NCBI GenBank assembly: GCA_016209105.1
Contig: JACQWR010000005.1
Span: 17,125 to 81,124, forward strand
DNA from: Deltaproteobacteria bacterium
Lineage (GTDB): Bacteria; Desulfobacterota; Syntrophia; Syntrophales; JACQWR01
DNA length: 64,000 bases
Direction of reading: 5' to 3'
In this document: positions 1 through 64,000 of the stretch, piece after piece
Layout: the number at the start of each line of letters is the position of its first letter
Numbering within the stretch: the first letter of the stretch is position 1
The notes under the pieces: generated by a model
Seen by the model: only the letters and a program-made list of their open reading frames with translations
What the model was told of the DNA's origin: nothing
Databases searched by the model: none
Made by a program: the position numbers and the translations under genes

Positions 1-489
1 AAGCCCCGGATAGTACCGCCCACCATAACCTTCAATTCCGAACTCACCCTCCATCTGGGAGGAACAATCATTGAACTTTTCCATTACGGTCACGCGCACT
101 CGCCGGGCGACGCCTTCATCTATCTGCCGAAGGAGCAGATACTCTTCGGCGGCGATCTGCTCTGGGGCGGTTTTTTCCCCAACGTCCGCGAGGCAAACGT
201 AGTAAACCAACTCCGGGTAATTGATCGGATCCTTGAATTCCCCGCCAAATACTATGTCCCCGGTCACGGCGTCATCACCTCCGACCGGAACGACATCGTG
301 AACACGCGGAATTTCCTGGGCTCCCTGTACGAAATGATCGCCACGATGATCCGGGAAGGGAAAAGCATCGGGGATGTACGGGCCGCCGGTGAGCCCTTGG
401 CCGCCGTGCATCCCGAATGGCGCGGGAGAAACTTTTTATCCACCGCCATTGACGTAATATACGCCTCGCTCGCGCCCCGGAAGGCATAA
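1..489 (+). CDS. MBL-fold metallo-hydrolase, C-terminal part
   Basis: This is an open frame from the window edge to TAA at 487-489, 162 codons, with the start outside the window. The translation carries the second half of a metallo-beta-lactamase fold: HYGHAHSPGD (the metal-binding His and the following loop), FGGDLLWGG (metal-bridging Asp) and VPGHG (last metal His). Such proteins hydrolyse thioesters, lactones, phosphodiesters or beta-lactams, and the substrate cannot be read from this fragment. The N-terminal HxHxDH motif is not visible because it lies upstream. The gene is separated from the next one by 276 bp of repeat-rich DNA, so it is probably a different transcription unit. Family call is firm, function open. 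Confidence 0.85.
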   Translation, partial: KPRIVPPTITFNSELTLHLGGTIIELFHYGHAHSPGDAFIYLPKEQILFGGDLLWGGFFPNVREANVVNQLRVIDRILEFPAKYYVPGHGVITSDRNDIVNTRNFLGSLYEMIATMIREGKSIGDVRAAGEPLAAVHPEWRGRNFLSTAIDVIYASLAPRKA

Positions 490-528
490 AGACGGACGCC
501 GTTCTGCAATCGGCAGATAAGACCTTTG

Positions 529-568
529 AATTCGTTAGCAAGCGTATTCCCCGCAGCTTGCTGCGGAG
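529..568. repeat. REP-like palindromic repeat, copy 1 (degenerate)
   Basis: The sequence after GAATTCGTTAGCAAGCG contains CCGCAGC/GCTGCGG, a hairpin of the same design as the repeats near 8604, 14152, 22745, 28122 and 29491 (GAATTCGTCAGCGAGCG-like edge plus CCCCGC/GCGGGG stem). It directly abuts the MITE-like element at 572. Confidence 0.5.
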
Positions 569-571
569 AGC

Positions 572-714
572 TTCAATAATGGGTTCTGCGAAGCGAATGG
601 GAGACTTTTCGCTCTACCCTGATAAATCATAAGAACTCAGATTTTAACGATATTTTAAAATCAGCGATATCTTCGCGAAAAAGATCCTTAAGCAGAGCAG
701 AATTCATTATTGAA
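572..714. mobile_element. MITE-like element, copy 1
   Basis: A 143-bp stretch is bounded by 18-nt inverted repeats (572-589 TTCAATAATGGGTTCTGC; 697-714 is its near-perfect reverse complement). A second copy at 15429-15573 has the same ends and clearly similar inner sequence over its whole length, including an identical 22-nt block around CCCTGATAAATCATAAGA. There is no coding capacity, so it would need a transposase in trans. It lies just upstream of the UbiD-A gene and could supply promoter sequence. Target-site duplications were not evident. Confidence 0.6.
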
Positions 715-765
715 TATTTTTAACGCTCTCACCATATCAATCAATACTTGTTGAGGAGGGGACAT

Positions 766-2193
766 ATGCACGGCGACTTAAGAGAATGGATTGCAAAAGC
801 GGACACAATGGGCAGACTGAAGCGCATCCCCGGCGCCAACTGGAACCTGGAAATGGCGACGCTGGCGGAGTTGTTCTGCTACAAGAAAAAGCTGGAAACG
901 CCGGCGCTCCTTTTTGAAGATATCCCGGACATAAAAAACGGGTGCCGGGTTCTGTTCCATGAACTGATAACCCCCTGGGCGGTGGCCATGGCTATGGACT
1001 TCCCGCTTCAGTACGAATCCCTGATCGACCTGGTAAAAGCGGCGCATCAGAAAATAGAGAACTTAACGCCTATCCCCCGCAAAAACGTGTCTCAAGGACC
1101 GGTAATGGAAAACGTAAAGCGGGGAGACGACGTGAATTTGCTGGAGCTGCCCGTTCCGAGATTTTCGCCCTTCGACGGAGGCCGGTACATCGGCACCTCC
1201 GACTGCGTGATCATGAAGGACCCGGACAGCGATTGGGTCAACCTGGGCACCTACCGCATGCAGCTCTATGACGCCAAGTCGGCGGCGCTCTTCATTTCCC
1301 CGGGCAAACACGCGAATATCATACGCCAGAAATACTGGGAACGGGGCCTGCCCTGTCCCGTCGCCGTGTGTCTGGGGCAGGATCCCTCCCTGCTCCTTTT
1401 CGCCTCCAACGAAGTCCCCTACGGTATCTGCGAATATGACCTGGTAGGCGGCATCAAGGGCAAACCGGTGGAAGTCGTGGAAGCGCCGGAAACAAAGCTG
1501 CCGATCCCCGCCCATGCCGAGATCGTCATCGAAGGATACTGCTATCCCGACGACACTCTTCCGGAAGGTCCCTTCCCCGAATGGACCGGGTACTACGGCA
1601 GTTCCAGCCGGTCGGAACCGGTCATGCGGGTACAAACGATCATGCACCGCAACAATCCGATCCTGTGCGCCCGTCATGAGATCCGGAACAAGTCCTTCGA
1701 TTTCCGCTCGCTGATGCGGTCGGCCCTGTTATGGAAAGAACTCCAGACAGCGGGGATTCCCGATGTCAAGGGCGTTTGGCGCTACGAACAGGCAGGCTCA
1801 CGGTTCTTCAATGTAATTTCCATCAAGCAGCGCTACTATGGCCATGCGCGACAGACGCTGCATGTGGCCGCGCAGACGACGGCGGGCGCGTATGCCGGCA
1901 GGTGGGTCGTGGTCGTGGATGACGATATTGATCCCGCCAATATGGATGAAGTGCTGCTGGCCATGGCCACGCGCTGCCAACCGGCCACCGACATCGAATT
2001 CATCAACCGTTCCCGCAGTACGCCTCTCGATCCCCTGTGCTTCGACAAGCAGAAGAATTACTACACGTCTCTCGCCCTGGTGGATGCTTGCATCCCATAC
2101 GAAGAGCGTGCTACGTTCCCCCGGCTGACCGGCGCCACCCCCGAATACAGCCGGGAAGTGTATAACAAGTGGAACAACCTTTTTGCAGAGTGA
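766..2193 (+). CDS. UbiD-family (prenyl-FMN) decarboxylase, paralogue A
   Basis: A 475-aa UbiD-type (de)carboxylase, a cytoplasmic enzyme that uses prenylated FMN to (de)carboxylate aromatic or alpha,beta-unsaturated acids. The ATG at 766 is preferred over the TTG at 748 because GGAGGGG sits just upstream. The catalytic Arg is visible in NLGTYR (R164), and the two glutamates in EGPFPE (E267, E272) match the family E-R-E triad. The C-terminal part has VKGVW, SIKQRYYGHARQ and VVVVDDDIDPANMDE, shared with paralogue B (12676-14124), so A and B form a subfamily. The gene is followed after 23 bp by a TctC receptor on the same strand, a likely two-gene operon. Substrate unknown. No UbiX is in the window. 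Confidence 0.9.
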   Translation: MHGDLREWIAKADTMGRLKRIPGANWNLEMATLAELFCYKKKLETPALLFEDIPDIKNGCRVLFHELITPWAVAMAMDFPLQYESLIDLVKAAHQKIENLTPIPRKNVSQGPVMENVKRGDDVNLLELPVPRFSPFDGGRYIGTSDCVIMKDPDSDWVNLGTYRMQLYDAKSAALFISPGKHANIIRQKYWERGLPCPVAVCLGQDPSLLLFASNEVPYGICEYDLVGGIKGKPVEVVEAPETKLPIPAHAEIVIEGYCYPDDTLPEGPFPEWTGYYGSSSRSEPVMRVQTIMHRNNPILCARHEIRNKSFDFRSLMRSALLWKELQTAGIPDVKGVWRYEQAGSRFFNVISIKQRYYGHARQTLHVAAQTTAGAYAGRWVVVVDDDIDPANMDEVLLAMATRCQPATDIEFINRSRSTPLDPLCFDKQKNYYTSLALVDACIPYEERATFPRLTGATPEYSREVYNKWNNLFAE

Positions 2194-2216
2194 GGATTAA
2201 TGAAAGGAGGGAACCC

Positions 2217-3197
2217 ATGTTCGAGAAATACGCAAGAGCTTTTGTTATCATCTCCCTGATCGCATTCATCACCTGCCCCGTCGCCATCGCAAAGTCGCCG
2301 GACTTTCCCAAAAAACCGATCAGATTCCTCGTCCCCTATCCGGCCGGTTCCGGAAATGACATCCAGACGCGGGGACTGGCGCCTTACCTGGAAAAATACG
2401 TGGGGGGCGCGATCACCATTGACAACAGGCCGGGCGCGGACGGCCGCCTGGGGCTGAACGAAGCATGGAAGTCGGCGCCTGACGGCTATACCATCATCAA
2501 TGCGGGAATGCCTACGCCGATCATCAATGAAAAACTCTTCCCCGGCAGCGTTACTTACCGAACGAAGGAATTCACCCATATCTATGCCTGGTCGCAGGAC
2601 AACGTGGGGCTGTTCGTGAACGCCGAGAAATGGAAAACGGCAAAAGAATTCCTCGCAGAGGCCCGTACCAGAAGCATGGTGGGCGGTATCAGCGGGATTG
2701 GCAGCGTGAGCCACATAGCCGGCCTTTCCCTGGCCGGCGCTACGACCATGAAGCCGGTCAACTGGGTGCCCTTCAAGGGCGGCGCGGAAACCGTAACGAG
2801 TCTGGCGGGAAAACATATTGATTTCGGCGTTACCACTACCTCCAGCGCCAAACCGCTGGTTGACGCGGGGAAATTAAGAATTATCATGGTTTTCTCCGAG
2901 GAAAAGGACCCCGTGTTTTCCAATGCGCCGCTGCCGCACGAGGCGATAGGTCTTAATCTTGAATCCCTGCCCATCGTGCGCGGCGCCCTGGCGCCGCCCG
3001 GAATGGCCACTCAGATTGCCGCGGATTTGCGAGATGCCTTTGCCAAAGCGGCAAAAGATCCGGATTTCCTTGCCTGGGCGAAGAAAGTCCGCGTCGAGAT
3101 TCAACCCATGGATCATGAAAAGTTCTTAAAATATACCGTCGGCGTGGAAAAGGAAGTAATGAAATATCTGGACAAGATACAAGCAAAGGGCAACTGA
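2217..3197 (+). CDS. Tripartite tricarboxylate transporter receptor (TctC/Bug family)
   Basis: A 326-aa periplasmic solute-binding protein. The ATG at 2217 has AAAGGAGGG upstream. Residues about 1-25 form a Sec signal peptide ending near AIA-KS. Family features are KPIRFLVPYPAGSGND near the mature N-terminus, NRPGADGRLG and PDGYT. Bug proteins bind organic acids and pass them to a TctAB permease or a sensor. This gene is paired with UbiD-A and has no adjacent tctAB, so it presumably shares a permease encoded elsewhere. It lacks the GGGYD form of the first binding loop found in the other five receptors in this window, so it belongs to a different clade. It ends 13 bp before an intrinsic terminator. 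Confidence 0.9.
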   Translation: MFEKYARAFVIISLIAFITCPVAIAKSPDFPKKPIRFLVPYPAGSGNDIQTRGLAPYLEKYVGGAITIDNRPGADGRLGLNEAWKSAPDGYTIINAGMPTPIINEKLFPGSVTYRTKEFTHIYAWSQDNVGLFVNAEKWKTAKEFLAEARTRSMVGGISGIGSVSHIAGLSLAGATTMKPVNWVPFKGGAETVTSLAGKHIDFGVTTTSSAKPLVDAGKLRIIMVFSEEKDPVFSNAPLPHEAIGLNLESLPIVRGALAPPGMATQIAADLRDAFAKAAKDPDFLAWAKKVRVEIQPMDHEKFLKYTVGVEKEVMKYLDKIQAKGN

Positions 3198-3210
3198 CGG
3201 GAATGAGAAA

Positions 3211-3245
3211 CCCCGGCCTCGTTGTTCACGAGGCCGGGGTTTTTT
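3211..3245. terminator. Bidirectional intrinsic terminator
   Basis: A 12-bp perfect stem (3211-3222 and 3228-3239) with a 5-nt loop is followed by six T on the plus strand and preceded by AAA. It lies between the convergent tctC (plus) and cupin (minus) genes and can serve both. Confidence 0.9.
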
Positions 3246-3309
3246 GCCACCTGCTGAAGGCGGGGTTTGCCCGGCGCGCTTCCGGTAACCGGGAAGTGTG
3301 CCGGCTGCT

Positions 3310-3876
3310 TTATTTTGCGCCTTTATTGCCTTTATACTCCGGCGCGTTCTCGATCTGTTCCAGGTCGTCGAACCCGATATAGCGGATCATACGGCTTGTT
3401 GAGGATATGAACCGGACAGGCTTCTTAGAGTCCGCATTGAAATGCTGGTGCACCGTGTTGGGCGGAATATAAATGGAATCACCCTGTTCCCACTCCCAGC
3501 GGCTGGGGGTCTCTTCCGCCTTCCAGTAATACTTGTCGTCTATCTCGTAATCTACATCCCAGTGCAGATCATAGCCGGCGCCTTCCAGCACAAAGATGAA
3601 TTCCTCCGACATATGCCGGTGCTTGCCGGAACGGCTTCCGGGGGGGATGAACTGCATATAGGCATCCACCGCTTCGACATGGGCGTCCATCTTCTCGTTA
3701 TAGAGGTGCTTTATCGTGCCCTGCGGCGAGTCCTCCCAGGGCATCTCTTCCGGCGTGATTACTTTTTTCCGTTTCGGATTCTCTTCCTTCTTGCGTTTGC
3801 TGTCCGCGAGCTTTTCCGCATAGTAGTCGGTTTCAGCCTTCTTGACCGATGCTTTTTTTGACTCTTCGTATAACAT
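3310..3876 (-). CDS. Small cupin-domain protein 1
   Basis: A 188-aa single-domain cupin. The start at 3876 is preceded by AAAGGAGAG. A Lys/Glu-rich N-terminal tail (about 1-45) precedes the barrel. Cupin motif 1 is GKHRHMSEEFIFVLEGAG and motif 2 includes PPNTVHQHFN. The His/Glu set could bind a divalent metal. The HQHFN box recurs in every cupin domain of this window. It is the last gene of the minus-strand run, 26 bp after a second small cupin, and probably co-transcribed with the class II aldolase and TctAB. Enzyme or metabolite sensor cannot be decided from sequence. Confidence 0.8.
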   Translation of the reverse strand: MLYEESKKASVKKAETDYYAEKLADSKRKKEENPKRKKVITPEEMPWEDSPQGTIKHLYNEKMDAHVEAVDAYMQFIPPGSRSGKHRHMSEEFIFVLEGAGYDLHWDVDYEIDDKYYWKAEETPSRWEWEQGDSIYIPPNTVHQHFNADSKKPVRFISSTSRMIRYIGFDDLEQIENAPEYKGNKGAK

Positions 3877-3902
3877 AGGTATCTCTCCTTTACTCCCGAT
3901 TC

Positions 3903-4481
3903 TTACTCAGGCATATAGCTGGGCACAAAATTCTCGTGTCCCGGGACCGGGTCTTTGGGCTGCTCTTCCACCACTTCCTGCATCACGAGGTTCATAAACA
4001 GATAGAGCGGCTTTGATTTTATCACCAGCGCCCGGGCAGGCCGGTCGGGATCATCGTTAAAATGCTGGTGAACGCAGGAATTCTCCACGATCACCACGTC
4101 TCCCGCCTTCCAATCGTACCGGATGCCGTCATGGACCTCATGTCCCTTGCCGTCGAGGATATAGAACATGGCCTCATTCATGTGGCCGTGCTTGTCCGAG
4201 TGCCCCCCCGGGGCAAGCACCACATAGTGGGCGTACAGAACCTGCGTGCTCTTGTCTTTGGGGGTAAGGAGATCGGCATTATAGTACTGGGGGCCCTTTC
4301 TGAGTTGAATGTCCTTCCCCTTGATGACCCGCGGAACTTTCCGCAAGCGCGTCATTTCTTCCCTGAGGCTGTAGGTCATGCCTTCCAGACCACGGAAAAA
4401 AAGCCTCTTCTTCTTGTAAACCTTACCTAATTCGGAATGGGTATATTCCTCTTCCACTGTTTTCTTGCCTGCTTCACACAT
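3903..4481 (-). CDS. Small cupin-domain protein 2
   Basis: A 192-aa cupin related to its neighbour at 3310-3876. AAGGGGG lies upstream of the ATG at 4481. Motif 1 is SDKHGHMNEAMFYILDGKG and motif 2 is VIVENSCVHQHFN, followed by P-A-R as in the bicupins. The N-terminal ~60 residues are charged and not recognised. Tandem arrangement with the other small cupin suggests duplication, and the two products may form a heteromer equivalent to the fused bicupins at 9794, 33074 and 42897. Function not known. Confidence 0.8.
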   Translation of the reverse strand: MCEAGKKTVEEEYTHSELGKVYKKKRLFFRGLEGMTYSLREEMTRLRKVPRVIKGKDIQLRKGPQYYNADLLTPKDKSTQVLYAHYVVLAPGGHSDKHGHMNEAMFYILDGKGHEVHDGIRYDWKAGDVVIVENSCVHQHFNDDPDRPARALVIKSKPLYLFMNLVMQEVVEEQPKDPVPGHENFVPSYMPE

Positions 4482-4541
4482 ATCAACCCCCTTAAAAAAT
4501 TGAAGCTCTCCGCCCTCGGGACGGGGCTCCCCGGTAAAGAA

Positions 4542-5234
4542 TTACTCTTTTACCCTGTTTAATTTGCGACAGTAGTAACTCCATAGCATACTATACTGTT
4601 CCGGGCGACAAATTACTGCTCGCATCCTCGCCGCCTGCTCTTTAGTCATTTCCCGCGGTTCCGCAAACGCGGAAACCGCCAGATGCTCCCTGGCCGCTTT
4701 TTCGAAGTCTATCGCCATGATTGCCGCTTCTTCGACTGATTTCCCTGCCGTGACAAAACCATGATTCCTCATGAGGACCACCGGCCCATCCGCCAGCAAA
4801 CCGGCCAGCTTCCCGGCCTGTTCCTGCGTGTGGATAAGTTCGGCGGCCTCATAGAAGGGAACCCCTCCGCCGAAATGAAGGCTGTGCTGGCCGACCAGGA
4901 AAAGCTTTCCCCGAAAGGCGGAAGAAAGCACTACAACATGAGGCGGGTGCAGGTGCGTTACGGAAAAAACATCCTTCCTCCTCCGGTAGATCTCCAGGTG
5001 GATAAGCAACTCCGAATGAAGGCGTCCCTTCCCTTCCCTGAGCCCGCCGTCGCCGTCAACGCCCAACAGGTCCTCGGCCCGCACTTCCTCGAATCCCACG
5101 CCCCAGGGCTTTATATAGACGGTGCCATCCGCGGCCCTCGCCGTCATGTGCCCGCGCGTCGTATCTTCGGCCATCCCCTCCCTATACAGGATGCGATAGG
5201 CTTGAACCAGCTTTCCCTTCAGTTCCTCGTTCAA
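4542..5234 (-). CDS. Class II aldolase/adducin-family protein
   Basis: A 230-aa zinc-dependent aldolase-fold protein. Zinc ligands are visible in THLHPPH (two His) and MRNHG (third His), and the Ser-Glu of LHSELLIH corresponds to the catalytic Glu region of fuculose-phosphate aldolase. The start is a TTG at 5234 with GAGGGTGAG upstream. Family members cleave hydroxy-acids or sugar phosphates, epimerise, or decarboxylate 3-oxo acids. It is located between tctB and the small cupins in one co-oriented run, so a role in processing the transported acid is inferred. The specific substrate is not predictable. Confidence 0.8.
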   Translation of the reverse strand: MNEELKGKLVQAYRILYREGMAEDTTRGHMTARAADGTVYIKPWGVGFEEVRAEDLLGVDGDGGLREGKGRLHSELLIHLEIYRRRKDVFSVTHLHPPHVVVLSSAFRGKLFLVGQHSLHFGGGVPFYEAAELIHTQEQAGKLAGLLADGPVVLMRNHGFVTAGKSVEEAAIMAIDFEKAAREHLAVSAFAEPREMTKEQAARMRAVICRPEQYSMLWSYYCRKLNRVKE

Positions 5235-5367
5235 CTGCTCACCCTCTTGCGCCCTTCTTTCAGGAAGCCACCCCGAGAACGCCTCTCCAGGAAATACGAA
5301 AAATCGGCGATTGAAGATTCTGAGGGAACGGGAACGTTTAAGCGTTCACCCGCCCCACGGCCCGGCA
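5235..5367. other. Intergenic stretch with decayed repeat
   Basis: 133 bp between tctB and the aldolase gene. It contains a weak match (GATTGAAGATTCTGAGGG, GTTTAAGCGTTCAC) to the longer REP-like repeat at 14152 and 22745. A short open frame crossing this stretch shows no family signature and is not called. Confidence 0.35.
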
Positions 5368-5874
5368 TCATCCCAGAATGCCCGCGGCTCTCAGCCACTG
5401 CACAATCCATCCATCGGCAAACGGAATATGGAGCATCCGAATGAAAAGACCGTAGAAGCTCACCCAGGCTACGGCCGCCAGGATAATGGTCATTTTCCAT
5501 CCTTCCTTCCCGTAGGTTCTCAAAAACACGACAAAGAAAATGGGGACGGCCACCGGAAAGCCGGCAAGGAGGATCAGGAAGAAGAAGAGAGCCATCCAGA
5601 GAGAAATCATCAGAACCCTTTTCCGCACCGTGGCCGCGTCAATATCGGCATCTTCAGCGCCGGCCATCTTGAAATCCATCGTGGAGGTCTCTTTGGCCGT
5701 CTGTTTCAAAAAAAGACCAAGGAAAACCTCGATCGCCGCCAGACCAAACGTAAAAGCAGCGATCGTCATGGGAAAGATAGCGGTTTTCAGGGGCCACTGC
5801 AGGGCAGCGCCGAACACCCCCCCCGAAATCAGCATCAATGCTATACCCATCCCTGTCCTGCCGGTAATTTTCAT
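5368..5874 (-). CDS. TctB-type small membrane subunit (TTT set 1)
   Basis: A 168-aa membrane protein with about four hydrophobic segments (near residues 8-28, 33-55, 88-112 and 125-150), the layout of the small subunit of tripartite tricarboxylate transporters. AAAGGAG precedes the ATG, and the start overlaps the tctA stop by 4 nt (ATGA), so translation is coupled. The polar linker between segments 2 and 3 (about 60-82) is typical. It works with the TctA at 5871-7376 and one of the receptors at 7455 or 8657. TctB proteins are poorly conserved, and the assignment rests mainly on size, topology and position. Confidence 0.85.
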   Translation of the reverse strand: MKITGRTGMGIALMLISGGVFGAALQWPLKTAIFPMTIAAFTFGLAAIEVFLGLFLKQTAKETSTMDFKMAGAEDADIDAATVRKRVLMISLWMALFFFLILLAGFPVAVPIFFVVFLRTYGKEGWKMTIILAAVAWVSFYGLFIRMLHIPFADGWIVQWLRAAGILG

Positions 5875-7376
5875 GCGTTCGCTCCTTTCCTGAATTTCAG
5901 CTTGTTCTGGATAAACGGGTAAAGGACAGCCAAAATCACCAGCCCGAATATGGCGATCACCTTCGGCCGATAAATCCAGTCAAAGCCGTACCGTGTCGTA
6001 GAGATGTAGTAGTAGGTTTCCGCCATCTTGCCCAGGATAAAAGCCAGAATAAAGGGCGCGCGGGGAAAATCGTAAACGACCATCAGATACCCGATCCACC
6101 CAAACAACAGCATCACCACCACATCGCCGATGTGGTTGTTTTCACAATAGGAGCCGATAAAGCACAGAAGAAGGATGAAGGCGATCATAATGTGGCCGCG
6201 TACGAGGGTCAGCTTCGCCATGTGGCCAATCATGAAAAAACTGCTGGCCACCGTAATGATATTGGCGATGACCAGTATCCAGACCATGGAAAAGGTCAGG
6301 GGAAGGTACTTGGTGAGCATATCGGGTCCCGGGATGATCCCCAGGATAAAAAAGGCGCCCATCAGGATCGCCATGGCGCTGCTTCCCGGAATGCCGAAGG
6401 CCACCGTCGGTATCAAGGCGCCCCCCTCCTTGCCGGTTGACGCCCCCGGGCCGATCACCCCCCGGACATCGCCTTTGCCGAATCCCGCCGCCTCCTCCTT
6501 CGTTTTAGCGCTCTGCGTGGCATGGGCGTAGGCAAGCCATTGTGCCACCCCGCCGCCGATCCCCGGGAGAATGCCGATCACCACGCCGATCAGGCTGCAC
6601 CGCACGGTCATCCAAAAGTTATTGAACGTATCTTTCACCCCGTCCCAGACGCCCTTCGTGAGTGTGCCGTCCGGGATTTTACCCGCGATGGACGTGCCGC
6701 GTATCGCAAGGTCAATGATTTCCGGCAGGGCAAAGAATCCCACCATAACCGGAACGAGGGGCAAACCATTCCAGAGGTAGAGCAGACCGAAGGTAAAACG
6801 GAGGATCCCCGCCTGGCGGTCCTGTCCCACCATAGAGCAGAGGAACCCGAATCCCGCGCTGAGAAGCCCCAGCAGAAGCGCCCGTTTGCCCTTGCCGCTC
6901 AAACTGGAAATGCAGGTCAGTCCCAGGAGGATCACCATGAGCATCTCCGGCGATCCCAGGCTGAGCACCAGCGGCCGGACGATGGGAACGGAAAAGAGCA
7001 GGACGACGGCCCCGATGATCACGCCGATCAGCGAAGCGGAGAGACCGGCGCCCAACGCCCGGCCCGCCTCGCCTTTTTTCGACATGGGATAGCCGTCCAC
7101 GATCATGGCCACCGTTGTCGCCTCGCCGGGAATTCCGAAGAGGATGGACGTAATGTCCCCGGCCGTCTGCACGACGGAGTGCATCCCCAACAGGAAGGCA
7201 AACGCCTCTCCGGGGGTCATTTTATAGATGAACGGCAGCATCAAGGCAAGGGTAGTTCCCCCGCCCAGGCCCGGCAGGATTCCCACCGCGTAGCCGAGGA
7301 GCACCCCTATGCAAAGATACAGGAGGGCTTTCCACTGCAGCACCATGAACAATCCTTCGATAAAAGCATCGAACAT
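5871..7376 (-). CDS. TctA-family permease (TTT set 1)
   Basis: A 501-aa large permease subunit with about 11-12 membrane segments. Family signatures are GYAVGILPGLGGGTTLALMLPF near the N-terminus, GEAGRALGAGLSASLIG, GILPGIGGGVAQWLAY and KEGGALIPTVAFGIPGS, the duplicated glycine/proline-rich loops of TctA. GGAGG precedes the ATG. It is driven by a cation gradient with substrate supplied by a periplasmic TctC. Gene order tctC-tctC-tctA-tctB on the minus strand indicates one operon with two alternative receptors. Confidence 0.95.
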   Translation of the reverse strand: MFDAFIEGLFMVLQWKALLYLCIGVLLGYAVGILPGLGGGTTLALMLPFIYKMTPGEAFAFLLGMHSVVQTAGDITSILFGIPGEATTVAMIVDGYPMSKKGEAGRALGAGLSASLIGVIIGAVVLLFSVPIVRPLVLSLGSPEMLMVILLGLTCISSLSGKGKRALLLGLLSAGFGFLCSMVGQDRQAGILRFTFGLLYLWNGLPLVPVMVGFFALPEIIDLAIRGTSIAGKIPDGTLTKGVWDGVKDTFNNFWMTVRCSLIGVVIGILPGIGGGVAQWLAYAHATQSAKTKEEAAGFGKGDVRGVIGPGASTGKEGGALIPTVAFGIPGSSAMAILMGAFFILGIIPGPDMLTKYLPLTFSMVWILVIANIITVASSFFMIGHMAKLTLVRGHIMIAFILLLCFIGSYCENNHIGDVVVMLLFGWIGYLMVVYDFPRAPFILAFILGKMAETYYYISTTRYGFDWIYRPKVIAIFGLVILAVLYPFIQNKLKFRKGANA

Positions 7377-7454
7377 AAGGCATCCTCCAAGAACGGTTAA
7401 AACAACGATCCTCCCGCAACGGGAAGGGACGCTCCCCGCGAAACCGATGGGAAA

Positions 7455-8456
7455 CTAAAACTTCACGTGTTTGGAAAACTCGGCTATGATCTCCGGCGGT
7501 TGATTGAAGACGGAGTTGATAACCTTTATTATTTCTTTCCCCGGTGTGTATTGAACCTCCATGGACGATTTCCGCGCATCCTCTTTCAGTTGCGGATCAT
7601 CGGCCATCTTGGCAAAGCCGTCGGACAATATCTTGATCACCTCCGGCGGCGTTCCGGGAGGACACACAAAAGGCCGTCCGATCAGATCCGCGGCGGAAAA
7701 CATGAACATGACCGCCTTTCCCTTTTTATCGGTAGTCAGATCTTCGTTCACGGGCAATTTTTCCGTCCCCTTTTCCGGTACGCGGCCGCGTATGAAGGGG
7801 CGCACAAGCCCCCGGTCAATGAAGGGCTTAAGGGCGCTGTAGGAACCGGCCCGGCCGTCAACCTCTTTCCGCTCTATCGCAAGCATAATGTCGGCGCTCG
7901 AAGGATAGGTGATCAGCTTCATGTTCAGGCCGATATATTCCTTGAGCAGGGTGGGGAACTGGCCGCTGATATCCGTCGTGCCCGTGGCGCCGATCATGAG
8001 GGGCGCCTTTACCTTCAGGATGTCATCCACGGTCTTGAAGGGCAAATCGTTCCGCACCGTGAAGACCGTACCCTCGACGGCCGTTGATCCTATCCAGGCA
8101 TACTTGAGGATATCGAACTTGACGCCGGGCAGCTTGGTCAGTTGGGCAAAGGGGATTGCCCGGTTGAAAATGCCCAGGGTAAGTCCGTCCGGCTTGGCGA
8201 TGTTGTAAACGTAATTGGCGGCAATGACGCTCGACGCCCCCTCCATGTTTTCAATAATGATCACCGGCTTGCCGGGTACATATCGGGGCAGATGTTTTGC
8301 CACGAGCCGCGCCATGCGGTCATAGCCCCCGCCCGGCTTATACCCTACAACGATCTTGACGATCTTGCCTTCATAGTAAGGCGCCGCCGAGCTCTCTCCG
8401 GACAAGCAGACGGCGAAAAACAAAAAAACGGCAACGGCAACGATTGACCTTTTCAT
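7455..8456 (-). CDS. TctC/Bug receptor, GGGYD clade, tandem copy 1
   Basis: A 333-aa periplasmic receptor. The ATG at 8456 has AAGGGGGG upstream, which rejects the longer frame that would bury the signal peptide. The signal peptide spans about 1-25 (ends SSA-APYY). Signature is VVGYKPGGGYDRMARLVAKHLPR, then NMEGASSVIAANYVYN and KPDGLTLG. It is close to the next gene upstream (8657-9664) and to 43998-44996. The three end in (K/R)(H/Y)(V/I/G)KF and form one clade. It lies immediately before tctA, so it is the likely partner of TTT set 1. Confidence 0.92.
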   Translation of the reverse strand: MKRSIVAVAVFLFFAVCLSGESSAAPYYEGKIVKIVVGYKPGGGYDRMARLVAKHLPRYVPGKPVIIIENMEGASSVIAANYVYNIAKPDGLTLGIFNRAIPFAQLTKLPGVKFDILKYAWIGSTAVEGTVFTVRNDLPFKTVDDILKVKAPLMIGATGTTDISGQFPTLLKEYIGLNMKLITYPSSADIMLAIERKEVDGRAGSYSALKPFIDRGLVRPFIRGRVPEKGTEKLPVNEDLTTDKKGKAVMFMFSAADLIGRPFVCPPGTPPEVIKILSDGFAKMADDPQLKEDARKSSMEVQYTPGKEIIKVINSVFNQPPEIIAEFSKHVKF

Positions 8457-8603
8457 TGATTTTCCCCCCTTACAAACGGTTTTTTTTACGGGCTCCCGTC
8501 GCTGCAGGATATGCGGCCGCCGGCAGCTTGAAACCCTCGCTTCAAGCAAGCGGTGCAGAATCTTCGTTCCTTTTTTAAAAAATTGCCTTCTTAATCATTC
8601 ACT

Positions 8604-8635
8604 CGCATTCCCCGCGGCGCGCCGCGGGGAATGCG
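8604..8635. repeat. 32-bp perfect palindrome, REP-like repeat copy 2
   Basis: CGCATTCCCCGCGG followed by CGCGCCGCGGGGAATGCG is a perfect palindrome with no loop bases, flanked by ATTCACT and TGACGGATTTAATT edges as in the other copies. It sits between two tandem tctC genes and could modulate differential mRNA stability or termination. Confidence 0.75.
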
Positions 8636-8656
8636 CCCACTGACGGATTTAATTCC

Positions 8657-9664
8657 TTAAAATTTTATATACTTGGCAAACTCCTTTACCATATCGGGGG
8701 GCTGGTTGAGAATATATTGCAACACCTTTTGCACCTCGCCGGCAGGAACATATTCCACCGCCATTTTATTCTTTGCGGCGTCTTCCTGGAGAGCCGGGTC
8801 CTTGGCAGCCTTGGCAAAGGCCTCTGTTAAAATTTTCATGGCCGCTGCCGGCGTTCGCGGAGGCGCAACATAGGGTCTGCCGATGCGGTCCGGCGCGGAG
8901 CGCATGGCCATCAGCGTTTTTGCCTTTTTGTCCTTGGCAAGGTCTTCGTCAATAGGCAGATTCTCGATCCCCGGCTCGACAACACGGCCCCGTATAAGGG
9001 GACGCACCACGCCCCGGTCTATCAACGGTTTGACCGAACTATACGTCGCCCCCCGGCCGTCCACCTCTTTGCGCTCCACCGCCAGCATGATATCGGCGCT
9101 TGAAGGGTAGGTCACGAACTTGAAATTGTATCCAAGCAATTCTTTCTGAAAGAGGGGAAACTGGCCGCTGCTGTCGGCGGGACCGGTGCAGCCGAGCATG
9201 ATGGTTGACTTCGTTTTAGCCACATCATCAATCGTCTTATACGGCAGGTCCGTGCGCAATACCAGAACGGAACTTTCTATCGCCGCCGATCCTATCCAGG
9301 CGTATTTTGTCAGGTCAAATTTTACCCCATCCGCCTTAAGAAGTTGGGCAAAGACGAGTCCCCGGTTGAATGCACCGATGGTGAAGCCGTCCGGTTTGGC
9401 GATGTTGTACAGATAATTCGCGGCAATCATGCTGTCCGCGCCGGGCATGTTCTGGACAAGGATGGTCGGTTTTCCGGGGATATGCTTGGGAAGGTGTTTC
9501 GCCACAATCCGGGCGATGCGATCGTATCCCCCGCCGGGACCATACCCCACCACGATGGTGATAATCTTGCCTTCATAGTAGGGCGCGGCGGACACACTGC
9601 CGGGACAGACTAACAGCGACAGGAACAATAAAACAGCCGATACCAATACAACGTATCTTTTCAT
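8657..9664 (-). CDS. TctC/Bug receptor, GGGYD clade, tandem copy 2
   Basis: A 335-aa periplasmic receptor with a signal peptide at about 1-26 (cleavage near VSA-APYY). VVGYGPGGGYDRIARIVAKHLPK, VQNMPGADSMIAANYLYN and KPDGFTIG match its tandem neighbour at 7455-8456. The many shared blocks through the C-terminus indicate a recent duplication. Two receptors feeding one TctAB would widen substrate range, and divergence of the central residues (e.g. GCTGPADSSGQ against GATGTTDISGQ) is in line with different ligands. A palindromic repeat separates the two copies. It is followed upstream by a bicupin gene. Confidence 0.92.
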   Translation of the reverse strand: MKRYVVLVSAVLLFLSLLVCPGSVSAAPYYEGKIITIVVGYGPGGGYDRIARIVAKHLPKHIPGKPTILVQNMPGADSMIAANYLYNIAKPDGFTIGAFNRGLVFAQLLKADGVKFDLTKYAWIGSAAIESSVLVLRTDLPYKTIDDVAKTKSTIMLGCTGPADSSGQFPLFQKELLGYNFKFVTYPSSADIMLAVERKEVDGRGATYSSVKPLIDRGVVRPLIRGRVVEPGIENLPIDEDLAKDKKAKTLMAMRSAPDRIGRPYVAPPRTPAAAMKILTEAFAKAAKDPALQEDAAKNKMAVEYVPAGEVQKVLQYILNQPPDMVKEFAKYIKF

Positions 9665-9768
9665 GGTTTACCTCCTTTTTCGGTTAGTGCGGTTAGTGCA
9701 ATTATGTACCAGATAGTCCGCCGCGAATCAAATTTTATATTTCTCCGCAAACGGACATCGTAAGAGAC

Positions 9769-9785
9769 GTCCGGCTTTGCCGGAC
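9769..9785 (-). terminator. Short hairpin after the bicupin gene
   Basis: GTCCGGC-TTT-GCCGGAC, a perfect 7-bp stem just downstream of the bicupin stop on the minus strand. There is no long U tract (GTCTCTTAC follows), so it is at best a partial terminator or an mRNA-stabilising hairpin. Confidence 0.4.
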
Positions 9786-9793
9786 GCGCCCCC

Positions 9794-10906
9794 TCACTGC
9801 GCGACCTTGAACTTTTCCATCTTCGGCGTCACGCCGTTCTTCTTCATTTCCTCCAGCCAGATGCGGTGGATGCGCGGATCCTGATCCTCGTACTCGACCT
9901 GGTCGCCGCCTTCCTTCATGCTGGTGGATACCGCGCCCTTCTCGCCCGGCTTGAGACCCATCAGGGATCGCCGCTTCGCCGTGGTTAAGGGGTAGCGCAG
10001 GCCTCCGACGCCGGTGGCCAGGTAGCGGGCCGGCTCCTTGCTGGTGTTGAAGTGCTGGTGGAACTGACGGTCCGCTGGCGGAAATACGACGCCGTGTTTC
10101 CAGTCAATGCGCAGAAATTCCTTATCGCCTTCGAACCACAAGAGGGAGTAGCCGTGGCCGGTGGTGCACATGACGTGGTAGCCCGGGCCGTGCCGATGGC
10201 CCTTCTTATAGGTGCCCACGGGCATCTCGGAGATGTGGGCGTGCATGCTCCCGTCGGCCAGCACAAACATGATGTTGGTCCCGCCGGCGCCGCGGTCGCC
10301 CCAAGCCTTCAGCTCGATGCTGGCCAGATCCGGGACAAAGTTGGTTTCCCACATGTGCTGGCCCGGCCGCACGGTAATCAGGTCGCCCTCGCCGGTGTAG
10401 TACGCTTCCTTGCCCGCGCGCTCCAGGAAGTCGAAGTCGTTCTCAAATACGAACTGCTCATTGTGGAAGAGGTTCATCACCATCGGCATGTCGGTGGTGC
10501 TGACCAGACGCGCCCGCGTCTTGCCACTGCCGTTGAAGTGCCGGTGTTTGGCGTTCAGGGGAACGGCGAAAAGGCTCTTGGGCCCCCACTCGAATGTGTG
10601 TTTGTGGCCGTCGGCAAACTCCACCTGGGTGCTGCCGCGCCCGTCCAGCACGTAGTAGACATCCTCGTAGAGGTGCTTCTGCAGAATGGTGGAACCTCCC
10701 GGGGCGATCTCGAACAGGAACATATTGCTGTAATCGCAGCGTCCCTTCAGGTGCACCGCGGCGCCCTTGCAGCCGTAACGCGGCCAGTCGGCAATAGGAA
10801 CCTCGAAGAGGTCCACGCCGTAGTCCTCGGTGACCGGCAGCCCTTCCTTCTTCACCCATTCCAGGTAAGCGTCAATGCCGTAGATAGGCTTTTCTTGCTC
10901 TGTCAT
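9794..10906 (-). CDS. Bicupin protein 1 (two HxHFN cupin domains)
   Basis: A 370-aa protein with two cupin barrels. The ATG at 10906 follows AAAGGAGATGAA. Domain 1 (about 35-160) has ILQKHLYEDVYYVLDGRG and NAKHRHFN. Domain 2 (about 205-310) has KKGHRHGPGYHVMCTTGHG and FHQHFNTSKEPARYLA. A C-terminal tail GGDQVEYEDQDPRI is also seen in the other two bicupins. The architecture resembles gentisate dioxygenase-type bicupins, but an oxygenase would be odd in this anaerobic setting, so isomerase, hydrolase or ligand-binding roles are equally possible. It is flanked by an EutA-like gene and tctC genes. Substrate unknown. Confidence 0.82.
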   Translation of the reverse strand: MTEQEKPIYGIDAYLEWVKKEGLPVTEDYGVDLFEVPIADWPRYGCKGAAVHLKGRCDYSNMFLFEIAPGGSTILQKHLYEDVYYVLDGRGSTQVEFADGHKHTFEWGPKSLFAVPLNAKHRHFNGSGKTRARLVSTTDMPMVMNLFHNEQFVFENDFDFLERAGKEAYYTGEGDLITVRPGQHMWETNFVPDLASIELKAWGDRGAGGTNIMFVLADGSMHAHISEMPVGTYKKGHRHGPGYHVMCTTGHGYSLLWFEGDKEFLRIDWKHGVVFPPADRQFHQHFNTSKEPARYLATGVGGLRYPLTTAKRRSLMGLKPGEKGAVSTSMKEGGDQVEYEDQDPRIHRIWLEEMKKNGVTPKMEKFKVAQ

Positions 10907-11007
10907 TTCATCTCCTTTCTCCCTCATATATTCTATGCAATGTATTAACCGCTTATTCGTGATGTTGCTGAAAAGCCGCCTTTTACAGGCTGCTCAAAAA
11001 TGTCTGT

Positions 11008-12510
11008 TCAGGAAAAGAGCAGCGACTTGATAACTACCGGCACCACGCCGGGCGGGTTGATCAGTTCGCCCACGTCCACGTAATCCAACTCCTGCAGCTG
11101 CACCCCGTCCACGGAGACGAGGCTGCCCGGCAGTCCCAGTTCCTTTTGCAACAGGTATCCCAGCGTTCTGCCCACATCGCCGTCAATCATCAGCAGCAAT
11201 GGGTTTTCCCGCCGGCCATTGAGGACCACCGCCTTGACGATCCCCTCTCCCAAGGCCTCCAGGCGCCGGAACTCCGGATCGCCCTGCCAGGTGAAGGCCA
11301 CCGCCATGCGTGAATCGGGAATCAGATCCATGCGCGTTATCCCGGCCTGTATGGCCTCGGTGACGGCGAGGGGATCAATCTCGCCCGACAGGTCTATGTC
11401 CACGTGCACCACCGGTACGTTGTGCATCGGGAGCACGGCGCGATCGGGGAGGTAGATGGTCTTGCCGCTCACCTGAACGGTGAACTGGGAGGCGCCGATC
11501 ACGGTGGCGCGGATGCCCTGCCCGGGATCCGCTATTTGAAGGTCCACGCGTCCGTTCAGCTGGCTGCGGAGCTCCGCGGCCAGCATTTTGGCGATGTCCC
11601 CGTAATCCTTGTCCTCGCGCCCGAGAAGGTACTCGGACACCCCGCCGGAGAAACTGAGCACGGTGGGCGCCACGTCGCGCGGCAGCATCTCGGTGAGTTG
11701 CAGCCACATACCCAGCGTATCCAGGGGACCGCCGAGGATGTAATCCACCGCAATCGCCGCCAAGCGTCGTGCAATCTGCCGCCGCACCTCGGGATCGGCC
11801 AGGGTTTTCGCGTCGGTCGCAAGCCCCAGGTCGTCCGCCGCCATTTGCGCGGCCTCATCCACGCGGATCCAGTTCCCCGATGCGTCCGTGGCCAGCAGCC
11901 GCCCGCCCACGGCGAAGGCGCCCACCCCCAGGATGCGGCCGTTGTCTATCAGCGCCAGTTTCGTGGTGCCGCCGCCGATGTCCATGTGCAAGACGCACTC
12001 GCCCCGATCCCTCGACAATTTCACCGCGCCGGAACCGTGGGCGGCAAGGGTGCTCTCCAGCTTGTGTCCGGCGGTCGCGCAGACGAACTTGCCCGCCTCT
12101 TCGGCAAACAGTTCGTCAATAGCGCGGGCGTTCTTGCGCTTGATAGCCTCGCCGGTAAGGATTACGGCGCCGCTGTCTATATCCCCGCGCTCGTAGCCGG
12201 CCTCATGGTAGGCATCGTGGATGAACGTCCCCAGCCGGCCGGCATCAATGGTGCCGTCAGGCTGGAACGGCGTAAGCATGATCGGGGAACGCCACACCAC
12301 CTCGCGGCCGATGACCATGAACCGGCTGGACAGGCCCTGTGAGCGCCGTTGCAGCGTCACCTTGGCAAACAGCAGGTGCGAGGTGGAACTGCCGATATCA
12401 ATGCCGACGGTATTCAGCTCCACCGTCTCCTGGTGCCAAATATATTCCGCCATCTCCCTGCGGTCGGCCTCGGACAGTCCGTCGAGGGGAAGGTCATCGT
12501 GCAAGCGCAT
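11008..12510 (-). CDS. EutA-like reactivating factor (ASKHA ATPase), orphan
   Basis: A 500-aa protein matching the ethanolamine ammonia-lyase reactivating factor EutA along its length: VGIDIGSSTSHLLF (phosphate-binding loop 1), SGAVILTGEAIKRKNAR, LHMDIGGGTTKLALID (loop 2), VGGRLLATDASG, LSFSGGVSEYLLG (adenosine motif) and a C-terminal DYVDVGELINPPGVVPVVIKSL. The ATG at 12510 follows AAGGAGA. EutA uses ATP to expel damaged cobalamin from ethanolamine ammonia-lyase. Neither eutB nor eutC nor any B12 enzyme is in the window. The protein has an N-terminal extension of about 30 residues compared with E. coli EutA. The target enzyme is unknown. It sits between UbiD-B and bicupin 1. Confidence 0.85.
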   Translation of the reverse strand: MRLHDDLPLDGLSEADRREMAEYIWHQETVELNTVGIDIGSSTSHLLFAKVTLQRRSQGLSSRFMVIGREVVWRSPIMLTPFQPDGTIDAGRLGTFIHDAYHEAGYERGDIDSGAVILTGEAIKRKNARAIDELFAEEAGKFVCATAGHKLESTLAAHGSGAVKLSRDRGECVLHMDIGGGTTKLALIDNGRILGVGAFAVGGRLLATDASGNWIRVDEAAQMAADDLGLATDAKTLADPEVRRQIARRLAAIAVDYILGGPLDTLGMWLQLTEMLPRDVAPTVLSFSGGVSEYLLGREDKDYGDIAKMLAAELRSQLNGRVDLQIADPGQGIRATVIGASQFTVQVSGKTIYLPDRAVLPMHNVPVVHVDIDLSGEIDPLAVTEAIQAGITRMDLIPDSRMAVAFTWQGDPEFRRLEALGEGIVKAVVLNGRRENPLLLMIDGDVGRTLGYLLQKELGLPGSLVSVDGVQLQELDYVDVGELINPPGVVPVVIKSLLFS

Positions 12511-12675
12511 GCAAATCTCCTTGAAACTATAGGATGAGCGGCGCCTCCGGCAGCGGTAAGTCCGGGGCGGCAAACCTCAAGACCACTTCGTTATTGTTCA
12601 CCGCTTAAACAGACAAGGCGCGGCAATGGGAAACACTCTTGATTGCACGGACTTCTTGGTGACGGGGAATAACAA

Positions 12676-14124
12676 TCAATCGCCCGAAATCAGTTCCTTC
12701 ATCAGCTTTGAGTGTTTGGAAAATATCGCCTTCCGCAACTGGGGGGAAGACTCGGCTACCGGCGCAAAATCCTTAATGTGTTCATAGGGAATACAGGCAT
12801 CAATAACGGCCTTGGAGTTATAGTACTGATCGGTAAATTGCAAGGGGTCGAGCCTGCTCCCCCAGCATTTTCTGGTAATCTCGATATCCTGTGTCGGCTC
12901 GCAGCGGCTGCCCATGGCCCATATTACCTCGTCCATATTGGAAGGATCAATATCATCATCCACCACGATAACGAATCGCCCCACATAGGCGCTGGGCGGT
13001 ATCTGCGAAGCCAGCATGCCGGCCTGTCGCGAGTGGCCGAAGTATCTCTGTTTTATGGAAACCACATTGAACGTTCTCCCTGAGCCGGCGCCGTGAACCC
13101 AGACGCCCTTGACATCCGGGCATCCCGCCTTTTCCAATCCGTCCCAGAGGCCCGCCGAACGGATAAAGCATCTCTCAAAGAGATGGGCATGGGGAGGTTT
13201 CTGCGAAGCGGCGCAGGTCAGGATGGGGTTGGTGCGGAACATGACCCGTTTGACCAGGAAAACATTTTCCTCCTTTTTCCCCCCCGCATAGTAACCATGC
13301 CACTCGCCGAACGGCCCTTCCATATCCTTTTTGTCGGGCAGGACCTCTCCCTCGAGGGCGATCTCCGCATGGGCGGGTATGGGAAGGCCGGTGTATTTCC
13401 CCTCAATCACCTCCACAGGTCCACCCTGTAAACCGCCGGCGTAATCAAATTCGCTTGTTCCCCAGGGAACCTGGTACCGGGAAGCCGCATACAGGATGGG
13501 ATCAACCCCCACGACGATAACCGCGGGGCAGGGTTGTCCCTTCTCGAGATATTTGTCCCGCTGTATGCGTCCCTGTTTCCCCTGGGAGATATAGAGCATA
13601 CAGTGATTCTTATCCAGGAGCTGCACACGGTAGGTGCCGCTGTTCACCCATCCTTCATCGGGGTCTCTCGTAATCACCGCGTCGGCGGTCCCGATGTATC
13701 TCCCGCCGTCACGTTCATGGTGCACGGGTACGGGAAAGCGGAGGAGATCAATATCATCTCCCTCCATCACGTTTTCCAGAACGGGGCCGTTTTTCACGTA
13801 CCGGGGCGGGATGAGCTTCATGCCCGTCATTTTCTGCCGGTAGGCATGGAGCAGCGGCATCAGCCCCCGTTCCTGAGGAAGGGGGATCCCCATGGCGAGG
13901 GCAAAGCGTTTTGGGGAATTGAGCATCCCATAGAGACAGCGGTAACCCGCGGGATAATCCTTTACCCTGTCGAAAAGGAGGGCGGGGGATTTCTCCGCGC
14001 GCTCACGGTACAGGATCTCCGTGATCGCCCCCATTTCCACGTTCCAGTCCATCCCCTCGATTTTCCTGAGTTCGCCGAACTCTTCCACCTTGGCAAGGAA
14101 TTCCCTGAGATCCGTATATCCCAT
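12676..14124 (-). CDS. UbiD-family decarboxylase, paralogue B
   Basis: A 482-aa prenyl-FMN-dependent (de)carboxylase. The start at 14124 has GAGGGAA upstream. The catalytic triad is intact: NSGTYR (R166), EGPFGE (E269, E274). It shares with paralogue A the blocks MGAITEIL-like N-terminus, GDDIDLLRFPVP, DGGRYIGTADAVI, DVKGVWVHGAGSGRTFNVVSIKQRYFGHSRQ and VIVVDDDIDPSNMDEV, so the two may act on related acids. It lies downstream of TTT set 2 (tctA-tctB-tctC) in the same orientation, about 200 bp after tctC with a REP-like repeat between. Substrate is inferred to be the acid delivered by that transporter, but this is not shown. Confidence 0.9.
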   Translation of the reverse strand: MGYTDLREFLAKVEEFGELRKIEGMDWNVEMGAITEILYRERAEKSPALLFDRVKDYPAGYRCLYGMLNSPKRFALAMGIPLPQERGLMPLLHAYRQKMTGMKLIPPRYVKNGPVLENVMEGDDIDLLRFPVPVHHERDGGRYIGTADAVITRDPDEGWVNSGTYRVQLLDKNHCMLYISQGKQGRIQRDKYLEKGQPCPAVIVVGVDPILYAASRYQVPWGTSEFDYAGGLQGGPVEVIEGKYTGLPIPAHAEIALEGEVLPDKKDMEGPFGEWHGYYAGGKKEENVFLVKRVMFRTNPILTCAASQKPPHAHLFERCFIRSAGLWDGLEKAGCPDVKGVWVHGAGSGRTFNVVSIKQRYFGHSRQAGMLASQIPPSAYVGRFVIVVDDDIDPSNMDEVIWAMGSRCEPTQDIEITRKCWGSRLDPLQFTDQYYNSKAVIDACIPYEHIKDFAPVAESSPQLRKAIFSKHSKLMKELISGD

Positions 14125-14151
14125 GACTGCGCTTCCCTCTTCACCGTCTAT

Positions 14152-14278
14152 TGAAGCTCTCCTTGAGCAAGCTCAAGGAGAATCTTCGATTCTTAAGGAA
14201 CAAAAACGTTCAGCATTCGCTCGCTTACCCCAAAGCCAAGCTACAGGGAATGCGCTCGCTGACGAATTCGAGCAACGC
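14152..14278. repeat. REP-like repeat copy 3 (long form)
   Basis: Starts ATTGAAGCTCTCC, contains a CTCCTTGAGC/GCTCAAGGAG hairpin, then ATTCGCTCGCTTACCCC ... GGGAATGCGCTCGCTGACG and GAATTCGAGC. Same layout as 22745-22866, and the second half matches the shorter copies at 28122 and 29491. Confidence 0.65.
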
Positions 14279-14320
14279 TCTCTTGCCCCACCGCTCTGGG
14301 GCAAGAGAGCGAACATTCTT

Positions 14321-15367
14321 CTACTGCTGCTTCGAGTATTTAGCCGCCACTTCTTTCAATTTTGCCTTCAGGGCGGGAGAAATCGCCAAGCCTTTCTGGG
14401 CGAGTTGTTTCGCCTTTGCGCCCGGCAGATAGACGACCTCCATCTCCTGCTTCTTTGCAATGGCCAGGAACGCCGGATCATCGAGACACTTCTTCAGGGC
14501 GTCTTCCAGGAACTTGGCCTTGTCGGCGGGAAGCCCGGGCGGGGCCACCATGGCCCGTCCCACATCGTTCAACGAAAACACGATGCCGAGCAGCTCCTTG
14601 CCGTCCTTCGCCTTGACGGGCAGCGTGGCTACGTGGGGAAGCTTGGCCAGGTCGGGCATCTTCAGTTCGCCGTAATGGGTGACGGCCACCATATCGCCGG
14701 TCTTCACCGTATCCATGACGCTCGAATAACTGCCCGTCGCCGAGTCAATCTCGCCGCGGAGAATGGCGATGGACACCTCGTTTGCCGTTTCGTAGCCCGT
14801 AATCATATCAATGGGAATGCCCAAGGCCTCCGTAATCAGCGTGGCTTCGTAGAAATTGGAACTGCCGAGTCCCGGGGCGCCGAATTTTACGGGCGTGGCG
14901 GCCTTTTGCATAGCGTCAATGCTCTTGAATTTCGACTTCGTTCCCGCAACGATGACCCGCTGTTCCGCCGTGAGACGCGCCAGCCAGGTAAACTTTGCCA
15001 GATCATATTTCACGCCCTTGACATCCGTCAGCTGCGCCTGCATCGTCCCCGGCCCGTTAATAATACCGATGGTAAGGCCGTTGGGATCGGAAACGAATAT
15101 CTTGTTCGTACCTACGAGGCTGCCCGCCCCCGGCACGTTCTTGATTACCATTGTCACGCCCGCATGTTTCTTAAAGAACGGGGAAAGCGCCCGCACCCAG
15201 GAATCATAACCCCCTCCCGTCTTATAGGGAACGATACATTCGACGACCTTGCCCTTGTAGAAATCAGCCGCCCCCGCCGCCTGAGCCGCCTGCTGACCAT
15301 ACGCTATCGTCAGCAGGGCAAACAGCGCAACAACAAAAAAGATGTGCTTCCGGAATGTATTTCGCAT
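14321..15367 (-). CDS. TctC/Bug receptor (TTT set 2)
   Basis: A 348-aa periplasmic receptor. AAGGAGGAGG precedes the ATG at 15367. The signal peptide spans about 1-30 (ends AAQA-AGAADF). Signature is CIVPYKTGGGYDSWVRALSPFF, then NVPGAGSLVGTNKIF and DPNGLTIGIINGPG. It belongs with the receptor at 36409-37479 (FYKGK... GGGYD... VPGxGxxVGT) rather than with the 7455/8657/43998 clade. It follows tctA-tctB, but a 145-bp MITE-like element lies between tctB and tctC, so it may have acquired its own expression control. Confidence 0.92.
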   Translation of the reverse strand: MRNTFRKHIFFVVALFALLTIAYGQQAAQAAGAADFYKGKVVECIVPYKTGGGYDSWVRALSPFFKKHAGVTMVIKNVPGAGSLVGTNKIFVSDPNGLTIGIINGPGTMQAQLTDVKGVKYDLAKFTWLARLTAEQRVIVAGTKSKFKSIDAMQKAATPVKFGAPGLGSSNFYEATLITEALGIPIDMITGYETANEVSIAILRGEIDSATGSYSSVMDTVKTGDMVAVTHYGELKMPDLAKLPHVATLPVKAKDGKELLGIVFSLNDVGRAMVAPPGLPADKAKFLEDALKKCLDDPAFLAIAKKQEMEVVYLPGAKAKQLAQKGLAISPALKAKLKEVAAKYSKQQ

Positions 15368-15428
15368 AGCTTGCCTCCTCCTTTTTCAGATGCCTCTGGT
15401 TAATGGAATAACTGCTTTCATAAGACTT

Positions 15429-15573
15429 TTGAATAATGGCTTCTGCAAAGCAAATGGGAAATTTTTCACCATACCCTGATAAATCATAAGAACTTAGATT
15501 TCAACGCTATTTCAAAACCCGGGGATATCCCTTCGCGAAAAAGACCCTGAGCAGAGCAGAATTTATTATTCAA
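15429..15573. mobile_element. MITE-like element, copy 2
   Basis: 145 bp bounded by 18-nt inverted repeats (15429-15446 TTGAATAATGGCTTCTGC; 15556-15573). It is similar across its length to 572-714 and in the same orientation on the plus strand. It lies between tctB and tctC of TTT set 2, upstream of tctC. Non-coding. Confidence 0.6.
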
Positions 15574-15682
15574 TATCTTCAAAGCTCCCTTATACATTCG
15601 CGCACCGGGAAAGTGCGAGAGACTCCAAACAGCCACGTCAGGGGGGCTCCCCTGTCGTGGCGCGAACATTAAGGCTGTCTCG

Positions 15683-16162
15683 TCAGTATCCTAGGAACGC
15701 CTTCCTGAGGGCGATAGTAACGGCCCCCTGGTACAGATCCACATTGAGGGCGGTAATCAGCACCAAATAGAGAAAAGCGAGACACCCAACCGATACGCCG
15801 AGGGATGAAACCCAACTGAAACGGGACCGCACTTTCAGGGAAAGAAAGGTGAAGAAAAAGGTTGTGAGGATAAACCCAAAGAGATACAGGGAGATAAACA
15901 TGGCCACGACCCAGATCGAGATGTTGACTTCCTTGGCAAAAACACTCTCGCCCGCCTCTTCTTTTTCCTTCTTTTCGGCGCCTTTCCGGAGGCTTTCCCT
16001 AAATTCCTGGATAGTCAGGATAACGGCCATGATCAAGACCGGCACGGACACGATCAACGGCAGCAGCCTAGTCTGCTCGTCGTAGCCCCAGGCCGTGATG
16101 ACGACCATCGCCATGATGACGACAATGCCGATGTTGAACAGATGACGAAATGAGAATTTCAT
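15683..16162 (-). CDS. TctB-type small membrane subunit (TTT set 2)
   Basis: A 159-aa protein with about four hydrophobic segments (near 8-25, 32-50, 80-105 and 118-145) and a charged linker (about 52-75, rich in Lys/Glu) after segment 2. AAAGGAGGT precedes the ATG. The start overlaps the tctA stop by 4 nt. Position and topology identify it as the small subunit of the second tripartite tricarboxylate transporter. There is little sequence similarity to the TctB at 5368, as is usual in this family. Confidence 0.85.
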   Translation of the reverse strand: MKFSFRHLFNIGIVVIMAMVVITAWGYDEQTRLLPLIVSVPVLIMAVILTIQEFRESLRKGAEKKEKEEAGESVFAKEVNISIWVVAMFISLYLFGFILTTFFFTFLSLKVRSRFSWVSSLGVSVGCLAFLYLVLITALNVDLYQGAVTIALRKAFLGY

Positions 16163-17643
16163 GCCGCACCTCCTTTCGCTTCCCGTCGCCTGCCGCGTAT
16201 GGTCATGACCATGGTCACCACCAGGATCGCGAGCAGGATAAGGGTAATCGGCCTCAAGAGGAAGGTCTCCTTGTACAGACGCATCGACAGAAGCAGGTTC
16301 TTCTCGGCAATCTTGGACAGGACGAGGCCTATGATGATCACCGGCCGCGACCAGTCGTACTTCTTCATGCCGTAGCCCACGAAACCGAAAATAAGCGCAA
16401 TTATCAGATCGCCAAGCTCATTGCGGGTGCAGTAGGAGCCGATGCCGGCGAGCATGAGGACAACGGGAAAGAGATAGTCGCCCGGCAGGAGGGCTACCCG
16501 CGCCATTTTGTTGGCAAGCCCCAAGCAAATGGCGGCGGCGACGATATTGGCTATGGCGACCGTCCAGGCCATGGAAAATACCAGCCAGAGGTTGGTCGTA
16601 AGCATCTCCGGCCCCGCCTTGAGGCCCTGGACATAGAAGGCCCCGAGCAGGATGGCCATCCCCGCGCTGCCGGGTATGCCGAAGGCGATCGTGGGCACCA
16701 GCGCCCCGCCCTCCTTGGCATTGATCGCGCTCTGGGGGGCGATGACCCCCTCCACGACGCCCGTTCCGAACAGCTGTCCGTTCTTCTCCGACTGCTTGGC
16801 ATGGCCGTAGGCGAAAAAGCAGGCCGTGTCGCCGCCGATGCCGGGGATGATGCCGATGATAGTGCCGAGAATGGAACAGCGGAACACGAGCCAAATCCGC
16901 GAGAGCGTGTCCCTGACCCCGCGCATGGCGCTTCCCAGGTCGCTGTCCACCATTTTCTCGGTGATGCTCCCGCCCTCCACGGCAACCTCCATCATCTCGG
17001 CCACGGCGAAGAGGCCCAGTACCACGGGCACCAGATGGATGCCGTCCCAGAGGAACAGGGTGCCGAAGGTGAACCGCTCCATGCTCGTGGACACGTCAAG
17101 CCCCACCAGACCGAGCATCAAGCCGACGCCGCCGCCGATGAGTCCCTTGAGCAGCGACTTGCCGCTGATGACGGCGATGAAGGCGACACCCACCATGGCC
17201 ATCATGAAAAACTCCGGCGGCGCGAACATGAGGACCAAGGGGCGCATGACCGGAATCAGCATGATCATGTAGAGGGCGCCGAGAACCCCGCCGATGGCGG
17301 AGGAGCTGAGCGCCGCCCCCAGGGCGCGTCCCGCCTCGCCTTTCTTGGTCATGGGAAAGCCGTCGAAGAGGGTCGCCGCATTGGGTGGATCGCCGGGGGT
17401 ATTGAGGAGGATGGTGGTGATGGCCCCGCCGGTGTAGCCCACGGAATGGGCCCCGAGGAGCAGGGCGAAGGCGGAGGAGGGATCCATGGTAAAGGTGAAG
17501 GGGATGAGGATGGCTAGGCTGAAGGTGCCGCCCACGCCGGGGAGAATGCCGACGATGAGACCGATAAAAATGCCGACAAACATGAAACCGATGGCCGGCC
17601 AGGCAAAAACCTTGGCAAAGCCGATCAATGCCGCTTCAATCAT
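16159..17643 (-). CDS. TctA-family permease (TTT set 2)
   Basis: A 494-aa permease with about 11 membrane segments. Signatures: GLIVGILPGVGGTFSLAILIPF, GEAGRALGAALSSSAIGG, GIIPGIGGDTACFFAYGHAKQ and KEGGALVPTIAFGIPGSAG. The ATG at 17643 is chosen for the AAAGGAG upstream and because the longer frame adds a non-hydrophobic leader. Gene order sucD-(260 bp)-tctA-tctB-tctC places it directly after the CoA-transferase/SucCD group, so it is a candidate importer for the acid activated there. Confidence 0.95.
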   Translation of the reverse strand: MIEAALIGFAKVFAWPAIGFMFVGIFIGLIVGILPGVGGTFSLAILIPFTFTMDPSSAFALLLGAHSVGYTGGAITTILLNTPGDPPNAATLFDGFPMTKKGEAGRALGAALSSSAIGGVLGALYMIMLIPVMRPLVLMFAPPEFFMMAMVGVAFIAVISGKSLLKGLIGGGVGLMLGLVGLDVSTSMERFTFGTLFLWDGIHLVPVVLGLFAVAEMMEVAVEGGSITEKMVDSDLGSAMRGVRDTLSRIWLVFRCSILGTIIGIIPGIGGDTACFFAYGHAKQSEKNGQLFGTGVVEGVIAPQSAINAKEGGALVPTIAFGIPGSAGMAILLGAFYVQGLKAGPEMLTTNLWLVFSMAWTVAIANIVAAAICLGLANKMARVALLPGDYLFPVVLMLAGIGSYCTRNELGDLIIALIFGFVGYGMKKYDWSRPVIIIGLVLSKIAEKNLLLSMRLYKETFLLRPITLILLAILVVTMVMTIRGRRREAKGGAA

Positions 17644-17903
17644 ATTGTGTTTTTCTCCTTTCTGCTGATGGTAGGGCCGCGCGAAAAGGGGAATTCCGCT
17701 ATGAATCCAACAACGAGCGCATCCCCTCACAAGCTACCCCTTTATTTCAAAGGATAGCATTCACGAACACACCCCCGCAACGTACTGCACGGCGGGCTTC
17801 CATTGCCCACGATGCCGACTGCGCGCTTCCCTATTTATTCCGGATGGTTCTTTTCTTTCCCGCTCTCAATCAATTATTTCCGAGGGAGAGGGAAAAGAAA
17901 CGC
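17644..17903. other. Intergenic region between sucD and tctA
   Basis: 260 bp. 17704-17745 resembles a decayed REP-like repeat (GAATCCAACAACGAGCGCATCCCC). 17842-17900 can form an imperfect hairpin (TTTCTTTCCCGCTCTC paired with GAGAGGGAAAAGAAA) downstream of sucD. No gene or clear promoter was recognised. Confidence 0.35.
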
Positions 17904-18776
17904 TCACTTACGCAATATTTTTTTGAGCTCGCCGGGTATCAGTTCCGGATAATCCACCACGGGGATGCCGGCTTTTTCGAGCGTCTTGATTTTCTGCGCC
18001 GCCGTGCCCGAACCGCCGGAGATGATGGCGCCGGCATGTCCCATGCGCCGCCCTGGAGGCGCCGTTTTTCCGGCAATGAACGCGACTACCGGTTTCTTCA
18101 TGCGCTTCTTATGGAATTCGGCAGCCTCTTCTTCCTGCGTACCGCCGATTTCGCCGATCAGGACGACCGCTTTCGTCTGCCGATCTTTCTCGAACAGCGC
18201 CAGCAGATCCACAAAATTCAAGCCGATGATGGGATCGCCCCCGATACCTATGCAGGTTGACTGTCCGAACCCGTTCTTGGTCAGAAAGTCCACCGCTTCA
18301 TACGTCAGGGTTCCGCTGCGCGATATCAAACCGATGCTTCCCTGCTTGTGAATATAGCCGGCCATGACGCCGATCTTGCATTTCCCCGGCGAAATGATGC
18401 CCGGCGTGTTGGGACCGACGAGGTTGATGTTTTTCCCTTTCAGGTAAAGCTTCACCTGCATCATGTCCAGCGTCGGGATGCCCTCGGTCATGCAGACAAT
18501 GGTTTTTAAACCCGCATCCGCCGCTTCCATAACGGCATCAGCCGAAAAAGCGGGGGGAACGAATATGACCGACGTATTGGCGCCGGTTTCCTTTGCCGCT
18601 GCGGCAACGGTATTGAAGACCGGGATATTGTCAACCGATTGCCCGCCCTTGCCGGGGGTTACCCCACCGACGATTTTCGTACCATATTCAACCATCTGTC
18701 TGGTATGAAAAAGTCCTTCGTTGCCCGTTATACCCTGCACAATCAATCTTGTTTTTTCATCTATGATAATACTCAT
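17904..18776 (-). CDS. sucD: Succinyl-CoA ligase alpha subunit
   Basis: A 290-aa alpha subunit of succinyl-CoA synthetase, the usual length. [14 protein letters not shown] is the CoA-binding Rossmann loop and [17 protein letters not shown] the mid-domain. [17 protein letters not shown] carries the phospho-His. It interconverts succinate + CoA + NTP and succinyl-CoA. It is encoded 23 bp after sucC. Context next to a CoA-transferase pair and a UbiD enzyme suggests it replenishes succinyl-CoA as CoA donor, or harvests ATP when run in reverse, rather than serving only a TCA cycle. Both are inferences. Other acid-CoA ligases (e.g. malate-CoA ligase) share this fold. Confidence 0.92.
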
Positions 18777-18799
18777 TGGCGTCTACCTCGGTTTTTCGG

Positions 18800-19963
18800 T
18801 TAGTGTCTGACCTCTGCGATCACTTTCGCCGCCGCCTCTTTCATTGTCGCGGCAACGATCAGTTTCAGGCCTGATTCTTTCAATATTTTCCGGCCGATTT
18901 CCACGTTGGTGCCTTCCATCCTGATCACCAGAGGGAATTTGACTTCCACCTCGGCAATCGCTTCCACCAATCCCTTGGCCAGGGTGTCGCAACGGAGGAT
19001 TCCTCCGAAGATATTGATAAAAACGGCCTTCACCTTGGGGTCGGAAACGAGAATCCTCATGGCGTTCTTAACCATCTCCGTCGTGGCGCCGCCGCCTACG
19101 TCGAGAAAGTTGGCCGGCTCTCCGCCCGCCAGCTTGATGACGTCCATGGTCGCCATGGCCAGACCGGCGCCGTTCACCATGCAGCCCACATTGCCGTCCA
19201 GTTTGATGTAATTGAGATTGTGTTTGGAGGCCTCCACTTCCAGTGGCTCCTCCTCCTGGATATCGCGCATCTCCACGACATCCTTGTGACGGTAAAGCCC
19301 GTTGTCGTCGAAATTCAATTTTGCATCCAGGGCAATCATCTGCCCACCCTTCGTGATGACGAGCGGGTTGATTTCGGCGAGGGAGCAGTCCTTCTCGACA
19401 AACAATTTATACAGGGCGGAAATAATTTGGGTCGCCTGTTTCCTCAAGGCGGCATCCAGATTAAGGGCAAAGGCGATCTTGCCTAATTGAAAAGCGCGCA
19501 GCCCAACGCTGAAGTCCACCTTCTCCTTGATGATCTTTTCCGGGGACGTTTTTGCCAGCGTTTCGATATCCATGCCGCCTTCGCTGCTGGCAATGATCAC
19601 CGGGCACTCATTGGCGCGATCAACGGCGATCCCCAGATATATCTCGTGGGCGATATCCACGCCTTCCTCTACGAGAACCTTGTTGACCGTTTTCCCCTCG
19701 GCGCCCGTTTGCGGCGTCACCAGTTTGGAGCCTATCATGGCCTTCGCAAGTGTTCCCGCTTCAGCAGGTGTTTTTGCCGTCTTTATCCCGCCGCCTTTAC
19801 CGCGGCCTCCGGCATGGACCTGGGCTTTTACCACAAAGACATTGCCGCCCATGCCCGCCGCCACATCCCGCGCCGCGTCTGCGGTATCCGCCACTCCGCC
19901 CTTCGGCACGGGAATATTATAATTCCGCATGATCTGTTTTGCCTGATACTCATGAATTTTCAT
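18800..19963 (-). CDS. sucC: Succinyl-CoA ligase beta subunit
   Basis: A 387-aa ADP/GDP-forming beta subunit (E. coli SucC is 388 aa). The ATG at 19963 is preferred over 19969 because GGGGA is then at workable spacing. It begins MKIHEYQAKQIMRNYNIPVPKG. The ATP-grasp domain has KAQVHAGGRGKGGGIK, the nucleotide-binding stretch VEEGVDIAHEIYLGI, AEINPLVIT and DGNVGCMVNGAGLAMATMD. It pairs with sucD downstream. 227 bp separate it from the CaiB/BaiF gene upstream, so it may be the same operon. Substrate is most likely succinate. Confidence 0.93.
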   Translation of the reverse strand: MKIHEYQAKQIMRNYNIPVPKGGVADTADAARDVAAGMGGNVFVVKAQVHAGGRGKGGGIKTAKTPAEAGTLAKAMIGSKLVTPQTGAEGKTVNKVLVEEGVDIAHEIYLGIAVDRANECPVIIASSEGGMDIETLAKTSPEKIIKEKVDFSVGLRAFQLGKIAFALNLDAALRKQATQIISALYKLFVEKDCSLAEINPLVITKGGQMIALDAKLNFDDNGLYRHKDVVEMRDIQEEEPLEVEASKHNLNYIKLDGNVGCMVNGAGLAMATMDVIKLAGGEPANFLDVGGGATTEMVKNAMRILVSDPKVKAVFINIFGGILRCDTLAKGLVEAIAEVEVKFPLVIRMEGTNVEIGRKILKESGLKLIVAATMKEAAAKVIAEVRH

Positions 19964-20196
19964 ATTCATTCCCCATTACAATCGTTTGACGTTTCCGTCA
20001 AAAGTTCGAGAACCGTTTCCTCGTCACAACCCAACCCGCGTTCTCTTTACGCACGGGCAGACCCGCCGCAAACAAAACGGCAAGCCCGCCTTAAGCGCCG
20101 TTCTCGACTTCGTACGAATTCATCGTTAGAATAACTCTAAAAACCTCATTGGCCTCCGCAGCGTTGAGTGCAGGAAGCGCCCTGACTCCAGAAAGG

Positions 20197-21417
20197 TTAC
20201 GCTATCACCCCTTCCTTTACCAGCCGGTCGTACTCTCCCTTGGGAATACCGAGGAATTGCTTAAACACCAGTTCATTATCCTCCCCGATCATGGGAGCGG
20301 CCTTCCTGACCTTGAAGGGCGTCTTGGAAAATGCAAAGGGAGCCCCTTCGGCATGGACCAATCCCACTTCCGTGTGCTGCGTCGGCGCCCACATCCCCCG
20401 ATGTTTCAACTGGGGATCGTTCTCGAAGAGATCCTTCATCGTCTGCACGACGCCGGCCTGCACGCCTTTTTTCTGGAGCGTATGGAATACCTCGTACGGA
20501 TCAAGCTGGGACGTCCATTTTTCCACTTCCTTATCCAGCGCCTCTTCGTTCGCTTTTCTCGCCGAAATGGTGGCGAACCTCGGATCGGAAATCAGCTCCT
20601 CCCGCCCCATGCACTTGGCAAGCTTTTTCCATTCCTCGTCTTTGAATACGGCAATGACGCACCAGCGGTCCTCTCCCTTGCAGCGGAAGGTGTTGTGCGG
20701 GGCCGCGAAGGAATGGCGATTGCCGTCGCGCTCCACAATGCGGTTGTTTACCGTGTATTCGAGGAGCGCCGGCAGCATGAACTGGTTGCCCACCTCATAC
20801 TGGGCCAGATCCACATACTGCCCTTCTCCCGTCCTTCTCCGGTGTTCCAGCGCCAGCGCGGCGGCGATGACGCCGTAGCCCACGCCGATATGGTCCACGT
20901 AGGGGCCGTACAGGATGCAGGGATACCGGTCCTGATAGCCGGTCATGTAGGTAAATCCGCACAGGGAAGACAGGTGCGATCCGAATCCGGGATGGAAGGC
21001 ATGGGGGCCTGTCTGCCCCTGGTTGCAGCTGGAGAGCCAGATAATATCGGGATTGTAAGGCTTCATGTGCTCATAGCCCATCCCCAGCTTATCCAGTGTT
21101 CCCGGAGTGAAATTCTCTATGACGATATCGGCCCAGGCAATGAGCTTCTTGCTCACTTCCAGCGCCTCTTTGGATTTCAAATTCAGGGTAACGCCGTACT
21201 TATCGTTGTTGCATATGGTAAAAGCGCCGGAACGGTTCAGACCGGGCTTGTCGTCTTTATAGGGCGGATAATTCTGTCGGAAGCCGTCCGGTCTCTTGTA
21301 CGATTCAACGTGTACCGATGTGGCGCCGTGTATGGCCAGATGCTGGCCGATCAGCGGACCGGCAGCGATGGCCGCAAATTCTACGATTTTTATTCCCTCA
21401 AATATGCCTCGTTTCAT
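20197..21417 (-). CDS. CaiB/BaiF class III CoA-transferase, catalytic subunit
   Basis: A 406-aa family III CoA-transferase. GGAGG precedes the ATG. N-terminal VEFAAIAAGPLIGQHLAIHGATSVHVE is the CoA-binding start. The catalytic Asp that forms the aspartyl-CoA thioester is D175 in GPYVDHIGVGYG, matching Asp169 of formyl-CoA transferase. ENFTPGTLDKLG and RRRTGEGQYVDLAQYE are family blocks. It is encoded 51 bp downstream of a second family member that lacks this Asp, so the two probably form a heteromeric transferase as known for benzylsuccinate and phthalate CoA-transferases. Succinyl-CoA is the likely donor given sucCD next door. The acceptor is inferred to be an aromatic dicarboxylate such as phthalate. 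Confidence 0.9.
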   Translation of the reverse strand: MKRGIFEGIKIVEFAAIAAGPLIGQHLAIHGATSVHVESYKRPDGFRQNYPPYKDDKPGLNRSGAFTICNNDKYGVTLNLKSKEALEVSKKLIAWADIVIENFTPGTLDKLGMGYEHMKPYNPDIIWLSSCNQGQTGPHAFHPGFGSHLSSLCGFTYMTGYQDRYPCILYGPYVDHIGVGYGVIAAALALEHRRRTGEGQYVDLAQYEVGNQFMLPALLEYTVNNRIVERDGNRHSFAAPHNTFRCKGEDRWCVIAVFKDEEWKKLAKCMGREELISDPRFATISARKANEEALDKEVEKWTSQLDPYEVFHTLQKKGVQAGVVQTMKDLFENDPQLKHRGMWAPTQHTEVGLVHAEGAPFAFSKTPFKVRKAAPMIGEDNELVFKQFLGIPKGEYDRLVKEGVIA

Positions 21418-21468
21418 CCTTTTGCCTCCATGTGGAGCTTCTCGCGAAACTCTTTCTTCAGGATAGAG

Positions 21469-22728
21469 TTAAATGACGTTTGCCTTCTTTAAACGGAGGA
21501 GGTCATTTTTTGTCAATCCCATTTCGCCGTAAACTTCTTCGTTATGTTCGCCGATGCGCGGCGCACGGCGCCAGAATCCGCAGGCAAGCGTGTTAAAAAC
21601 GGTAAAGAACTGGGGATAGGTAATCTTGGCTCCTCCCAGATCATCATGCACTACTTCCTTCCACATGCCCCGTGCCTTGAGCTGTTCATCGTCCATGATC
21701 TCCTTGGCCGTCATGACGGGATAACCGAGCATATCCTTATCGAGACATCCCTGGAAGAACTCATCCTTCGTCAAGGTCAGGAAGAACGCCCCATACACCG
21801 CTTCCAGCTTATCTATTTCTTCCTGCGTGACCGTGGCGATATCGAATTTCGCCCAATCCTTGTTCTTGATAAAATCGGGGCACATCCCCTTGCTGTCCAT
21901 CCATTCCGTCAATTTCTGGTTCGTCCTGATGCCCGCCGGTCCGCCGTAGATGATATAGGTTACGAATCCGTCCTTGCAGGGATACACGGCCCGCATAATG
22001 GCGCCCGTAATGCTCCGTCCCGTAAGAAAACATCCGGAACGGCGCGGAACTACCTTGTTGTAATCGTAAAAAGACGGCGCAATGGAGGCGGCCCAGGTCA
22101 CACCGGCCTGTCCGGAAACATCCACCTGCTGGCCCTCGCCGGTCATCCCCCGGTAGTAATAGGCCATCAGGGTGCCCTCGGCGGCATGCATGCCGATCCA
22201 CATGTAAGACTGGGGGAGCGTGGGGCGGACCGGCGGCTTGTCGGAATCGCCGAGGACGGACATGAACCCGCTCATGGCGGTGAGGATCAGGTCCGATCCT
22301 TTATAATCCTTATACGGTCCCGTCTGACCAAAGGGGGTTATGGAGGTCATGATCAGTGCGGGGTTGATTTTGCTCAAGGCCTTGTAATCGAGGCCCAGTT
22401 TTTTGAGATACCCGGGCGGGAAGGTCTCAATCAGGATGTCGGTATCTTTGACTAATTTCCGTAAAATATCCTTCCCCGTTTCCGTTTCAATGTCGAGGGT
22501 AATCCCCCGCTTGTTATGATTGTAAGAAAACCAGTACAAATTTTTCTCCGGATCCGGCTCATCTTTGTAGAAAGAACCGAGATTCCTGGACTCGTCTCCG
22601 CCCGGCTTCTCTATCTTGATGACGTCTGCTCCCATATCACCCAGGATTTTTCCGCAGAGAAATCCCATTTCGTTGGTGAAATCGAGAACCCGGCAATCTT
22701 TGAGCAACTTCTGTTTTCCTTGTTCCAT
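21469..22728 (-). CDS. CaiB/BaiF class III CoA-transferase, partner subunit
   Basis: A 419-aa family III CoA-transferase-like protein. The ATG at 22728 (GAGGA upstream) excludes a longer frame that runs into a repeat. It has the family N-terminus (DFTNEMGFLCGKILGDMGADVIKIE), RGITLDIETETGKDIL, ETFPPGYLKKLGLDY and GMTGEGQQVDVSG. Where the catalytic Asp is expected it reads QSYMWIGMHAAEG, with no Asp, so by itself it is probably inactive and acts as the non-catalytic partner of the product of 20197-21417. It lies between that gene and UbiD-C. Alignment at the catalytic position was done by eye and should be confirmed. Confidence 0.88.
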   Translation of the reverse strand: MEQGKQKLLKDCRVLDFTNEMGFLCGKILGDMGADVIKIEKPGGDESRNLGSFYKDEPDPEKNLYWFSYNHNKRGITLDIETETGKDILRKLVKDTDILIETFPPGYLKKLGLDYKALSKINPALIMTSITPFGQTGPYKDYKGSDLILTAMSGFMSVLGDSDKPPVRPTLPQSYMWIGMHAAEGTLMAYYYRGMTGEGQQVDVSGQAGVTWAASIAPSFYDYNKVVPRRSGCFLTGRSITGAIMRAVYPCKDGFVTYIIYGGPAGIRTNQKLTEWMDSKGMCPDFIKNKDWAKFDIATVTQEEIDKLEAVYGAFFLTLTKDEFFQGCLDKDMLGYPVMTAKEIMDDEQLKARGMWKEVVHDDLGGAKITYPQFFTVFNTLACGFWRRAPRIGEHNEEVYGEMGLTKNDLLRLKKANVI

Positions 22729-22744
22729 CGATCGGTCCTCATGT

Positions 22745-22866
22745 ATTGAAGCTCTCCGCTCTTTGCTTAAGGAGAAGCTTCGATTCTTAGGGTATGGTAT
22801 CCGTTTAAGCATTCGCTCGCTTCCCACGCAGCAAGCTACGGGACTTGCCGAGCAAGCGAATTCAAC
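22745..22866. repeat. REP-like repeat copy 4 (long form)
   Basis: Begins ATTGAAGCTCTCC and ends CGAATTCAA, with internal CTTAAGGAGAAGCTTCGATT and ATTCGCTCGCTTCCC blocks shared with 14152-14278. Located between UbiD-C and the CoA-transferase partner gene. Confidence 0.65.
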
Positions 22867-22874
22867 TATTCACG

Positions 22875-22929
22875 TTTTCGGGCAGGCAGGAACGGGGTGA
22901 TTGTGCCCCGTCCCGAACCTGCCCGAAAA
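22875..22929. terminator. Large two-tier hairpin after UbiD-C
   Basis: The outer stem TTTTCGGGCAGG / CCTGCCCGAAAA (22875-22886, 22918-22929) and inner stem ACGGGG / CCCCGT (22892-22897, 22906-22911) form a long hairpin 33 bp past the UbiD-C stop. There is no uninterrupted U-tract on the minus strand. It may attenuate expression of the downstream CoA-transferase genes or stabilise the ubiD mRNA end. Confidence 0.5.
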
Positions 22930-22961
22930 TATTCCGTTTTTTGCGTGAAAGCCGGGCACGA

Positions 22962-24506
22962 TTAGACGCCGGACTCAGCAAACCACTTTGCATAGGCCTC
23001 TTGGTAGGACTGTGCCTTTTTAATCTGTTCCTCGCTGAACCAATCCTTCAGGTTCACCTTTTCCACGGGGTAGCCTGCCCGCAGGAAGGCATCCGTGTAT
23101 TTATAGGGAACGGTGGCATCAATGCCGATGGCGCCGGAGAACTTGATGTTGGACTGGGTCCAGTCCTTATCACCGGCCGAACTCCGCTCCGCAGGCTGGA
23201 AGGTCTGGCCCATGCCGCCGGGGGCAACAATGGTGATGCCTTCCTTCGCGTCCGTACGGGTGGCGATAGCCCACAGAAGGTCGTCCGCGGAGTAGATGTT
23301 GATGTCCGTGTCCACCACCATGGCAAACCGGGCGCCCAGCGAACAGGAAAGGGCAGCAGCCAGGATGTTCTTGGGATAGCCTTCGTCCCTCGCCCTTCTC
23401 TTCTTTACCTGGAAGACGCATCCGCCCCAGTCCGGAATGGACATGGGAATATTCGTGTCCACGCAGAACCCCGGGCTGATCCTTTCGGCCAGTTCAAACA
23501 TGCAGGCCTCGCGGCAGAGCACGTCAATGTTATGGTCGTCGTAGCTGTGCACGCAGAGCGGATCGTAGATGGGCTTGTCTTTCCGGTGGGTGATCGCCGT
23601 CACGTTGAACTGGTAGGTCCTGTAGGCCTTGCCCATGTAACCGGACCATTCGGGATGGAAGGGATAAACGCCCTGCCGTCCGTCTTTCTCCGCCAGCGGG
23701 CTCTCCCAGAGCTTCTTCGTGGTATCCAGGTAGCCTTCAATGACGTACTCCGCCTCGGCGATGGCATAGGCGTCAATCGTCTTGCACTTCACCATCTCGA
23801 GGGGGAAACCCTGCAGCGCGCCGGCGATGCCGAGCTCGTCGCAGCCGCGGGGCAGGATCGTGTACATGAAGCCGGCGCCGGCCATGAGCGTGGCTGCCGG
23901 GGGAATTCCCATGTTGATCGTGAAGGGAATGGGTTCTTTCTTGTAGAACTTTGTCGCGATCTGGTCCGTGTGCGACCCCGGAGAGATCTGGAAGGTGGAC
24001 TTGTTCTTCCAGTGCAGGTCTTCGCGGAAGCTCATCCGGTTGTAGCTGATGTGCCAGCCGCCCCAGAACTGCTTCGGGGAGGCAACGGTCTTCCCGCCGC
24101 CCAGGGTCCGCCCGGGATCGGTGGGGGTGTGCTGAATCATGGGAATAACTTCCCAGGCATCAATGTTCTTATCAATGACTACTTCCTGGCAGGGGGCCTT
24201 ATCTACGATCTTGGGGGGGATGGGTTGAAGAATTGCTTCATGGATCTTGAACTTCAGTTCCTTGCGGTTGGTGACACCAAACATCTTGGCGATAATCTTG
24301 TCGGAACCCATCACGTTCGTGGCAAGGCGGCCATTGGGATAGCCTTTTACCTTGTTGAACAGCATCGGGGGGCCGCCGTCAAGCTGTTTTTGGAGACCCG
24401 TCATCTGCTGGTTGGGATCGACCTCTTTATCCGTCTCCAGTACCAGCCCTTCCTTTTTCAGGGCGTCGAGCATTGCCCTCAGACTCTTTCTTGCTTCTTT
24501 CTCCAT
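22962..24506 (-). CDS. Divergent UbiD-family decarboxylase C, phthaloyl-CoA-decarboxylase-like candidate
   Basis: A 514-aa UbiD-fold protein with an excellent ribosome site (AAGGAGGTTAGGAAATG). The fold is supported by QFWGGWHISYNRM (R157 at the catalytic Arg position), GSHTDQIATKFYKK, DELGIAGALQGFPLEMVKCKTIDAYAIAEAEYVIEGY and MVVDTDINIYSADDLLWAIATR. Where the other four paralogues read E-[GA]-P-F-x-E, this one has VYPFHPEW: the second Glu (E286) is kept but the first is replaced. Its position beside a heteromeric CoA-transferase and sucCD, and its length, resemble phthaloyl-CoA decarboxylase loci of phthalate-degrading anaerobes. That assignment is an inference from context and needs a phylogeny. 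A ~270-bp leader precedes it. Confidence 0.85.
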   Translation of the reverse strand: MEKEARKSLRAMLDALKKEGLVLETDKEVDPNQQMTGLQKQLDGGPPMLFNKVKGYPNGRLATNVMGSDKIIAKMFGVTNRKELKFKIHEAILQPIPPKIVDKAPCQEVVIDKNIDAWEVIPMIQHTPTDPGRTLGGGKTVASPKQFWGGWHISYNRMSFREDLHWKNKSTFQISPGSHTDQIATKFYKKEPIPFTINMGIPPAATLMAGAGFMYTILPRGCDELGIAGALQGFPLEMVKCKTIDAYAIAEAEYVIEGYLDTTKKLWESPLAEKDGRQGVYPFHPEWSGYMGKAYRTYQFNVTAITHRKDKPIYDPLCVHSYDDHNIDVLCREACMFELAERISPGFCVDTNIPMSIPDWGGCVFQVKKRRARDEGYPKNILAAALSCSLGARFAMVVDTDINIYSADDLLWAIATRTDAKEGITIVAPGGMGQTFQPAERSSAGDKDWTQSNIKFSGAIGIDATVPYKYTDAFLRAGYPVEKVNLKDWFSEEQIKKAQSYQEAYAKWFAESGV

Positions 24507-24774
24507 TTCCTAACCTCCTTAAACGTTGCTTTATTTTTTATTACCACCTTACATCTCTGTTCCCCTCTATACCTATCAAAAAAACAAAACGGATCGCCAC
24601 TGCACGGCGCGCGCACATCCCCGCAATCACCAATATCGCAATTTCTTCCGGAATTCGGTGGTCTCGAAAAAGGAATTTTTTGGTAAGATCATCAAAGGGG
24701 TTTTCCTGGCATCCGTGTCATCATATTATAGCTGTAAATCAAAATAAGACATCGTTGTCAAGGGAAATCTACCA
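24507..24774. promoter_or_regulatory. Leader/promoter region of the UbiD-C operon
   Basis: 268 bp between mutS and UbiD-C. On the minus strand there is a perfect TTGACA (24756-24761) and, further down, a perfect TATAAT (24725-24730), but they are 25 nt apart, too far for one promoter, so each must use a weaker partner. The stretch is visibly AT-richer than its surroundings, which fits a promoter for the long minus-strand catabolic run. The remaining ~200 nt would be an untranslated leader in which I recognise no riboswitch. Confidence 0.35.
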
Positions 24775-27414
24775 TTACCCGCCGCTCTTATCAAGCTTAT
24801 TCTTCCACTGGCTGACCAGGTTCAATGCCTCGAGCGGCGTCATGGTCCGGATGTCCGCTTCTTTGAGTTCGCCGATAACCACATCCTCGTCAGACCTGAA
24901 CAGGCTTAATTGTCCCCTTTTTTCCCGCGGCGTCCTCCTGCCGCGGGCAATCTTGGGCATTCCCACCTCGTCGAGTTCACCCGTTTCCATATTCTCTAAA
25001 ATTTCCCTGGCGCGGGCGATTACTTCTTCCGGAACACCCGCAATTCCCGCAACCTGGATGCCATAGCTGCGGTTCGTCCCCCCCGTCATGATTTTCCGCA
25101 GAAAAATGATCCGTTCTCCCCATTCCTTGACGGCGATATGGTAATTTTTCACCCCCTCTTTAGCGACGGCCAGGTCGGTAAGTTCGTGGTAGTGCGTGGC
25201 AAAGAGCGTGCGCGCCCCCAGACGGTCCGCATCGTGAATATATTCCGCCACCGCCCAGGCGATGCTCAGACCGTCAAAGGTGCTGGTGCCGCGCCCCACC
25301 TCATCGAGGATGATCAGGCTCCGTGGCGTGGCATGCGTGAGGATGTTGGCCACCTCGTTCATCTCCACCATAAACGTGCTCTGCCCGCGGGTCAGGCTGT
25401 CCGCGGCGCCCACCCGGGTGAATATCCTGTCCACGATGCCGATACGCGCCTTTGTCGCCGGCACAAAACTGCCCATCTGGGCCATCAAGACGATAAGGGC
25501 AACCTGCCGGATGTAGGTGGACTTGCCGGCCATGTTGGGCCCGGTAATAATGATGAAGCGGTTCTGACCCATGTCGAGACGGACATCATTGGGGACAAAA
25601 CCGTCTGCAAGGGACATCCGTTCCACTACCGGATGCCTGCCATCCGTGATTTCTATCTGATCCTCTTCGTCAACCACGGGGCAGCAATAGTTGTACCGTT
25701 CAGCCGCCTCGGCGAGGGATGTCAGGGCATCGAGGTCGGCAAGCACGGAGGCCGTCGTCTGCAATCTCCTGATTTCGGCGGCAATCCTGTCCCTGACCTC
25801 GATAAAAAGGAGGTATTCCTTCTCCCGGCGGCGTTCCTCCGCGTTCAGCACCGTATCTTCGTATTCCTTCAGTTTCTGGTTCACGTACCGTTCGGCATTC
25901 ACCAGGGTCTGTTTCCTGATGTAGTCGCCGGGAACCGAGGCGCTGTTTGCCTTCGTGACCTCGAGGTAGTAGCCGAAAACGCTGTTGAATCCCACCTTGA
26001 GAGAATTGATGCCCGTTCTTTTGCGCTCCTCTTCTTCCAGCTGCGCTATCCACCGCTTCCCGTCGCGGGTCACGACGATCAGCGCATCCAGATCGGAATC
26101 ATAGCCCTCCTTGATGATCCCGCCCTCGCGCAGCGTGAGCGGCGGCTCATCTACGATCGCTTTTTCGATCAGGCTGAGAATATGAGGCATCTCGTCAATG
26201 CCGTCGCCGAGCAGAACCACCAGGGGGGATGCGAGTTCACAGAGCGCCGATTTCACGTCCGGCAGCAGAGAGAGAGAGGACTTGAGGGCAACCAAGTCCC
26301 GCCCGTTGGCCACGCCCATCGCGATCCGGCTCCCCAGCCGTTCCAGGTCATGAACCCCGGCAAGCGCCCTGCGCACGCGCTCCCTCGGCAGATGATGATC
26401 CCGGATATCCGCGACGGCCGCCAGCCGCTCCCGTATCGCACCGGGAGTCGTAAGGGGATAATTCATCCACCACTTGAGCCGGCGCGCCCCCATGGATGTC
26501 ACCGTTTTGTCGAGGACATGGAAAAGCGATCCCTTTTTCCGGTTGTCCACAATGGTGGCAAACAACTCAAGATTCCGCTTGGCAATGTCATCGAGGAGCA
26601 GAAACCCTTCCGTCTCGTACCACTGTATATTGTTGATATGGCCGGGACGCCCCTTCTGGGTCTCCGCCACATAGCGCAGCACGGCGCCCGCCGCGGCCGC
26701 CGCGGCCGCGTGTTGTTCCATCCCCATTTCCCGAAGCCGGCTTTCCGGGAAATATTCCCGGAGCAGGGACAGGGCCTGCGCTCCGTCAAAATACCCCGCC
26801 GGAACATAATTGATCCGGCATCGTTTTTCCTCGCCCGAAAAGTTCCCCAGCACCCTGCTGTCCGGAAATTTCTCCGCCACGATGATCTCCCGAAAATCAA
26901 GCCCCGCAACCTGAGCCATGAGAAAGTCTCGGTCCCGGGTTTCGGTCACCCGGAATTCACCGGTGGAGATGTCGAGAAAGGCCAGACCCAGCGCCTCGCC
27001 GTCCAGGGAAATTGCCGCCAGAAAATTGTTCTCCTTGGCGTTCAAGTTGTCGGCATCCACCACAAGCCCCGGCGTGACGACGCGCACCACCTCCCGTTTG
27101 ACCACCCCTTTGGCAAGCCTCGGATCTTCCATCTGTTCGCAGATGGCCACCTTAAAGCCCTTTTCAATCAGTTTCGTGATGTAGGGGGAAGCGGCATGGT
27201 AGGGAAAACCGCAGAGGGGAACGCTGTCTTCCTTCCCCTTGTTCCTCGACGTCAGGGTGAGGTCGAGCTCACGGGCGGCGGTGACGGCATCCTCAAAAAA
27301 CATCTCGTAGAAATCTCCCATGCGGAAGAGGAGGACGCAGTCCTGGTGCCGGGCTTTGATATCCACGTACTGGCGCATGGCAGGGGTAAGGGTTATCGCG
27401 CCCGTCATTCCCAT
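24775..27414 (-). CDS. mutS: DNA mismatch repair protein MutS
   Basis: An 879-aa MutS1. The N-terminal mismatch-binding domain includes the Phe-x-Glu motif in [11 protein letters not shown]. The ATPase domain has Walker [29 protein letters not shown] (Walker B) and [13 protein letters not shown]. It recognises base mismatches and recruits MutL. GGAGGA precedes the ATG at 27414. The start overlaps the end of the upstream small membrane protein gene by 10 nt, so the two are co-translated. The C-terminal ~70 residues after the ATPase include [14 protein letters not shown], a beta-clamp-like QLSLF motif. Length and motifs are normal. Confidence 0.98.
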
Positions 27415-27815
27415 CTGCCGTCCTCCTTCCGATTCATATCAATGTAATCCGGCTTGTTCCCCGCACCGATGTCACGATTGATGTCGCGGATGAACAGATT
27501 TAACAGCCCGCTTACCGCGCTGATAATCAGGGAACCCACAATCGCCGTCCAGAAGCCGTGAACGTCAAAGCCGGGAATAATTGCCGAAACGATTTTCAGC
27601 ATCAGCGCATTGATAAGAAAGGTGACAAGTCCGAGGCTCAGGATATTGATGGGAAGGGTGAGAAGGATCAAGAGAGGACGAATGGAAACATTCAGCAGTC
27701 CCAGGACGGCGGCTGCGAAAAATGCGGAAGAAAGACCGCTCACCCGTATCCCGTCCAACAGATAGGAAGCAATAATTATCGCCACCGTCAAGACAAACCA
27801 GCGGATCACCATCAA
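27405..27815 (-). CDS. Phage holin family 4-type small membrane protein
   Basis: A 136-aa membrane protein with four hydrophobic segments (about 3-22, 30-55, 58-82 and 88-108) and a short charged C-terminus. [21 protein letters not shown] and [18 protein letters not shown] are typical of the conserved family often labelled phage holin family 4 / YvlD. It is not a prophage gene here: its neighbours are housekeeping genes and it overlaps mutS by 10 nt. Function unknown. Related proteins are linked to envelope stress in Firmicutes. Confidence 0.8.
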
Positions 27816-27831
27816 CGTCGTTGCACCTTTC

Positions 27832-28041
27832 TCAGGCCTCTTCTCCCGCCCGGTTTTTCCGGCGACTCCGGGACATTTCCCAGATTACGCACTGGGTTCT
27901 GAACCGGCAATAGAGCCTCGGATCGAGACACTCGCAACAATAATCCTGATCCAGGCACTCGCAGCATTCGCGGCAGAAACCGGCCTCGTGTTTCCGGCAG
28001 ACGGCGATTGCTTCCCGTTCGGGATGTTTACGGCACTGCAT
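27832..28041 (-). CDS. Cys-rich mini-protein (B-box-like zinc-binding)
   Basis: A 69-aa protein with 11 cysteines and 2 histidines in its first 51 residues: CRKHPEREAIAVCRKHEAGFC, then CECLDQDYCCECLDP. The C-x2-H spacing at the N-terminus followed by C-x2-H resembles bacterial B-box-type zinc fingers, which often precede a membrane domain. Here the protein ends in a basic tail without a membrane segment. GGGGGACAG lies upstream of the ATG. It is encoded 16 bp before the holin-like gene, so probably the same mRNA. Likely real given its composition and spacing. Role unknown. Confidence 0.65.
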   Translation of the reverse strand: MQCRKHPEREAIAVCRKHEAGFCRECCECLDQDYCCECLDPRLYCRFRTQCVIWEMSRSRRKNRAGEEA

Positions 28042-28121
28042 CGTTCTCTGTCCCCCGGAGACTATAAATCAAAAGCCATTCCGCCGTCAACACGTGTTGC
28101 CTCTGCACCGATTCTCCGTAG

Positions 28122-28181
28122 TTCATCATTCGCTCGCTTACCCCGCGGCAAGCACGGGGAATGCCGAACGAGCGAATTCAA
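28122..28181. repeat. REP-like repeat copy 5
   Basis: TTCATCATTCGCTCGCTTACCCCGCG edge, GCAAGC centre and ACGAGCGAATTCAA edge. The outer TTCGCTCG/CGAGCGAA and inner CCCCG/CGGGG arms pair. Immediately downstream of the MFS gene stop. Confidence 0.65.
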
Positions 28182-28189
28182 GGCATGTT

Positions 28190-29434
28190 TCACGGTTGTT
28201 CGGCGACTGTTCCTCCGGAGCGTTTCTCCCGTATCCAGTGAATGCGAAGGAAGCCTGCGGCGCTGATAAGCGAACTCACCAGCACCAACATCCAACTGGT
28301 GAAGTAGCCCTGATGGTCGGCCACGTATCCAAAGGCCACCGGCCCGGCCAGAAAACCAAATCCGACGGCCGTGATAACGATACTGACCACGGATGCCGCC
28401 ATCTCTGTTCCCCCCAATTCCGCGGATAGAACCATTGTCACGCCGTTCCAGCCGCTCAGCGTCAACCCCAGCAGCATGGACCAGAGGAAGACCGCCCCGG
28501 GCGGAGAATCCTTTGACAGAAAAGCCATTCCAAGCACGCCTATCCCCCCCACCAGCGACAGGATGATCAGGGGTTTTACCCTGTCGCCCCGGAAAACAAC
28601 GTCACTGGCGGCGCCCCACCCAATCCTGCCCACCGTCGCCGCGATCATGGAGGCGGTCAGACACGCCCCTGCCGTTTCCACGGGAAAATGCAATTCTTCT
28701 TTCAGGTAGAGTACGAGGAAGCTGACCAGACATCCCTGGGTAAAGGCCAGGAACGGGGCAACAAAAAGCAGGGTCAGCAGCGTGGGCTGAAGCATGATTT
28801 CCAAGATATTTTTCGGCTTTCTCCGCTTCTCCTCGGCCACCGGAGAGGGGAAAAGCGGATCTTCACGAGGACGTTCGCGGTAAAAGAGGGCGGCGACCAA
28901 GGCCATAAGAAGCATGGAAAGACTTATGCTCCATATCCCCCATTTCCAGTCGCGGGAAACGGACAGGACGGGAAGCAGCCATGCCGCTACGGCGCCGCCG
29001 ATCGTGACGCCTGACTGCTTAATGCCCATGGCGGTGGCCCTGGCCTGGCTCGAAAACCACTGCATGATGCCTTTCGTGGAGACCTGATTGATAAACGCGT
29101 ACCCAATGCCGCTGAACGCAGAACAAACGACCAGAAAGAAGTAACTCCCGGCAAAAGACATGGCGGCATAGGGAATGCCCTCCATGAGCAGGCAGAGGAT
29201 CAGCATCAGGCGGGCGCCGACGCGGTCCACGAGTATGCCCGCGGGAATCGCCGCTACGGTGCAGGTAAAATAGAATACGGCAATCAGAAAACCTACTTGG
29301 CTGCGGTTTATGCCGTAGGTCTCCCTGAGGAAAGGCGCCAGGGGGCCATAGCCCAAAGCTCCCATAGACATGACAAACTGCGCGCCCAGCAATATGCCGA
29401 GGATTGACCATGCATAGGGAGTTGTCCTGTTCAT
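28190..29434 (-). CDS. Major facilitator superfamily transporter
   Basis: A 414-aa MFS permease with 12 predicted membrane segments. The motif-A-like loop DRVGARLMLIL follows segment 2, and a second, degenerate repeat (ASDVVFRGDRVKPLI) follows segment 8, with a charged central loop (about 198-220). YGINRSQVGFLIAVFYFTCTVAAIPAG is typical of the nitrate/oxalate/organic-anion-like MFS branch. It may export or import a small organic anion. The ligand is not predictable. The Shine-Dalgarno is weak. It is flanked on both sides by REP-like repeats, so it is probably a separate transcription unit from rubredoxin upstream. Confidence 0.85.
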   Translation of the reverse strand: MNRTTPYAWSILGILLGAQFVMSMGALGYGPLAPFLRETYGINRSQVGFLIAVFYFTCTVAAIPAGILVDRVGARLMLILCLLMEGIPYAAMSFAGSYFFLVVCSAFSGIGYAFINQVSTKGIMQWFSSQARATAMGIKQSGVTIGGAVAAWLLPVLSVSRDWKWGIWSISLSMLLMALVAALFYRERPREDPLFPSPVAEEKRRKPKNILEIMLQPTLLTLLFVAPFLAFTQGCLVSFLVLYLKEELHFPVETAGACLTASMIAATVGRIGWGAASDVVFRGDRVKPLIILSLVGGIGVLGMAFLSKDSPPGAVFLWSMLLGLTLSGWNGVTMVLSAELGGTEMAASVVSIVITAVGFGFLAGPVAFGYVADHQGYFTSWMLVLVSSLISAAGFLRIHWIREKRSGGTVAEQP

Positions 29435-29490
29435 ACGTTACCGTTTCTTAACGATGCGCCTCATCGGAGATTCCCCGATCCTCAATGAAT

Positions 29491-29556
29491 AATCCAAGCG
29501 TTCGCTCACGCACACCCGCGGCAAGCCGCGGGGAATGCGCTCGCTGCCGAATCCAA
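29491..29556. repeat. REP-like repeat copy 6
   Basis: AATCCAAGCGTTCGCTCACGC edge, hairpin CCCGCGG-CAAG-CCGCGGGG and ATGCGCTCGCTGCCG edge. Lies between the MFS gene start and the rubredoxin stop. Confidence 0.65.
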
Positions 29557-29573
29557 CCGGATCCGGGAGTGGT

Positions 29574-29732
29574 TTACTCAGGGGCAAATTCGCTTTTAGC
29601 GGCCCCACAGACAGGGCAGACCCAATCGGCGGGCAGATTCTCGAAACTCGTGCCGGGGGCTATGCCGTTATCGGGGTCCCCCTGCTCAGGATCATACACG
29701 TAACCGCATACACCGCATACATACTTTTGCAT
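29574..29732 (-). CDS. Rubredoxin
   Basis: A 52-aa classic rubredoxin. [19 protein letters not shown] and the second knuckle [11 protein letters not shown] provide the four Cys ligands of the single Fe. The ATG at 29732 has GAGGG upstream, and the longer frame would add residues absent from rubredoxins. A small soluble electron carrier in anaerobes, often donating to peroxide or superoxide reductases. It lies 225 bp downstream of the pentaheme cytochrome gene. Confidence 0.97.
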
Positions 29733-29957
29733 ACGACCTCCCTCTTCGAATGTATTGATAACCATGGTGCGTATATTTCCTCACCGCCGCTTTCCGCTCC
29801 GTCACTCCGGGTCGCCCCCTCTGATAACCCGGGCGACAAACAGCGGCACACGTCACAGCCCCGTCAAAAAACGCTCCCGCGCCGTAAAGCCCCTCCAGGG
29901 AATAACGCTTAACAGGGAGAACAGCGAAGGGAGATGCTTGGATTGTAATCGGAAAAA
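29733..29957. other. Intergenic, no feature recognised
   Basis: 225 bp between the pentaheme cytochrome and rubredoxin. I see no open frame with a family signature, no clear terminator and no repeat match. Confidence 0.4.
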
Positions 29958-30824
29958 CTAAGTCTTCTTCGTCTTTGCAATAAGCAGTATAACGGCGCCC
30001 ATACCCATAAAAATCAGGGCAAGGAAAGCGGAAACGTTTCTCCGGAAGCGTAGTTCGTCAAACAAATCCTGTATTCTCTTCTCGATGATGTCCAGTTTTG
30101 CGGTAAATTCATCCGTCCTTTTCTTGACCAGGGACACGTCCTCCGTATGGAAGAGGGCGCGGAATTCGCCATAGGTGCCAAAGAGGCTCTTTTCTTCCTC
30201 ATCCGCCGCCATGCCTTCGGTCTTCAGCTGCTTGAGACGGTTGTTCAATTCCTCGATCTTCTTTTCGGTAAGGAAAAGGGCCTGTCTCATAACCTTTGAT
30301 CGTTCATAGGAGTGGCACTTCGTGCAGAGCTTCTCGTTGATGATATCAATGCTCGCCTGCTGGATATTGTGCGAGCCATGGCAGGTAACGCAGTTCGGCC
30401 CTTTCCCCGATGACTTCAGCGCCATGCCGTGACCGCTCTCCTGATAATTTTTCAGGATGCCGATGTGACATTTCCCGCAAAATTCGGGAACCTGCGCGGG
30501 CTTCGGGGTCCCCGCAAAAAAGCGGTGCGGGTCCATGGACGTGGCCGCATCTTTCGGATCGCCGCCGTGACAGCTGTGGCAGGAAACGTCGTTCTGATAA
30601 TGCCAGCTCTGCTTCCATTCAGTCGGTATCGCGCGGAACTCGGATTTAATGATATCCGAAGCATGACATTCAATGCAGGCATCACTTTCCTCGCGATCGC
30701 CCGCCCAGGGTTCGCTCAGGAATTCCTTCTGGAACGTCTCCCGGTAACCGGCCATAGCCGCGGCGGGCGAGGTCTGTACGGCGACCATGACAGCAATGAC
30801 GAGCAGCGAAAGGACGTATCTCAT
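29958..30824 (-). CDS. Pentaheme c-type cytochrome, membrane anchored
   Basis: A 288-aa periplasmic cytochrome c. The signal peptide spans about 1-24 (ends AAAMA). Five CxxCH haem sites: CIECH, CHSCH, CGKCH, CVTCH and CTKCH. A charged helical region (about 190-255, Lys/Glu-rich, coiled-coil-like) and a C-terminal membrane segment (about 264-283) anchor it. It is encoded 20 bp after cytochrome b and follows the Rieske gene, so it most likely replaces cytochrome c1 as electron acceptor of a bc-type quinol oxidoreductase. Such multihaem variants occur in deltaproteobacteria. Confidence 0.9.
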   Translation of the reverse strand: MRYVLSLLVIAVMVAVQTSPAAAMAGYRETFQKEFLSEPWAGDREESDACIECHASDIIKSEFRAIPTEWKQSWHYQNDVSCHSCHGGDPKDAATSMDPHRFFAGTPKPAQVPEFCGKCHIGILKNYQESGHGMALKSSGKGPNCVTCHGSHNIQQASIDIINEKLCTKCHSYERSKVMRQALFLTEKKIEELNNRLKQLKTEGMAADEEEKSLFGTYGEFRALFHTEDVSLVKKRTDEFTAKLDIIEKRIQDLFDELRFRRNVSAFLALIFMGMGAVILLIAKTKKT

Positions 30825-30843
30825 CGGCGCCTCAATAATGTCG

Positions 30844-31935
30844 TCAATATCTTCCCCAGATTGTTAATACCAGCCATAGGGTTATCACCGATAGGGACAA
30901 CCCGAACAGTAAGGGCCTTTTTAATATATTCCCCTCTTTTCTGGCATCAAAAAAGGGCCAGAAGATAAAGAGCACTCCCATGATCACCTGAACGCTCAGG
31001 GTAAAAAACTTATTCGGAATGAGCTTCAGCATCTGGTACGGGGCAAGGAGATACCATTCCGGTCTCACCTGGGCGGGGGTCTTCAGGGGATTGGCCTGGA
31101 TAACGCTTCCCTCGGGAAGGAAAAGTCCCGGCAGGAACGTAATCAACAGGAACAGGACAGAGAGATAGACCATGACCATAAATGCCGCCCGTACCATAAA
31201 ATACGGGTAGACCGGGTGACCGTCGGGGTATGTCTCCTTCCGGTAGGCCGTCCTCGGACTCGTATTTTCCGGTTCCGTCCCGAAGGGGGGAGAGGAAATG
31301 CCGATACGCCTCACCAGGAATAGGTGGAACACGAGAAGCAGGAAAAACACAAAGGGCAGAAAAGACACGTGCAGGGCAAAGAACCTATTGAGCGTGAGGG
31401 CAGACATCTGCCCGCCGCTCCGCAACACTTCGGTAATGAATTCTCCGGCGTATGGGAAAGAGGACGGTATTGCCGTAGCGATGGTGGTCTGCCAGTAGTT
31501 CAATTGGCTCCAGGGCAGGAGGTTGCCGCTGAAAGCGAAAAAAACCGTTGTAAAAAAAAGGAGCCCCCCCGCGATCCAGGTCATCTCGCGGGGATTTTTA
31601 TAGCTTCCCATCACAAAGACCGACAGCATGTGCATCGTCATGGTAACCAGCAGCAGGGCGCCGCCCACCACGTGCATCGTCCTGAAAAGCCAGCCGTAGG
31701 GGATGTCCTGCATGATGGATTGAACACTGGTGAAGGCCTGCTCCGTATTGGGGGCATAGTAGAGGAGGAGGCAAAAACCGGTAAACACCTGAATGACGAA
31801 TGCCGCCAGCGCCGCGCAGCCAATGGTTTGGAAGATACTGACGTTCTTCGGCGCCCTGCAGGAATCGAGTCCCTCCTTCACGAGCTCGCCGATCCCTATC
31901 CGTACCTCAAACCAGCCGATGATCTTATCCCACAT
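30844..31935 (-). CDS. Cytochrome b (b6 + subunit IV fusion) of a bc-type complex
   Basis: A 363-aa polytopic cytochrome b. The ATG at 31935 (GGTGAG upstream, 4 nt after the Rieske stop) is preferred to a TTG four codons earlier. The haem-ligating His pairs are in MHVVGGALLLVTMTMH (13 residues between) and LHVSFLPFVFFLLLVFH (14 between), the b6-type pattern. The quinol-site PEWY motif appears in QVRPEWYLL. The protein covers both b6-like and subunit IV-like halves. Acts in the cytoplasmic membrane with the Rieske protein and the pentaheme cytochrome. Confidence 0.93.
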   Translation of the reverse strand: MWDKIIGWFEVRIGIGELVKEGLDSCRAPKNVSIFQTIGCAALAAFVIQVFTGFCLLLYYAPNTEQAFTSVQSIMQDIPYGWLFRTMHVVGGALLLVTMTMHMLSVFVMGSYKNPREMTWIAGGLLFFTTVFFAFSGNLLPWSQLNYWQTTIATAIPSSFPYAGEFITEVLRSGGQMSALTLNRFFALHVSFLPFVFFLLLVFHLFLVRRIGISSPPFGTEPENTSPRTAYRKETYPDGHPVYPYFMVRAAFMVMVYLSVLFLLITFLPGLFLPEGSVIQANPLKTPAQVRPEWYLLAPYQMLKLIPNKFFTLSVQVIMGVLFIFWPFFDARKEGNILKRPLLFGLSLSVITLWLVLTIWGRY

Positions 31936-31939
31936 GTTC

Positions 31940-32347
31940 TCACCCAATTACCACGTCGTCGCCTTTTATCTTTAGGGAAATTTCCCGAAGGGGCCTGGTC
32001 GGCAATCCTGAAATGACGGCGCCGTCGAGGTCGTATACCCCCGCGTGGCAGGGACACAGGAGCCTCTTTTTGCTTTTGTCGTAGTCCACGAGACAACCGA
32101 GGTGGGTGCATACCCGGGAGAGGGCCACGAAACCGCCGTCGGGCCGGTTAATGATAATGGCGGGCGTCCCGTTGAAAACGATGTCCCGCGCCGCGCCTAT
32201 GGGTATTTCCGTTTTCTTGAAGGCCAGTTGTTTCCCCTTTGGTTCGCCACGGGTAGCCGAGAGGAACCGAGCGAGCGGATACAGCAGGGAACCGAAAGCC
32301 GTGAAACCAAGAACAGCCAACATAATTTTGAGAAACCTGCGCCTCAT
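31940..32347 (-). CDS. Rieske [2Fe-2S] protein
   Basis: A 135-aa Rieske subunit. The N-terminal membrane/Tat-like segment has RRRFLKIMLAVLGFTAFGSLLYPLARF (about 2-28). The cluster motifs are CTHLGC and CPCHAG, giving Cys-His/Cys-His ligation. The ATG at 32347 is chosen since it places the anchor at the N-terminus, and GGGGGC lies upstream. First gene of the Rieske-cytochrome b-pentaheme cytochrome operon. Confidence 0.93.
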   Translation of the reverse strand: MRRRFLKIMLAVLGFTAFGSLLYPLARFLSATRGEPKGKQLAFKKTEIPIGAARDIVFNGTPAIIINRPDGGFVALSRVCTHLGCLVDYDKSKKRLLCPCHAGVYDLDGAVISGLPTRPLREISLKIKGDDVVIG

Positions 32348-32640
32348 CGTGCCCCCAGTTAACGCATAAAAAATGGACACCAACACTCTCACAGGAAAAT
32401 AAACGGCTGGGCTTGGAGCAAGAAATGGGTCGGTGGACGGGTGAGGAAAACCGCGAAACACCGATCATGTTGTTATTTGTTAAGGCCCCCTCCATCCTAA
32501 AACATCAAGGGTGGAGGGGGAAAGTAACAAAGGCGATATTATTTGTCAAGATATAATCAATGAAACTCCTTGCCTACGGGCAGGATTGATGCTCTCAACC
32601 GCAAACCACGGAAAGCCTCAATCCTGCTCATGCTATCCGG
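32348..32640. other. Region upstream of the Rieske operon
   Basis: About 290 bp with no supported gene. 32486-32497 and 32509-32520 form an 11-of-12 pair inverted repeat (CCCCCTCCATCC ... GGGTGGAGGGGG) without a U-tract on either strand. It could be an operator or mRNA structure. The rest holds scattered AT-rich promoter-like DNA but no convincing -35/-10 pair. Confidence 0.4.
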
Positions 32641-32796
32641 TCAAGCAGCTTCATGAAATTGAAGCTTCGGTTTGTGCGCCGCTCTGACTTTCCGTAAATA
32701 ATCGGCAAACGCTGTATCCCGCTTCAACCGGTTCATCAGCAGTTGAATCCTCCGAATCAATTCGGCGGCGTTCTCAATTACCGGGCTGTGGTTTGT
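32641..32796 (-). pseudogene. Unrecognised coding remnant
   Basis: A 51-codon open frame preceded by an in-frame stop and without a start, ending TGA at 32641. The translation contains ELIRRIQLLMNRLKRDTAF and YLRKVRAAHKPKLQFHEAA, with coding-like composition and a Y-L-x2-[VL]-R-x2-H-K pattern that recalls C-termini of SWIM zinc-finger proteins. Probably the 3' end of a truncated gene. Identity uncertain. Confidence 0.3.
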
Positions 32797-32983
32797 TCAG
32801 CTACGCGATGCCTCCAATAGCCAGGTGCCCGATGGAAATGCATCACTGCAGAATCACGATTTGTTCTTCTTCCTCGCAGTACAAGATTCCATAGGGAAAG
32901 CGGCGGATTAATCTTCTTCCTTGAAAACTCAAGCTCTACGTTTGATATTTCAATGATGAGTATTTTGCGTCCGAATTGACCAT
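32778..32983 (-). pseudogene. Decayed RelE/ParE-type toxin gene
   Basis: Reading minus-strand, one frame gives GRRLIRRFPYGILYCEEEEQIVIL and, after a single-base slip near 32840, VMHFHRAPGYWRHRV. Together these reproduce the C-terminal half of RelE/ParE toxins (RRFPYGIxY...IVILAVMHxxRxPGYWxxR). A TAG interrupts the upstream part and no antitoxin is found. The gene is dead by frameshift plus stop. Confidence 0.6.
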
Positions 32984-33007
32984 TGCTACGGATAAGCGCA
33001 AATAAGA

Positions 33008-33050
33008 AGCGCCGTGCAGGGGGAAACGGCGTTTTCCCCTGCACGGCGCT
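33008..33050 (-). terminator. Intrinsic terminator of the HCR/UbiD-D operon
   Basis: A 15-bp perfect stem (33008-33022 AGCGCCGTGCAGGGG with 33036-33050), followed on the minus strand by TTCTTATTT. Placed 23 bp past the bicupin 2 stop, it closes the long minus-strand operon. Confidence 0.85.
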
Positions 33051-33073
33051 AACGCGGAGTTCTCGGAATGCTT

Positions 33074-34126
33074 CTATTTCGGAAGTTTGAATTCGATCCC
33101 TTCCTTGGCCAGTTCCTGCAGAAATATTTCCCGGAGTTTCGGGTCTTCATCCTCGTATTCGATCTGGTGGCCGCCCAGCTTGGTGCTCAGCCACCATTTT
33201 TCCCCCTCGTGGAAGTGCTTCCCCGGCAGAAATTTCTTGCTGTGATACCGAAACGCCATGTACCGGGCCGGTTCCCGGGCGAGGTTGAAATGCTGGTGAA
33301 ACCACATGCGCGGGGGCACCAGCAGGCTGCCCTTATGCCAGTCGAACCGCTGGTAGGGCTTGTCCTCCTCCCACATCATCGTGTATCCTTTCCCCTTGAG
33401 CTGCAGCACGTGCGCCCCCGGTGAATGACGGTGGGCTTTTTTATACACGCCCACGGGATATTCGGAGATATGGGCGATCATCGTGTTGCTGGCCAGCTCA
33501 AACTTGATGCTCTTTCCCCCCTTGGCGCGCATCTCGTAGTCCTTCAGGCTGAAGGTTGCCACGTTGGGCACAAAGTTCGTGTCCCAGGTCTTTTCGTCGA
33601 GCAGACTCCCCGCGCCGCTGAAGTAGTCCTGCTGGCCGTTGAAGCGGTCGGTGAAGACGAAATTGTTGTTGAAGATGAAGTCGTGGTTGTGAAAGAGATC
33701 AATGACCGGCGGGGCGTCGGTCACGGCCAGATAGCGGGCCGGCTTGTCGCCAGCATTAAAGTGCTGATGCCGGGCGTTGAGGGGCACGGCAAAGAGGCTG
33801 CCCTCCTGCCAGGCACAGGTGACCTTTGGCCCTCCCTCGTTCCAGACCTCCGTCTTCCCCGTGCCGTCCAGGATCAGGATCGTCTCCTCGAAGAGATGTT
33901 TCTGCGGCTTTAAAACGCCGTGCGCGGGGATCTCGCAGATATAGGCGGCGGCGCAGTCCTCGGCGCCCGTGAGGCAGAGGTGGATGCCGCTCCCCCCCTT
34001 GCGCGGCCAGGGTTTCAGGGGCGCCGCACGCACGTCGTCCACCATGTAATCGCGGATGACGTCAATCCCCTCCGTTGCCAGCCATTTTTCATAGGTGGTA
34101 AGCGTTGCCAACTCTTCCGTCTTCAT
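33074..34126 (-). CDS. Bicupin protein 2
   Basis: A 350-aa two-barrel cupin. The ATG at 34126 follows GGAGGGCGGG. Domain 1 has LKPQKHLFEETILILDGTG and NARHQHFN. Domain 2 has KKAHRHSPGAHVLQLKGKG and FHQHFNLAREPARYMA. The C-terminal tail GGHQIEYEDEDPK matches bicupins 1 and 3, and the N-terminal TTYEKWLATEG is shared with bicupin 3. Last gene of the operon, 54 bp after UbiD-D. The close pairing of bicupins with UbiD genes suggests a shared pathway step. The enzymatic activity is unknown. Confidence 0.82.
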   Translation of the reverse strand: MKTEELATLTTYEKWLATEGIDVIRDYMVDDVRAAPLKPWPRKGGSGIHLCLTGAEDCAAAYICEIPAHGVLKPQKHLFEETILILDGTGKTEVWNEGGPKVTCAWQEGSLFAVPLNARHQHFNAGDKPARYLAVTDAPPVIDLFHNHDFIFNNNFVFTDRFNGQQDYFSGAGSLLDEKTWDTNFVPNVATFSLKDYEMRAKGGKSIKFELASNTMIAHISEYPVGVYKKAHRHSPGAHVLQLKGKGYTMMWEEDKPYQRFDWHKGSLLVPPRMWFHQHFNLAREPARYMAFRYHSKKFLPGKHFHEGEKWWLSTKLGGHQIEYEDEDPKLREIFLQELAKEGIEFKLPK

Positions 34127-34180
34127 AATCCCGCCCTCCTTATCCTTCCCGCATGCGCAGAGAAGTTCTCGCACACGCCT

Positions 34181-35779
34181 TCAGCGCATCTTTTTCCTGC
34201 CGGCCTTCAGCTTTTCCCCCGTTTCGTAGTAACGCCCCTCGACGGCCAGTTTCGCTTCCTTGTCCAGCTCATCGTCCCACTGTCCCAGCGAATATCCGTA
34301 CCAGGGCCGTTCCGGCTTGAGCGGCGGCAACCCCAGTTTCTCCCAGAGGTCCCGTCCCTTTTCCATGAACTCCTTTTTGGGAAGCGAGATGGGCGGAAAC
34401 GGTTCTTTGAGAATCGCGTTTATGAGCAGGGCCGAGTCTTCCGCCGCGTGTGTATGGGCGATCGGCACCGCTCCCGTGCTGGCCCCCGAAAAAGGCGGCG
34501 CATGCCCCTTTTCCATCCCCCGCACGATGGCCAGATCTTGGTGGGGCTTCATCCGGTAGCACATGGCCCAGAAGACGGCATGGGGGTCCTCCGGATCAAT
34601 GTCCTCATCCACCGCAACGATGATCTTGCCCACGCCGACATGGAAGACGGCCGCCCCGTGCAACGCCCGCCATATCTCGCTCTCGCTGGGGTTGTGCATC
34701 TGGATGATGAGGAGTTTCCTCAAATTCGTGAGGGGTTCGTGCATGGAGACGCGCACCACGCTCTTGATGCTCAGCTCGTGGCGGAGGTGGCGGTAAAAGA
34801 GGGGTTCATACCCGATCTTCTTCAGCACGCTGCTCTCGCTCGGCGTGACCTGGCTGATGAACGAAACAAAGACGGCGTCCTTGCGATGGGTAATGGCCGT
34901 CACGTCCATCACCATGCTCAGTTCTCTCGGATGCATGTAACCGTGCGATTCGCCGAAGGGGCCTTCGGGCTCGAGGTATTCGGTGGAAATATTTCCCTCA
35001 ATAACGATCTCCGCTTCCGCCGGGACCTCGATGTCCACGGTTTTGCACTTGACGAGGCGTATCGGTTCTCCGGCCAGACCGCCGGCAATCGAAAGTTCAT
35101 CCACCCCGTAGGGGAACTTCTGCACCGCGGCGAAAGACACCATCGGGGGCGCCCCGACCACGAGGGCCGCCTGCATGGGGATGCCTTTCTGCCGGCATTT
35201 ATCCCAGTGCAGGTAGGCGTCCTGGGCAATCCCGCCCGTGTAGAGACCCACATTCAGGGGACTCTTGATCTGGCCGCGATAATTGCCCACGTTGCGGATC
35301 CCCGTCTCCGGATCCTTGGTAAACCAGTGGCTGCACGTCGTATAGGGCCCGTTGTCGAAACCGGGGGTGGAAATGGGAACGGGAATCTCGTCGAGTCCCA
35401 GGCTCTTCAAGTCCTTGCCCATATGGACCTCCTCCTGCACCGGCCCGGAGGAAACGATCACGGGATCAATGGGATGGGCAATGGCCTTTTCCCAGCGCGC
35501 GTTTATCTCTTCCAAGGGACAGCCCATGCCCACGGCATAGATGCGCGGAGAGGCCGCCAGCGCCCCCACGGTAACGGGAATGCTGTATTTCCGGTTACGG
35601 GAGTCGGTGACATTTTCAAAGAGAAACGCCTTTCTCTCCGCTTCCGGGATCCCCCCCCGAAACTGCCAGCGCACCAGGGGGTGCATTTCCGTGTCTTTGT
35701 TCACCGGCTCTTTGATCCGGTACAGCAAGCCCTGTTCTTCCAGCCTTTTCAGATGTTCGTGCAAATCCGTATAGCCCAT
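34181..35779 (-). CDS. UbiD-family decarboxylase, paralogue D
   Basis: A 532-aa prenyl-FMN-type (de)carboxylase. The ATG at 35779 has GAGGTGAG upstream (an alternative GTG lies 9 nt earlier). The triad is intact: NVGNYR (R168), EGPFGE (E272, E277). AAVQKFPYGVDELSIAGGLAGEPIRLVKCKTVDIEVPAEAEIVIEG is a typical mid-domain, and KIIVAVDEDIDPEDPHAVFWAMCYR precedes the C-terminal part. A C-terminal extension of about 60 residues is rich in charged residues. It is encoded in the same operon as the molybdenum hydroxybenzoyl-CoA-reductase-like enzyme and TTT set 3, so an aromatic or heteroaromatic acid is the inferred substrate. Confidence 0.92.
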   Translation of the reverse strand: MGYTDLHEHLKRLEEQGLLYRIKEPVNKDTEMHPLVRWQFRGGIPEAERKAFLFENVTDSRNRKYSIPVTVGALAASPRIYAVGMGCPLEEINARWEKAIAHPIDPVIVSSGPVQEEVHMGKDLKSLGLDEIPVPISTPGFDNGPYTTCSHWFTKDPETGIRNVGNYRGQIKSPLNVGLYTGGIAQDAYLHWDKCRQKGIPMQAALVVGAPPMVSFAAVQKFPYGVDELSIAGGLAGEPIRLVKCKTVDIEVPAEAEIVIEGNISTEYLEPEGPFGESHGYMHPRELSMVMDVTAITHRKDAVFVSFISQVTPSESSVLKKIGYEPLFYRHLRHELSIKSVVRVSMHEPLTNLRKLLIIQMHNPSESEIWRALHGAAVFHVGVGKIIVAVDEDIDPEDPHAVFWAMCYRMKPHQDLAIVRGMEKGHAPPFSGASTGAVPIAHTHAAEDSALLINAILKEPFPPISLPKKEFMEKGRDLWEKLGLPPLKPERPWYGYSLGQWDDELDKEAKLAVEGRYYETGEKLKAGRKKMR

Positions 35780-35897
35780 TTCCCTCACCTCATTTATCGT
35801 GATTTTATTGATTTACCTCAATGCCGGCAACCCCTCCACCGCCTTCCGCCTCCCTGCCCGGAAAACAGACGGTTAAAACCGCCAACCGGGCCCGCAG

Positions 35898-36380
35898 TTA
35901 CTTATCCGAAAACGGTTTTCCCGTCCCGGCAAGCCGGGCGACGGCCCCGAACACCTTTACATATCCCGTACAGCGGCACAGGTTCCCCGATATTCCCTCC
36001 CTGATCTCCTCGAAAGTGGGATGGGGATTGCGATCCAGAAGCGCTTTCGTCGAGAGCACCATACCGGGGGTGCAGAAACCGCATTGGATCGCGCCCTCCT
36101 CAACAAACGCCTCCTGTATCCGGTCAAGCTCGCCGTTGTTGGCCAGGCCTTCGATGGTCAGGATGTTTTTCCCCTGGGCATCCAGGGCAAGCATCAGGCA
36201 GGAAAGAACCGATTCCCCATCGCAGAGAACCGTGCAGGCGCCGCACTCGCCGCCGTCACAGCCCTCCTTGGTCCCGGTCAGTCCCAAATAATCGCGCAAA
36301 ACGTGCAGCAGCGTTACCTGCGGCCCGACATTCAGCATATAACTCCGGCCGTTTATTTGCAGTTTAATCGGCTGCTCCAT
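35898..36380 (-). CDS. 2x[2Fe-2S] small subunit of a xanthine-oxidase-family enzyme (HcrC-like)
   Basis: A 160-aa iron-sulfur subunit of normal length. The plant-type ferredoxin cluster ligands are C41, C46, C49 and C61 (EGCDGGECGACT ... SC). The second cluster has C100, C103, C135 and C137 (QCGFCTPGM ... NLCRCTGY). Delivers electrons between the FAD/[4Fe-4S] subunit and the molybdenum site. Oddly it is separated from its HcrB and HcrA partners by tctA-tctB-tctC, yet in the same orientation and probably on the same mRNA. AAGGAG precedes the ATG. Confidence 0.93.
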   Translation of the reverse strand: MEQPIKLQINGRSYMLNVGPQVTLLHVLRDYLGLTGTKEGCDGGECGACTVLCDGESVLSCLMLALDAQGKNILTIEGLANNGELDRIQEAFVEEGAIQCGFCTPGMVLSTKALLDRNPHPTFEEIREGISGNLCRCTGYVKVFGAVARLAGTGKPFSDK

Positions 36381-36408
36381 GCCGTTTTCTCCTTCTTTTT
36401 CGAAGCCG

Positions 36409-37479
36409 TTAACCCTTATATGACTTGAGCGTCTTCTTAATAAGCTCTATCAGTTGGGCAGGCATCTGCAGATCCTGCTTGACCGACTGGGTCACGGCGG
36501 CGGCATCGGCGGGATCGAGCGGTCGTTTCTGTTTCTCGCCGATGGCCTGCAGCTCCGGATCGCTCAAGGCCTTTATTACCGCGGTCTTCAGGAATTTTAG
36601 CCGGTTGGCCGGTATTCCGGGCGGGGCGGCAAAGACCCGGTCAAATATCGCCTGATGATTGATAAACGTCAACAGGGATTTTCCTGACGGCGTAAGGTTC
36701 GGCAATTCCGTCCCCAGGGGAATCGTGGGCATCTCCTTGTGACGGGCGGCGGCAAATTGAACGATGGGGATCATATCCCCGCTTTTGATGAATTTCTGCT
36801 TGCTGGTATAACTGCCGATCGTTCCATCCACATCGCCCCGTATCACCGCCAAATCCTGTTCACTCGAACCCTCGTAGGCGGTGATCAACTTTATATTCAG
36901 GCCCAACGCCTCGCTGAAGAGGGCAAGGTGATTGAAATCGGAACTGAGAACCCCGGCTGCGGAAAACTTCACCGGACGGGTGGATTTTTTTATCTCATCC
37001 AGCGTCCGGTAGGGGGATTTGACTCCCGCCGTTACCAGCCTGTTTTCCGAAGCCACCCGGGCGAGCCAGTTCACCTTGTTCATGTCGAATCCCATGTTCT
37101 CGCCCAGGATCGTACGCACCACCAGCGCGGACAACTGGACGATAGACATCGTCAGTCCATCGGGCCGCGCGCGGTACATCTGGAGCGTGCCCACAATGGT
37201 GCCGCCGCCCGGAACATTTTGAATGATCACGGTGCTGCCCGTGTTTTTCTCTATGAAGGGAGCAATCATCCGCGCATAGGCATCGTAGCCCCCGCCCGGT
37301 CCGTAGGGCACCACCAGGACCAGTATTTTCCCCTTATAAAAGGCGGCTTCCTTCACCATAGCGGCGTTATCCGAGCCCTTGTCGCTTACCGCACCCTGCG
37401 CCCTGCTCCCGCTCATCGCTATCACCGCTATCGCCAGAAAAAGCATTGCGCCCCGCAAAACCCCTCTCGTCAAAGTCAT
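36409..37479 (-). CDS. TctC/Bug receptor (TTT set 3)
   Basis: A 356-aa periplasmic receptor with a signal peptide (about 1-30, ends SRAQGA). A GGGGAGGAGG ribosome site precedes the ATG. LVVPYGPGGGYDAYARMIAPFIEK, NVPGGGTIVGTLQMY and RPDGLTMSIVQ are the family blocks. Nearest in this window to the receptor at 14321-15367. It follows tctB by 93 bp and precedes the HcrC-like gene by 28 bp, placing acid uptake inside the molybdoenzyme operon. Confidence 0.92.
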   Translation of the reverse strand: MTLTRGVLRGAMLFLAIAVIAMSGSRAQGAVSDKGSDNAAMVKEAAFYKGKILVLVVPYGPGGGYDAYARMIAPFIEKNTGSTVIIQNVPGGGTIVGTLQMYRARPDGLTMSIVQLSALVVRTILGENMGFDMNKVNWLARVASENRLVTAGVKSPYRTLDEIKKSTRPVKFSAAGVLSSDFNHLALFSEALGLNIKLITAYEGSSEQDLAVIRGDVDGTIGSYTSKQKFIKSGDMIPIVQFAAARHKEMPTIPLGTELPNLTPSGKSLLTFINHQAIFDRVFAAPPGIPANRLKFLKTAVIKALSDPELQAIGEKQKRPLDPADAAAVTQSVKQDLQMPAQLIELIKKTLKSYKG

Positions 37480-37572
37480 AACGCCTCCTCCCCGTTAAAT
37501 GATTTTCCCTCCATTCCCCCCATAGTTGCCCCGGAATCACGTTTCCGTACCCGTCCTGCCCGGCGCTGTCCT

Positions 37573-38034
37573 TCACTGAGAAAAAATCCAGCCGCGGTAG
37601 AGAATAACACGGAAAGCGACCTCCACCAGCAGATAGATAACGACGGTGGAAATGCCCGCAATGGCAATAGTCAGCGGCCAGCGTTCCTTTGCCCAGAGAC
37701 GCAAAAAAATCAGCAGAAAAACCGGCGTCGCCACGAGAAAACCCACGAGCCATATCAGGACAGCAAAAAAGATAAACCAGCCGATCATTTTCCGTTCTTC
37801 GCTGAACGGGGCGTCAATCTCGAAGCTCTCCTCGCCACCGCCCTCCGCCGCTTCTTCCTGAAGCCGGGGGTGACGGTATATGATCCACAGGTGGACCGCG
37901 CTCAAAATAATCGCCGGAACGACCAGCAGCAAGGGCGCCAGCCGGGCGCGCGCGTCATACTGCCAGGTCGCGGCAAAAAGCAGAGAAAAAAACAGCAAAA
38001 GAAACCAGGTAAATGCCCTTTCTGCGCTATGCAT
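37573..38034 (-). CDS. TctB-type small membrane subunit (TTT set 3)
   Basis: A 153-aa membrane protein with about four hydrophobic segments (near 8-25, 29-50, 83-110 and 118-140) and an acidic linker (about 52-75, GGGEESFEID). The ATG at 38034 has GGGAGGG upstream and overlaps the end of tctA by 8 nt. Small subunit of the third tripartite tricarboxylate transporter. Confidence 0.85.
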   Translation of the reverse strand: MHSAERAFTWFLLLFFSLLFAATWQYDARARLAPLLLVVPAIILSAVHLWIIYRHPRLQEEAAEGGGEESFEIDAPFSEERKMIGWFIFFAVLIWLVGFLVATPVFLLIFLRLWAKERWPLTIAIAGISTVVIYLLVEVAFRVILYRGWIFSQ

Positions 38035-39517
38035 GGGTTTCCCTCCCTTTCCGCCGGCGGGCAAGCAGGATCGGCAGAGTGAGCCCCAGCACGAGTAGAA
38101 TAAAAATGGTGAATGTGATCGGACGGAAGAGAAAGAAATTGCCGAATAACTGCACCGAGAGATGGAAATTCAGTTCGGCGGCCTTCCCCAGCACCATGCC
38201 CACCAAAAGCGGCGCCCGTGGATACCGCGCCTTGATCATCACATATCCCAGCAATCCGAAAATCAGGGTGGCTGCAATGTCGTAAAAACTGTTCCGGACG
38301 CCGTACGACCCCAGGAAACACAGCAGCACCACCAGGGCGGAAAGGATGGGGCCGCGGATGAGGGTTAGGCGGGCGAGGGGAGCGGCAAAGGTCATGCACA
38401 TCGCGGCCCCGATAACATTTGCCAGGGCCAGGATCATGATCATGCCGTAAATCAGGTCCAAATGCTCTTCCAACATGCCGGGCCCCGGGTCTATGCCTTT
38501 CACCATGAACGCCCCCAGCAGGAGCGCCATGCCCGCCCCGCCCGGAATGCCGAAGCCGAGGGTCGGCACCAGGTTCCCCCCTTCCTTGGCATTGTTCGCG
38601 CTCTCGGGAGCGATGACGCCTTCCACGTTTCCCCTTCCGAACGTTTCGGGGCTCGAGGAAACCTGCCGGGCAAAACCATAGGTGATGAAGCTCGATACCG
38701 TCCCGCCCAGGCCGGGGATGAGCCCAATGAGGGCGCCCAGGGAACTGCACCGCAGGATCAACCACCATTTCCGGAAACAGACCGCAATGCCCTCCCAAAG
38801 ATCGGCCAGGGTTCCCACCGTTTCGATGGTGCGCGCCACACCTTTTCCCCGCATCGTCCCCACGGAGATCATTTCCCCGATGGCAAAAAGGCCGACGGTA
38901 AGGGGTACCAGGTCCACCCCGTCAAAGAGATAGAGGGTGCCGAAATTATAGCGGGCATCGCCGGTCTGGGGATCGAAGCCCACCATCGCCAGCATCAGGC
39001 CCATGATCCCGCTGATCACGGCCTTCATTGTGGAGCCCGTTCCCAGGGAGGCGATATAGGAAATGCCGAGCATGATCAGCATGAATATCTCCGGCGGGCC
39101 GAAGGACATGACGATAGGGCGGATGAGCGGTATCATGATCAGGAGAAACACCGCCGCGAAGACGCCGCCCATGGCCGAAGACGTGAAGGCCGCCCCGAGA
39201 GCGACGCCCGCTTTCCCGTTGCGCGCCATGGGATAGCCGTCGAAGCACGTGGCTGCGCAGGCGGCTTCGCCCGGACAATTGATCAGAATGGAGGAAATGG
39301 CGCCGCCTGTGTTGATGACGGCATGGGTCCCGAGCAGCAGGGCGAAGGCGTCAAACGGCGTCAGCTTGTAAACGAAGGGAATGAGAATGGCCAGGGCAAA
39401 CACCCCGCCCAGTCCCGGCAGGAAGCCGATAATATTTCCGAAGACCACCCCCGCCAGCAGCAGGGCCATTGAGGAAGGCGTGAAGACCTCGGCAAACCCC
39501 TCCAGCATCATTTCCAT
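38027..39517 (-). CDS. TctA-family permease (TTT set 3)
   Basis: A 496-aa permease with about 11 membrane segments. NIIGFLPGLGGVFALAILIPF, GKAGVALGAAFTSSAMGG, GLIPGLGGTVSSFITYGFARQ and KEGGNLVPTLGFGIPGGAG are the diagnostic loops. The ATG at 39517 follows GGAGG at 9-nt spacing. Located between the HcrB-like gene and tctB. Together with TctB and TctC at 36409-38034 it forms a full uptake system. Confidence 0.95.
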   Translation of the reverse strand: MEMMLEGFAEVFTPSSMALLLAGVVFGNIIGFLPGLGGVFALAILIPFVYKLTPFDAFALLLGTHAVINTGGAISSILINCPGEAACAATCFDGYPMARNGKAGVALGAAFTSSAMGGVFAAVFLLIMIPLIRPIVMSFGPPEIFMLIMLGISYIASLGTGSTMKAVISGIMGLMLAMVGFDPQTGDARYNFGTLYLFDGVDLVPLTVGLFAIGEMISVGTMRGKGVARTIETVGTLADLWEGIAVCFRKWWLILRCSSLGALIGLIPGLGGTVSSFITYGFARQVSSSPETFGRGNVEGVIAPESANNAKEGGNLVPTLGFGIPGGAGMALLLGAFMVKGIDPGPGMLEEHLDLIYGMIMILALANVIGAAMCMTFAAPLARLTLIRGPILSALVVLLCFLGSYGVRNSFYDIAATLIFGLLGYVMIKARYPRAPLLVGMVLGKAAELNFHLSVQLFGNFFLFRPITFTIFILLVLGLTLPILLARRRKGRETHA

Positions 39518-39632
39518 GCAGGAGAACCTCCGACAGAGAATCCCGGCGTTTTCACCGGACGACATCAATCTGGTCAGTGAAGCTCCCCGCTCAGCGAGCG
39601 GGGCTTCCCGGCCACCCTCACGGGTCCTGTCG

Positions 39633-40610
39633 TCAGGGAACCAGGCGGGCCCGGGCGCGTTGCATCAGGACGCCAAATAGATACTTCCGGTACGCCGGGC
39701 TGATGCCCTGGTGACGCACCGGCCGCAACTCCTTCAGGGCATCTCCCCATTCTTCTTCCGTGATTTCCCGGCGCACATCCCGCCCGGCCAGCAGCGTTTC
39801 CAGACCGGCGAGTCGGAGCGGCCGAGAACATATGCCCGTTGCCGCAACCCGGGGATTGACGAAAGCTCCCGACCGGCTCTTTTCCACGGATACCGCCAGT
39901 CCCGCCAGGGGAAAATCAATGGCCGCCCGCGTGCTGAAACGGAGGTAGGCGCTCACGCGCACGGGTTTCCCGGGGATTTTTATCCCCAGGACAATTTCTT
40001 TTTCCCCGATATCACGGGAGCGGATGCCGTCGTCCCGGTAAAATTCATTGAGGGGCGCTTCCCGCTTGCCCGCGGCTCCTCCGATGCAGACACGGGCATC
40101 CAGCGCCAGCAAGGCGGCCGGCGTATCGGCCGAGAATAGGGCATAGCAGCGCTTCCCCCCCTTGACCACATGGCATCGGTCACCCCCCTTTTTATAACAG
40201 CGGGGGAATGCCCCCGGCCCCTGCCGTTGATTGTAATACAGACAGCGCGTATCAAGGCAGAGGTTGCCGCCGATGGTCCCCATATGGCGCAATTGGGGGG
40301 ATCCCACCCGTGCGGCGGCCTGGGCGAGCGCCGGGAATAAACGGCTGACCAGCTCCGATTCCCGCACATGCTGCAATGCAGAGGCCGCGCCGATAAAAAC
40401 GTCATCCCCCTCCCGTTCGATGACCTTCAGTTCCGCTATATTCTTGAGGCCGATGAGCGCGGCCGGCGCCAGCAGACGCTGCCCCATCCTGGGCAGCACG
40501 TCCGTCCCGCCTCCCAACAGAATAAAGCCGCCGGACGGCGCCTTATCCATGATGTCCCAAAGTCCGGCAAGGGAGAGGGGACGATGATATGCAAAGGGTT
40601 TAAGATGCAT
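39633..40610 (-). CDS. FAD subunit with extra [4Fe-4S] insertion (4-hydroxybenzoyl-CoA reductase beta, HcrB-like)
   Basis: A 325-aa CoxM-type FAD-binding subunit. The FAD loops are LLGGGTDVLP (about 32-41) and MGTIGGNLC (about 110-118). Unlike ordinary xanthine-oxidase-family FAD subunits it carries a Cys-rich insertion: C123, C138, C146 and C155 in the pattern TRC-x14-C-x7-C-x8-C. This matches in spacing, and nearly in numbering, the four Cys I recall for the [4Fe-4S] cluster of Thauera HcrB (122, 138, 146, 155). The ATG at 40610 overlaps the HcrA-like gene by 11 nt. The insertion is the main reason to assign the complex to the hydroxybenzoyl-CoA-reductase branch, which runs the reaction reductively. 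Confidence 0.9.
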   Translation of the reverse strand: MHLKPFAYHRPLSLAGLWDIMDKAPSGGFILLGGGTDVLPRMGQRLLAPAALIGLKNIAELKVIEREGDDVFIGAASALQHVRESELVSRLFPALAQAAARVGSPQLRHMGTIGGNLCLDTRCLYYNQRQGPGAFPRCYKKGGDRCHVVKGGKRCYALFSADTPAALLALDARVCIGGAAGKREAPLNEFYRDDGIRSRDIGEKEIVLGIKIPGKPVRVSAYLRFSTRAAIDFPLAGLAVSVEKSRSGAFVNPRVAATGICSRPLRLAGLETLLAGRDVRREITEEEWGDALKELRPVRHQGISPAYRKYLFGVLMQRARARLVP

Positions 40611-42885
40611 CGCCCCCGCCCTTGCGGGATTTGAGCGCCCGCCAAACCACCTCGGACGTGATGGGAAGCTCCGTAAACCGTATTCCCGTGGCGTCGAACA
40701 GGGCATTGGCCACGGCCGGGGCCGTGGGGACCTGAAATCCCTCGCAGACGCCCTTCGCCCCGAAGGGCCCTTCCGGGTCTATGGTTTCGATAGGATAACT
40801 CCGGATAACCGGCGCCTCGCCTGAGGTGGGCACCTTATATTCCAGAAAGGTCGGGTTCATCGTCCGTCCCCCTTCGCTCAAGCGGTCTTCCGCGAGCGCC
40901 ATTCCCAGTCCGCAGACAATGGCCCCCTCCGCCTGGCCCTCCAGGGCCATGGGGTTTATTGCCCTGCCGCAGTCGGACGCCGCCACTACCTGAAGAACCT
41001 TCACCTGTCCCGTCTTCATATCAACTTCCACTTCCGCCACCTGCGCGCCGTAACTGTAGGCAGGTGAAGAATTCCCGTAGCCCGTCCGGTAATCAACCAT
41101 TTCACTGGGGGCGTCATAGTACCCGCGGCCCACAACGAAAACGCCTTCCTTCCTGAGCAGTTGCGCAATGGCCTCGGCAAAGGAAAGAAACAGATCATCC
41201 CGGCCACGAACGGAAATAGCGCCTTCCCGGCAGGAAATTTTCTCTTGAGGAACCGACCAGCGCCGCGCCAGGTGTTGGAAAAGCTGCTGCCTCGCGTCTG
41301 CCGCCGCCTTTTTGGCCGCATTGCCGGCGACAAACGTAACGCGGCTGGCATAGGAGCCCAGATCCATGACGCCCATTCGGGTATCGGCGGCCACCACATT
41401 GATTTTTTCCAAAAGAACGCCCAGTTCCTCGGCCACGATCTGGGCCAAGGTCGTATCGGAGCCCTGTCCGATATCGGAGGCGCCGGTAAAGAAATCCACC
41501 GTCCCATCCTCATTAGGCCGCACCAACGCCGAAGAGCTGTCGTATTCGTACAGTGAGCGCAGGGCGCTCACGTAGTCATTGCAGGCGATCCCGATGCCCC
41601 GTCCATACTGTTTCTTCCGCCGTTTCTGATGCCAGCCTGATTCCTCGGCCACTTTCAACAGGCACTCCTTTATCCCGCAGCTGGTGATCTTCTTGCCGCT
41701 TGCCGTGGTGTCCCCCGATTCCACAACGTTCTTCAAACGCACGTCCAGGGGGTCCATGCCCAGTTCCTCGGCTATCAGGTCCATCTGACTCTCGTCGGCA
41801 AAACGCACCTGGAGGGAGCCGTAACCGCGGAACGCGCCGCCGACGGGGTTATTCGTATAGACATGGTAACCGGCATACCGCACGTGGGGGATCCGATAGA
41901 GGGAAGCAAGGGATGCCCCGGCATAGGACAGGATCCCGGGCCCCCGGCTGTTGTAGGCGCCGCCGTCGGCGATGACGGTGCAATCCTTGGCCCTGAGCGT
42001 GCCGTCCTTTGCATAACCCGTCCTGATGGTGATAACCATGGGGTGGCGCTGCCGCGAGGCGATAAATTCCTCCGTCCGGGAATAGACGATCTTGACCGGA
42101 CGCCCCGTTTTCATGGCCAAGAGCGCCGCGCAGAAGTCGGAGGCGAACATCTCGCGCTTGCCGCCGAACCCTCCCCCCATGCGGGGTTTAATGACGCGGA
42201 TGTTTCCTTCCGCCAGCCCGATCGTCAGCGCCAGGTCCTTGCGCAGGGCATAGGGCCCCTGGGTCGTAGACCAGAGGGTGAGGCGTCCGCCGGCAAACTC
42301 CGCCACGGCGGCGTGCGGTTCCATGCTGCAGTGGATTTGCGCCTGGGTAACGAAGGTGTCTTCCCGCACGCAGTCGCTGGCCGCGAATCCCTCTTCCACG
42401 TTCCCCCAGTGGAAACGGGGCGCATAGCTGACGTTGTTCGGCGCTTCGTCGTGGATCACGGGAGCGCCTTCGCGCATAGCCTCTTCGGGACTGAAAACGG
42501 CGGGGAGTTCTTCGTACTCCACCTCAATCAGGGAAAGGGCCTCCTCGGCGGCATCCTCATCAACGGCGGCAACGGCCGCCACCTGTTCGCCCACGTACCG
42601 GACCTTCCCCACGGCGAGGCCGTATTCATCATAGTTGGAAGCGCGGTATCCGTATTTCTGTTTGAGCGTGTCTGCGCCGGTTATGACCGCAAGCACTCCC
42701 CTTACGGCCCCGGCCTTTTCGGCGTGTATGGCTGCGATGCGGGCATGGGGGAGCGGACTGCGCAGTATCCTCCCTCTCAGCATGCCCGGCAGGACAATAT
42801 CAACGGTGTACTTGGCTTCGCCGGTAACGATTTCCGGGGCATCGGTCCTCGGCGTCCTCCGGCCGATAACGGAATAGTGCGCCAC
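40600..42885 (-). CDS. Molybdopterin-binding large subunit (4-hydroxybenzoyl-CoA reductase alpha, HcrA-like)
   Basis: A 761-aa large subunit of the xanthine oxidase family. The start is a GTG at 42885 with GGGAGGGG upstream, 11 nt after the bicupin 3 stop. TGEAKYTVDIVLPGMLRGRILRSPLPHARI is the usual N-terminus, KPRMGGGFGGKREMF and FRGYGSLQVRFADESQMDLIAEEL are cofactor/substrate blocks, and the active-site Glu is E715 in GAKGVCEGFQ. In hydroxybenzoyl-CoA reductase this subunit removes the para-hydroxyl group as water. The genes could equally encode a related aryl-CoA or heteroaromatic dehydrogenase. No ferredoxin donor gene is in the operon. Confidence 0.9.
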   Translation of the reverse strand: MAHYSVIGRRTPRTDAPEIVTGEAKYTVDIVLPGMLRGRILRSPLPHARIAAIHAEKAGAVRGVLAVITGADTLKQKYGYRASNYDEYGLAVGKVRYVGEQVAAVAAVDEDAAEEALSLIEVEYEELPAVFSPEEAMREGAPVIHDEAPNNVSYAPRFHWGNVEEGFAASDCVREDTFVTQAQIHCSMEPHAAVAEFAGGRLTLWSTTQGPYALRKDLALTIGLAEGNIRVIKPRMGGGFGGKREMFASDFCAALLAMKTGRPVKIVYSRTEEFIASRQRHPMVITIRTGYAKDGTLRAKDCTVIADGGAYNSRGPGILSYAGASLASLYRIPHVRYAGYHVYTNNPVGGAFRGYGSLQVRFADESQMDLIAEELGMDPLDVRLKNVVESGDTTASGKKITSCGIKECLLKVAEESGWHQKRRKKQYGRGIGIACNDYVSALRSLYEYDSSSALVRPNEDGTVDFFTGASDIGQGSDTTLAQIVAEELGVLLEKINVVAADTRMGVMDLGSYASRVTFVAGNAAKKAAADARQQLFQHLARRWSVPQEKISCREGAISVRGRDDLFLSFAEAIAQLLRKEGVFVVGRGYYDAPSEMVDYRTGYGNSSPAYSYGAQVAEVEVDMKTGQVKVLQVVAASDCGRAINPMALEGQAEGAIVCGLGMALAEDRLSEGGRTMNPTFLEYKVPTSGEAPVIRSYPIETIDPEGPFGAKGVCEGFQVPTAPAVANALFDATGIRFTELPITSEVVWRALKSRKGGGDAS

Positions 42886-42896
42886 GTCCCCTCCCG

Positions 42897-43973
42897 TTAC
42901 TTCTTCCCCGCCACGGGCGGCATCTGTATCGTGAGCCCCTCTTTCGCCAGTTCATCCTCAAACAACTTCCGCACCGCCGGGTCTTCATCCTCGTACTCTA
43001 TCTGATCTCCGCCTTCCCGGATGCTCACCTCGCACATCTCCGTCTTGCGTCCGGTCCGGAACTTCAGTCCTTCCCAGCGCAGGGCCAGGTAGCGGGCGGG
43101 GGTTTTCCCCGTATTGAAGTGCTGATGGAACCACTGGTCCGGCGGCACCACGATGCTCCCTTCGTGCCAGTCGTATTTTTGCAGCGGCATCCCCTCCCGC
43201 CACATCAGCGTGTAGCCCTTGCCGCTCAAGATCACCACGTGGGCCCCGGGACCGTGGCGGTGCGCCTTCTTGTACGTCCCTACCGGAAATTCGGAAATGT
43301 GGGAGCAGAGGGTGTTGTTTGCTATCTCAAAATAGACGTTCTTGCTGCCTTTGCCCCGTTCCGCCCAATCCTGAAGCTGAAACGTCCTGACATCGGGAAT
43401 GAAATTCGTATCCCAGACCCGCCCCGGGTGGGCAGTCCCCTTCCCGCTGAAGTAATCCGCTTCCGCGCCGTAGCGATCTTTGAACACAAAGGGATTGTGG
43501 AAAATAAACTCGTGATTGTGGAAGAGATTGATCACGGTGGGGGCGGTGGTCACGGCCAAATATTTCACCGGCTTATCACCCTGGGTATTGAAGTGCCGAT
43601 GCCAGATGTTTAAGGGAGGAGAAAAAAGGCTCCCCTCCCGCCACTCGATAAACCGCTCAGGCCCCCCCTCATGCCAGAAGGTAGTCGTCCCCCGTCCTTT
43701 TAATATGAAGATCAATTCCTCAAAAAGATGACGCTGGGGTTTGAGGCTCTGTCCGGGAGGAATTTCACAGAGGTACGCGTCGTTCGTCTGCCCCCCTCCT
43801 TCGAGATTGATGAAGGCGCCCAGGCCGCCCTTTCTGCTCCAAGGCTTGAGGGGAACCTTGTCCACGTCTTCCAGGTGATAACCCGTAACCACTTCCAGCC
43901 CCTCTGATTCCAGCCACTTCTCATAGGTGGTCTTGGTGCCGAACGGCGACGGCGGCATCTTTTTTTCCTGCAT
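42897..43973 (-). CDS. Bicupin protein 3
   Basis: A 358-aa two-barrel cupin. The ATG at 43973 follows AAGGAGGAG. Domain 1: LKPQRHLFEELIFILKGRG and IWHRHFN. Domain 2: KKAHRHGPGAHVVILSGKG and FHQHFNTGKTPARYLA. The tail GGDQIEYEDEDPA is common to all three bicupins. It is closest to bicupin 2 (TTYEKWLESEG at the N-terminus). It lies between a TctC gene and the HcrA-like gene in one tightly packed operon (24 and 11 nt gaps), so it is expressed with the molybdoenzyme. Activity unknown. Confidence 0.82.
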   Translation of the reverse strand: MQEKKMPPSPFGTKTTYEKWLESEGLEVVTGYHLEDVDKVPLKPWSRKGGLGAFINLEGGGQTNDAYLCEIPPGQSLKPQRHLFEELIFILKGRGTTTFWHEGGPERFIEWREGSLFSPPLNIWHRHFNTQGDKPVKYLAVTTAPTVINLFHNHEFIFHNPFVFKDRYGAEADYFSGKGTAHPGRVWDTNFIPDVRTFQLQDWAERGKGSKNVYFEIANNTLCSHISEFPVGTYKKAHRHGPGAHVVILSGKGYTLMWREGMPLQKYDWHEGSIVVPPDQWFHQHFNTGKTPARYLALRWEGLKFRTGRKTEMCEVSIREGGDQIEYEDEDPAVRKLFEDELAKEGLTIQMPPVAGKK

Positions 43974-43997
43974 GGTGCACTCCTCCTTTTTCAAACG

Positions 43998-44996
43998 CTA
44001 AAACTTGCCGTGTCTGGCGACTTCTGCGGTGATATCCGCCGGCTGACCGAGGACGTATTGAATGAGTTTCATGACCTCCGGTCCGGAGGTATACACCAGG
44101 TCCATCTTCATTTTCTGTGCTTCTTCCCGGACCTGCGGATCCTCGGCAATCTTGCGGAAGGCATTCCGCAAGATATCCATGATATGAGACGGCGTGCCGG
44201 GGGGCGCCACGAAGGGACGCCCCAACTGGTCGGGCGCGGCAAGAATTTTCACGATGGTCTTCAATCTCTTGTCGGCGGTGAGGTCCGCATTGACGGGCAG
44301 ATTCTCAATGCCGACGGCGGAGATCGGTCCCCGCATGAGGGGTCTGATCAGGCCCCGGTCAATATAGGGCTTGGCGCTCGTATAGGTGAATCCATACCCG
44401 CTGACCTCTTTGCGCTCGATGGCGAGGAGGATGTCCGCGGTCTGGGGGTAGGTGACGAATTTTACGTTCGGACCGAGAAGCTCCCGCAAGAGCGGCACAA
44501 ACTGGGAACCCGTATCTATTTCACCCGTGTTGCCGATGAAGACCGGCTCTTTTGCATTGCGGAGGTCTTCCACGGTTTTGTAAGGCGTGTCCCCGCGGAT
44601 GGTAAATACCGCCGCCTCCACCGCCGCCGATCCCACCCAGGCATACTTCCTCAGGTCAAACCGAACCCCGTCCATTTTTAAGAGCTGCGACAAGGTCAGA
44701 TATCGGTTGAAGGTGCCGATGGTGAGGCCGTCGGGTTTGGCCATGTTGTAGACATAATTAGCGGTAATCATGCTGCTCGCGCCTGGCATGTTCTGTACCA
44801 AGACGGTGGGCTTGCCCGGGATATGCCGGGGCAGGTGTTTTGCCATTATCCTGGCCATGCGGTCGTAGCCCCCTCCCGGGGCGTATCCCACGACGATGTT
44901 AAGGACTTTGCCCTCGTAATAGGGCTTGGCATCCACCGCACATGGCATAACAACAAGCAACGTCATCATTACAAATGCCCCCACCTTTTTTCTCAT
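43998..44996 (-). CDS. TctC/Bug receptor, GGGYD clade, first gene of the HCR operon
   Basis: A 332-aa periplasmic receptor. GAGGAGGTGAG precedes the ATG. The signal peptide is about 23 residues (ends VDA-KPYY). VVGYAPGGGYDRMARIMAKHLPRH, VQNMPGASSMITANYVYN and KPDGLTIGTFNRYLTLSQLLK make it a close paralogue of the tandem pair at 7455 and 8657, 34 kb away. The operon already contains another receptor (36409), so one TctAB probably serves two binding proteins. Confidence 0.92.
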   Translation of the reverse strand: MRKKVGAFVMMTLLVVMPCAVDAKPYYEGKVLNIVVGYAPGGGYDRMARIMAKHLPRHIPGKPTVLVQNMPGASSMITANYVYNMAKPDGLTIGTFNRYLTLSQLLKMDGVRFDLRKYAWVGSAAVEAAVFTIRGDTPYKTVEDLRNAKEPVFIGNTGEIDTGSQFVPLLRELLGPNVKFVTYPQTADILLAIERKEVSGYGFTYTSAKPYIDRGLIRPLMRGPISAVGIENLPVNADLTADKRLKTIVKILAAPDQLGRPFVAPPGTPSHIMDILRNAFRKIAEDPQVREEAQKMKMDLVYTSGPEVMKLIQYVLGQPADITAEVARHGKF

Positions 44997-45270
44997 TTCC
45001 GCTCACCTCCTCAATTAAATTCCGTCTTAAAGGGGCCGATCAAAAATCACCCCCGGCGGCCCATTGTGGCCGCGCTCCAGCCGGTTGCGCGAAAAAAAAT
45101 CAGACAGGCAGGCTTACCCTGCAATGAAGAAAACGATGAAAATCGCACTTGCCGTTAAAGATATGAACATCTGCCCTTAAGGCAGGCGCAAAAAGATGAT
45201 AGCGGCGGCTCCCTCATGGTCGGCGGAGCCGCGGCGCAAAAAGACAGGCATCAGATAAGCAGGGCAGTTA
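44997..45270. other. Intergenic region upstream of the HCR operon
   Basis: 274 bp. It should hold the promoter of the operon that starts at 44996, but no strong -35/-10 pair is evident. 45205-45212 and 45225-45232 form a GCGGCTCC/GGAGCCGC hairpin, followed on the minus strand by CGCTATCATCTTTTT, a plausible terminator for the deoxyhypusine-synthase-like gene. A plus-strand 18-codon frame (45124-45180) begins with a NifX-like sequence but stops at once. Confidence 0.4.
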
Positions 45271-46290
45271 TCAGGATTTAAACAACCGTGAAAACTGCCA
45301 TTTTTTCCTTTTTTTCCAATTTCCCCGGTGATAGGCATAGCTCGCCACAAGCGGCAACACCGACGTCGCTTCGGCATAAACCATCTGTTCGAAAACCGTG
45401 TCCACCTTGCCCCAGGAACAGGCCTCCCGCAACGTGGAGCCGGAACAGCCCCCGTCCCGTACGTCGGCAACGGTAATCTGCACCGCATATTTGTGCATCG
45501 GCACTTCCTTCCCCAAAAGTTCGGCGCAGATCACCGTATCCTGGGCGAAGTTTTTCGGCACCCCCCCGCCGATCATGAGAAGCCCCGTGACCGGGGCCTT
45601 CATTTTGATCATGGTCAATTCGCGGAAATCCTTCACCGAATCTATGGAAACGTGTTCCTCGGCATGCTGATGCTGATGCATGACAAGCCCGAAACCGGCG
45701 CTGCTGTCGGAAAAAGCGGGACAGAAGATAGGGACATCGCGCTCATATGCCGCCTGCACGAGGGAGTTCTTCTTTCGGGAGTGGACCGTCAGGTACCGCC
45801 CCATTTCCCGGATGAATTCCCGTGAAGAATAGGGGCGGGGCGGCAGTGAATCGGCTATTTTGCTGATTGTCCGATCGCAAACCTGCAACTCCTTCTCATC
45901 AATGAACGTATCGTAAATCCTGTCAATATACAGTTCCCGCAGTTTCCTGTCGTCCACGTGTGAACTGCCCTGGTAATGCCTAAATCCCAGCGCCTCAAAA
46001 AAATCCATGTCCACGATCGCGGCGCCGGTGGCGACCACCGCATCCACCATGTTATTTTTAATGAGATCCACATAGACCTGCATGCAGCCGCCGGCGCCGG
46101 TACTGCCGGCAATTGTAAGGATAACGGCGCATTTTTTATCGGCGAGCATGCGATCATAGATATCCGCGGCACGGGCAAGTTCCCGCGCGGTAAAAGACAT
46201 CTTCTCCATTGCGCCGAGTATGGCTTCGGCATTAAAGGATTTTATATCTATGTGCTCTACCGGCACTTTCAGGTAATCTTTTCTTTTCAT
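45271..46290 (-). CDS. Deoxyhypusine-synthase-family protein
   Basis: A 339-aa member of the deoxyhypusine synthase fold, an NAD-dependent aminobutyl transferase. TIAGSTGAGGCMQVYVDLIKNNMVDAVVATGA is the NAD-binding start, and MIGGGVPKNF and REACSWGKVDTVFE follow. K295 in SWGK matches the Lys that carries the aminobutyl intermediate. Bacteria lack eIF5A, and bacterial members make homospermidine or related polyamines from spermidine/putrescine, or are uncharacterised. GAGGAG precedes the ATG. It stands alone between divergent promoters. Exact product uncertain. Confidence 0.85.
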   Translation of the reverse strand: MKRKDYLKVPVEHIDIKSFNAEAILGAMEKMSFTARELARAADIYDRMLADKKCAVILTIAGSTGAGGCMQVYVDLIKNNMVDAVVATGAAIVDMDFFEALGFRHYQGSSHVDDRKLRELYIDRIYDTFIDEKELQVCDRTISKIADSLPPRPYSSREFIREMGRYLTVHSRKKNSLVQAAYERDVPIFCPAFSDSSAGFGLVMHQHQHAEEHVSIDSVKDFRELTMIKMKAPVTGLLMIGGGVPKNFAQDTVICAELLGKEVPMHKYAVQITVADVRDGGCSGSTLREACSWGKVDTVFEQMVYAEATSVLPLVASYAYHRGNWKKRKKWQFSRLFKS

Positions 46291-46490
46291 AGTCTCCTCA
46301 AAAACGATTATTCCTCTCCGTGTACTCTTAAATCATCGCCCGATAAATGTCAACCGGAATGGAAAACGCCTCTCTCACAGCACTGCCTTGCCGAATTTCA
46401 GGCAATCGCCTTCATTTTGGTTCTTGTGTTACCCGTTGCTCCGTGATAGGGAGACACCGTACCCCTTGCGCGGCTTACGGCGGTTATACC
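46291..46490. ncRNA. Candidate structured RNA upstream of fthC (possible 6S RNA)
   Basis: 200 bp without an open frame, directly upstream of the 5-formyl-THF cyclo-ligase gene. 6S RNA (ssrS) is commonly encoded at exactly this position in proteobacteria. By eye there are short pairings (TGCC/GGCA near 46384-46408, CCGTA/TACGG near 46458-46480), but I cannot establish the 6S fold. Low confidence. Confidence 0.25.
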
Positions 46491-47069
46491 ATGACCGATA
46501 AGAAACATATCAGGAAAACCATACTGGCTTCCCGCAACGCCCTTTCCGGCCGGCAAATCGAATCCATGAGCAGGCGGATATTCGAGCGTTTCACCCGTTT
46601 GGATGAGGCGCGCATATGCTCCACCATGATGGCATTCCTTCATTTTGGGACAGAGGTGATTACGGACACTATCATCGCTTGGGGATGGCGGGAAGGAAAA
46701 CGGGTGGCCGTGCCGCTCTGCCAGCCGGAAACAAAACAGCTGATCATCTCCGCAATTGAAACATTTGACGATGTGGAACCGGGATATTTCGGCGTGAGGG
46801 AACCCAAAAAACATCTGCTGAAGCCGCTCGAAAAAAGTCAGATTGATTTGGTGCTCGTGCCGGGAGTAGCTTTTGACAGGAGAGGATACCGGGTAGGGTA
46901 CGGCGGCGGTTACTATGACCGTTTCCTGTCTGCAATCGGAAAAGATGTGCCCAAAATAGGACTTGTTTTTGCCAGCCAGTTGATCGAAGCAGTGCCTGCG
47001 GACAGTCACGACCTCCCCGTGGATAAAATCATTACGGAAGAGGAAGTCATTGTTGCAGGATCAAATTAA
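46491..47069 (+). CDS. 5-formyltetrahydrofolate cyclo-ligase
   Basis: A 192-aa enzyme converting 5-formyl-THF to 5,10-methenyl-THF with ATP. The N-terminus is KKHIRKTILASRNALSGRQIESMSRRIFE, the substrate/ATP loop is FDRRGYRVGYGGGYYDRFL, and VPKIGLVFASQLIEAVPADSHDLPVDKIITEE is the conserved C-terminus. The start is set at ATG 46491. GGCGG upstream is a weak site, but the longer frame has no similarity. Length is typical. Gene names fthC, fau and ygfA are used for this family. Confidence 0.93.
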   Translation: MTDKKHIRKTILASRNALSGRQIESMSRRIFERFTRLDEARICSTMMAFLHFGTEVITDTIIAWGWREGKRVAVPLCQPETKQLIISAIETFDDVEPGYFGVREPKKHLLKPLEKSQIDLVLVPGVAFDRRGYRVGYGGGYYDRFLSAIGKDVPKIGLVFASQLIEAVPADSHDLPVDKIITEEEVIVAGSN

Positions 47070-47105
47070 AGGCAGGACATTCCTGCACAGCCGGAAGCGT
47101 TCCCG

Positions 47106-47483
47106 CTATCCCTTTTTTTCCTTCTGCAGCTCCAACGACTTCTCGGTGGTCCTCCTGAGCCGGAAGGCCACCGCCTTGAGCATCTGCTGGAAATCGGCGG
47201 AGAGCTTGTTGAATTCCCTGTCGAAAAAAACCCGATCAATGATACCGACCACCGTCTTCCCCTTGGCCGTGGCTGTCGCGGAACGAGGGGTTTTGTCGAT
47301 GTAAGCCATCTCACCGAATATATCCCCCGGTTTCAGAACCTCAATGACGATTTTCTGGCCGTCCACTATTTTGGAGATCTCCACCTCGCCCTCGTCCAGA
47401 ACGTAGATCCAGTCGCCGCTGGACCCGTCTTCGAAGATCACCTGCCCGTCTTGGAACGTTTCATACGACGCGATTTGAAACAT
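47106..47483 (-). CDS. Single cyclic-nucleotide-binding-domain protein
   Basis: A 125-aa protein consisting of one cNMP-binding beta-roll: YVLDEGEVEISKIVDGQKIVIEVLKPGDIFGEMAYIDKTPRSATATA. The phosphate-binding cassette is GEMAYIDKTPRSAT, with Arg in the cNMP-contact position. There is no DNA-binding HTH, so it is a regulatory or sensor module rather than a Crp-type factor. The ATG at 47483 follows GGGGAGGG. It is convergent with the cyclo-ligase gene. Ligand (cAMP, cGMP or none) unknown. Confidence 0.85.
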   Translation of the reverse strand: MFQIASYETFQDGQVIFEDGSSGDWIYVLDEGEVEISKIVDGQKIVIEVLKPGDIFGEMAYIDKTPRSATATAKGKTVVGIIDRVFFDREFNKLSADFQQMLKAVAFRLRRTTEKSLELQKEKKG

Positions 47484-47808
47484 TGTATCCCTCCCCTGTG
47501 CATTCGGTGCATGCCTGTTACTTATAAACAAAAACTTCGGGCAGCGCAAGCCGCTAAATTGAACCGCCTCTTAGGTGTGGTTTGCCGGTACGTTACCCGG
47601 TCATGAAAGCCATACGGAAACATCTGGACGTATCCCTTATCAAATCCGGATATCGTAGATCTTCCAACACGGCCTTGACAGCAATCGCCATTTCGGTTAT
47701 AAGCCATTCGGAAAGTGAGGTAAGCGGCTTTTCCCGGAATAAAACAAACGGGCTCGGATTCGGAGCCCGCTTTTTTTTACCCTCGCGGGAAAGCACAAAA
47801 GGAAAGAC
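47484..47808. other. Intergenic region upstream of prfC
   Basis: 325 bp. I see no gene with recognisable features. A perfect terminator lies at 47749-47778 pointing along the plus strand, which implies a plus-strand transcript starting somewhere in 47,500-47,740, either a small RNA or a prfC leader. Confidence 0.4.
47749..47778 (+). terminator. Intrinsic terminator/attenuator before prfC
   Basis: CGGGCTC-(7 nt)-GAGCCCG perfect stem (47749-47755, 47763-47769) followed by C and eight T. It ends 30 nt before the prfC ATG, so it may attenuate prfC or end an unrecognised small transcript. Confidence 0.85.
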
Positions 47809-49395
47809 ATGGGCGCGGACAACCGTAAAGAAATAGACTGCCGGCGGACGTTCGGCATCATCAGTCACCCCGACGCGGGCAAGACGACCCTGACGGAGAA
47901 GCTCCTGCTGTTCGGCGGCGCCATCCAGACGGCGGGCGCCGTCAAGGCCCGCAAGTTGGCGCGATACACCACCAGCGACTGGATGGCGATGGAGAGGGAG
48001 CGCGGCATTTCCGTCTCCTCCTCGGTGATGAAGTTCAACTATCGTGATTACGAAATAAATCTCCTCGATACCCCGGGACACAAGGATTTTTCCGAGGACA
48101 CCTATCGCGTGCTTACGGCCGTTGACAGCGCCCTGATGGTTATTGACAGCGGGAAGGGGGTGGAAAGCCAGACCAAGAGGCTCATGGAGGTATGCCGGAT
48201 GCGCAATACCCCCATCATGACGTTCATCAACAAACTGGATCGGGACGGACTGGACCCCCTGACCATTCTGTCCGACATCGAAGACAAGCTGCAAATAGAA
48301 TGCGCCCCCATGACGTGGCCCATCGGCATGGGAAAGTCCTTCCACGGGACCTACAATATCTACCGTAAGCAATTGCACCTTTTTTCTCCCACCCACGGCG
48401 GCAAGATTCAGGAAGGCATCGTTATCAACGATCTGAATGATCCCCGTTTGGAGGAGATTCTTGGCAGCCAGGCCGACGAACTGAGAAACGGCGTAGAGCT
48501 TCTTGAGGGGGCTGCCAGCCCCTTCCATACCGAGGAATATCTGAAGGGAAACCAGACGCCCGTGTTTTTCGGCAGCGCCATTAATAATTTCGGGGTAAAA
48601 GAAATGCTGGACGCCTTTGTAGAGCTTGCCCCTCCCCCGCTGGCGCGGCCGACAACCACGCGCCGGGTTTCGCCCTACGAGGAGGAATTTTCCGGCTTCG
48701 TTTTCAAGATCCAGGCCAATATGGATCCTGCCCATCGCGACCGCATCGCCTTTGTGCGCATCTGTTCGGGCAAATTCTCGCGGGGGATGAAGGTCCGGCA
48801 CCACCGCACCGGCAAGGATATGCAGGTGCACAACGCCATTATCTTCATGGCCCAGGACCGCACGAATGTGGATGAGGCCTATCCCGGCGATATTATCGGC
48901 ATCCATAATCACGGCACCATAAAGATCGGGGATACCTTCACCGAACGAGAGCCTCTTACGTTTACCGGCATCCCCAATTTTGCGCCCGAGCACTTCCGCC
49001 GGGTACGCCTGAAGGACCCCCTGAAAACCAAGCAACTGGAAAAGGGGCTGCTCCAACTGGCGGAAGAAGGGGCCGTGCAGTTGTTCCGTCCCATCGCCGA
49101 GAGCGGTTATATCCTGGCAGCCGTAGGGGAATTGCAGTTCGATGTCATCATGGCCCGCCTCAAGGATGAGTACGGCGTCCACGCCTTTTACGAACACGTC
49201 AATCTGTATACCGTGCGCTGGATCGGCTGCGACAACCGCCGGAAGCTGAAGGAATTCGAAAAACAGTTCCAGACCAATATGGCCCTCGACGCCGAAGGGA
49301 ACCTTGCCTACCTGGCGGCAAACGAATGGCGGCTCGGCGACACCATGAAACAATGGCCGGAGATCATATTCCACAAAACCATTGAACACAGCTGA
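47809..49395 (+). CDS. prfC: Peptide chain release factor 3
   Basis: A 528-aa translational GTPase that recycles RF1/RF2. G1 is [19 protein letters not shown]3 is [12 protein letters not shown] and G4 is NKLDRD. The RF3-specific stretch is [23 protein letters not shown], and the C-terminal domain III has [26 protein letters not shown] precedes the ATG. Length equals E. coli RF3 (529 aa). An intrinsic terminator lies on either side, so it is monocistronic. Confidence 0.97.
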
Positions 49396-49407
49396 TGGCC
49401 CCCTCGT

Positions 49408-49452
49408 AAATTCCCCCGCAAGAACAACCGTATTACCCCGTGGGAATTTTTT
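49408..49452 (+). terminator. prfC terminator
   Basis: The stem AAATTCCCCCG / CGTGGGAATTT (49408-49418, 49439-49449, one mismatch) is followed by six T. It directly precedes the promoter of the next gene. Confidence 0.75.
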
Positions 49453-49453
49453 C

Positions 49454-49482
49454 TTGACAAAGGACTAACATTTATATAGATA
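49454..49482 (+). promoter_or_regulatory. Promoter of the FadR-type regulator gene
   Basis: A perfect TTGACA at 49454-49459, with TATAGA at 49475-49480 (15-nt spacer) or TAGATA at 49477-49482 (17-nt spacer) as -10. The ATATAGATAGATG repeat overlapping the -10 could be the operator for autoregulation. Confidence 0.5.
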
Positions 49483-49505
49483 GATGTAAGACAAAGGAGT
49501 AAACG

Positions 49506-50249
49506 ATGTTCAAATCTGTCCGCACTGATCGGATATCCATTACTATCGTCAATCAGATCAAGAATGCGATTTTCCAGAAAAAGCTGATGCCGGGAGACAA
49601 GCTTCCCTCTGAGCGCCAGCTTATGGAACAGTTTCAAACCAGTCGGGTAACGATTCGGGAGGCCTTCCGAACGCTTGAAAATTCCGGCATTCTTGAGATA
49701 AGACGCGGCGTCGAAGGCGGCGCCTTTGTCCGGGACCCTTCCGCAACGGTCATCAACAATTTTCTCAGCGATATGCTCCTGATGGGAAACATCGCCATCT
49801 CCAATCTCACGGAAGCGAGGCTGGCCATGGAGCCTTTTTCCGCAAAAATAGCAAGCGAGAGGATGAACGAGGCCTGCCTGAAGCGGATGAGGGAAAATAT
49901 CGGGGAGGCGAAAGACTGTCTAAAGAAAGGAAATCATAACGACGCCCGTCTGCTCAACCTTGAGTTCCACCGGATACTCGCCCATGCGTGTGAAAATCCG
50001 GTGATTTTTTTCCTGATTGACTCGATAATGGAGATCATGGAAAAAAATATTTCCTCGCTTTTCCTCTCCGTTGATTCCGTCCGTCGAACCATAGAACATC
50101 ACGAAATGATCTATGACGCGATTATAAAAGGAGATCACGATGACGCCCGGCGGTTAATGTTGGAACATATCCAGGATATCCAGAGCGCCCTGGAGGCGCT
50201 GGACATTGAGGCCGCCTTTCGCAGCAGGAAAGCGGCTCAGGACGTCTGA
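49506..50249 (+). CDS. FadR-subfamily GntR transcriptional regulator (FCD domain)
   Basis: A 247-aa regulator. The winged HTH at the N-terminus (about 10-75) has KLPSERQLMEQFQTSRVTIREAFRTLENSGILEIRRGV. The all-helical FCD effector domain follows (about 95-230), with DARLLNLEFHRILAHACENPV and HHEMIYDAIIKGDHDDARRLMLEHI giving the metal/ligand His residues. AAAGGAG precedes the ATG. As the first gene before a transport/catabolic cluster it probably represses or activates 50377-57502 in response to a carboxylate. Confidence 0.92.
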   Translation: MFKSVRTDRISITIVNQIKNAIFQKKLMPGDKLPSERQLMEQFQTSRVTIREAFRTLENSGILEIRRGVEGGAFVRDPSATVINNFLSDMLLMGNIAISNLTEARLAMEPFSAKIASERMNEACLKRMRENIGEAKDCLKKGNHNDARLLNLEFHRILAHACENPVIFFLIDSIMEIMEKNISSLFLSVDSVRRTIEHHEMIYDAIIKGDHDDARRLMLEHIQDIQSALEALDIEAAFRSRKAAQDV

Positions 50250-50376
50250 ATCCGGCCGCGAGTGAACGCGCCATGATACGCTTCCTAACGGGAGCAAAGC
50301 TCTTCGCCGCGCGCTAAAAAAGCATCAATGATGATGCACACACTAACAGGTCAAACATCAGTTAAGGAGGGGAAAT

Positions 50377-51567
50377 ATGGTAGATCTTTCCGTTACTATT
50401 GGAGGCGTTCGATTCAAGAACCCAATTGTTGTCGGTTCTGCAACTCCCACCATGAACGCCCTCGGCATGAAGAAAGGGATCGAGGGCGGCGCGGGATCGG
50501 TAATCGCCAAGTCTCTTTTCGGCGATTCCGGCAAACTGGGGAGGCAGTTCCCCAGGCCCCGTTTTAAGCTTTTTGATTATCGAGAATATCCGGGATACCC
50601 CGATAAGCTGCCCCATTCATTCACCCTTCGCTCCCTTGAAGAATGCTCCAGCTTTGACTATGAAACCTACATGAAAGACATCAACAAGGCCAAGGAGCTC
50701 GTCGGCGACAGCGGCGTCATCATCGCCAGTCTTTCGGCGGCCACCATGGATGAATGGATCACCATGTGCCGGATGGTGAACGAGACAAAGGCCGACTTCG
50801 TCGAGCTCAACAATTCCTGCCCCTTCGCGGCCGACATGGGGGTGAAGATGGGGGCCGGCGCCGTGGACCTCACGGCCCAGTTCATCAAGGCCTGCAAGGA
50901 GGTTCTGACAAAGCCCTTCAGCGTCAAGATCACTCCCCAGACGAATGATCCGGTGTCGGTTGCCAAGCAGGTGGAACAAGCCGGCGCTTACGCCGTCAAC
51001 ATGTCCGCCCGGCTTGCCGGGATCATGATTGACATCGAGACGGCCAGCCCCATTGCCTTTGGCTCCCAGGCCGGTTACGGCGGACCCTACCTTATCGGCT
51101 ACGGTTTGAAAATGGTCAGTCAGGCGGCAAAGGAGCTGAAAATTCCCATCATTGCCGGATTGGGGGTTTGGGACTGGCAGGATATCATCCGCTACACCAT
51201 GGTCGGAGCCACCCTGGTTCAATCGGGCGTCGGGATTATGCTTCAGGGATATAACGTCTCGAAGAAATGGCAGGATCAGATGACCGCATGGATGGAAGCG
51301 AAGGGATACGGGAGCCTGGATGAAATTCGGGGAATTGCCCTCAAAAACATCGTGAAGACGGCGGATGTTCCCCGGAAACCGACCAATGTCGGGATGGCCA
51401 TTGACGTCGCCAAATGCACGCGCTGCGGCGTCTGCCTGAAAAGCTGCTTCTATGACGCCATCACCTTGACCAAGGCGGGGGCGATCATCAACACGAAAAA
51501 ATGCGACGTCTGCGGCATGTGCGCGGAAGTCTGCCCGACTTATGCACCCTATATGGTAAAGCGGTAA
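50377..51567 (+). CDS. PreA/dihydroorotate-dehydrogenase-like enzyme with C-terminal 2x[4Fe-4S] ferredoxin
   Basis: A 396-aa FMN TIM-barrel enzyme fused to a bacterial ferredoxin domain. The barrel covers about 1-330: VTIGGVRFKNPIVVGSA, FVELNNSCPF (N-x2-C-P, the substrate/catalytic Cys region of the dihydropyrimidine-dehydrogenase/DHOD family) and IPIIAGLGVWDWQDIIRY. The ferredoxin tail has CTRCGVCLKSC and CDVCGMCAEVCP. AAGGAGG precedes the ATG. PreA proteins reduce uracil with a PreT NADH subunit. Here the partner, 15 bp downstream, is instead a fumarate-reductase-type flavoprotein. Substrate unknown. Confidence 0.88.
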   Translation: MVDLSVTIGGVRFKNPIVVGSATPTMNALGMKKGIEGGAGSVIAKSLFGDSGKLGRQFPRPRFKLFDYREYPGYPDKLPHSFTLRSLEECSSFDYETYMKDINKAKELVGDSGVIIASLSAATMDEWITMCRMVNETKADFVELNNSCPFAADMGVKMGAGAVDLTAQFIKACKEVLTKPFSVKITPQTNDPVSVAKQVEQAGAYAVNMSARLAGIMIDIETASPIAFGSQAGYGGPYLIGYGLKMVSQAAKELKIPIIAGLGVWDWQDIIRYTMVGATLVQSGVGIMLQGYNVSKKWQDQMTAWMEAKGYGSLDEIRGIALKNIVKTADVPRKPTNVGMAIDVAKCTRCGVCLKSCFYDAITLTKAGAIINTKKCDVCGMCAEVCPTYAPYMVKR

Positions 51568-51581
51568 GAAAGGATGCGCAC

Positions 51582-53231
51582 GTGGAAGGTTTGAAAACAG
51601 ATCTTCTCGTCATGGGAGGGGGAGGGGCCGGCAGCCGCGCCGCCTACGAGGCAAAAAAGGCCCACCCCGAACTGAAAGTGCATATGGCGGTAGCCGGAAA
51701 TTACGGCTCGAGCGGCAGCACCAACCTGATGGCTTCCGAGAGCCTGGGGATCAATGCGCCCTTCAACTTCATGGGGGACGGCGACAGTCCCGACGTTTAT
51801 TATCAGGACATGCTTGAGACGGGCGGCGGCCTGAGCGATCCCTCCCTCTGCAGGATCATCGCCGATGAAGCCTGCGACCGCATCAGTGAACTGATCGGCC
51901 TCGGCGTGAAGTTCGATGCGGAAAAAGGGAAAATCATCCAACGCAAACTCTCCGGCTGCGCCAAGGCGAGATCCCTGACCTGCGGAGGCGCGACGGGCAG
52001 GGAAATCGTCCGCGTCCTGAAGAAATGCCTTATTGGGCTGGGGGTGGAAATCCTGGAAAACATCCGCGTCCTCGACCTGGTGAAAGACGATAATGGCCGG
52101 GTCCGCGGCGCAGTGGCCGTCACCGGGGGAAAACCCGTTCTTATCGAAGCCAAAGCGGTCATCCTCGCCGGCGGCGGCGCGGGAAAAATCTTCCGGCAGA
52201 GCGTCAACCCCCCCACCCTGGAAGGAGACGGCTGGTGCATGGCCTACCGGGCGGGGGCGCGCCTGATCAATATGGAGTTCTTTCAGATCGGCCCGGCGGT
52301 TTTTCACCCTCCCATCCTCTTTATCATCCATAGCCATATGTGGCGGCTGAAGCCCCGTCTTACCAACGCCCTCGGCAAGGAATTCCTTGCGTCCCATTGC
52401 CCGGCCGGCGTTGATCCCGGCGAAGTGCTGGATCTCAAAGCCATGTCCTATCCCTTTTCGGTTCGAACGGCGTCAATGTACCTCGATATCGCCCTATTCA
52501 AGGAGATCGCGGCGGGAAGGGGAACCGCCTCAGGCGGCCTCTACTTCGACGTCACCCACGTGGGCAAAAAGACGCTGCTTAAGCGGGCCCCCATTACCTA
52601 CGGAACGTTGAAACAAGCGGGCGCCGATTTAGCGAAGGAACCAATCGAAATCGGCATGGCCGTCCAGAATTTCAACGGCGGGATTTTCATTGACCGAAAT
52701 GGATATACGGGTGTCGAAGGTCTCTATGCCGCCGGCGAGATAAGCGGCGGCCCGCACGGCGCCGATCGTCCGGGCGGGAATAATCTTATTGACACCCAGG
52801 TATTCGGCTATCGGGCGGGAAGGGCGGCAGCCGAATTCGTCTCTTCCGGCGATTTCAAGCCTTTTAAGCCCCCCCGGGCGGAAGCATTTACGTTCGAGCC
52901 GCTCTCCCCGGAAGACAAACGCCTGATCGCCGAAAGCGCCCTCCTCTATTCATCTCATCTGAGCGTCGTGCGAACGAAACAAGGGCTCCGGGAAATTCTC
53001 GATTTTGCCGACGCGCATCGGAATAATCAAAGCGTCCTGGTCCGGAACCGGCTCCTCATGGGAACGATTCTAACAACGGCCGCCCTTGTTAGGGAAGAGA
53101 GCCGGGGCACCCACTACCGGGAAGATTTCCCCGCAAGCGATGGGGCGTGGATCAAAAGGATTGTCATATCCCGCGGGAGGGACGGCGATCCGTGTGTGGA
53201 AGGAAAAGAACAGCCGTCAAATCGGCTTTAA
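51582..53231 (+). CDS. FAD-dependent fumarate reductase/succinate dehydrogenase-type flavoprotein
   Basis: A 549-aa flavoprotein. The GTG at 51582 with AAAGGAT upstream is chosen, since the longer frame overlaps the ferredoxin domain of the previous gene. The dinucleotide fold is LLVMGGGGAGSRAAYEA, followed by LTCGGATGREIVRVLKKCL, and the FAD/active-site region is AAGEISGGPHGADRPGGNNLIDTQVFGYRAG. The fold is shared by FrdA, SdhA, AprA and L-aspartate oxidase, and none is a clear match. Tight coupling with the PreA-like gene suggests an electron-transfer pair reducing or oxidising a C=C bond of the imported acid. Confidence 0.88.
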   Translation: MEGLKTDLLVMGGGGAGSRAAYEAKKAHPELKVHMAVAGNYGSSGSTNLMASESLGINAPFNFMGDGDSPDVYYQDMLETGGGLSDPSLCRIIADEACDRISELIGLGVKFDAEKGKIIQRKLSGCAKARSLTCGGATGREIVRVLKKCLIGLGVEILENIRVLDLVKDDNGRVRGAVAVTGGKPVLIEAKAVILAGGGAGKIFRQSVNPPTLEGDGWCMAYRAGARLINMEFFQIGPAVFHPPILFIIHSHMWRLKPRLTNALGKEFLASHCPAGVDPGEVLDLKAMSYPFSVRTASMYLDIALFKEIAAGRGTASGGLYFDVTHVGKKTLLKRAPITYGTLKQAGADLAKEPIEIGMAVQNFNGGIFIDRNGYTGVEGLYAAGEISGGPHGADRPGGNNLIDTQVFGYRAGRAAAEFVSSGDFKPFKPPRAEAFTFEPLSPEDKRLIAESALLYSSHLSVVRTKQGLREILDFADAHRNNQSVLVRNRLLMGTILTTAALVREESRGTHYREDFPASDGAWIKRIVISRGRDGDPCVEGKEQPSNRL

Positions 53232-53264
53232 CCGTGAAGCGCTAAACTGCTGGAGGTGATTGCA

Positions 53265-54245
53265 ATGAGAACGAAATGGAATCCCTGGATTGTTGTAGCG
53301 GTCGTCTTTATAGGCATTGCCCTGTGGGGAGGATCGTCCGAAAAATTGTTTGCCGAGAGCCCGAAGGAGCTCGCCATTGCCACGGCCAGTTCGGGAGGGG
53401 CCTGGTTTCCCATCGGCGCAGGCATGTCCGAGGTGATTAAGAGAGCGGTGCCCGGCGTTCAGGCGCGCGTCCAGACCACGGGCGGCGGGGTCGAGAACGT
53501 GAAGCTCGTCCACGACGGGAAGGTGGAGATCGGCATTACGATCAGCTACCTCGCTTACAACGGCTACAACGGCATTGATCCCTACAAGAACAAGATGCAG
53601 AACATCCGCACCCTCTTCTCCGGGCTTTCCACCGGGGTGATGCAGGTGGTTGTCCCGGCAGGCTCCAAGATTAAAAGCCTTGCAGACTTGAAGGGCAAGA
53701 AGGTTGCCGTAGGGCCTGCGGGCGGCGGCGCCCTCACGGTGCTTTCCGACATCTTCCAGGAATTCGGCTTCACGATGAGCAACATCACGCCGAGCTACGT
53801 GGCCTACGATGAGGGCGTCATGATGATGACCGACGGCCATATTGACGCCGCCGTCGTTTACGCCGCCATGCCCACGCCGGCAATCAAGACACTGGCGACG
53901 GGACCCCACGCCTTCCGCATGCTCGACCTGGAGGAGAAGATGCAGAAGACCCTCCTTGCCAAATATCCGTACTATGTCCCGATCACGATCAAAAAAACCG
54001 TCTACAATACGGGCGCGGATGTCCGGGTCGTGGGCACGCCGAATATCGTCATTGTGAGCAGCAAGCTTCCCGACGATCTCGTCTATAAGATTACGAAGGC
54101 TTCCTTCGAGCCCGCCGGGTTGGAGATGATCCGTAACTCCCATCCCTCAGCCAAGGCGCTGACGCTGGAAAAGGCGGCCCTGGCCGCTGTTCCCCTTCAT
54201 CCCGGAGCGGAAAAATTCTTCCGGGAAAAGGGCATACTGAAGTAA
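53265..54245 (+). CDS. TRAP transporter solute receptor, TAXI family
   Basis: A 326-aa periplasmic receptor. The ATG at 53265 follows GGAGGTGA. The N-terminal signal/anchor covers about 8-35. ELAIATASSGGAWFPIGAGMSEVIKR is the TAXI family opening, TTGGGVENVKLVHDGKVEIGI the binding block, and LKGKKVAVGPAGGGALTVL the second domain. Paired with the fused TRAP permease 31 bp downstream. Binds an organic anion for Na+-driven uptake. Confidence 0.94.
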   Translation: MRTKWNPWIVVAVVFIGIALWGGSSEKLFAESPKELAIATASSGGAWFPIGAGMSEVIKRAVPGVQARVQTTGGGVENVKLVHDGKVEIGITISYLAYNGYNGIDPYKNKMQNIRTLFSGLSTGVMQVVVPAGSKIKSLADLKGKKVAVGPAGGGALTVLSDIFQEFGFTMSNITPSYVAYDEGVMMMTDGHIDAAVVYAAMPTPAIKTLATGPHAFRMLDLEEKMQKTLLAKYPYYVPITIKKTVYNTGADVRVVGTPNIVIVSSKLPDDLVYKITKASFEPAGLEMIRNSHPSAKALTLEKAALAAVPLHPGAEKFFREKGILK

Positions 54246-54276
54246 CGATTTCCAATTGAAGGAAGGGGATTGAGGC

Positions 54277-56157
54277 ATGGAGGATAAAAAGCGGATAACG
54301 GATGCGGTCGTGCGATGGGTGATGATAGGCAGTTCCCTGTTTACGCTCTATACGGCGGGGTTCGGTCTGCTCTCTGCCCTGACTCAGAGATCTATCCACT
54401 GGGTCTTCATGTCCTTCCCCCTTTTCCTTCTCTTTCCCATGATCGGCAAGAACAGGGGAAAAGTGACGTGGATGGATTATCTGCTGGCCGCAGGCGCGGT
54501 GGCTTCGGGCATTTACCTGACCCTGACCTGGGGCGACGACCCCCTGCGGCTTGGAGATCCTTCCCGCCTCGACACGGCGATGGGCTTGATCATGATTATC
54601 GTGGTTCTCGAGGGCAGCCGCCGCACTATCGGCATGTCGCTCACCGTCATCGCCCTCCTTTTTCTGGCCTACGCATATTTTGGACCGTATATACCCGGCG
54701 CATTTCGCCACAAGGGATTCGATCCCGTCAGCCTCATCTCATTTCTGTACAGCACAACGGAAGGCATATACAGCCTCCCCATGGGCACGTCGGCGACCTA
54801 CATCATTATTTACGTCCTCTTCGGGGCCTTCTTGACCCAGTCGGGGGCGGGCCGGCTCTTCGTTGATCTTGCCCATGCAGCCACGGGGAGGCTCCGGAGC
54901 GGCCCCGCCCAGACCACGATTATGAGCAACGCCCTCATGGGGATCATCTCGGGATCGCCGGTGGCCAACGTAGTGACTACCGGGGCCTTTGCCATGCCCC
55001 TGATGAAGGAAACGGGATACCCCATGATTACGGCGGCAGCCCTCCTGGCCGTGGCCGCCTGCGGCTCCATGTTCACCCCGCCGGTGATGGGCGCCGGGGC
55101 CTTCATGATCGCCGACTACTTGGCGGTGCCCTACGGGGACGTGGTGATGGCGGCCGTCATCCCGGCGGCCCTGTTCTACCTCAGCATCGTCATTTTCGCC
55201 GATTCAACGGCCGCCCGGAGCGGCCTCCATGGATTGCGCACAGCAGAACTGCCGGACTGGAAGAATGCCCTCGCACAGAGGGGCTATCTCCTGATTCCCA
55301 TCATCGCGCTCGTGATCTTCATCGTCATGGGCTGGAGCGCCCTCAAGACCGCCTTCTGGTGCATCCTCCTCATGCTTGTCATTTCCTGGATCAGGCCGGA
55401 GACCCGGATGAACTTCTCCAAGGTTCTCTCGGCCCTCGAAACAGGCTCGCGGGACAACCTGGTCATTGCCGCCGCCTGCGCCGTTTCCGGGATCATCGTG
55501 GGGGTGGATGCGGCAACGGGGCTGAGCGTAAAGCTCTCGAGCTACTTAAACGCCCTGTCCGGGAACAACCCGGTGATGGCCCTGATTCTCACCATGTTCG
55601 CCGCCCTCGTGCTTGGGCTGAGCCTGCCTCCCACACCCGTGTACATCATACTGGCGGCCCTCACCATCCCTTCCCTGATCGCCATGGGGATTGCGCCGAT
55701 GGCGGCGCATTTCTTCGTCTTCTACTATGCCTGCATCGGGGCGATCACTCCCCCCGTCGCCCTCGCCGCTTACGCCGCCTCGGGGATCGCCAAGACGGAT
55801 CCCTGGACTACGGGCTGGGTTGCCTGCCGCATGGGACTGGTGAGCTACATCGTTCCCTTCGCTTTTGTCCTCGATCCGGCGCTGTTGCTCGGAGGCAAGG
55901 CTTCCTTGACGAGCACCATCTCCTCCATCGTCACGGCCGCCGCGGGCGTGGTGTTTTTATGCTACGGGGTAGAGGGATACTTCCGCCGTCCCCTGTCTCT
56001 ATTGGTCAGGATATTTTTCACCTGTGGCGGCCTGGGGCTCATGCTCCCCGGACCGAGGATAAAACTCGTTTCCCTCGGCCTGATCGGGCTGGGTTTTCTT
56101 GCCGCACGCTTTTTGTCCTCTCCTGGAGGGGAAGAAGGGATATCGGTCAATGGCTAA
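54277..56157 (+). CDS. TRAP transporter fused permease (4TM + 12TM)
   Basis: A 626-aa permease in which a DctQ-like 4-TM domain (about 1-140) is fused to a DctM-like 12-TM domain. PAQTTIMSNALMGIISGSPVANVVTTGAFAMPLMKETGY and ACIGAITPPVALAAYAASGIAKTDP are typical of the TAXI-associated fused permeases. The C-terminus has extra hydrophobic segments (about 555-615). GGAAGGGG precedes the ATG. It overlaps the UbiD-E gene by 8 nt, so uptake and decarboxylation are translationally coupled. Confidence 0.95.
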   Translation: MEDKKRITDAVVRWVMIGSSLFTLYTAGFGLLSALTQRSIHWVFMSFPLFLLFPMIGKNRGKVTWMDYLLAAGAVASGIYLTLTWGDDPLRLGDPSRLDTAMGLIMIIVVLEGSRRTIGMSLTVIALLFLAYAYFGPYIPGAFRHKGFDPVSLISFLYSTTEGIYSLPMGTSATYIIIYVLFGAFLTQSGAGRLFVDLAHAATGRLRSGPAQTTIMSNALMGIISGSPVANVVTTGAFAMPLMKETGYPMITAAALLAVAACGSMFTPPVMGAGAFMIADYLAVPYGDVVMAAVIPAALFYLSIVIFADSTAARSGLHGLRTAELPDWKNALAQRGYLLIPIIALVIFIVMGWSALKTAFWCILLMLVISWIRPETRMNFSKVLSALETGSRDNLVIAAACAVSGIIVGVDAATGLSVKLSSYLNALSGNNPVMALILTMFAALVLGLSLPPTPVYIILAALTIPSLIAMGIAPMAAHFFVFYYACIGAITPPVALAAYAASGIAKTDPWTTGWVACRMGLVSYIVPFAFVLDPALLLGGKASLTSTISSIVTAAAGVVFLCYGVEGYFRRPLSLLVRIFFTCGGLGLMLPGPRIKLVSLGLIGLGFLAARFLSSPGGEEGISVNG

Positions 56158-57502
56158 TCAGGATCTGAGAACTTTTATCGAAAAAGCGCGGGAGGCCGGA
56201 GAGATCGTCGAGATAACCAAACCGGTCAGCCCCCGTTTCGGTCTTACGGCAGTGGCCGCCAGACTCGAAGAGTCGGGCCGCTGGCCTGCCCTCTATTTCA
56301 GCCGGGTAGCGGGGAGTTCTTTCCCCGTCCTTACCAACGTGTTTGCGGGACGCCGCCGCCTTGCCCTCTCACTCGGATGCGATGAACGTTCCTTGAACGC
56401 GGTCTACCGGGAACGGGAGGACCGGCTCACCAAACCGGTGCTGGTCTCCTCCGGGCCCGTCCAGGAAATAGTCGTGACGGGGGCGGACGTAAACCTGAAC
56501 GACCTCCCGATCGTTACCCATAATGAAAAAGACGCGGGCCCCTACATTACCGCGGGTGCCATGGTCGTTCGCGATCCCGACACGGGCATACGGAATGTCG
56601 GCATTTACCGGCACATGCTCCATGAACGGAACAAGTTGGGAATCCACATGGCCGAGACGAGTCATATAAGCTATGTCTTCGAAAAATACGCAAAGCGGAA
56701 AGAGCCCATGCCGGTGGCCATCGCCATCGGCCACCATCCCGCATTTTATCTGGGCGTTTTGAGTTTTGTCCCCTTCGGGATAGATGAATATGAAGTCGTG
56801 GGCGGCCTGTTCGGCGAACCCCTTGAGCTGGTGAAATGCAAAACCGTGGATATTGAGGTTCCCGCCGCGGCGGAGATTGTCCTCGAAGGACACGTCGCCC
56901 TCGATGAATCCCGCCTGGAAGCCCCCTTCGGCGAATATACCACCCTCTATGGACTGCAAAGACAGAATCCCGTGGTCACCGTCACGGCCATCTCCCGGCG
57001 TAAAGACCCCATATACCTGGACTGCTTTTCCGGCCATCTCGACCACCAGCTCATGGGCGGCACCCCGAGGCTGAGCGTCATTTACAAGAACGTGCGCGGC
57101 GCCTGTCCGAGCGTTCAAGACGTCTATATGCCTCCCTCCGGGTGCTGCCGCTTTACCTGCTACATATCCATCAGGAAACGGCATGAGGGGGAGGCCAAGA
57201 ACGCCATTGCCGCCGCCATTGCCTCCGACGCCTTCATCAAGTATATCGTGGTGGTTGACAATGACATCAATATCTTCAATGACGAGGCCGTGTTGCAGGC
57301 TATCGCCACGCGGCTCCATCCCGATGAGGACGCATTTATGATGAGGGGAGCGAAAGGCCACCCCCTGGATCCTACGGCAAAGAAGGGCTACCTCGTCACC
57401 AAGATCGGCATTGACGCAACGAAACCGCTCGCGAATTATCCCGAGACGGTGCGGGTGCCGGGAATGGATCAGATTGACCTGAAGGAATTGGGGATTGGCT
57501 GA
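56150..57502 (+). CDS. UbiD-family decarboxylase, paralogue E
   Basis: A 450-aa prenyl-FMN-type (de)carboxylase. The start is set at ATG 56150 (GAAGGGA upstream, 8-nt overlap with the TRAP permease gene). Triad: NVGIYR (R154), EAPFGE (E257, E262), with Ala replacing the usual Gly between. SFVPFGIDEYEVVGGLFGEPLELVKCKTVDIEVPAAAEIVLEG is the classic mid-domain. The C-terminus is short and basic. It resembles generic UbiD more than the A/B pair. The last gene of the FadR-PreA-flavoprotein-TRAP cluster, it would act on the acid brought in by the TRAP system. Confidence 0.92.
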   Translation: MANQDLRTFIEKAREAGEIVEITKPVSPRFGLTAVAARLEESGRWPALYFSRVAGSSFPVLTNVFAGRRRLALSLGCDERSLNAVYREREDRLTKPVLVSSGPVQEIVVTGADVNLNDLPIVTHNEKDAGPYITAGAMVVRDPDTGIRNVGIYRHMLHERNKLGIHMAETSHISYVFEKYAKRKEPMPVAIAIGHHPAFYLGVLSFVPFGIDEYEVVGGLFGEPLELVKCKTVDIEVPAAAEIVLEGHVALDESRLEAPFGEYTTLYGLQRQNPVVTVTAISRRKDPIYLDCFSGHLDHQLMGGTPRLSVIYKNVRGACPSVQDVYMPPSGCCRFTCYISIRKRHEGEAKNAIAAAIASDAFIKYIVVVDNDINIFNDEAVLQAIATRLHPDEDAFMMRGAKGHPLDPTAKKGYLVTKIGIDATKPLANYPETVRVPGMDQIDLKELGIG

Positions 57503-57551
57503 TGCCCGGTTCCCGGTGAGGGGAACTCCCTGCCGACGGTTTTTCGGATGG

Positions 57552-58244
57552 TTAGCGGCTCACCGGGGCGAGCCTGGTCCAGCTTACGGGATTCCAGGTA
57601 GGATCTATGTCGGGGACCTTTTTTTCGTCGTAGGGATCGAGGCCGCATTTCCTGGCAAAGTAGCGGTGAAAGGCAACGCAGCCCGTCAGCTCCGGGTGGA
57701 AGACCGTCACCAGCACATCCCTGCTCTCCGCCGCGGCAATGTAGTTGTCCTTTTTGAGCAGGACCTTCACCCCTTTGCCCGCCTTTTTAATCTGCGGCGC
57801 CCGGATAAACGTGAGGGGGAGCGGCCGTGATGAAAAGGCCGGGATACGGGCATCATCCCGAAAACTATCCAGTTGACTGCCGAAGCTGTTCCGCTCAACC
57901 TCAATATCAATAAGCCCGAGGACAGGCTGTTCTCCCACAACAACACGGGCGAGGACGATCGCGCCGGCACAGGTGCCCCAGAGCTTCATCCCCCGCCGGA
58001 ACTCCCGGACAATAACCTTGTCTATTTCGAAGATATGGAGGAGGCGGGCGAGGCAGGTGCTCTCGCCGCCGGGAATGATCAGACCCGCAAGGCCTTCGAA
58101 ATCGGCAGGAATTTTCACCGGCCGGCACGCCACCCCGAGACGCTCCAGATGATCGAGATGCTCGCAGACCCCTCCCTGCAGATTGAGGACGCCGATTGCG
58201 GAGGGCTGCCGATGTTTTTTTGCCTTGGAAACAACCGTTGCCAT
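57552..58244 (-). CDS. pdxT: Pyridoxal 5'-phosphate synthase glutaminase subunit
   Basis: A 230-aa class I glutaminase. IGVLNLQGGVCEHLDHLERLG and GLIIPGGEST are the PdxT opening, the nucleophile Cys is in LWGTCAGAIVLA, and the His-Glu dyad is in VFHPELTG. It releases ammonia for PdxS. It is 12 bp downstream of pdxS. Slightly longer than usual (about 190-200 aa) owing to an N-terminal leader and a C-terminal tail after the HPE motif. Confidence 0.96.
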   Translation of the reverse strand: MATVVSKAKKHRQPSAIGVLNLQGGVCEHLDHLERLGVACRPVKIPADFEGLAGLIIPGGESTCLARLLHIFEIDKVIVREFRRGMKLWGTCAGAIVLARVVVGEQPVLGLIDIEVERNSFGSQLDSFRDDARIPAFSSRPLPLTFIRAPQIKKAGKGVKVLLKKDNYIAAAESRDVLVTVFHPELTGCVAFHRYFARKCGLDPYDEKKVPDIDPTWNPVSWTRLAPVSR

Positions 58245-58255
58245 AACCCGACGCC

Positions 58256-59137
58256 TTACCAGCCGCGCTTGGCCAGAAGCTGTTCCTCGGGAATCGCCGC
58301 AATTTCCAGACCGGGCATGGCGCTCCCCAGTCCCATGGACGCCTTCAGCACTTTGGCCGGATTATTGTAATAGGCGGTTGCCTTGACGATGGCGCGGGCG
58401 CGGAGCGCCGGATTGTCGGACTTGAATATGCCGGAGCCCACGAAGACGCCATCGCAGCCGAGCTGCATCATGAGCGCCGCGTCCGCGGGCGTGGCAATCC
58501 CCCCGGCGGCGAAATTCACCACCGGCAGGCGTCCCAACTCGCGCACCTTCAGGGCAAGTTCATAGGGTATCCCGTTCGCCTTGGCAAAACCCGTCACCTC
58601 TTCGAGGGGCATGCCTGCGAGCTGCCTGATCTCCCGGTTCATCGTCCGCATGTGGCGCACCGCCTCCACCACGTTTCCCGTTCCCGCTTCTCCCTTGGTG
58701 CGGATCATGGCGGCGCCCTCGGCTATGCGGCGCGCGGCTTCTCCGAGATTGCGGGCGCCGCAGACAAAGGGAATAGAAAACTTGGTCTTGTCAATGTGGC
58801 ACTCTTCGTCGGCGGGGGTCAGCACCTCGCTCTCATCAATGTAGTCAATCTTGAGGGCCTCCAGTATCTGCGCTTCCACAAAATGCCCGATCCGGGCCTT
58901 CGCCATGACGGGTATGGTGACCGCCTTCTTGATCTGGGCAATCATGGCGGGGTCGGACATCCGGGCCACGCCGCCGTCCCTGCGGATATCGGCAGGAACC
59001 CGCTCCAGCGCCATCACGGCGACAGCGCCAGCCTCTTCGGCGATTTTTGCCTGCTCAACGTTGGTCACATCCATGATGACGCCCCCCTTGAGCATCTGCG
59101 CCAACTGGACGTTGAGTTCGTATCGTTTCTTGTCCAC
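58256..59137 (-). CDS. pdxS: Pyridoxal 5'-phosphate synthase subunit PdxS
   Basis: A 293-aa TIM-barrel synthase making PLP from ribose 5-phosphate, glyceraldehyde 3-phosphate and ammonia. [41 protein letters not shown] (catalytic Lys/Asp region), [15 protein letters not shown] and [15 protein letters not shown] are invariant blocks. The start is GTG at 59137 with GAGGAGGAGA upstream. With pdxT it forms the 12+12 complex. Normal length. Confidence 0.98.
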
Positions 59138-59356
59138 GGTATCTCTCCTCCTCTATAGGTCATTTACGCTGTTGGGAATACTAACGGTGCCTGATTCGCA
59201 AAAAAATCCGAAAGAGCACCTTTTCGCCCTTTTTGTCATTCCCGTCATCCCTTGTCATTCCCGCGGAGGCGGGAATCCAGTATTTCAAGCAGTCCCGCTA
59301 TGCTACATTACTATAGCGATGGCCGTTCCAATAATCAAGGGCATAAAAACGTTCGG
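59138..59356. other. Intergenic region upstream of pdxS
   Basis: 219 bp. It contains a dispersed-repeat hairpin at 59252-59280 (CATTCCCGC-GGAG-GCGGGAATC), preceded by TTTTGTCATTCCCGTCAT, a repeat type I associate with many proteobacterial intergenic regions. The pdxS promoter must lie here, but no clear -35/-10 was found. Confidence 0.45.
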
Positions 59357-59482
59357 GACGGCTTCGGAAAAAGTTCAGAGGCAAGGCGCGCAAATCATGA
59401 GGAATGAGACGTACAGTGCGCGTACGTCGCAGTGACGAATGATGAAGCGCAACACAGCATCTGGGCTTTTTCCGAAGCCGTC
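59357..59482. mobile_element. MITE-like element with perfect 17-bp inverted ends
   Basis: 126 bp bounded by GACGGCTTCGGAAAAAG (59357-59373) and its exact reverse complement (59466-59482). Internally GACGTAC-AGTGCGC-GTACGTC forms a hairpin. The right end overlaps the first two bases of the hisF stop codon complement, so the element abuts the gene exactly at its 3' end. Non-coding, probably mobilised in trans. Confidence 0.6.
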
Positions 59483-60260
59483 ACCACTGCATCCTGGTCT
59501 TCACCCCCTGCGCATCCAGGTAGCTCTTGATCTCCGGGATGGTATGGGTGCGGTAATGAACCATGGAAGCAATCAGGGCGGCATCGGCATGTCCGCGGGT
59601 AAGGACGTCGGCCAGGTGCTCCGGTTCCCCTGCCCCGCCGGAGGCGATGACCGGTATCCTCACACCCGTGGCAATCAGGGACGTAAGCTCGATCTCGTAG
59701 CCTTCCTGGGTGCCGTCGGCGTCAATGGAATTGAGGCATATCTCGCCCACGCCGAGCTCCTCCGCTTTTTTTGCCCACCAGAGGGCATCAATTCCCGTAT
59801 ATTTTCTGCCACCGTGGATGACTACCTCATAGCCGGAGGGGGTTTTCGGACTTTTTACCACCTTCTTCACGTCCATGCCCAGCACGACGCACTGGCTGCC
59901 GAAGGCGCGGGCCCCCTCGCCGATGAGCGGCGGATTGTTCACCGCCTCGGAATTAACGCTGATCTTTTCGGCGCCGGCAAGGATGACGCGCCGCATGTCC
60001 TCCACGGTACGGATGCCTCCCCCCACGGAAAAGGGGATGAAGATCGTCTCCGCCACCCGCCTGACCACATCAATCATGATGTCCCGGCCTTCCGATGACG
60101 CCGTGATATCGTAGAAGACGATCTCGTCCGCCCCCTGTTCGTAGTACTCTCGTGCCGCATCCACGGGGTCGCCGATGTCAACGTTGCCTTTGAACTTTAT
60201 CCCCTTCGTCAGCTTGCCGTCGCGCACGTCCAGACAGGGGATGATCCTTTTACTGAGCAT
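59481..60260 (-). CDS. hisF: Imidazole glycerol phosphate synthase cyclase subunit
   Basis: A 259-aa TIM barrel. [15 protein letters not shown] carries the catalytic Asp, and [31 protein letters not shown] and [15 protein letters not shown] (second Asp) follow. The GNVDIGDPV variant after the first strand, as I recall it in Desulfovibrio HisF, supports a deltaproteobacterial origin. It is translationally coupled to hisH (11-nt overlap). No other his genes are nearby. Confidence 0.96.
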
Positions 60261-60888
60261 CTTCCCCCCCCCAGCGGCAGAAATTGGCCAGTATCTTCAA
60301 TCCCGGCGCCCCGCTCTTCTCCGGATGAAACTGGACGGCCACCAGGTTCTTGCGGGCAATGGCGGCGCAGAACCGAATGCCGTAATCCGTCCAACCGATG
60401 CCCCACTGCTCGTCATCCGGCGCCGGGTAATAGGAATGGACAAAGTAGAATTCCGCGCCTTCCGGAAGTCCCTGAAATACGGGATGGCTGCGCCGGAAGG
60501 CAACCTGGTTCCATCCCATGTGGGGGATCTTGAGCAAACGGCCATTATCCCGCAAATCGGCGGGGAATCTTTTGACTCTGCCCGGAACGATCCCCAGGCA
60601 GGCGGTGTTGTCGTTCTCCTCGCTGTATTCGAAAATAACCTGGGTACCGAGACAGATGCCGAGCACCGGCTTCCCGGCGCGCACCTCCTCTGCAATAATC
60701 GTATCCAGGCGGCCGGCACGGAGATTCGCCATGGCCTCGCCGGCGGCGCCGACACCGGGAAAAATGATACGGCTTGCCGCCCGCAACATTGCCGGGTCAT
60801 TGGTAACCTCGCACGGCTCTCCCAGATACTGCAACGCCCGCTGAACGCTGGTAATGTTCCCGGCGCGGTAGTCCACAATCGCTATCAT
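60250..60888 (-). CDS. hisH: Imidazole glycerol phosphate synthase glutaminase subunit
   Basis: A 212-aa class I glutaminase. [22 protein letters not shown] is the N-terminus, nucleophile Cys in [11 protein letters not shown], His-Glu in [10 protein letters not shown]. It feeds ammonia to HisF. Slightly unusual is the long loop [29 protein letters not shown], normal for the HisH family. First gene of the hisHF pair. Confidence 0.96.
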
Positions 60889-60922
60889 CGTTTATCCTTC
60901 TTTTCTTCTTCAAACACTTTTT

Positions 60923-61897
60923 TCACTTTTTTTCAATACCTTTCCCCGCATAACGGATGCCCTGCCAGGCGCCCCTTCTCACCAGCTCCGCATCAATGGC
61001 ATTCAACACCTCCATTTTCTTGGCAGCCCAAGACGGGGCGAGAAAGATATCCCGGTAGCCGTCAGCCGTCAAGCGCTGGATCACCATCTCCGGCGGCAGT
61101 ACTTCGAGAATATCACTCACGACGGCAACATATTCGTCCCGTTCCATCATCGCTATCTTGCCTTCTTGATAAAGTCTGCCCATCTCCGTTCCCTTCAGGG
61201 CAAGCAGCGCATGAATCTTGATACCCTGGACGGGCAGGGATGCCAGAAACTCCGCCGTCCGCAACATGTCCTCATGTGTCTCACCCGGCAGGCCCACGAT
61301 GATGTGGACGCAGATATTGATGCCACCGCCCGCCACCCGATGCACGGCATCGGTGAACGTTTGCCGGTCGTGGCCCCGGTTGAGAAGGCGCAGTGTTTCC
61401 TCGCGGGCGGACTGGAGGCCGAATTCGAGCCAGACGTGGCGCTCCGCGGCATAGCTCTCCAGCAATTGTATCACTTCGTCGGATATGCAGTCCGGTCGCG
61501 TCCCCACGGAAAGGCCGATCACGTCTTCCTCGGCCAGCGCCTCGTCGTAGAGGGCCTTCAGTTTTTCATAGGGGCCGTAGGTGTTGGTAAAGGTCTGGAA
61601 ATATGCAATAAATTTTACCGCCGCCCGGTGTTGCCGGTAATGGATCTTCCCCATGCGGATCTGCTCGGCAACGGACGGAAGGGGGCCAGCCTGACGCAGA
61701 CGGGAGCCCCGACCGTCGCAATAGATGCAGCCTTCCGTGGAGAGTGTGCCGTCCCGGTTCGGGCAGGTGAAACCCGCATCAATCTGCAGTTTGTACACAC
61801 GGCACCCGAACCTGTTCCGCCAGAAGCTCTTCAGGTCGTAGTAATTCTTCTCGTTGTTCCAGAAATCGGGTTTTGCCAAACGATGCCCCCTTTTCAA
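60923..61897 (-). CDS. Radical SAM protein, YhcC/TIGR01212 type
   Basis: A 324-aa radical SAM enzyme. The cluster motif is the variant CPNRDGTLSTEGCIYC (Cys-x10-Cys-x2-Cys) typical of the YhcC subfamily, followed by YFQTFTNTYGPYEKL and LSVGTRPDCISDEVI. The start is uncertain: TTG at 61897, or TTG at 61879 with AAGGGGG five bases upstream. YhcC proteins are widely conserved but their reaction is not established. 34 bp upstream of hisH, in the same direction. Confidence 0.88.
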   Translation of the reverse strand: MKRGHRLAKPDFWNNEKNYYDLKSFWRNRFGCRVYKLQIDAGFTCPNRDGTLSTEGCIYCDGRGSRLRQAGPLPSVAEQIRMGKIHYRQHRAAVKFIAYFQTFTNTYGPYEKLKALYDEALAEEDVIGLSVGTRPDCISDEVIQLLESYAAERHVWLEFGLQSAREETLRLLNRGHDRQTFTDAVHRVAGGGINICVHIIVGLPGETHEDMLRTAEFLASLPVQGIKIHALLALKGTEMGRLYQEGKIAMMERDEYVAVVSDILEVLPPEMVIQRLTADGYRDIFLAPSWAAKKMEVLNAIDAELVRRGAWQGIRYAGKGIEKK

Positions 61898-62022
61898 AAA
61901 TATATCCCCGCAAACGATCCTATCAAAAACAGCGGGAATATGAAACAGAAGGAATATTTTCCGGTTACAAATTATCCCTAAATCTGATAGCGTAGCGCCT
62001 CAACCTTTCAGGGAGGCTTCGG

Positions 62023-62991
62023 ATGGGTGCGCAACTCTTTCTGGAACGCTTTCTCTGGTTTGACGCCGAGGTGCGCAAAAACAGATTCCCCAACGCCTCG
62101 ACGCTCGCCCGGCAATGCGAATGTTCCGCAAAGACGGCCCAGCGCTCCATCGAGTTCTTCCGCGACCGGATGTCGGCTCCCCTTGAATACGACGCCGTCC
62201 GCAAAGGCTTCTCCTACAGCGATCCTCACTACCAAATTCCCGTCTTGCGTCTCAGTGAAAAGGAACTTCTCTCGCTCCTCATCTCGAAGAAGCTCCTGAG
62301 CGACGCGGCAGCCGGGCCGTTGAGCGACGACCTCGATCACGTCGTCGCCAGGCTCGGCGCCATCCTCGCGGAAAACGTCCCCACGAAAGTACGACCGGAC
62401 AAAACATTTTCCTTCCGTTCCATCGAATTCTCCCCGACCAACCCCGCCCTCTTCAGCCACATCAGCAACGCCCTCCTGACCTCGCGCCTTCTCACCTTCA
62501 GTTACTACTCGCCGGTCCGCCACAGCTCCACGACCCGGACCGTCGAACCCCACCATCTGACAAACTACATGGGCACCTGGCACCTGATCGCCTTCTGCCG
62601 GCTACGCCAAGGCTGGCGTGATTTTCTCCTTTCGCGCATCAGCGACTGCTGCCTCGCCGGCGAAGAATTTACGCCGCGCCCCGAGACGCGGTGGAAACCG
62701 CTGCTCACGGACACCTTCGGGATCTTCCAGAATCCGGAGAGTTTCCCCGTGGTCCTGAAATTCTCGCCGGTCAGATCCCGGTGGATACGGGGGCAGGTCT
62801 GGCATCCCGACCAGATCGCGGAGGAACTGCCGGACGGCTCCCTGCAACTGACCCTTCCCGTTTCCCATGACGCCGAAATCATGATGGAAATCCTCAAGCA
62901 CGGCTCCCACGTCCAGGTGCTCGAACCGCAACGGCTCCGTGAAAAGGTCAGGGACGAAGCCGAAAAAATGAGCAAAAATAATCAGACGTAG
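62023..62991 (+). CDS. WYL-domain transcriptional regulator
   Basis: A 322-aa regulator: N-terminal HTH (about 10-65: FPNASTLARQCECSAKTAQRSIEFFRDRM), then a WYL domain (about 130-215) in which the eponymous motif reads WHL (GTWHLIAFCRLRQGWRDFLLSRI), and a C-terminal WCX-like domain. WYL proteins bind nucleotides or nucleic acids and often regulate defence loci or DNA-damage responses. GGGAGG precedes the ATG. The stop codon lies inside the first copy of a 28-nt repeat. The neighbouring HTH-nucleotidyltransferase/HEPN pair supports an accessory, defence-like setting. Confidence 0.9.
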   Translation: MGAQLFLERFLWFDAEVRKNRFPNASTLARQCECSAKTAQRSIEFFRDRMSAPLEYDAVRKGFSYSDPHYQIPVLRLSEKELLSLLISKKLLSDAAAGPLSDDLDHVVARLGAILAENVPTKVRPDKTFSFRSIEFSPTNPALFSHISNALLTSRLLTFSYYSPVRHSSTTRTVEPHHLTNYMGTWHLIAFCRLRQGWRDFLLSRISDCCLAGEEFTPRPETRWKPLLTDTFGIFQNPESFPVVLKFSPVRSRWIRGQVWHPDQIAEELPDGSLQLTLPVSHDAEIMMEILKHGSHVQVLEPQRLREKVRDEAEKMSKNNQT

Positions 62992-63089
62992 GACACTGTA
63001 TGGGGGAGGTCGAAGCCCGAAGGGATCGGAACATGTCCCCGGAAATAAGAAAAAATTATTGGACGTAGGACGCTATATGGGGGAGGTCG
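62985..63089. repeat. Two direct 28-nt repeats
   Basis: 62985-63012 and 63062-63089 are identical at 26 of 28 positions (GACGTAGGAC ... TATGGGGGAGGTCG) and 49 nt apart. The first overlaps the WYL gene stop codon. Possibly a duplication scar or a binding site. Confidence 0.8.
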
Positions 63090-63189
63090 GGTGGTAAAAT
63101 ATCACCCCATGCCGGAAGAGGCATTTTCATCGCCCGGCGTTAGGGATGCTTGACGATGCGGGACCGGTAAGGGGGCAAAGAAAAAAGTC

Positions 63190-63229
63190 GATGTAAAATA
63201 ACCATCAATTGATGTATAATGACCATCAA
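63190..63229 (+). promoter_or_regulatory. Promoter/operator of the nucleotidyltransferase-HEPN pair
   Basis: Two 19-nt direct repeats (63190-63208 GATGTAAAATAACCATCAA; 63211-63229 GATGTATAATGACCATCAA) separated by TT. They create the 12-bp palindrome CATCAATTGATG at 63203-63214 and overlap a perfect TATAAT at 63215-63220. This is what one expects of an operator for autorepression by the HTH domain of the first gene product. Confidence 0.6.
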
Positions 63230-63240
63230 AGGAGATGGCC

Positions 63241-63846
63241 ATGCTGAAAAAACTGTTTTCCTCAAAAGTCAGAGTGGAACTGCTCAATACCTTCTTCCTG
63301 CATCCGGAGCGGGCGTTTTATCTCCGGGAACTTGAACGGATAACCGGTGAGGACTACAAGAATATCAGCACCGAGTTAAAAAATCTCGAAGCCATCGGGC
63401 TCCTGAACAGCAGTAAATCCGGCAACTCGAAATATTTCCGCCTGAACCGGGAATTCCTCTTCTTCGCGGAACTCAAATCCATTTTTTTCAAAGCCAGAGG
63501 CGCCGCGGGACTGCTCAAGCAGGTTCTATCCTCGATGGCAGGTATCGAATATGCATTCCTCTACGGGTCGTTCGCGACCGGCACCGAAAGCGCCGACAGC
63601 GATATTGATGTGATGATTATCGGCACGACGCCCCTGGAAAAGCTCCTGAAGTCACTCAGAGAGCCGGAGGCATCGCTCGGCCGGGAGATCAATCCCTCCC
63701 TGTTCAAAATTTCCGAAGTTAAAAAGCGCATCAAGAATCAAGATCCTTTTCTTACACGGGTCATGGCGGAACCCAAGATGATGCTGATCGGTGACGAGGA
63801 TGGATTACGAAAGCTTGCTCAACAAAGGTCTGATCAAGCGATTTGA
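63241..63846 (+). CDS. HTH + minimal nucleotidyltransferase (MNT) antitoxin-like protein
   Basis: A 201-aa protein. The ATG at 63241 follows AAAGGAG at 6-nt spacing. The N-terminal winged HTH (about 5-75, ArsR-like: FYLRELERITGEDYKNISTELKNLEAIGLL) is followed by a polymerase-beta-type nucleotidyltransferase core (about 95-170) with FLYGSFATGTESADSDIDVMII, the GS-x9-D-x-D signature. MNT proteins pair with HEPN proteins as toxin-antitoxin systems in which the MNT enzyme AMPylates and neutralises the HEPN RNase. The next gene is HEPN-like and overlaps by 47 nt, supporting that role. Confidence 0.85.
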   Translation: MLKKLFSSKVRVELLNTFFLHPERAFYLRELERITGEDYKNISTELKNLEAIGLLNSSKSGNSKYFRLNREFLFFAELKSIFFKARGAAGLLKQVLSSMAGIEYAFLYGSFATGTESADSDIDVMIIGTTPLEKLLKSLREPEASLGREINPSLFKISEVKKRIKNQDPFLTRVMAEPKMMLIGDEDGLRKLAQQRSDQAI

Positions 63847-64000
63847 AGCGGCGCCAAAGCAGGCGCAAAGCAGGCTTGATCTTGCCAAACGGGATATAAA
63901 AGCGGCAAAGACCATGATGACCGTGGACTGCGACTGGGCTTTCAGCATGGCTTACAATGCCGTCCTGCAGGCAACGCGGGCCTTGATGTTCGCCGAAGGA
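63800..64000 (+). CDS. HEPN-domain protein, N-terminal part (cut by window end)
   Basis: An open frame of 67 codons from ATG 63800 to the window edge. LDLAKRDIKAAKTMM and DCDWAFSMAYNAVLQATRALMFAEG match the first helices of HEPN-domain proteins. The RNase R-x4-6-H motif would be beyond the window. The 47-nt overlap with the MNT gene indicates tight translational coupling, as in HEPN-MNT modules. Confidence 0.75.
   Translation, partial: MDYESLLNKGLIKRFEAAPKQAQSRLDLAKRDIKAAKTMMTVDCDWAFSMAYNAVLQATRALMFAEG

Follow-up and report, generated by a model that had tools for sequence, protein, structure and literature searches.

What is encoded by a run of ten genes in which the subunits of a 4-hydroxybenzoyl-CoA reductase (HCR)-like molybdoenzyme stand alongside a UbiD, two bicupins and a tripartite tricarboxylate transporter (TTT), and do these genes serve one pathway? 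The run lies on the minus strand of the window, i.e. the whole stretch of 64,000 nucleotides that was analysed. Its features are as follows.

43998..44996, minus strand: tctC1, first TTT solute-binding protein, apart from tctAB; opens the run (Pfam TctC, 1.1e-17)
42897..43973, minus strand: bicupin 1 (Cupin_2 in two stretches; ATG at 43973, longest ORF from 43994)
40600..42885, minus strand: hcrA-like molybdopterin subunit, 761 aa (TIGR03194, 771 bits versus a cut-off of 994.55)
39633..40610, minus strand: hcrB-like FAD subunit with [4Fe-4S] loop (TIGR03195, 237.6 bits versus 404.55)
38027..39517, minus strand: tctA, large TTT membrane subunit (Pfam TctA, 1.5e-128; longest ORF from 39568)
37573..38034, minus strand: tctB, small TTT membrane subunit, overlapping tctA by 8 bp (Pfam TctB, 2.8e-11)
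36409..37479, minus strand: tctC2, second solute-binding protein (Pfam TctC, 1.8e-20)
35898..36380, minus strand: hcrC-like [2Fe-2S] subunit, 160 aa (Fer2_2, 9.3e-32; TIGR03193, 193.1 bits versus 257.8)
34181..35779, minus strand: ubiD, predicted prFMN-dependent (de)carboxylase (Pfam UbiD, 1.7e-55; start ATG at 35779, longest ORF from 35788)
33074..34126, minus strand: bicupin 2 (cupin domains; ATG at 34126, longest ORF from 34174)
33008..33050, minus strand: hairpin with a 15-bp stem and a T-rich tail after it, likely an intrinsic terminator

According to the ORF list of the window, the ten ORFs follow one another on the same strand from 44996 to 33074, in the order tctC1-bicupin1-hcrA-hcrB-tctA-tctB-tctC2-hcrC-ubiD-bicupin2. 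Measured from the likely starts, the successive intergenic gaps are 24, 11, −11, 115, −8, 93, 28, 118 and 54 bp (maximum 118 bp), with overlaps at hcrA/hcrB (11 bp) and tctA/tctB (8 bp). Judged by eye, a GGAG/GAGG-like site lies just upstream of nine of the ten starts (GGAGG-like for the tctC1 ATG), the sole exception being hcrB (ATG at 40610). Pfam assigns two TctC proteins, TctA, TctB, UbiD and three subunits of the xanthine-dehydrogenase type, and it recognises cupin domains in each bicupin; with TctA, TctB and TctC encoded together, the transporter set is complete. The terminal hairpin, folded as a 76-nt piece, has an energy of −39.1 kcal/mol (z = −5.6), which none of 200 shuffled sequences equalled; UCUUAUUU comes after it. 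A simple terminator scan did not report this hairpin, probably because the loop exceeds the length that the scan permits. A promoter scan gave seven candidates on the two strands versus 4.6 (sd 2.3) in shuffles, no more than chance. Based on the tight same-strand packing and the terminal hairpin, the ten genes are likely to form one operon.

Much of the initial annotation is borne out by these data. ORFs and Pfam agree with its ten closely spaced minus-strand genes in this order, the fold and the T-rich tail with its 15-bp-stem terminator, and the gene order with its split of the molybdoenzyme as hcrA-hcrB-tctABC-hcrC. Its TTT genes (Pfam TctA, TctB and two TctC), its UbiD (Pfam match, conserved catalytic residues) and its HCR-like enzyme (alpha and beta by their best NCBIfam model and by 1rm6, beta also by its four [4Fe-4S] cysteines) were likewise recovered. 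Overlaps do exist, but there are two rather than the "several" described, and the word "fusing" in its title has to be dropped, as no gene in the run is fused to another.

For the alpha and beta subunits of the molybdoenzyme, the best NCBIfam model is HCR and the best PDB match is 1rm6, with the HcrA-like protein matching 1rm6_A over residues 4-754 (541 bits). For the HcrC-like protein, two other XDH-type models score slightly above TIGR03193 (201.4 and 194.5 bits), also below their own cut-offs. None of the three subunits reaches its own HCR equivalog cut-off (TIGR03194, TIGR03195 and TIGR03193), and hence the substrate may differ from that of HCR. In the HcrB-like protein, C123, C138, C146 and C155 align with C122, C138, C146 and C155 of 1rm6_B, which we take to be the [4Fe-4S] ligands. 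These four cysteines are kept in all 24 aligned loop-bearing HcrB relatives, a set that left out the short-flank loci L098-L141, L161-L190 and L211-L240 (including the loop-bearing HcrB proteins of L178, L180, L181 and L190), and in 13 of 13 relatives examined by eye from 68 protein-search matches. The 24 HcrB relatives nearest in sequence (P0002-P0025) show 46–79% identity. The enzyme resembles HCR (HcrABC, 1rm6) in that it has three subunits, alpha and beta both have 1rm6 as their top PDB hit, and the beta subunit keeps the four cysteines; it differs in its sub-cut-off scores, in having its genes split by tctABC, and in the lack of an adjoining CoA ligase. Known HCR works on a CoA thioester, and neither a CoA ligase nor a CoA-transferase was found among the ten genes by ORF and Pfam analysis. 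Contig C15 of the same genome carries a further HCR-like set, which could be its ordinary 4-hydroxybenzoyl-CoA reductase.

The best PDB match of the run's UbiD is 6h6x (171.6 bits, residues 55-432, numbering here and below counted from 35788), and 6h6v is also among the best. An excerpt of PMC8988006 describes 6H6V as HmfF, a furandicarboxylate decarboxylase, and an E(D)-R-E network as the catalytic residues of the UbiD family. R171, E275 and E280 of the run's protein align with HmfF and other UbiDs, such that the E-R-E network is retained. The metal ligand near the cofactor in this family is a His (His191 in Fdc1). This expected ligand is missing here, its position being occupied by Asp190, which replaces the His of HmfF and several other aligned UbiDs. 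In the alignment, the Asp variant is common to L142, L143, L144, L147, one UbiD of L158, and L207-L210. One UbiX is encoded elsewhere in the genome (251.8 bits versus a cut-off of 108.9).

By VIA-align of a high-confidence model, the bicupin fold is closest to salicylate and gentisate 1,2-dioxygenases, with structural-alignment identities of 13% to 2phd and 17% to 3bu7; Foldseek alone put oxalate decarboxylase, rather than a ring-cleaving enzyme, at the top. Judged from the model, the bicupins share the salicylate/gentisate 1,2-dioxygenase fold. They differ from those enzymes in that the N-terminal motif is partly degenerate, the predicted metal site being fullest in the C-terminal cupin, and in that searches of the host genome, which is 92% complete, detected neither a haem-copper nor a bd oxidase. 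Oxygen-dependent ring cleavage by the bicupins is unlikely here, because these oxidases were not found. TIGR02272 gives 23 bits on bicupin 1, versus a cut-off of 442.1, and does not match bicupin 2. With curated models so far below cut-off and neither oxidase detected, we rejected ordinary gentisate dioxygenases as the main reading. Only H232, H234 and H239 are independently conserved histidines, since H277 and H279 were partly fixed by the peptide search patterns. Nor is a recent duplication within the operon supported: bicupins 1 and 2 are 55% identical, and no well-supported branch joins them in a 99-row tree.

A cluster that spans ∼5.9–24.5 kb of the window, 8.6 kb from the run, contains a phthaloyl-CoA decarboxylase homologue (525 bits) and two CoA-transferases and is likely an anaerobic phthalate cluster. 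The known o-phthalate cluster (CoA-transferase or ligase plus UbiD-type phthaloyl-CoA decarboxylase) shares with the run a UbiD, carboxylate transport and an anaerobic aromatic acid. Unlike it, the run includes an HCR-like enzyme, and its UbiD matches phthaloyl-CoA decarboxylase weakly (66 bits).

Our best reading, to which we give a little less than an even chance, is that the run is an operon for importing a hydroxylated aromatic (di)carboxylate and for decarboxylating and dehydroxylating it without oxygen. It builds on what can be read from the DNA, namely the gene order, the families, the cluster cysteines, the UbiD residues, UbiX, and the two oxygen-reductase families without a match. The hydroxylated aromatic (di)carboxylate would be taken up via the TTT, with TctC1 and TctC2 both feeding TctAB, and the prFMN-dependent UbiD would take off one carboxyl. 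The HCR-like enzyme, given its [4Fe-4S] loop, would likely strip a ring hydroxyl, with a low-potential donor supplying electrons that pass via [4Fe-4S], FAD and the [2Fe-2S] clusters to molybdenum. An enzyme outside the run would supply the CoA thioester; candidates are the phthalate cluster's class III CoA-transferases, 10–13 kb past the run end. The product would enter benzoyl-CoA metabolism. The bicupins may bind the hydroxy-acid at a metal site and help present or convert it, independently of oxygen. If the operon works as proposed, an anaerobe would couple uptake, decarboxylation and reductive dehydroxylation in one transcript.

The tight same-strand packing with its terminal hairpin, the HCR-like alpha and beta subunits and their [4Fe-4S] loop, the retained E-R-E residues, the recurrence of UbiD beside molybdenum enzymes (L204 and L259 included), the bicupin fold closest to salicylate and gentisate dioxygenases, the nearby phthalate-type cluster, the presence of UbiX and the failure to find haem-copper or bd oxidases speak for this reading. 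Against it stand the sub-cut-off Hcr scores, the second HCR-like set (C15), the lack of a CoA ligase in the run, the loop-less enzymes of L207-L210, the scarcity of loop-bearing relatives near a UbiD and their absence near a bicupin, the Foldseek rank of oxalate decarboxylase, and a ten-gene order unique among the places examined.

As the closest solved relative of the run's UbiD, HmfF points to heteroaromatic substrates. The UbiD could decarboxylate a furan-, pyrrole- or pyridine-type dicarboxylate and the molybdoenzyme add a water oxygen to the ring, cf. the hmf furoate pathway, in which a UbiD is paired with a molybdenum hydroxylase. This alternative, which we consider doubtful, would account for 6h6x and 6h6v as best matches and for a run without a CoA ligase. 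It also draws on L207-L210, where Asp-subgroup UbiDs are paired with molybdoenzyme blocks; the [4Fe-4S] loop is missing in all four, and therefore these enzymes resemble oxidative hydroxylases. However, the run's beta subunit bears the HCR [4Fe-4S] loop, which to our knowledge does not occur in enzymes of the furoyl-CoA dehydrogenase type, and the match to HmfF amounts to 171.6 bits over residues 55-432. The run further differs from the hmf pathway in its TTT and bicupins.

A UbiD and an HCR-like enzyme have been found together before. In the ani cluster of Desulfatiglans anilini, an anaerobic cluster for which phenylphosphoamidate carboxylation is described and reductive deamination suggested, UbiD-like carboxylases are encoded alongside an HCR-like enzyme, and the excerpt of this source mentions neither TTT nor bicupin (PMC7500099). 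By analogy, the run's UbiD might carboxylate a phenol- or aniline-type compound, with the HCR-like enzyme then removing the hydroxyl or amino group, a scheme proposed for degraders of phenol and aniline. We regard this as unlikely, given that the run encodes TTT carboxylate uptake (TctA, TctB and two TctC) but lacks any kinase or synthase that would activate phenol or aniline. Because the ani cluster, going by that excerpt, holds UbiD-like and HCR-like genes, the run can be seen as a variant of an already known cluster type. The initial annotation knew of no described pathway with this composition; that holds for UbiD, cupin and TTT, which no report joins in the literature searched, but not for the UbiD-like and HCR-like pair.

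The full gene combination was not found in the other genome stretches examined. Searches via UbiD orthologues, HcrA relatives, bicupins and HcrB relatives, covering the best-ranked 20 regions for each of three protein families and 80 bicupin loci, did not turn up the ten-gene order again. Since only best-ranked places were examined and many contigs are short, this is not proof of absence; nonetheless, lack of conservation is what the initial annotation had named as counting against its proposal, and the same-order search found the whole arrangement nowhere else. Smaller modules do recur: UbiD with molybdoenzyme, and bicupin with UbiD, TTT or XDH. Among the matches listed, a UbiD lies ≤5 kb from the HcrA-like gene in 12 of 60 cases versus ∼1.5 expected, and 10 of the 20 genomes contain such a pair. 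The 60 rows, out of 79 HcrA-like ones, belong to the 20 genomes in which UbiD had been searched for as well; on the UbiD side, the count took the 119 strongest rows among the matches listed. In L204 (a Desulfobacterales MAG, same genome as L067), UbiD, HcrA, HcrB with the loop, and HcrC are contiguous, and ABC-transporter genes were seen by eye in the same row; in L259, HcrC, HcrA and HcrB with the loop are followed by UbiD 78 bp on. Of the 24 loop-bearing HcrB relatives, only 4 lie no more than 6 kb from a UbiD on the same strand, and none lies that close to a bicupin. It is unlikely that genes of several catabolic units merely adjoin here by chance, without one shared pathway, as the unconserved order and a genome dense in UbiD (15), TctA (17) and bicupins (8) might suggest, given the tight same-strand packing with overlaps and the recurrence of UbiD + molybdoenzyme and bicupin + UbiD/TTT/XDH pairs in unrelated genomes.

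A more specific proposal concerns the bicupins. They might represent an oxygen-independent branch of their fold, acting with UbiD and an HCR-type enzyme on free hydroxyaromatic acids with no dedicated CoA ligase. We consider this rather unlikely. If true, anaerobes would gain a route of ring decarboxylation and dehydroxylation that needs no such ligase, and it would come as a surprise to see the gentisate-dioxygenase fold at work without oxygen. Pairing with EutA-like proteins was rejected as a clue to the run: a count by eye places 23 of the 29 EutA-linked loci in a clade of 32 rows to which the window's bicupins do not belong, and no EutA gene is among the ten genes. Within the host genome, three of the eight bicupins have a UbiD no farther than 10 kb away (binomial P 0.034) and five have a TctA at that distance or less (P 0.0004), which is weak evidence because positions were rounded midpoints and the run's own bicupins were counted. 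Pfam and NCBIfam hold no specific model for this bicupin family, and one scan gave at least 540 relatives; should the operon work as proposed, this widespread family would gain a functional setting. Across several phyla, its neighbours include UbiD, TTT, molybdenum enzymes and EutA-like ATPases.

Ten closely spaced genes and an upstream neighbour lie on one strand of the window:

44996 to 33074, minus strand: run of ten genes, tctC1-bicupin1-hcrA-hcrB-tctA-tctB-tctC2-hcrC-ubiD-bicupin2
45271-46290, minus strand, as the run: deoxyhypusine-synthase family gene (PF01916), 274 bp upstream of the run

The Pfam families represented along the run are TctC, cupin, three xanthine-dehydrogenase-type (XDH) subunits, TctA, TctB, TctC, UbiD and cupin. 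With the likely starts, the intergenic gaps are 24, 11, −11, 115, −8, 93, 28, 118 and 54 bp, and a Shine-Dalgarno-like site was seen by eye at 9 of the 10 starts. A hairpin with a 15-bp stem follows the last gene on its 3' side, and the stretch containing it outperforms 200 of 200 shuffled versions in folding (z −5.6). Because of this spacing, the Shine-Dalgarno-like sites and the terminal hairpin, the ten genes are likely co-transcribed. Just downstream, at 29958-32461, are genes for a multihaem cytochrome-like protein, a cytochrome b and a Rieske protein; no haem-copper or bd oxidase was detected in this genome.

Among NCBIfam models and solved structures, 4-hydroxybenzoyl-CoA reductase (HCR) is the best match for both the large and the FAD subunit of the run, while several XDH-type NCBIfam models fit the small subunit about equally; none of the three subunits reaches an equivalog cut-off. 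The FAD subunit retains the four cysteine ligands of the HCR [4Fe-4S] cluster (C122, C138, C146 and C155 in 1rm6_B). In the alignment, the same four are present in all 24 of its loop-bearing relatives, and the cluster loop is wholly missing from 15 of the 39 aligned FAD subunits. Among the 8000 best candidates scored in a protein search, 24 relatives lie at 46-79% identity and the next ones fall to 43%. This drop suggests a distinct HCR-like branch. Elsewhere the genome carries a second HCR-like set (contig C15, locus L241), whose FAD subunit has the [4Fe-4S] loop and which is adjoined by a UbiD gene on the opposite strand.

The UbiD of the run (34181-35779) conserves the E-R-E residues in alignment, and a UbiX gene was found in the genome. 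Its nearest solved relatives are 6h6x and 6h6v, the latter being HmfF (PMC8988006). At position 190 (counted from the longest-ORF start, 35788) it has Asp, whereas HmfF and several further UbiDs in the alignment carry His. This Asp marks a UbiD subgroup to which L142, L143, L144, L147, one UbiD from L158 and those of L207-L210 also belong, the last adjoining molybdenum enzymes; the UbiD of L204 has His. Besides the genome itself, none of the 59 relatives searched holds an orthologue at E ≤ 1e-60. Orthologues at E ≤ 1e-80 occur in 5 other genomes of a 394-genome phylum sample. By contrast, 18 of 20 genomes picked for carrying bicupins contain UbiDs at E ≤ 1e-50. The best UbiD orthologues differ from one another in gene surroundings.

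Among the HcrA-like matches listed, 12 of 60, spread over 10 genomes, lie no more than 5 kb from a UbiD (∼1.5 expected). The HcrA-UbiD gap is 638-976 bp in nine of these 12, and in all four cases read closely (L207-L210) it contains the small subunit; the [4Fe-4S] loop is missing in all four. A same-strand UbiD lies within 6 kb at 4 of 24 loop-bearing HcrB loci (L191, L204, L246, L259). L204 has ABC-transporter genes (by eye), UbiD, HcrA, loop-bearing HcrB and HcrC in a row, and L259 has HcrC, HcrA and loop-bearing HcrB, with UbiD 78 bp further. No bicupin was found within 6 kb at any of the 24 loci.

A second cluster lies on the same strand, ∼8.6 kb from the run:

5871-24506, minus strand: a pair of class III CoA-transferases, SucCD-like genes (SucC recognised by eye), a second UbiD, a EutA family gene (PF06277), a third bicupin and TctA/TTT (tripartite tricarboxylate transporter) genes, together with the following
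22962-24506, minus strand: homologue of phthaloyl-CoA decarboxylase, matching 8pmk and 8oz5 at about 525 bits

This is likely an anaerobic phthalate cluster, and it is partly shared with a Rokubacteria contig (L028), at identities of 63% for the phthaloyl-CoA decarboxylase-like UbiD, 52% for a CoA-transferase, 59% for a UbiD, 58% for TctC and 63% for TctA; the L028 bicupin is 58% identical to bicupin 1. Further UbiD genes are present at 748-3197 and 54277-57502, one adjoining TctC and one a DctM-type TRAP gene, and 49506-53231 encodes a GntR regulator, a DHO_dh/4Fe-4S protein and a FAD_binding_2 protein. Genome-wide, we counted 15 UbiD, 17 TctA and 9 molybdopterin-enzyme genes and 8 bicupins, the last figure omitting three further weak matches. 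UbiD is strongly expanded in this 2.7-Mb genome, the 59 relatives having 0-7, and likewise in three other genomes (G060, G065 and G066), where first-look candidates number 132, 96 and 68.

In the working we propose for the run, an aromatic (di)carboxylate would be imported via TctC1/TctC2 and TctAB, UbiD would remove a carboxyl group, and the HCR-like enzyme, using low-potential electrons, would take a ring hydroxyl off the CoA ester. The CoA step would be supplied from outside the run, possibly by the phthalate cluster, and the bicupins would likely bind the hydroxy acid. A review lists TTT among known phthalate uptake systems and describes UbiD together with CoA activation in phthalate degraders (PMC13040137), and UbiD-like and HCR-like genes share one cluster in Desulfatiglans anilini (PMC7500099). 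Neither UbiD with cupin and TTT nor UbiD with 4-hydroxybenzoyl-CoA reductase and molybdenum was found as a combination in the literature searched.

The bicupins are the least understood part of the run. Within 6 kb of the bicupin at 80 named loci, raw counts were 29 for EutA-like genes, 16 for TTT, 12 for UbiD and 10 for XDH, with any of these present at 57 loci; UbiD, TTT and XDH occurred jointly at none of the 80. Closest in composition to the run is L018, from a Deltaproteobacteria MAG, where UbiDs, two bicupins and XDH subunits (two XdhL, XdhF and XdhS) share one strand in a long array. Several genes of this array resemble ABC-type binding proteins by eye. Bicupin loci with a EutA-like gene within 6 kb include L021, L025, L060, L064 and L083, and the EutA-linked loci include many from Actinobacteria as well as one in a record named archaeon. 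One clade of the bicupin tree holds 23 of the 29 EutA-linked loci, counted by eye.
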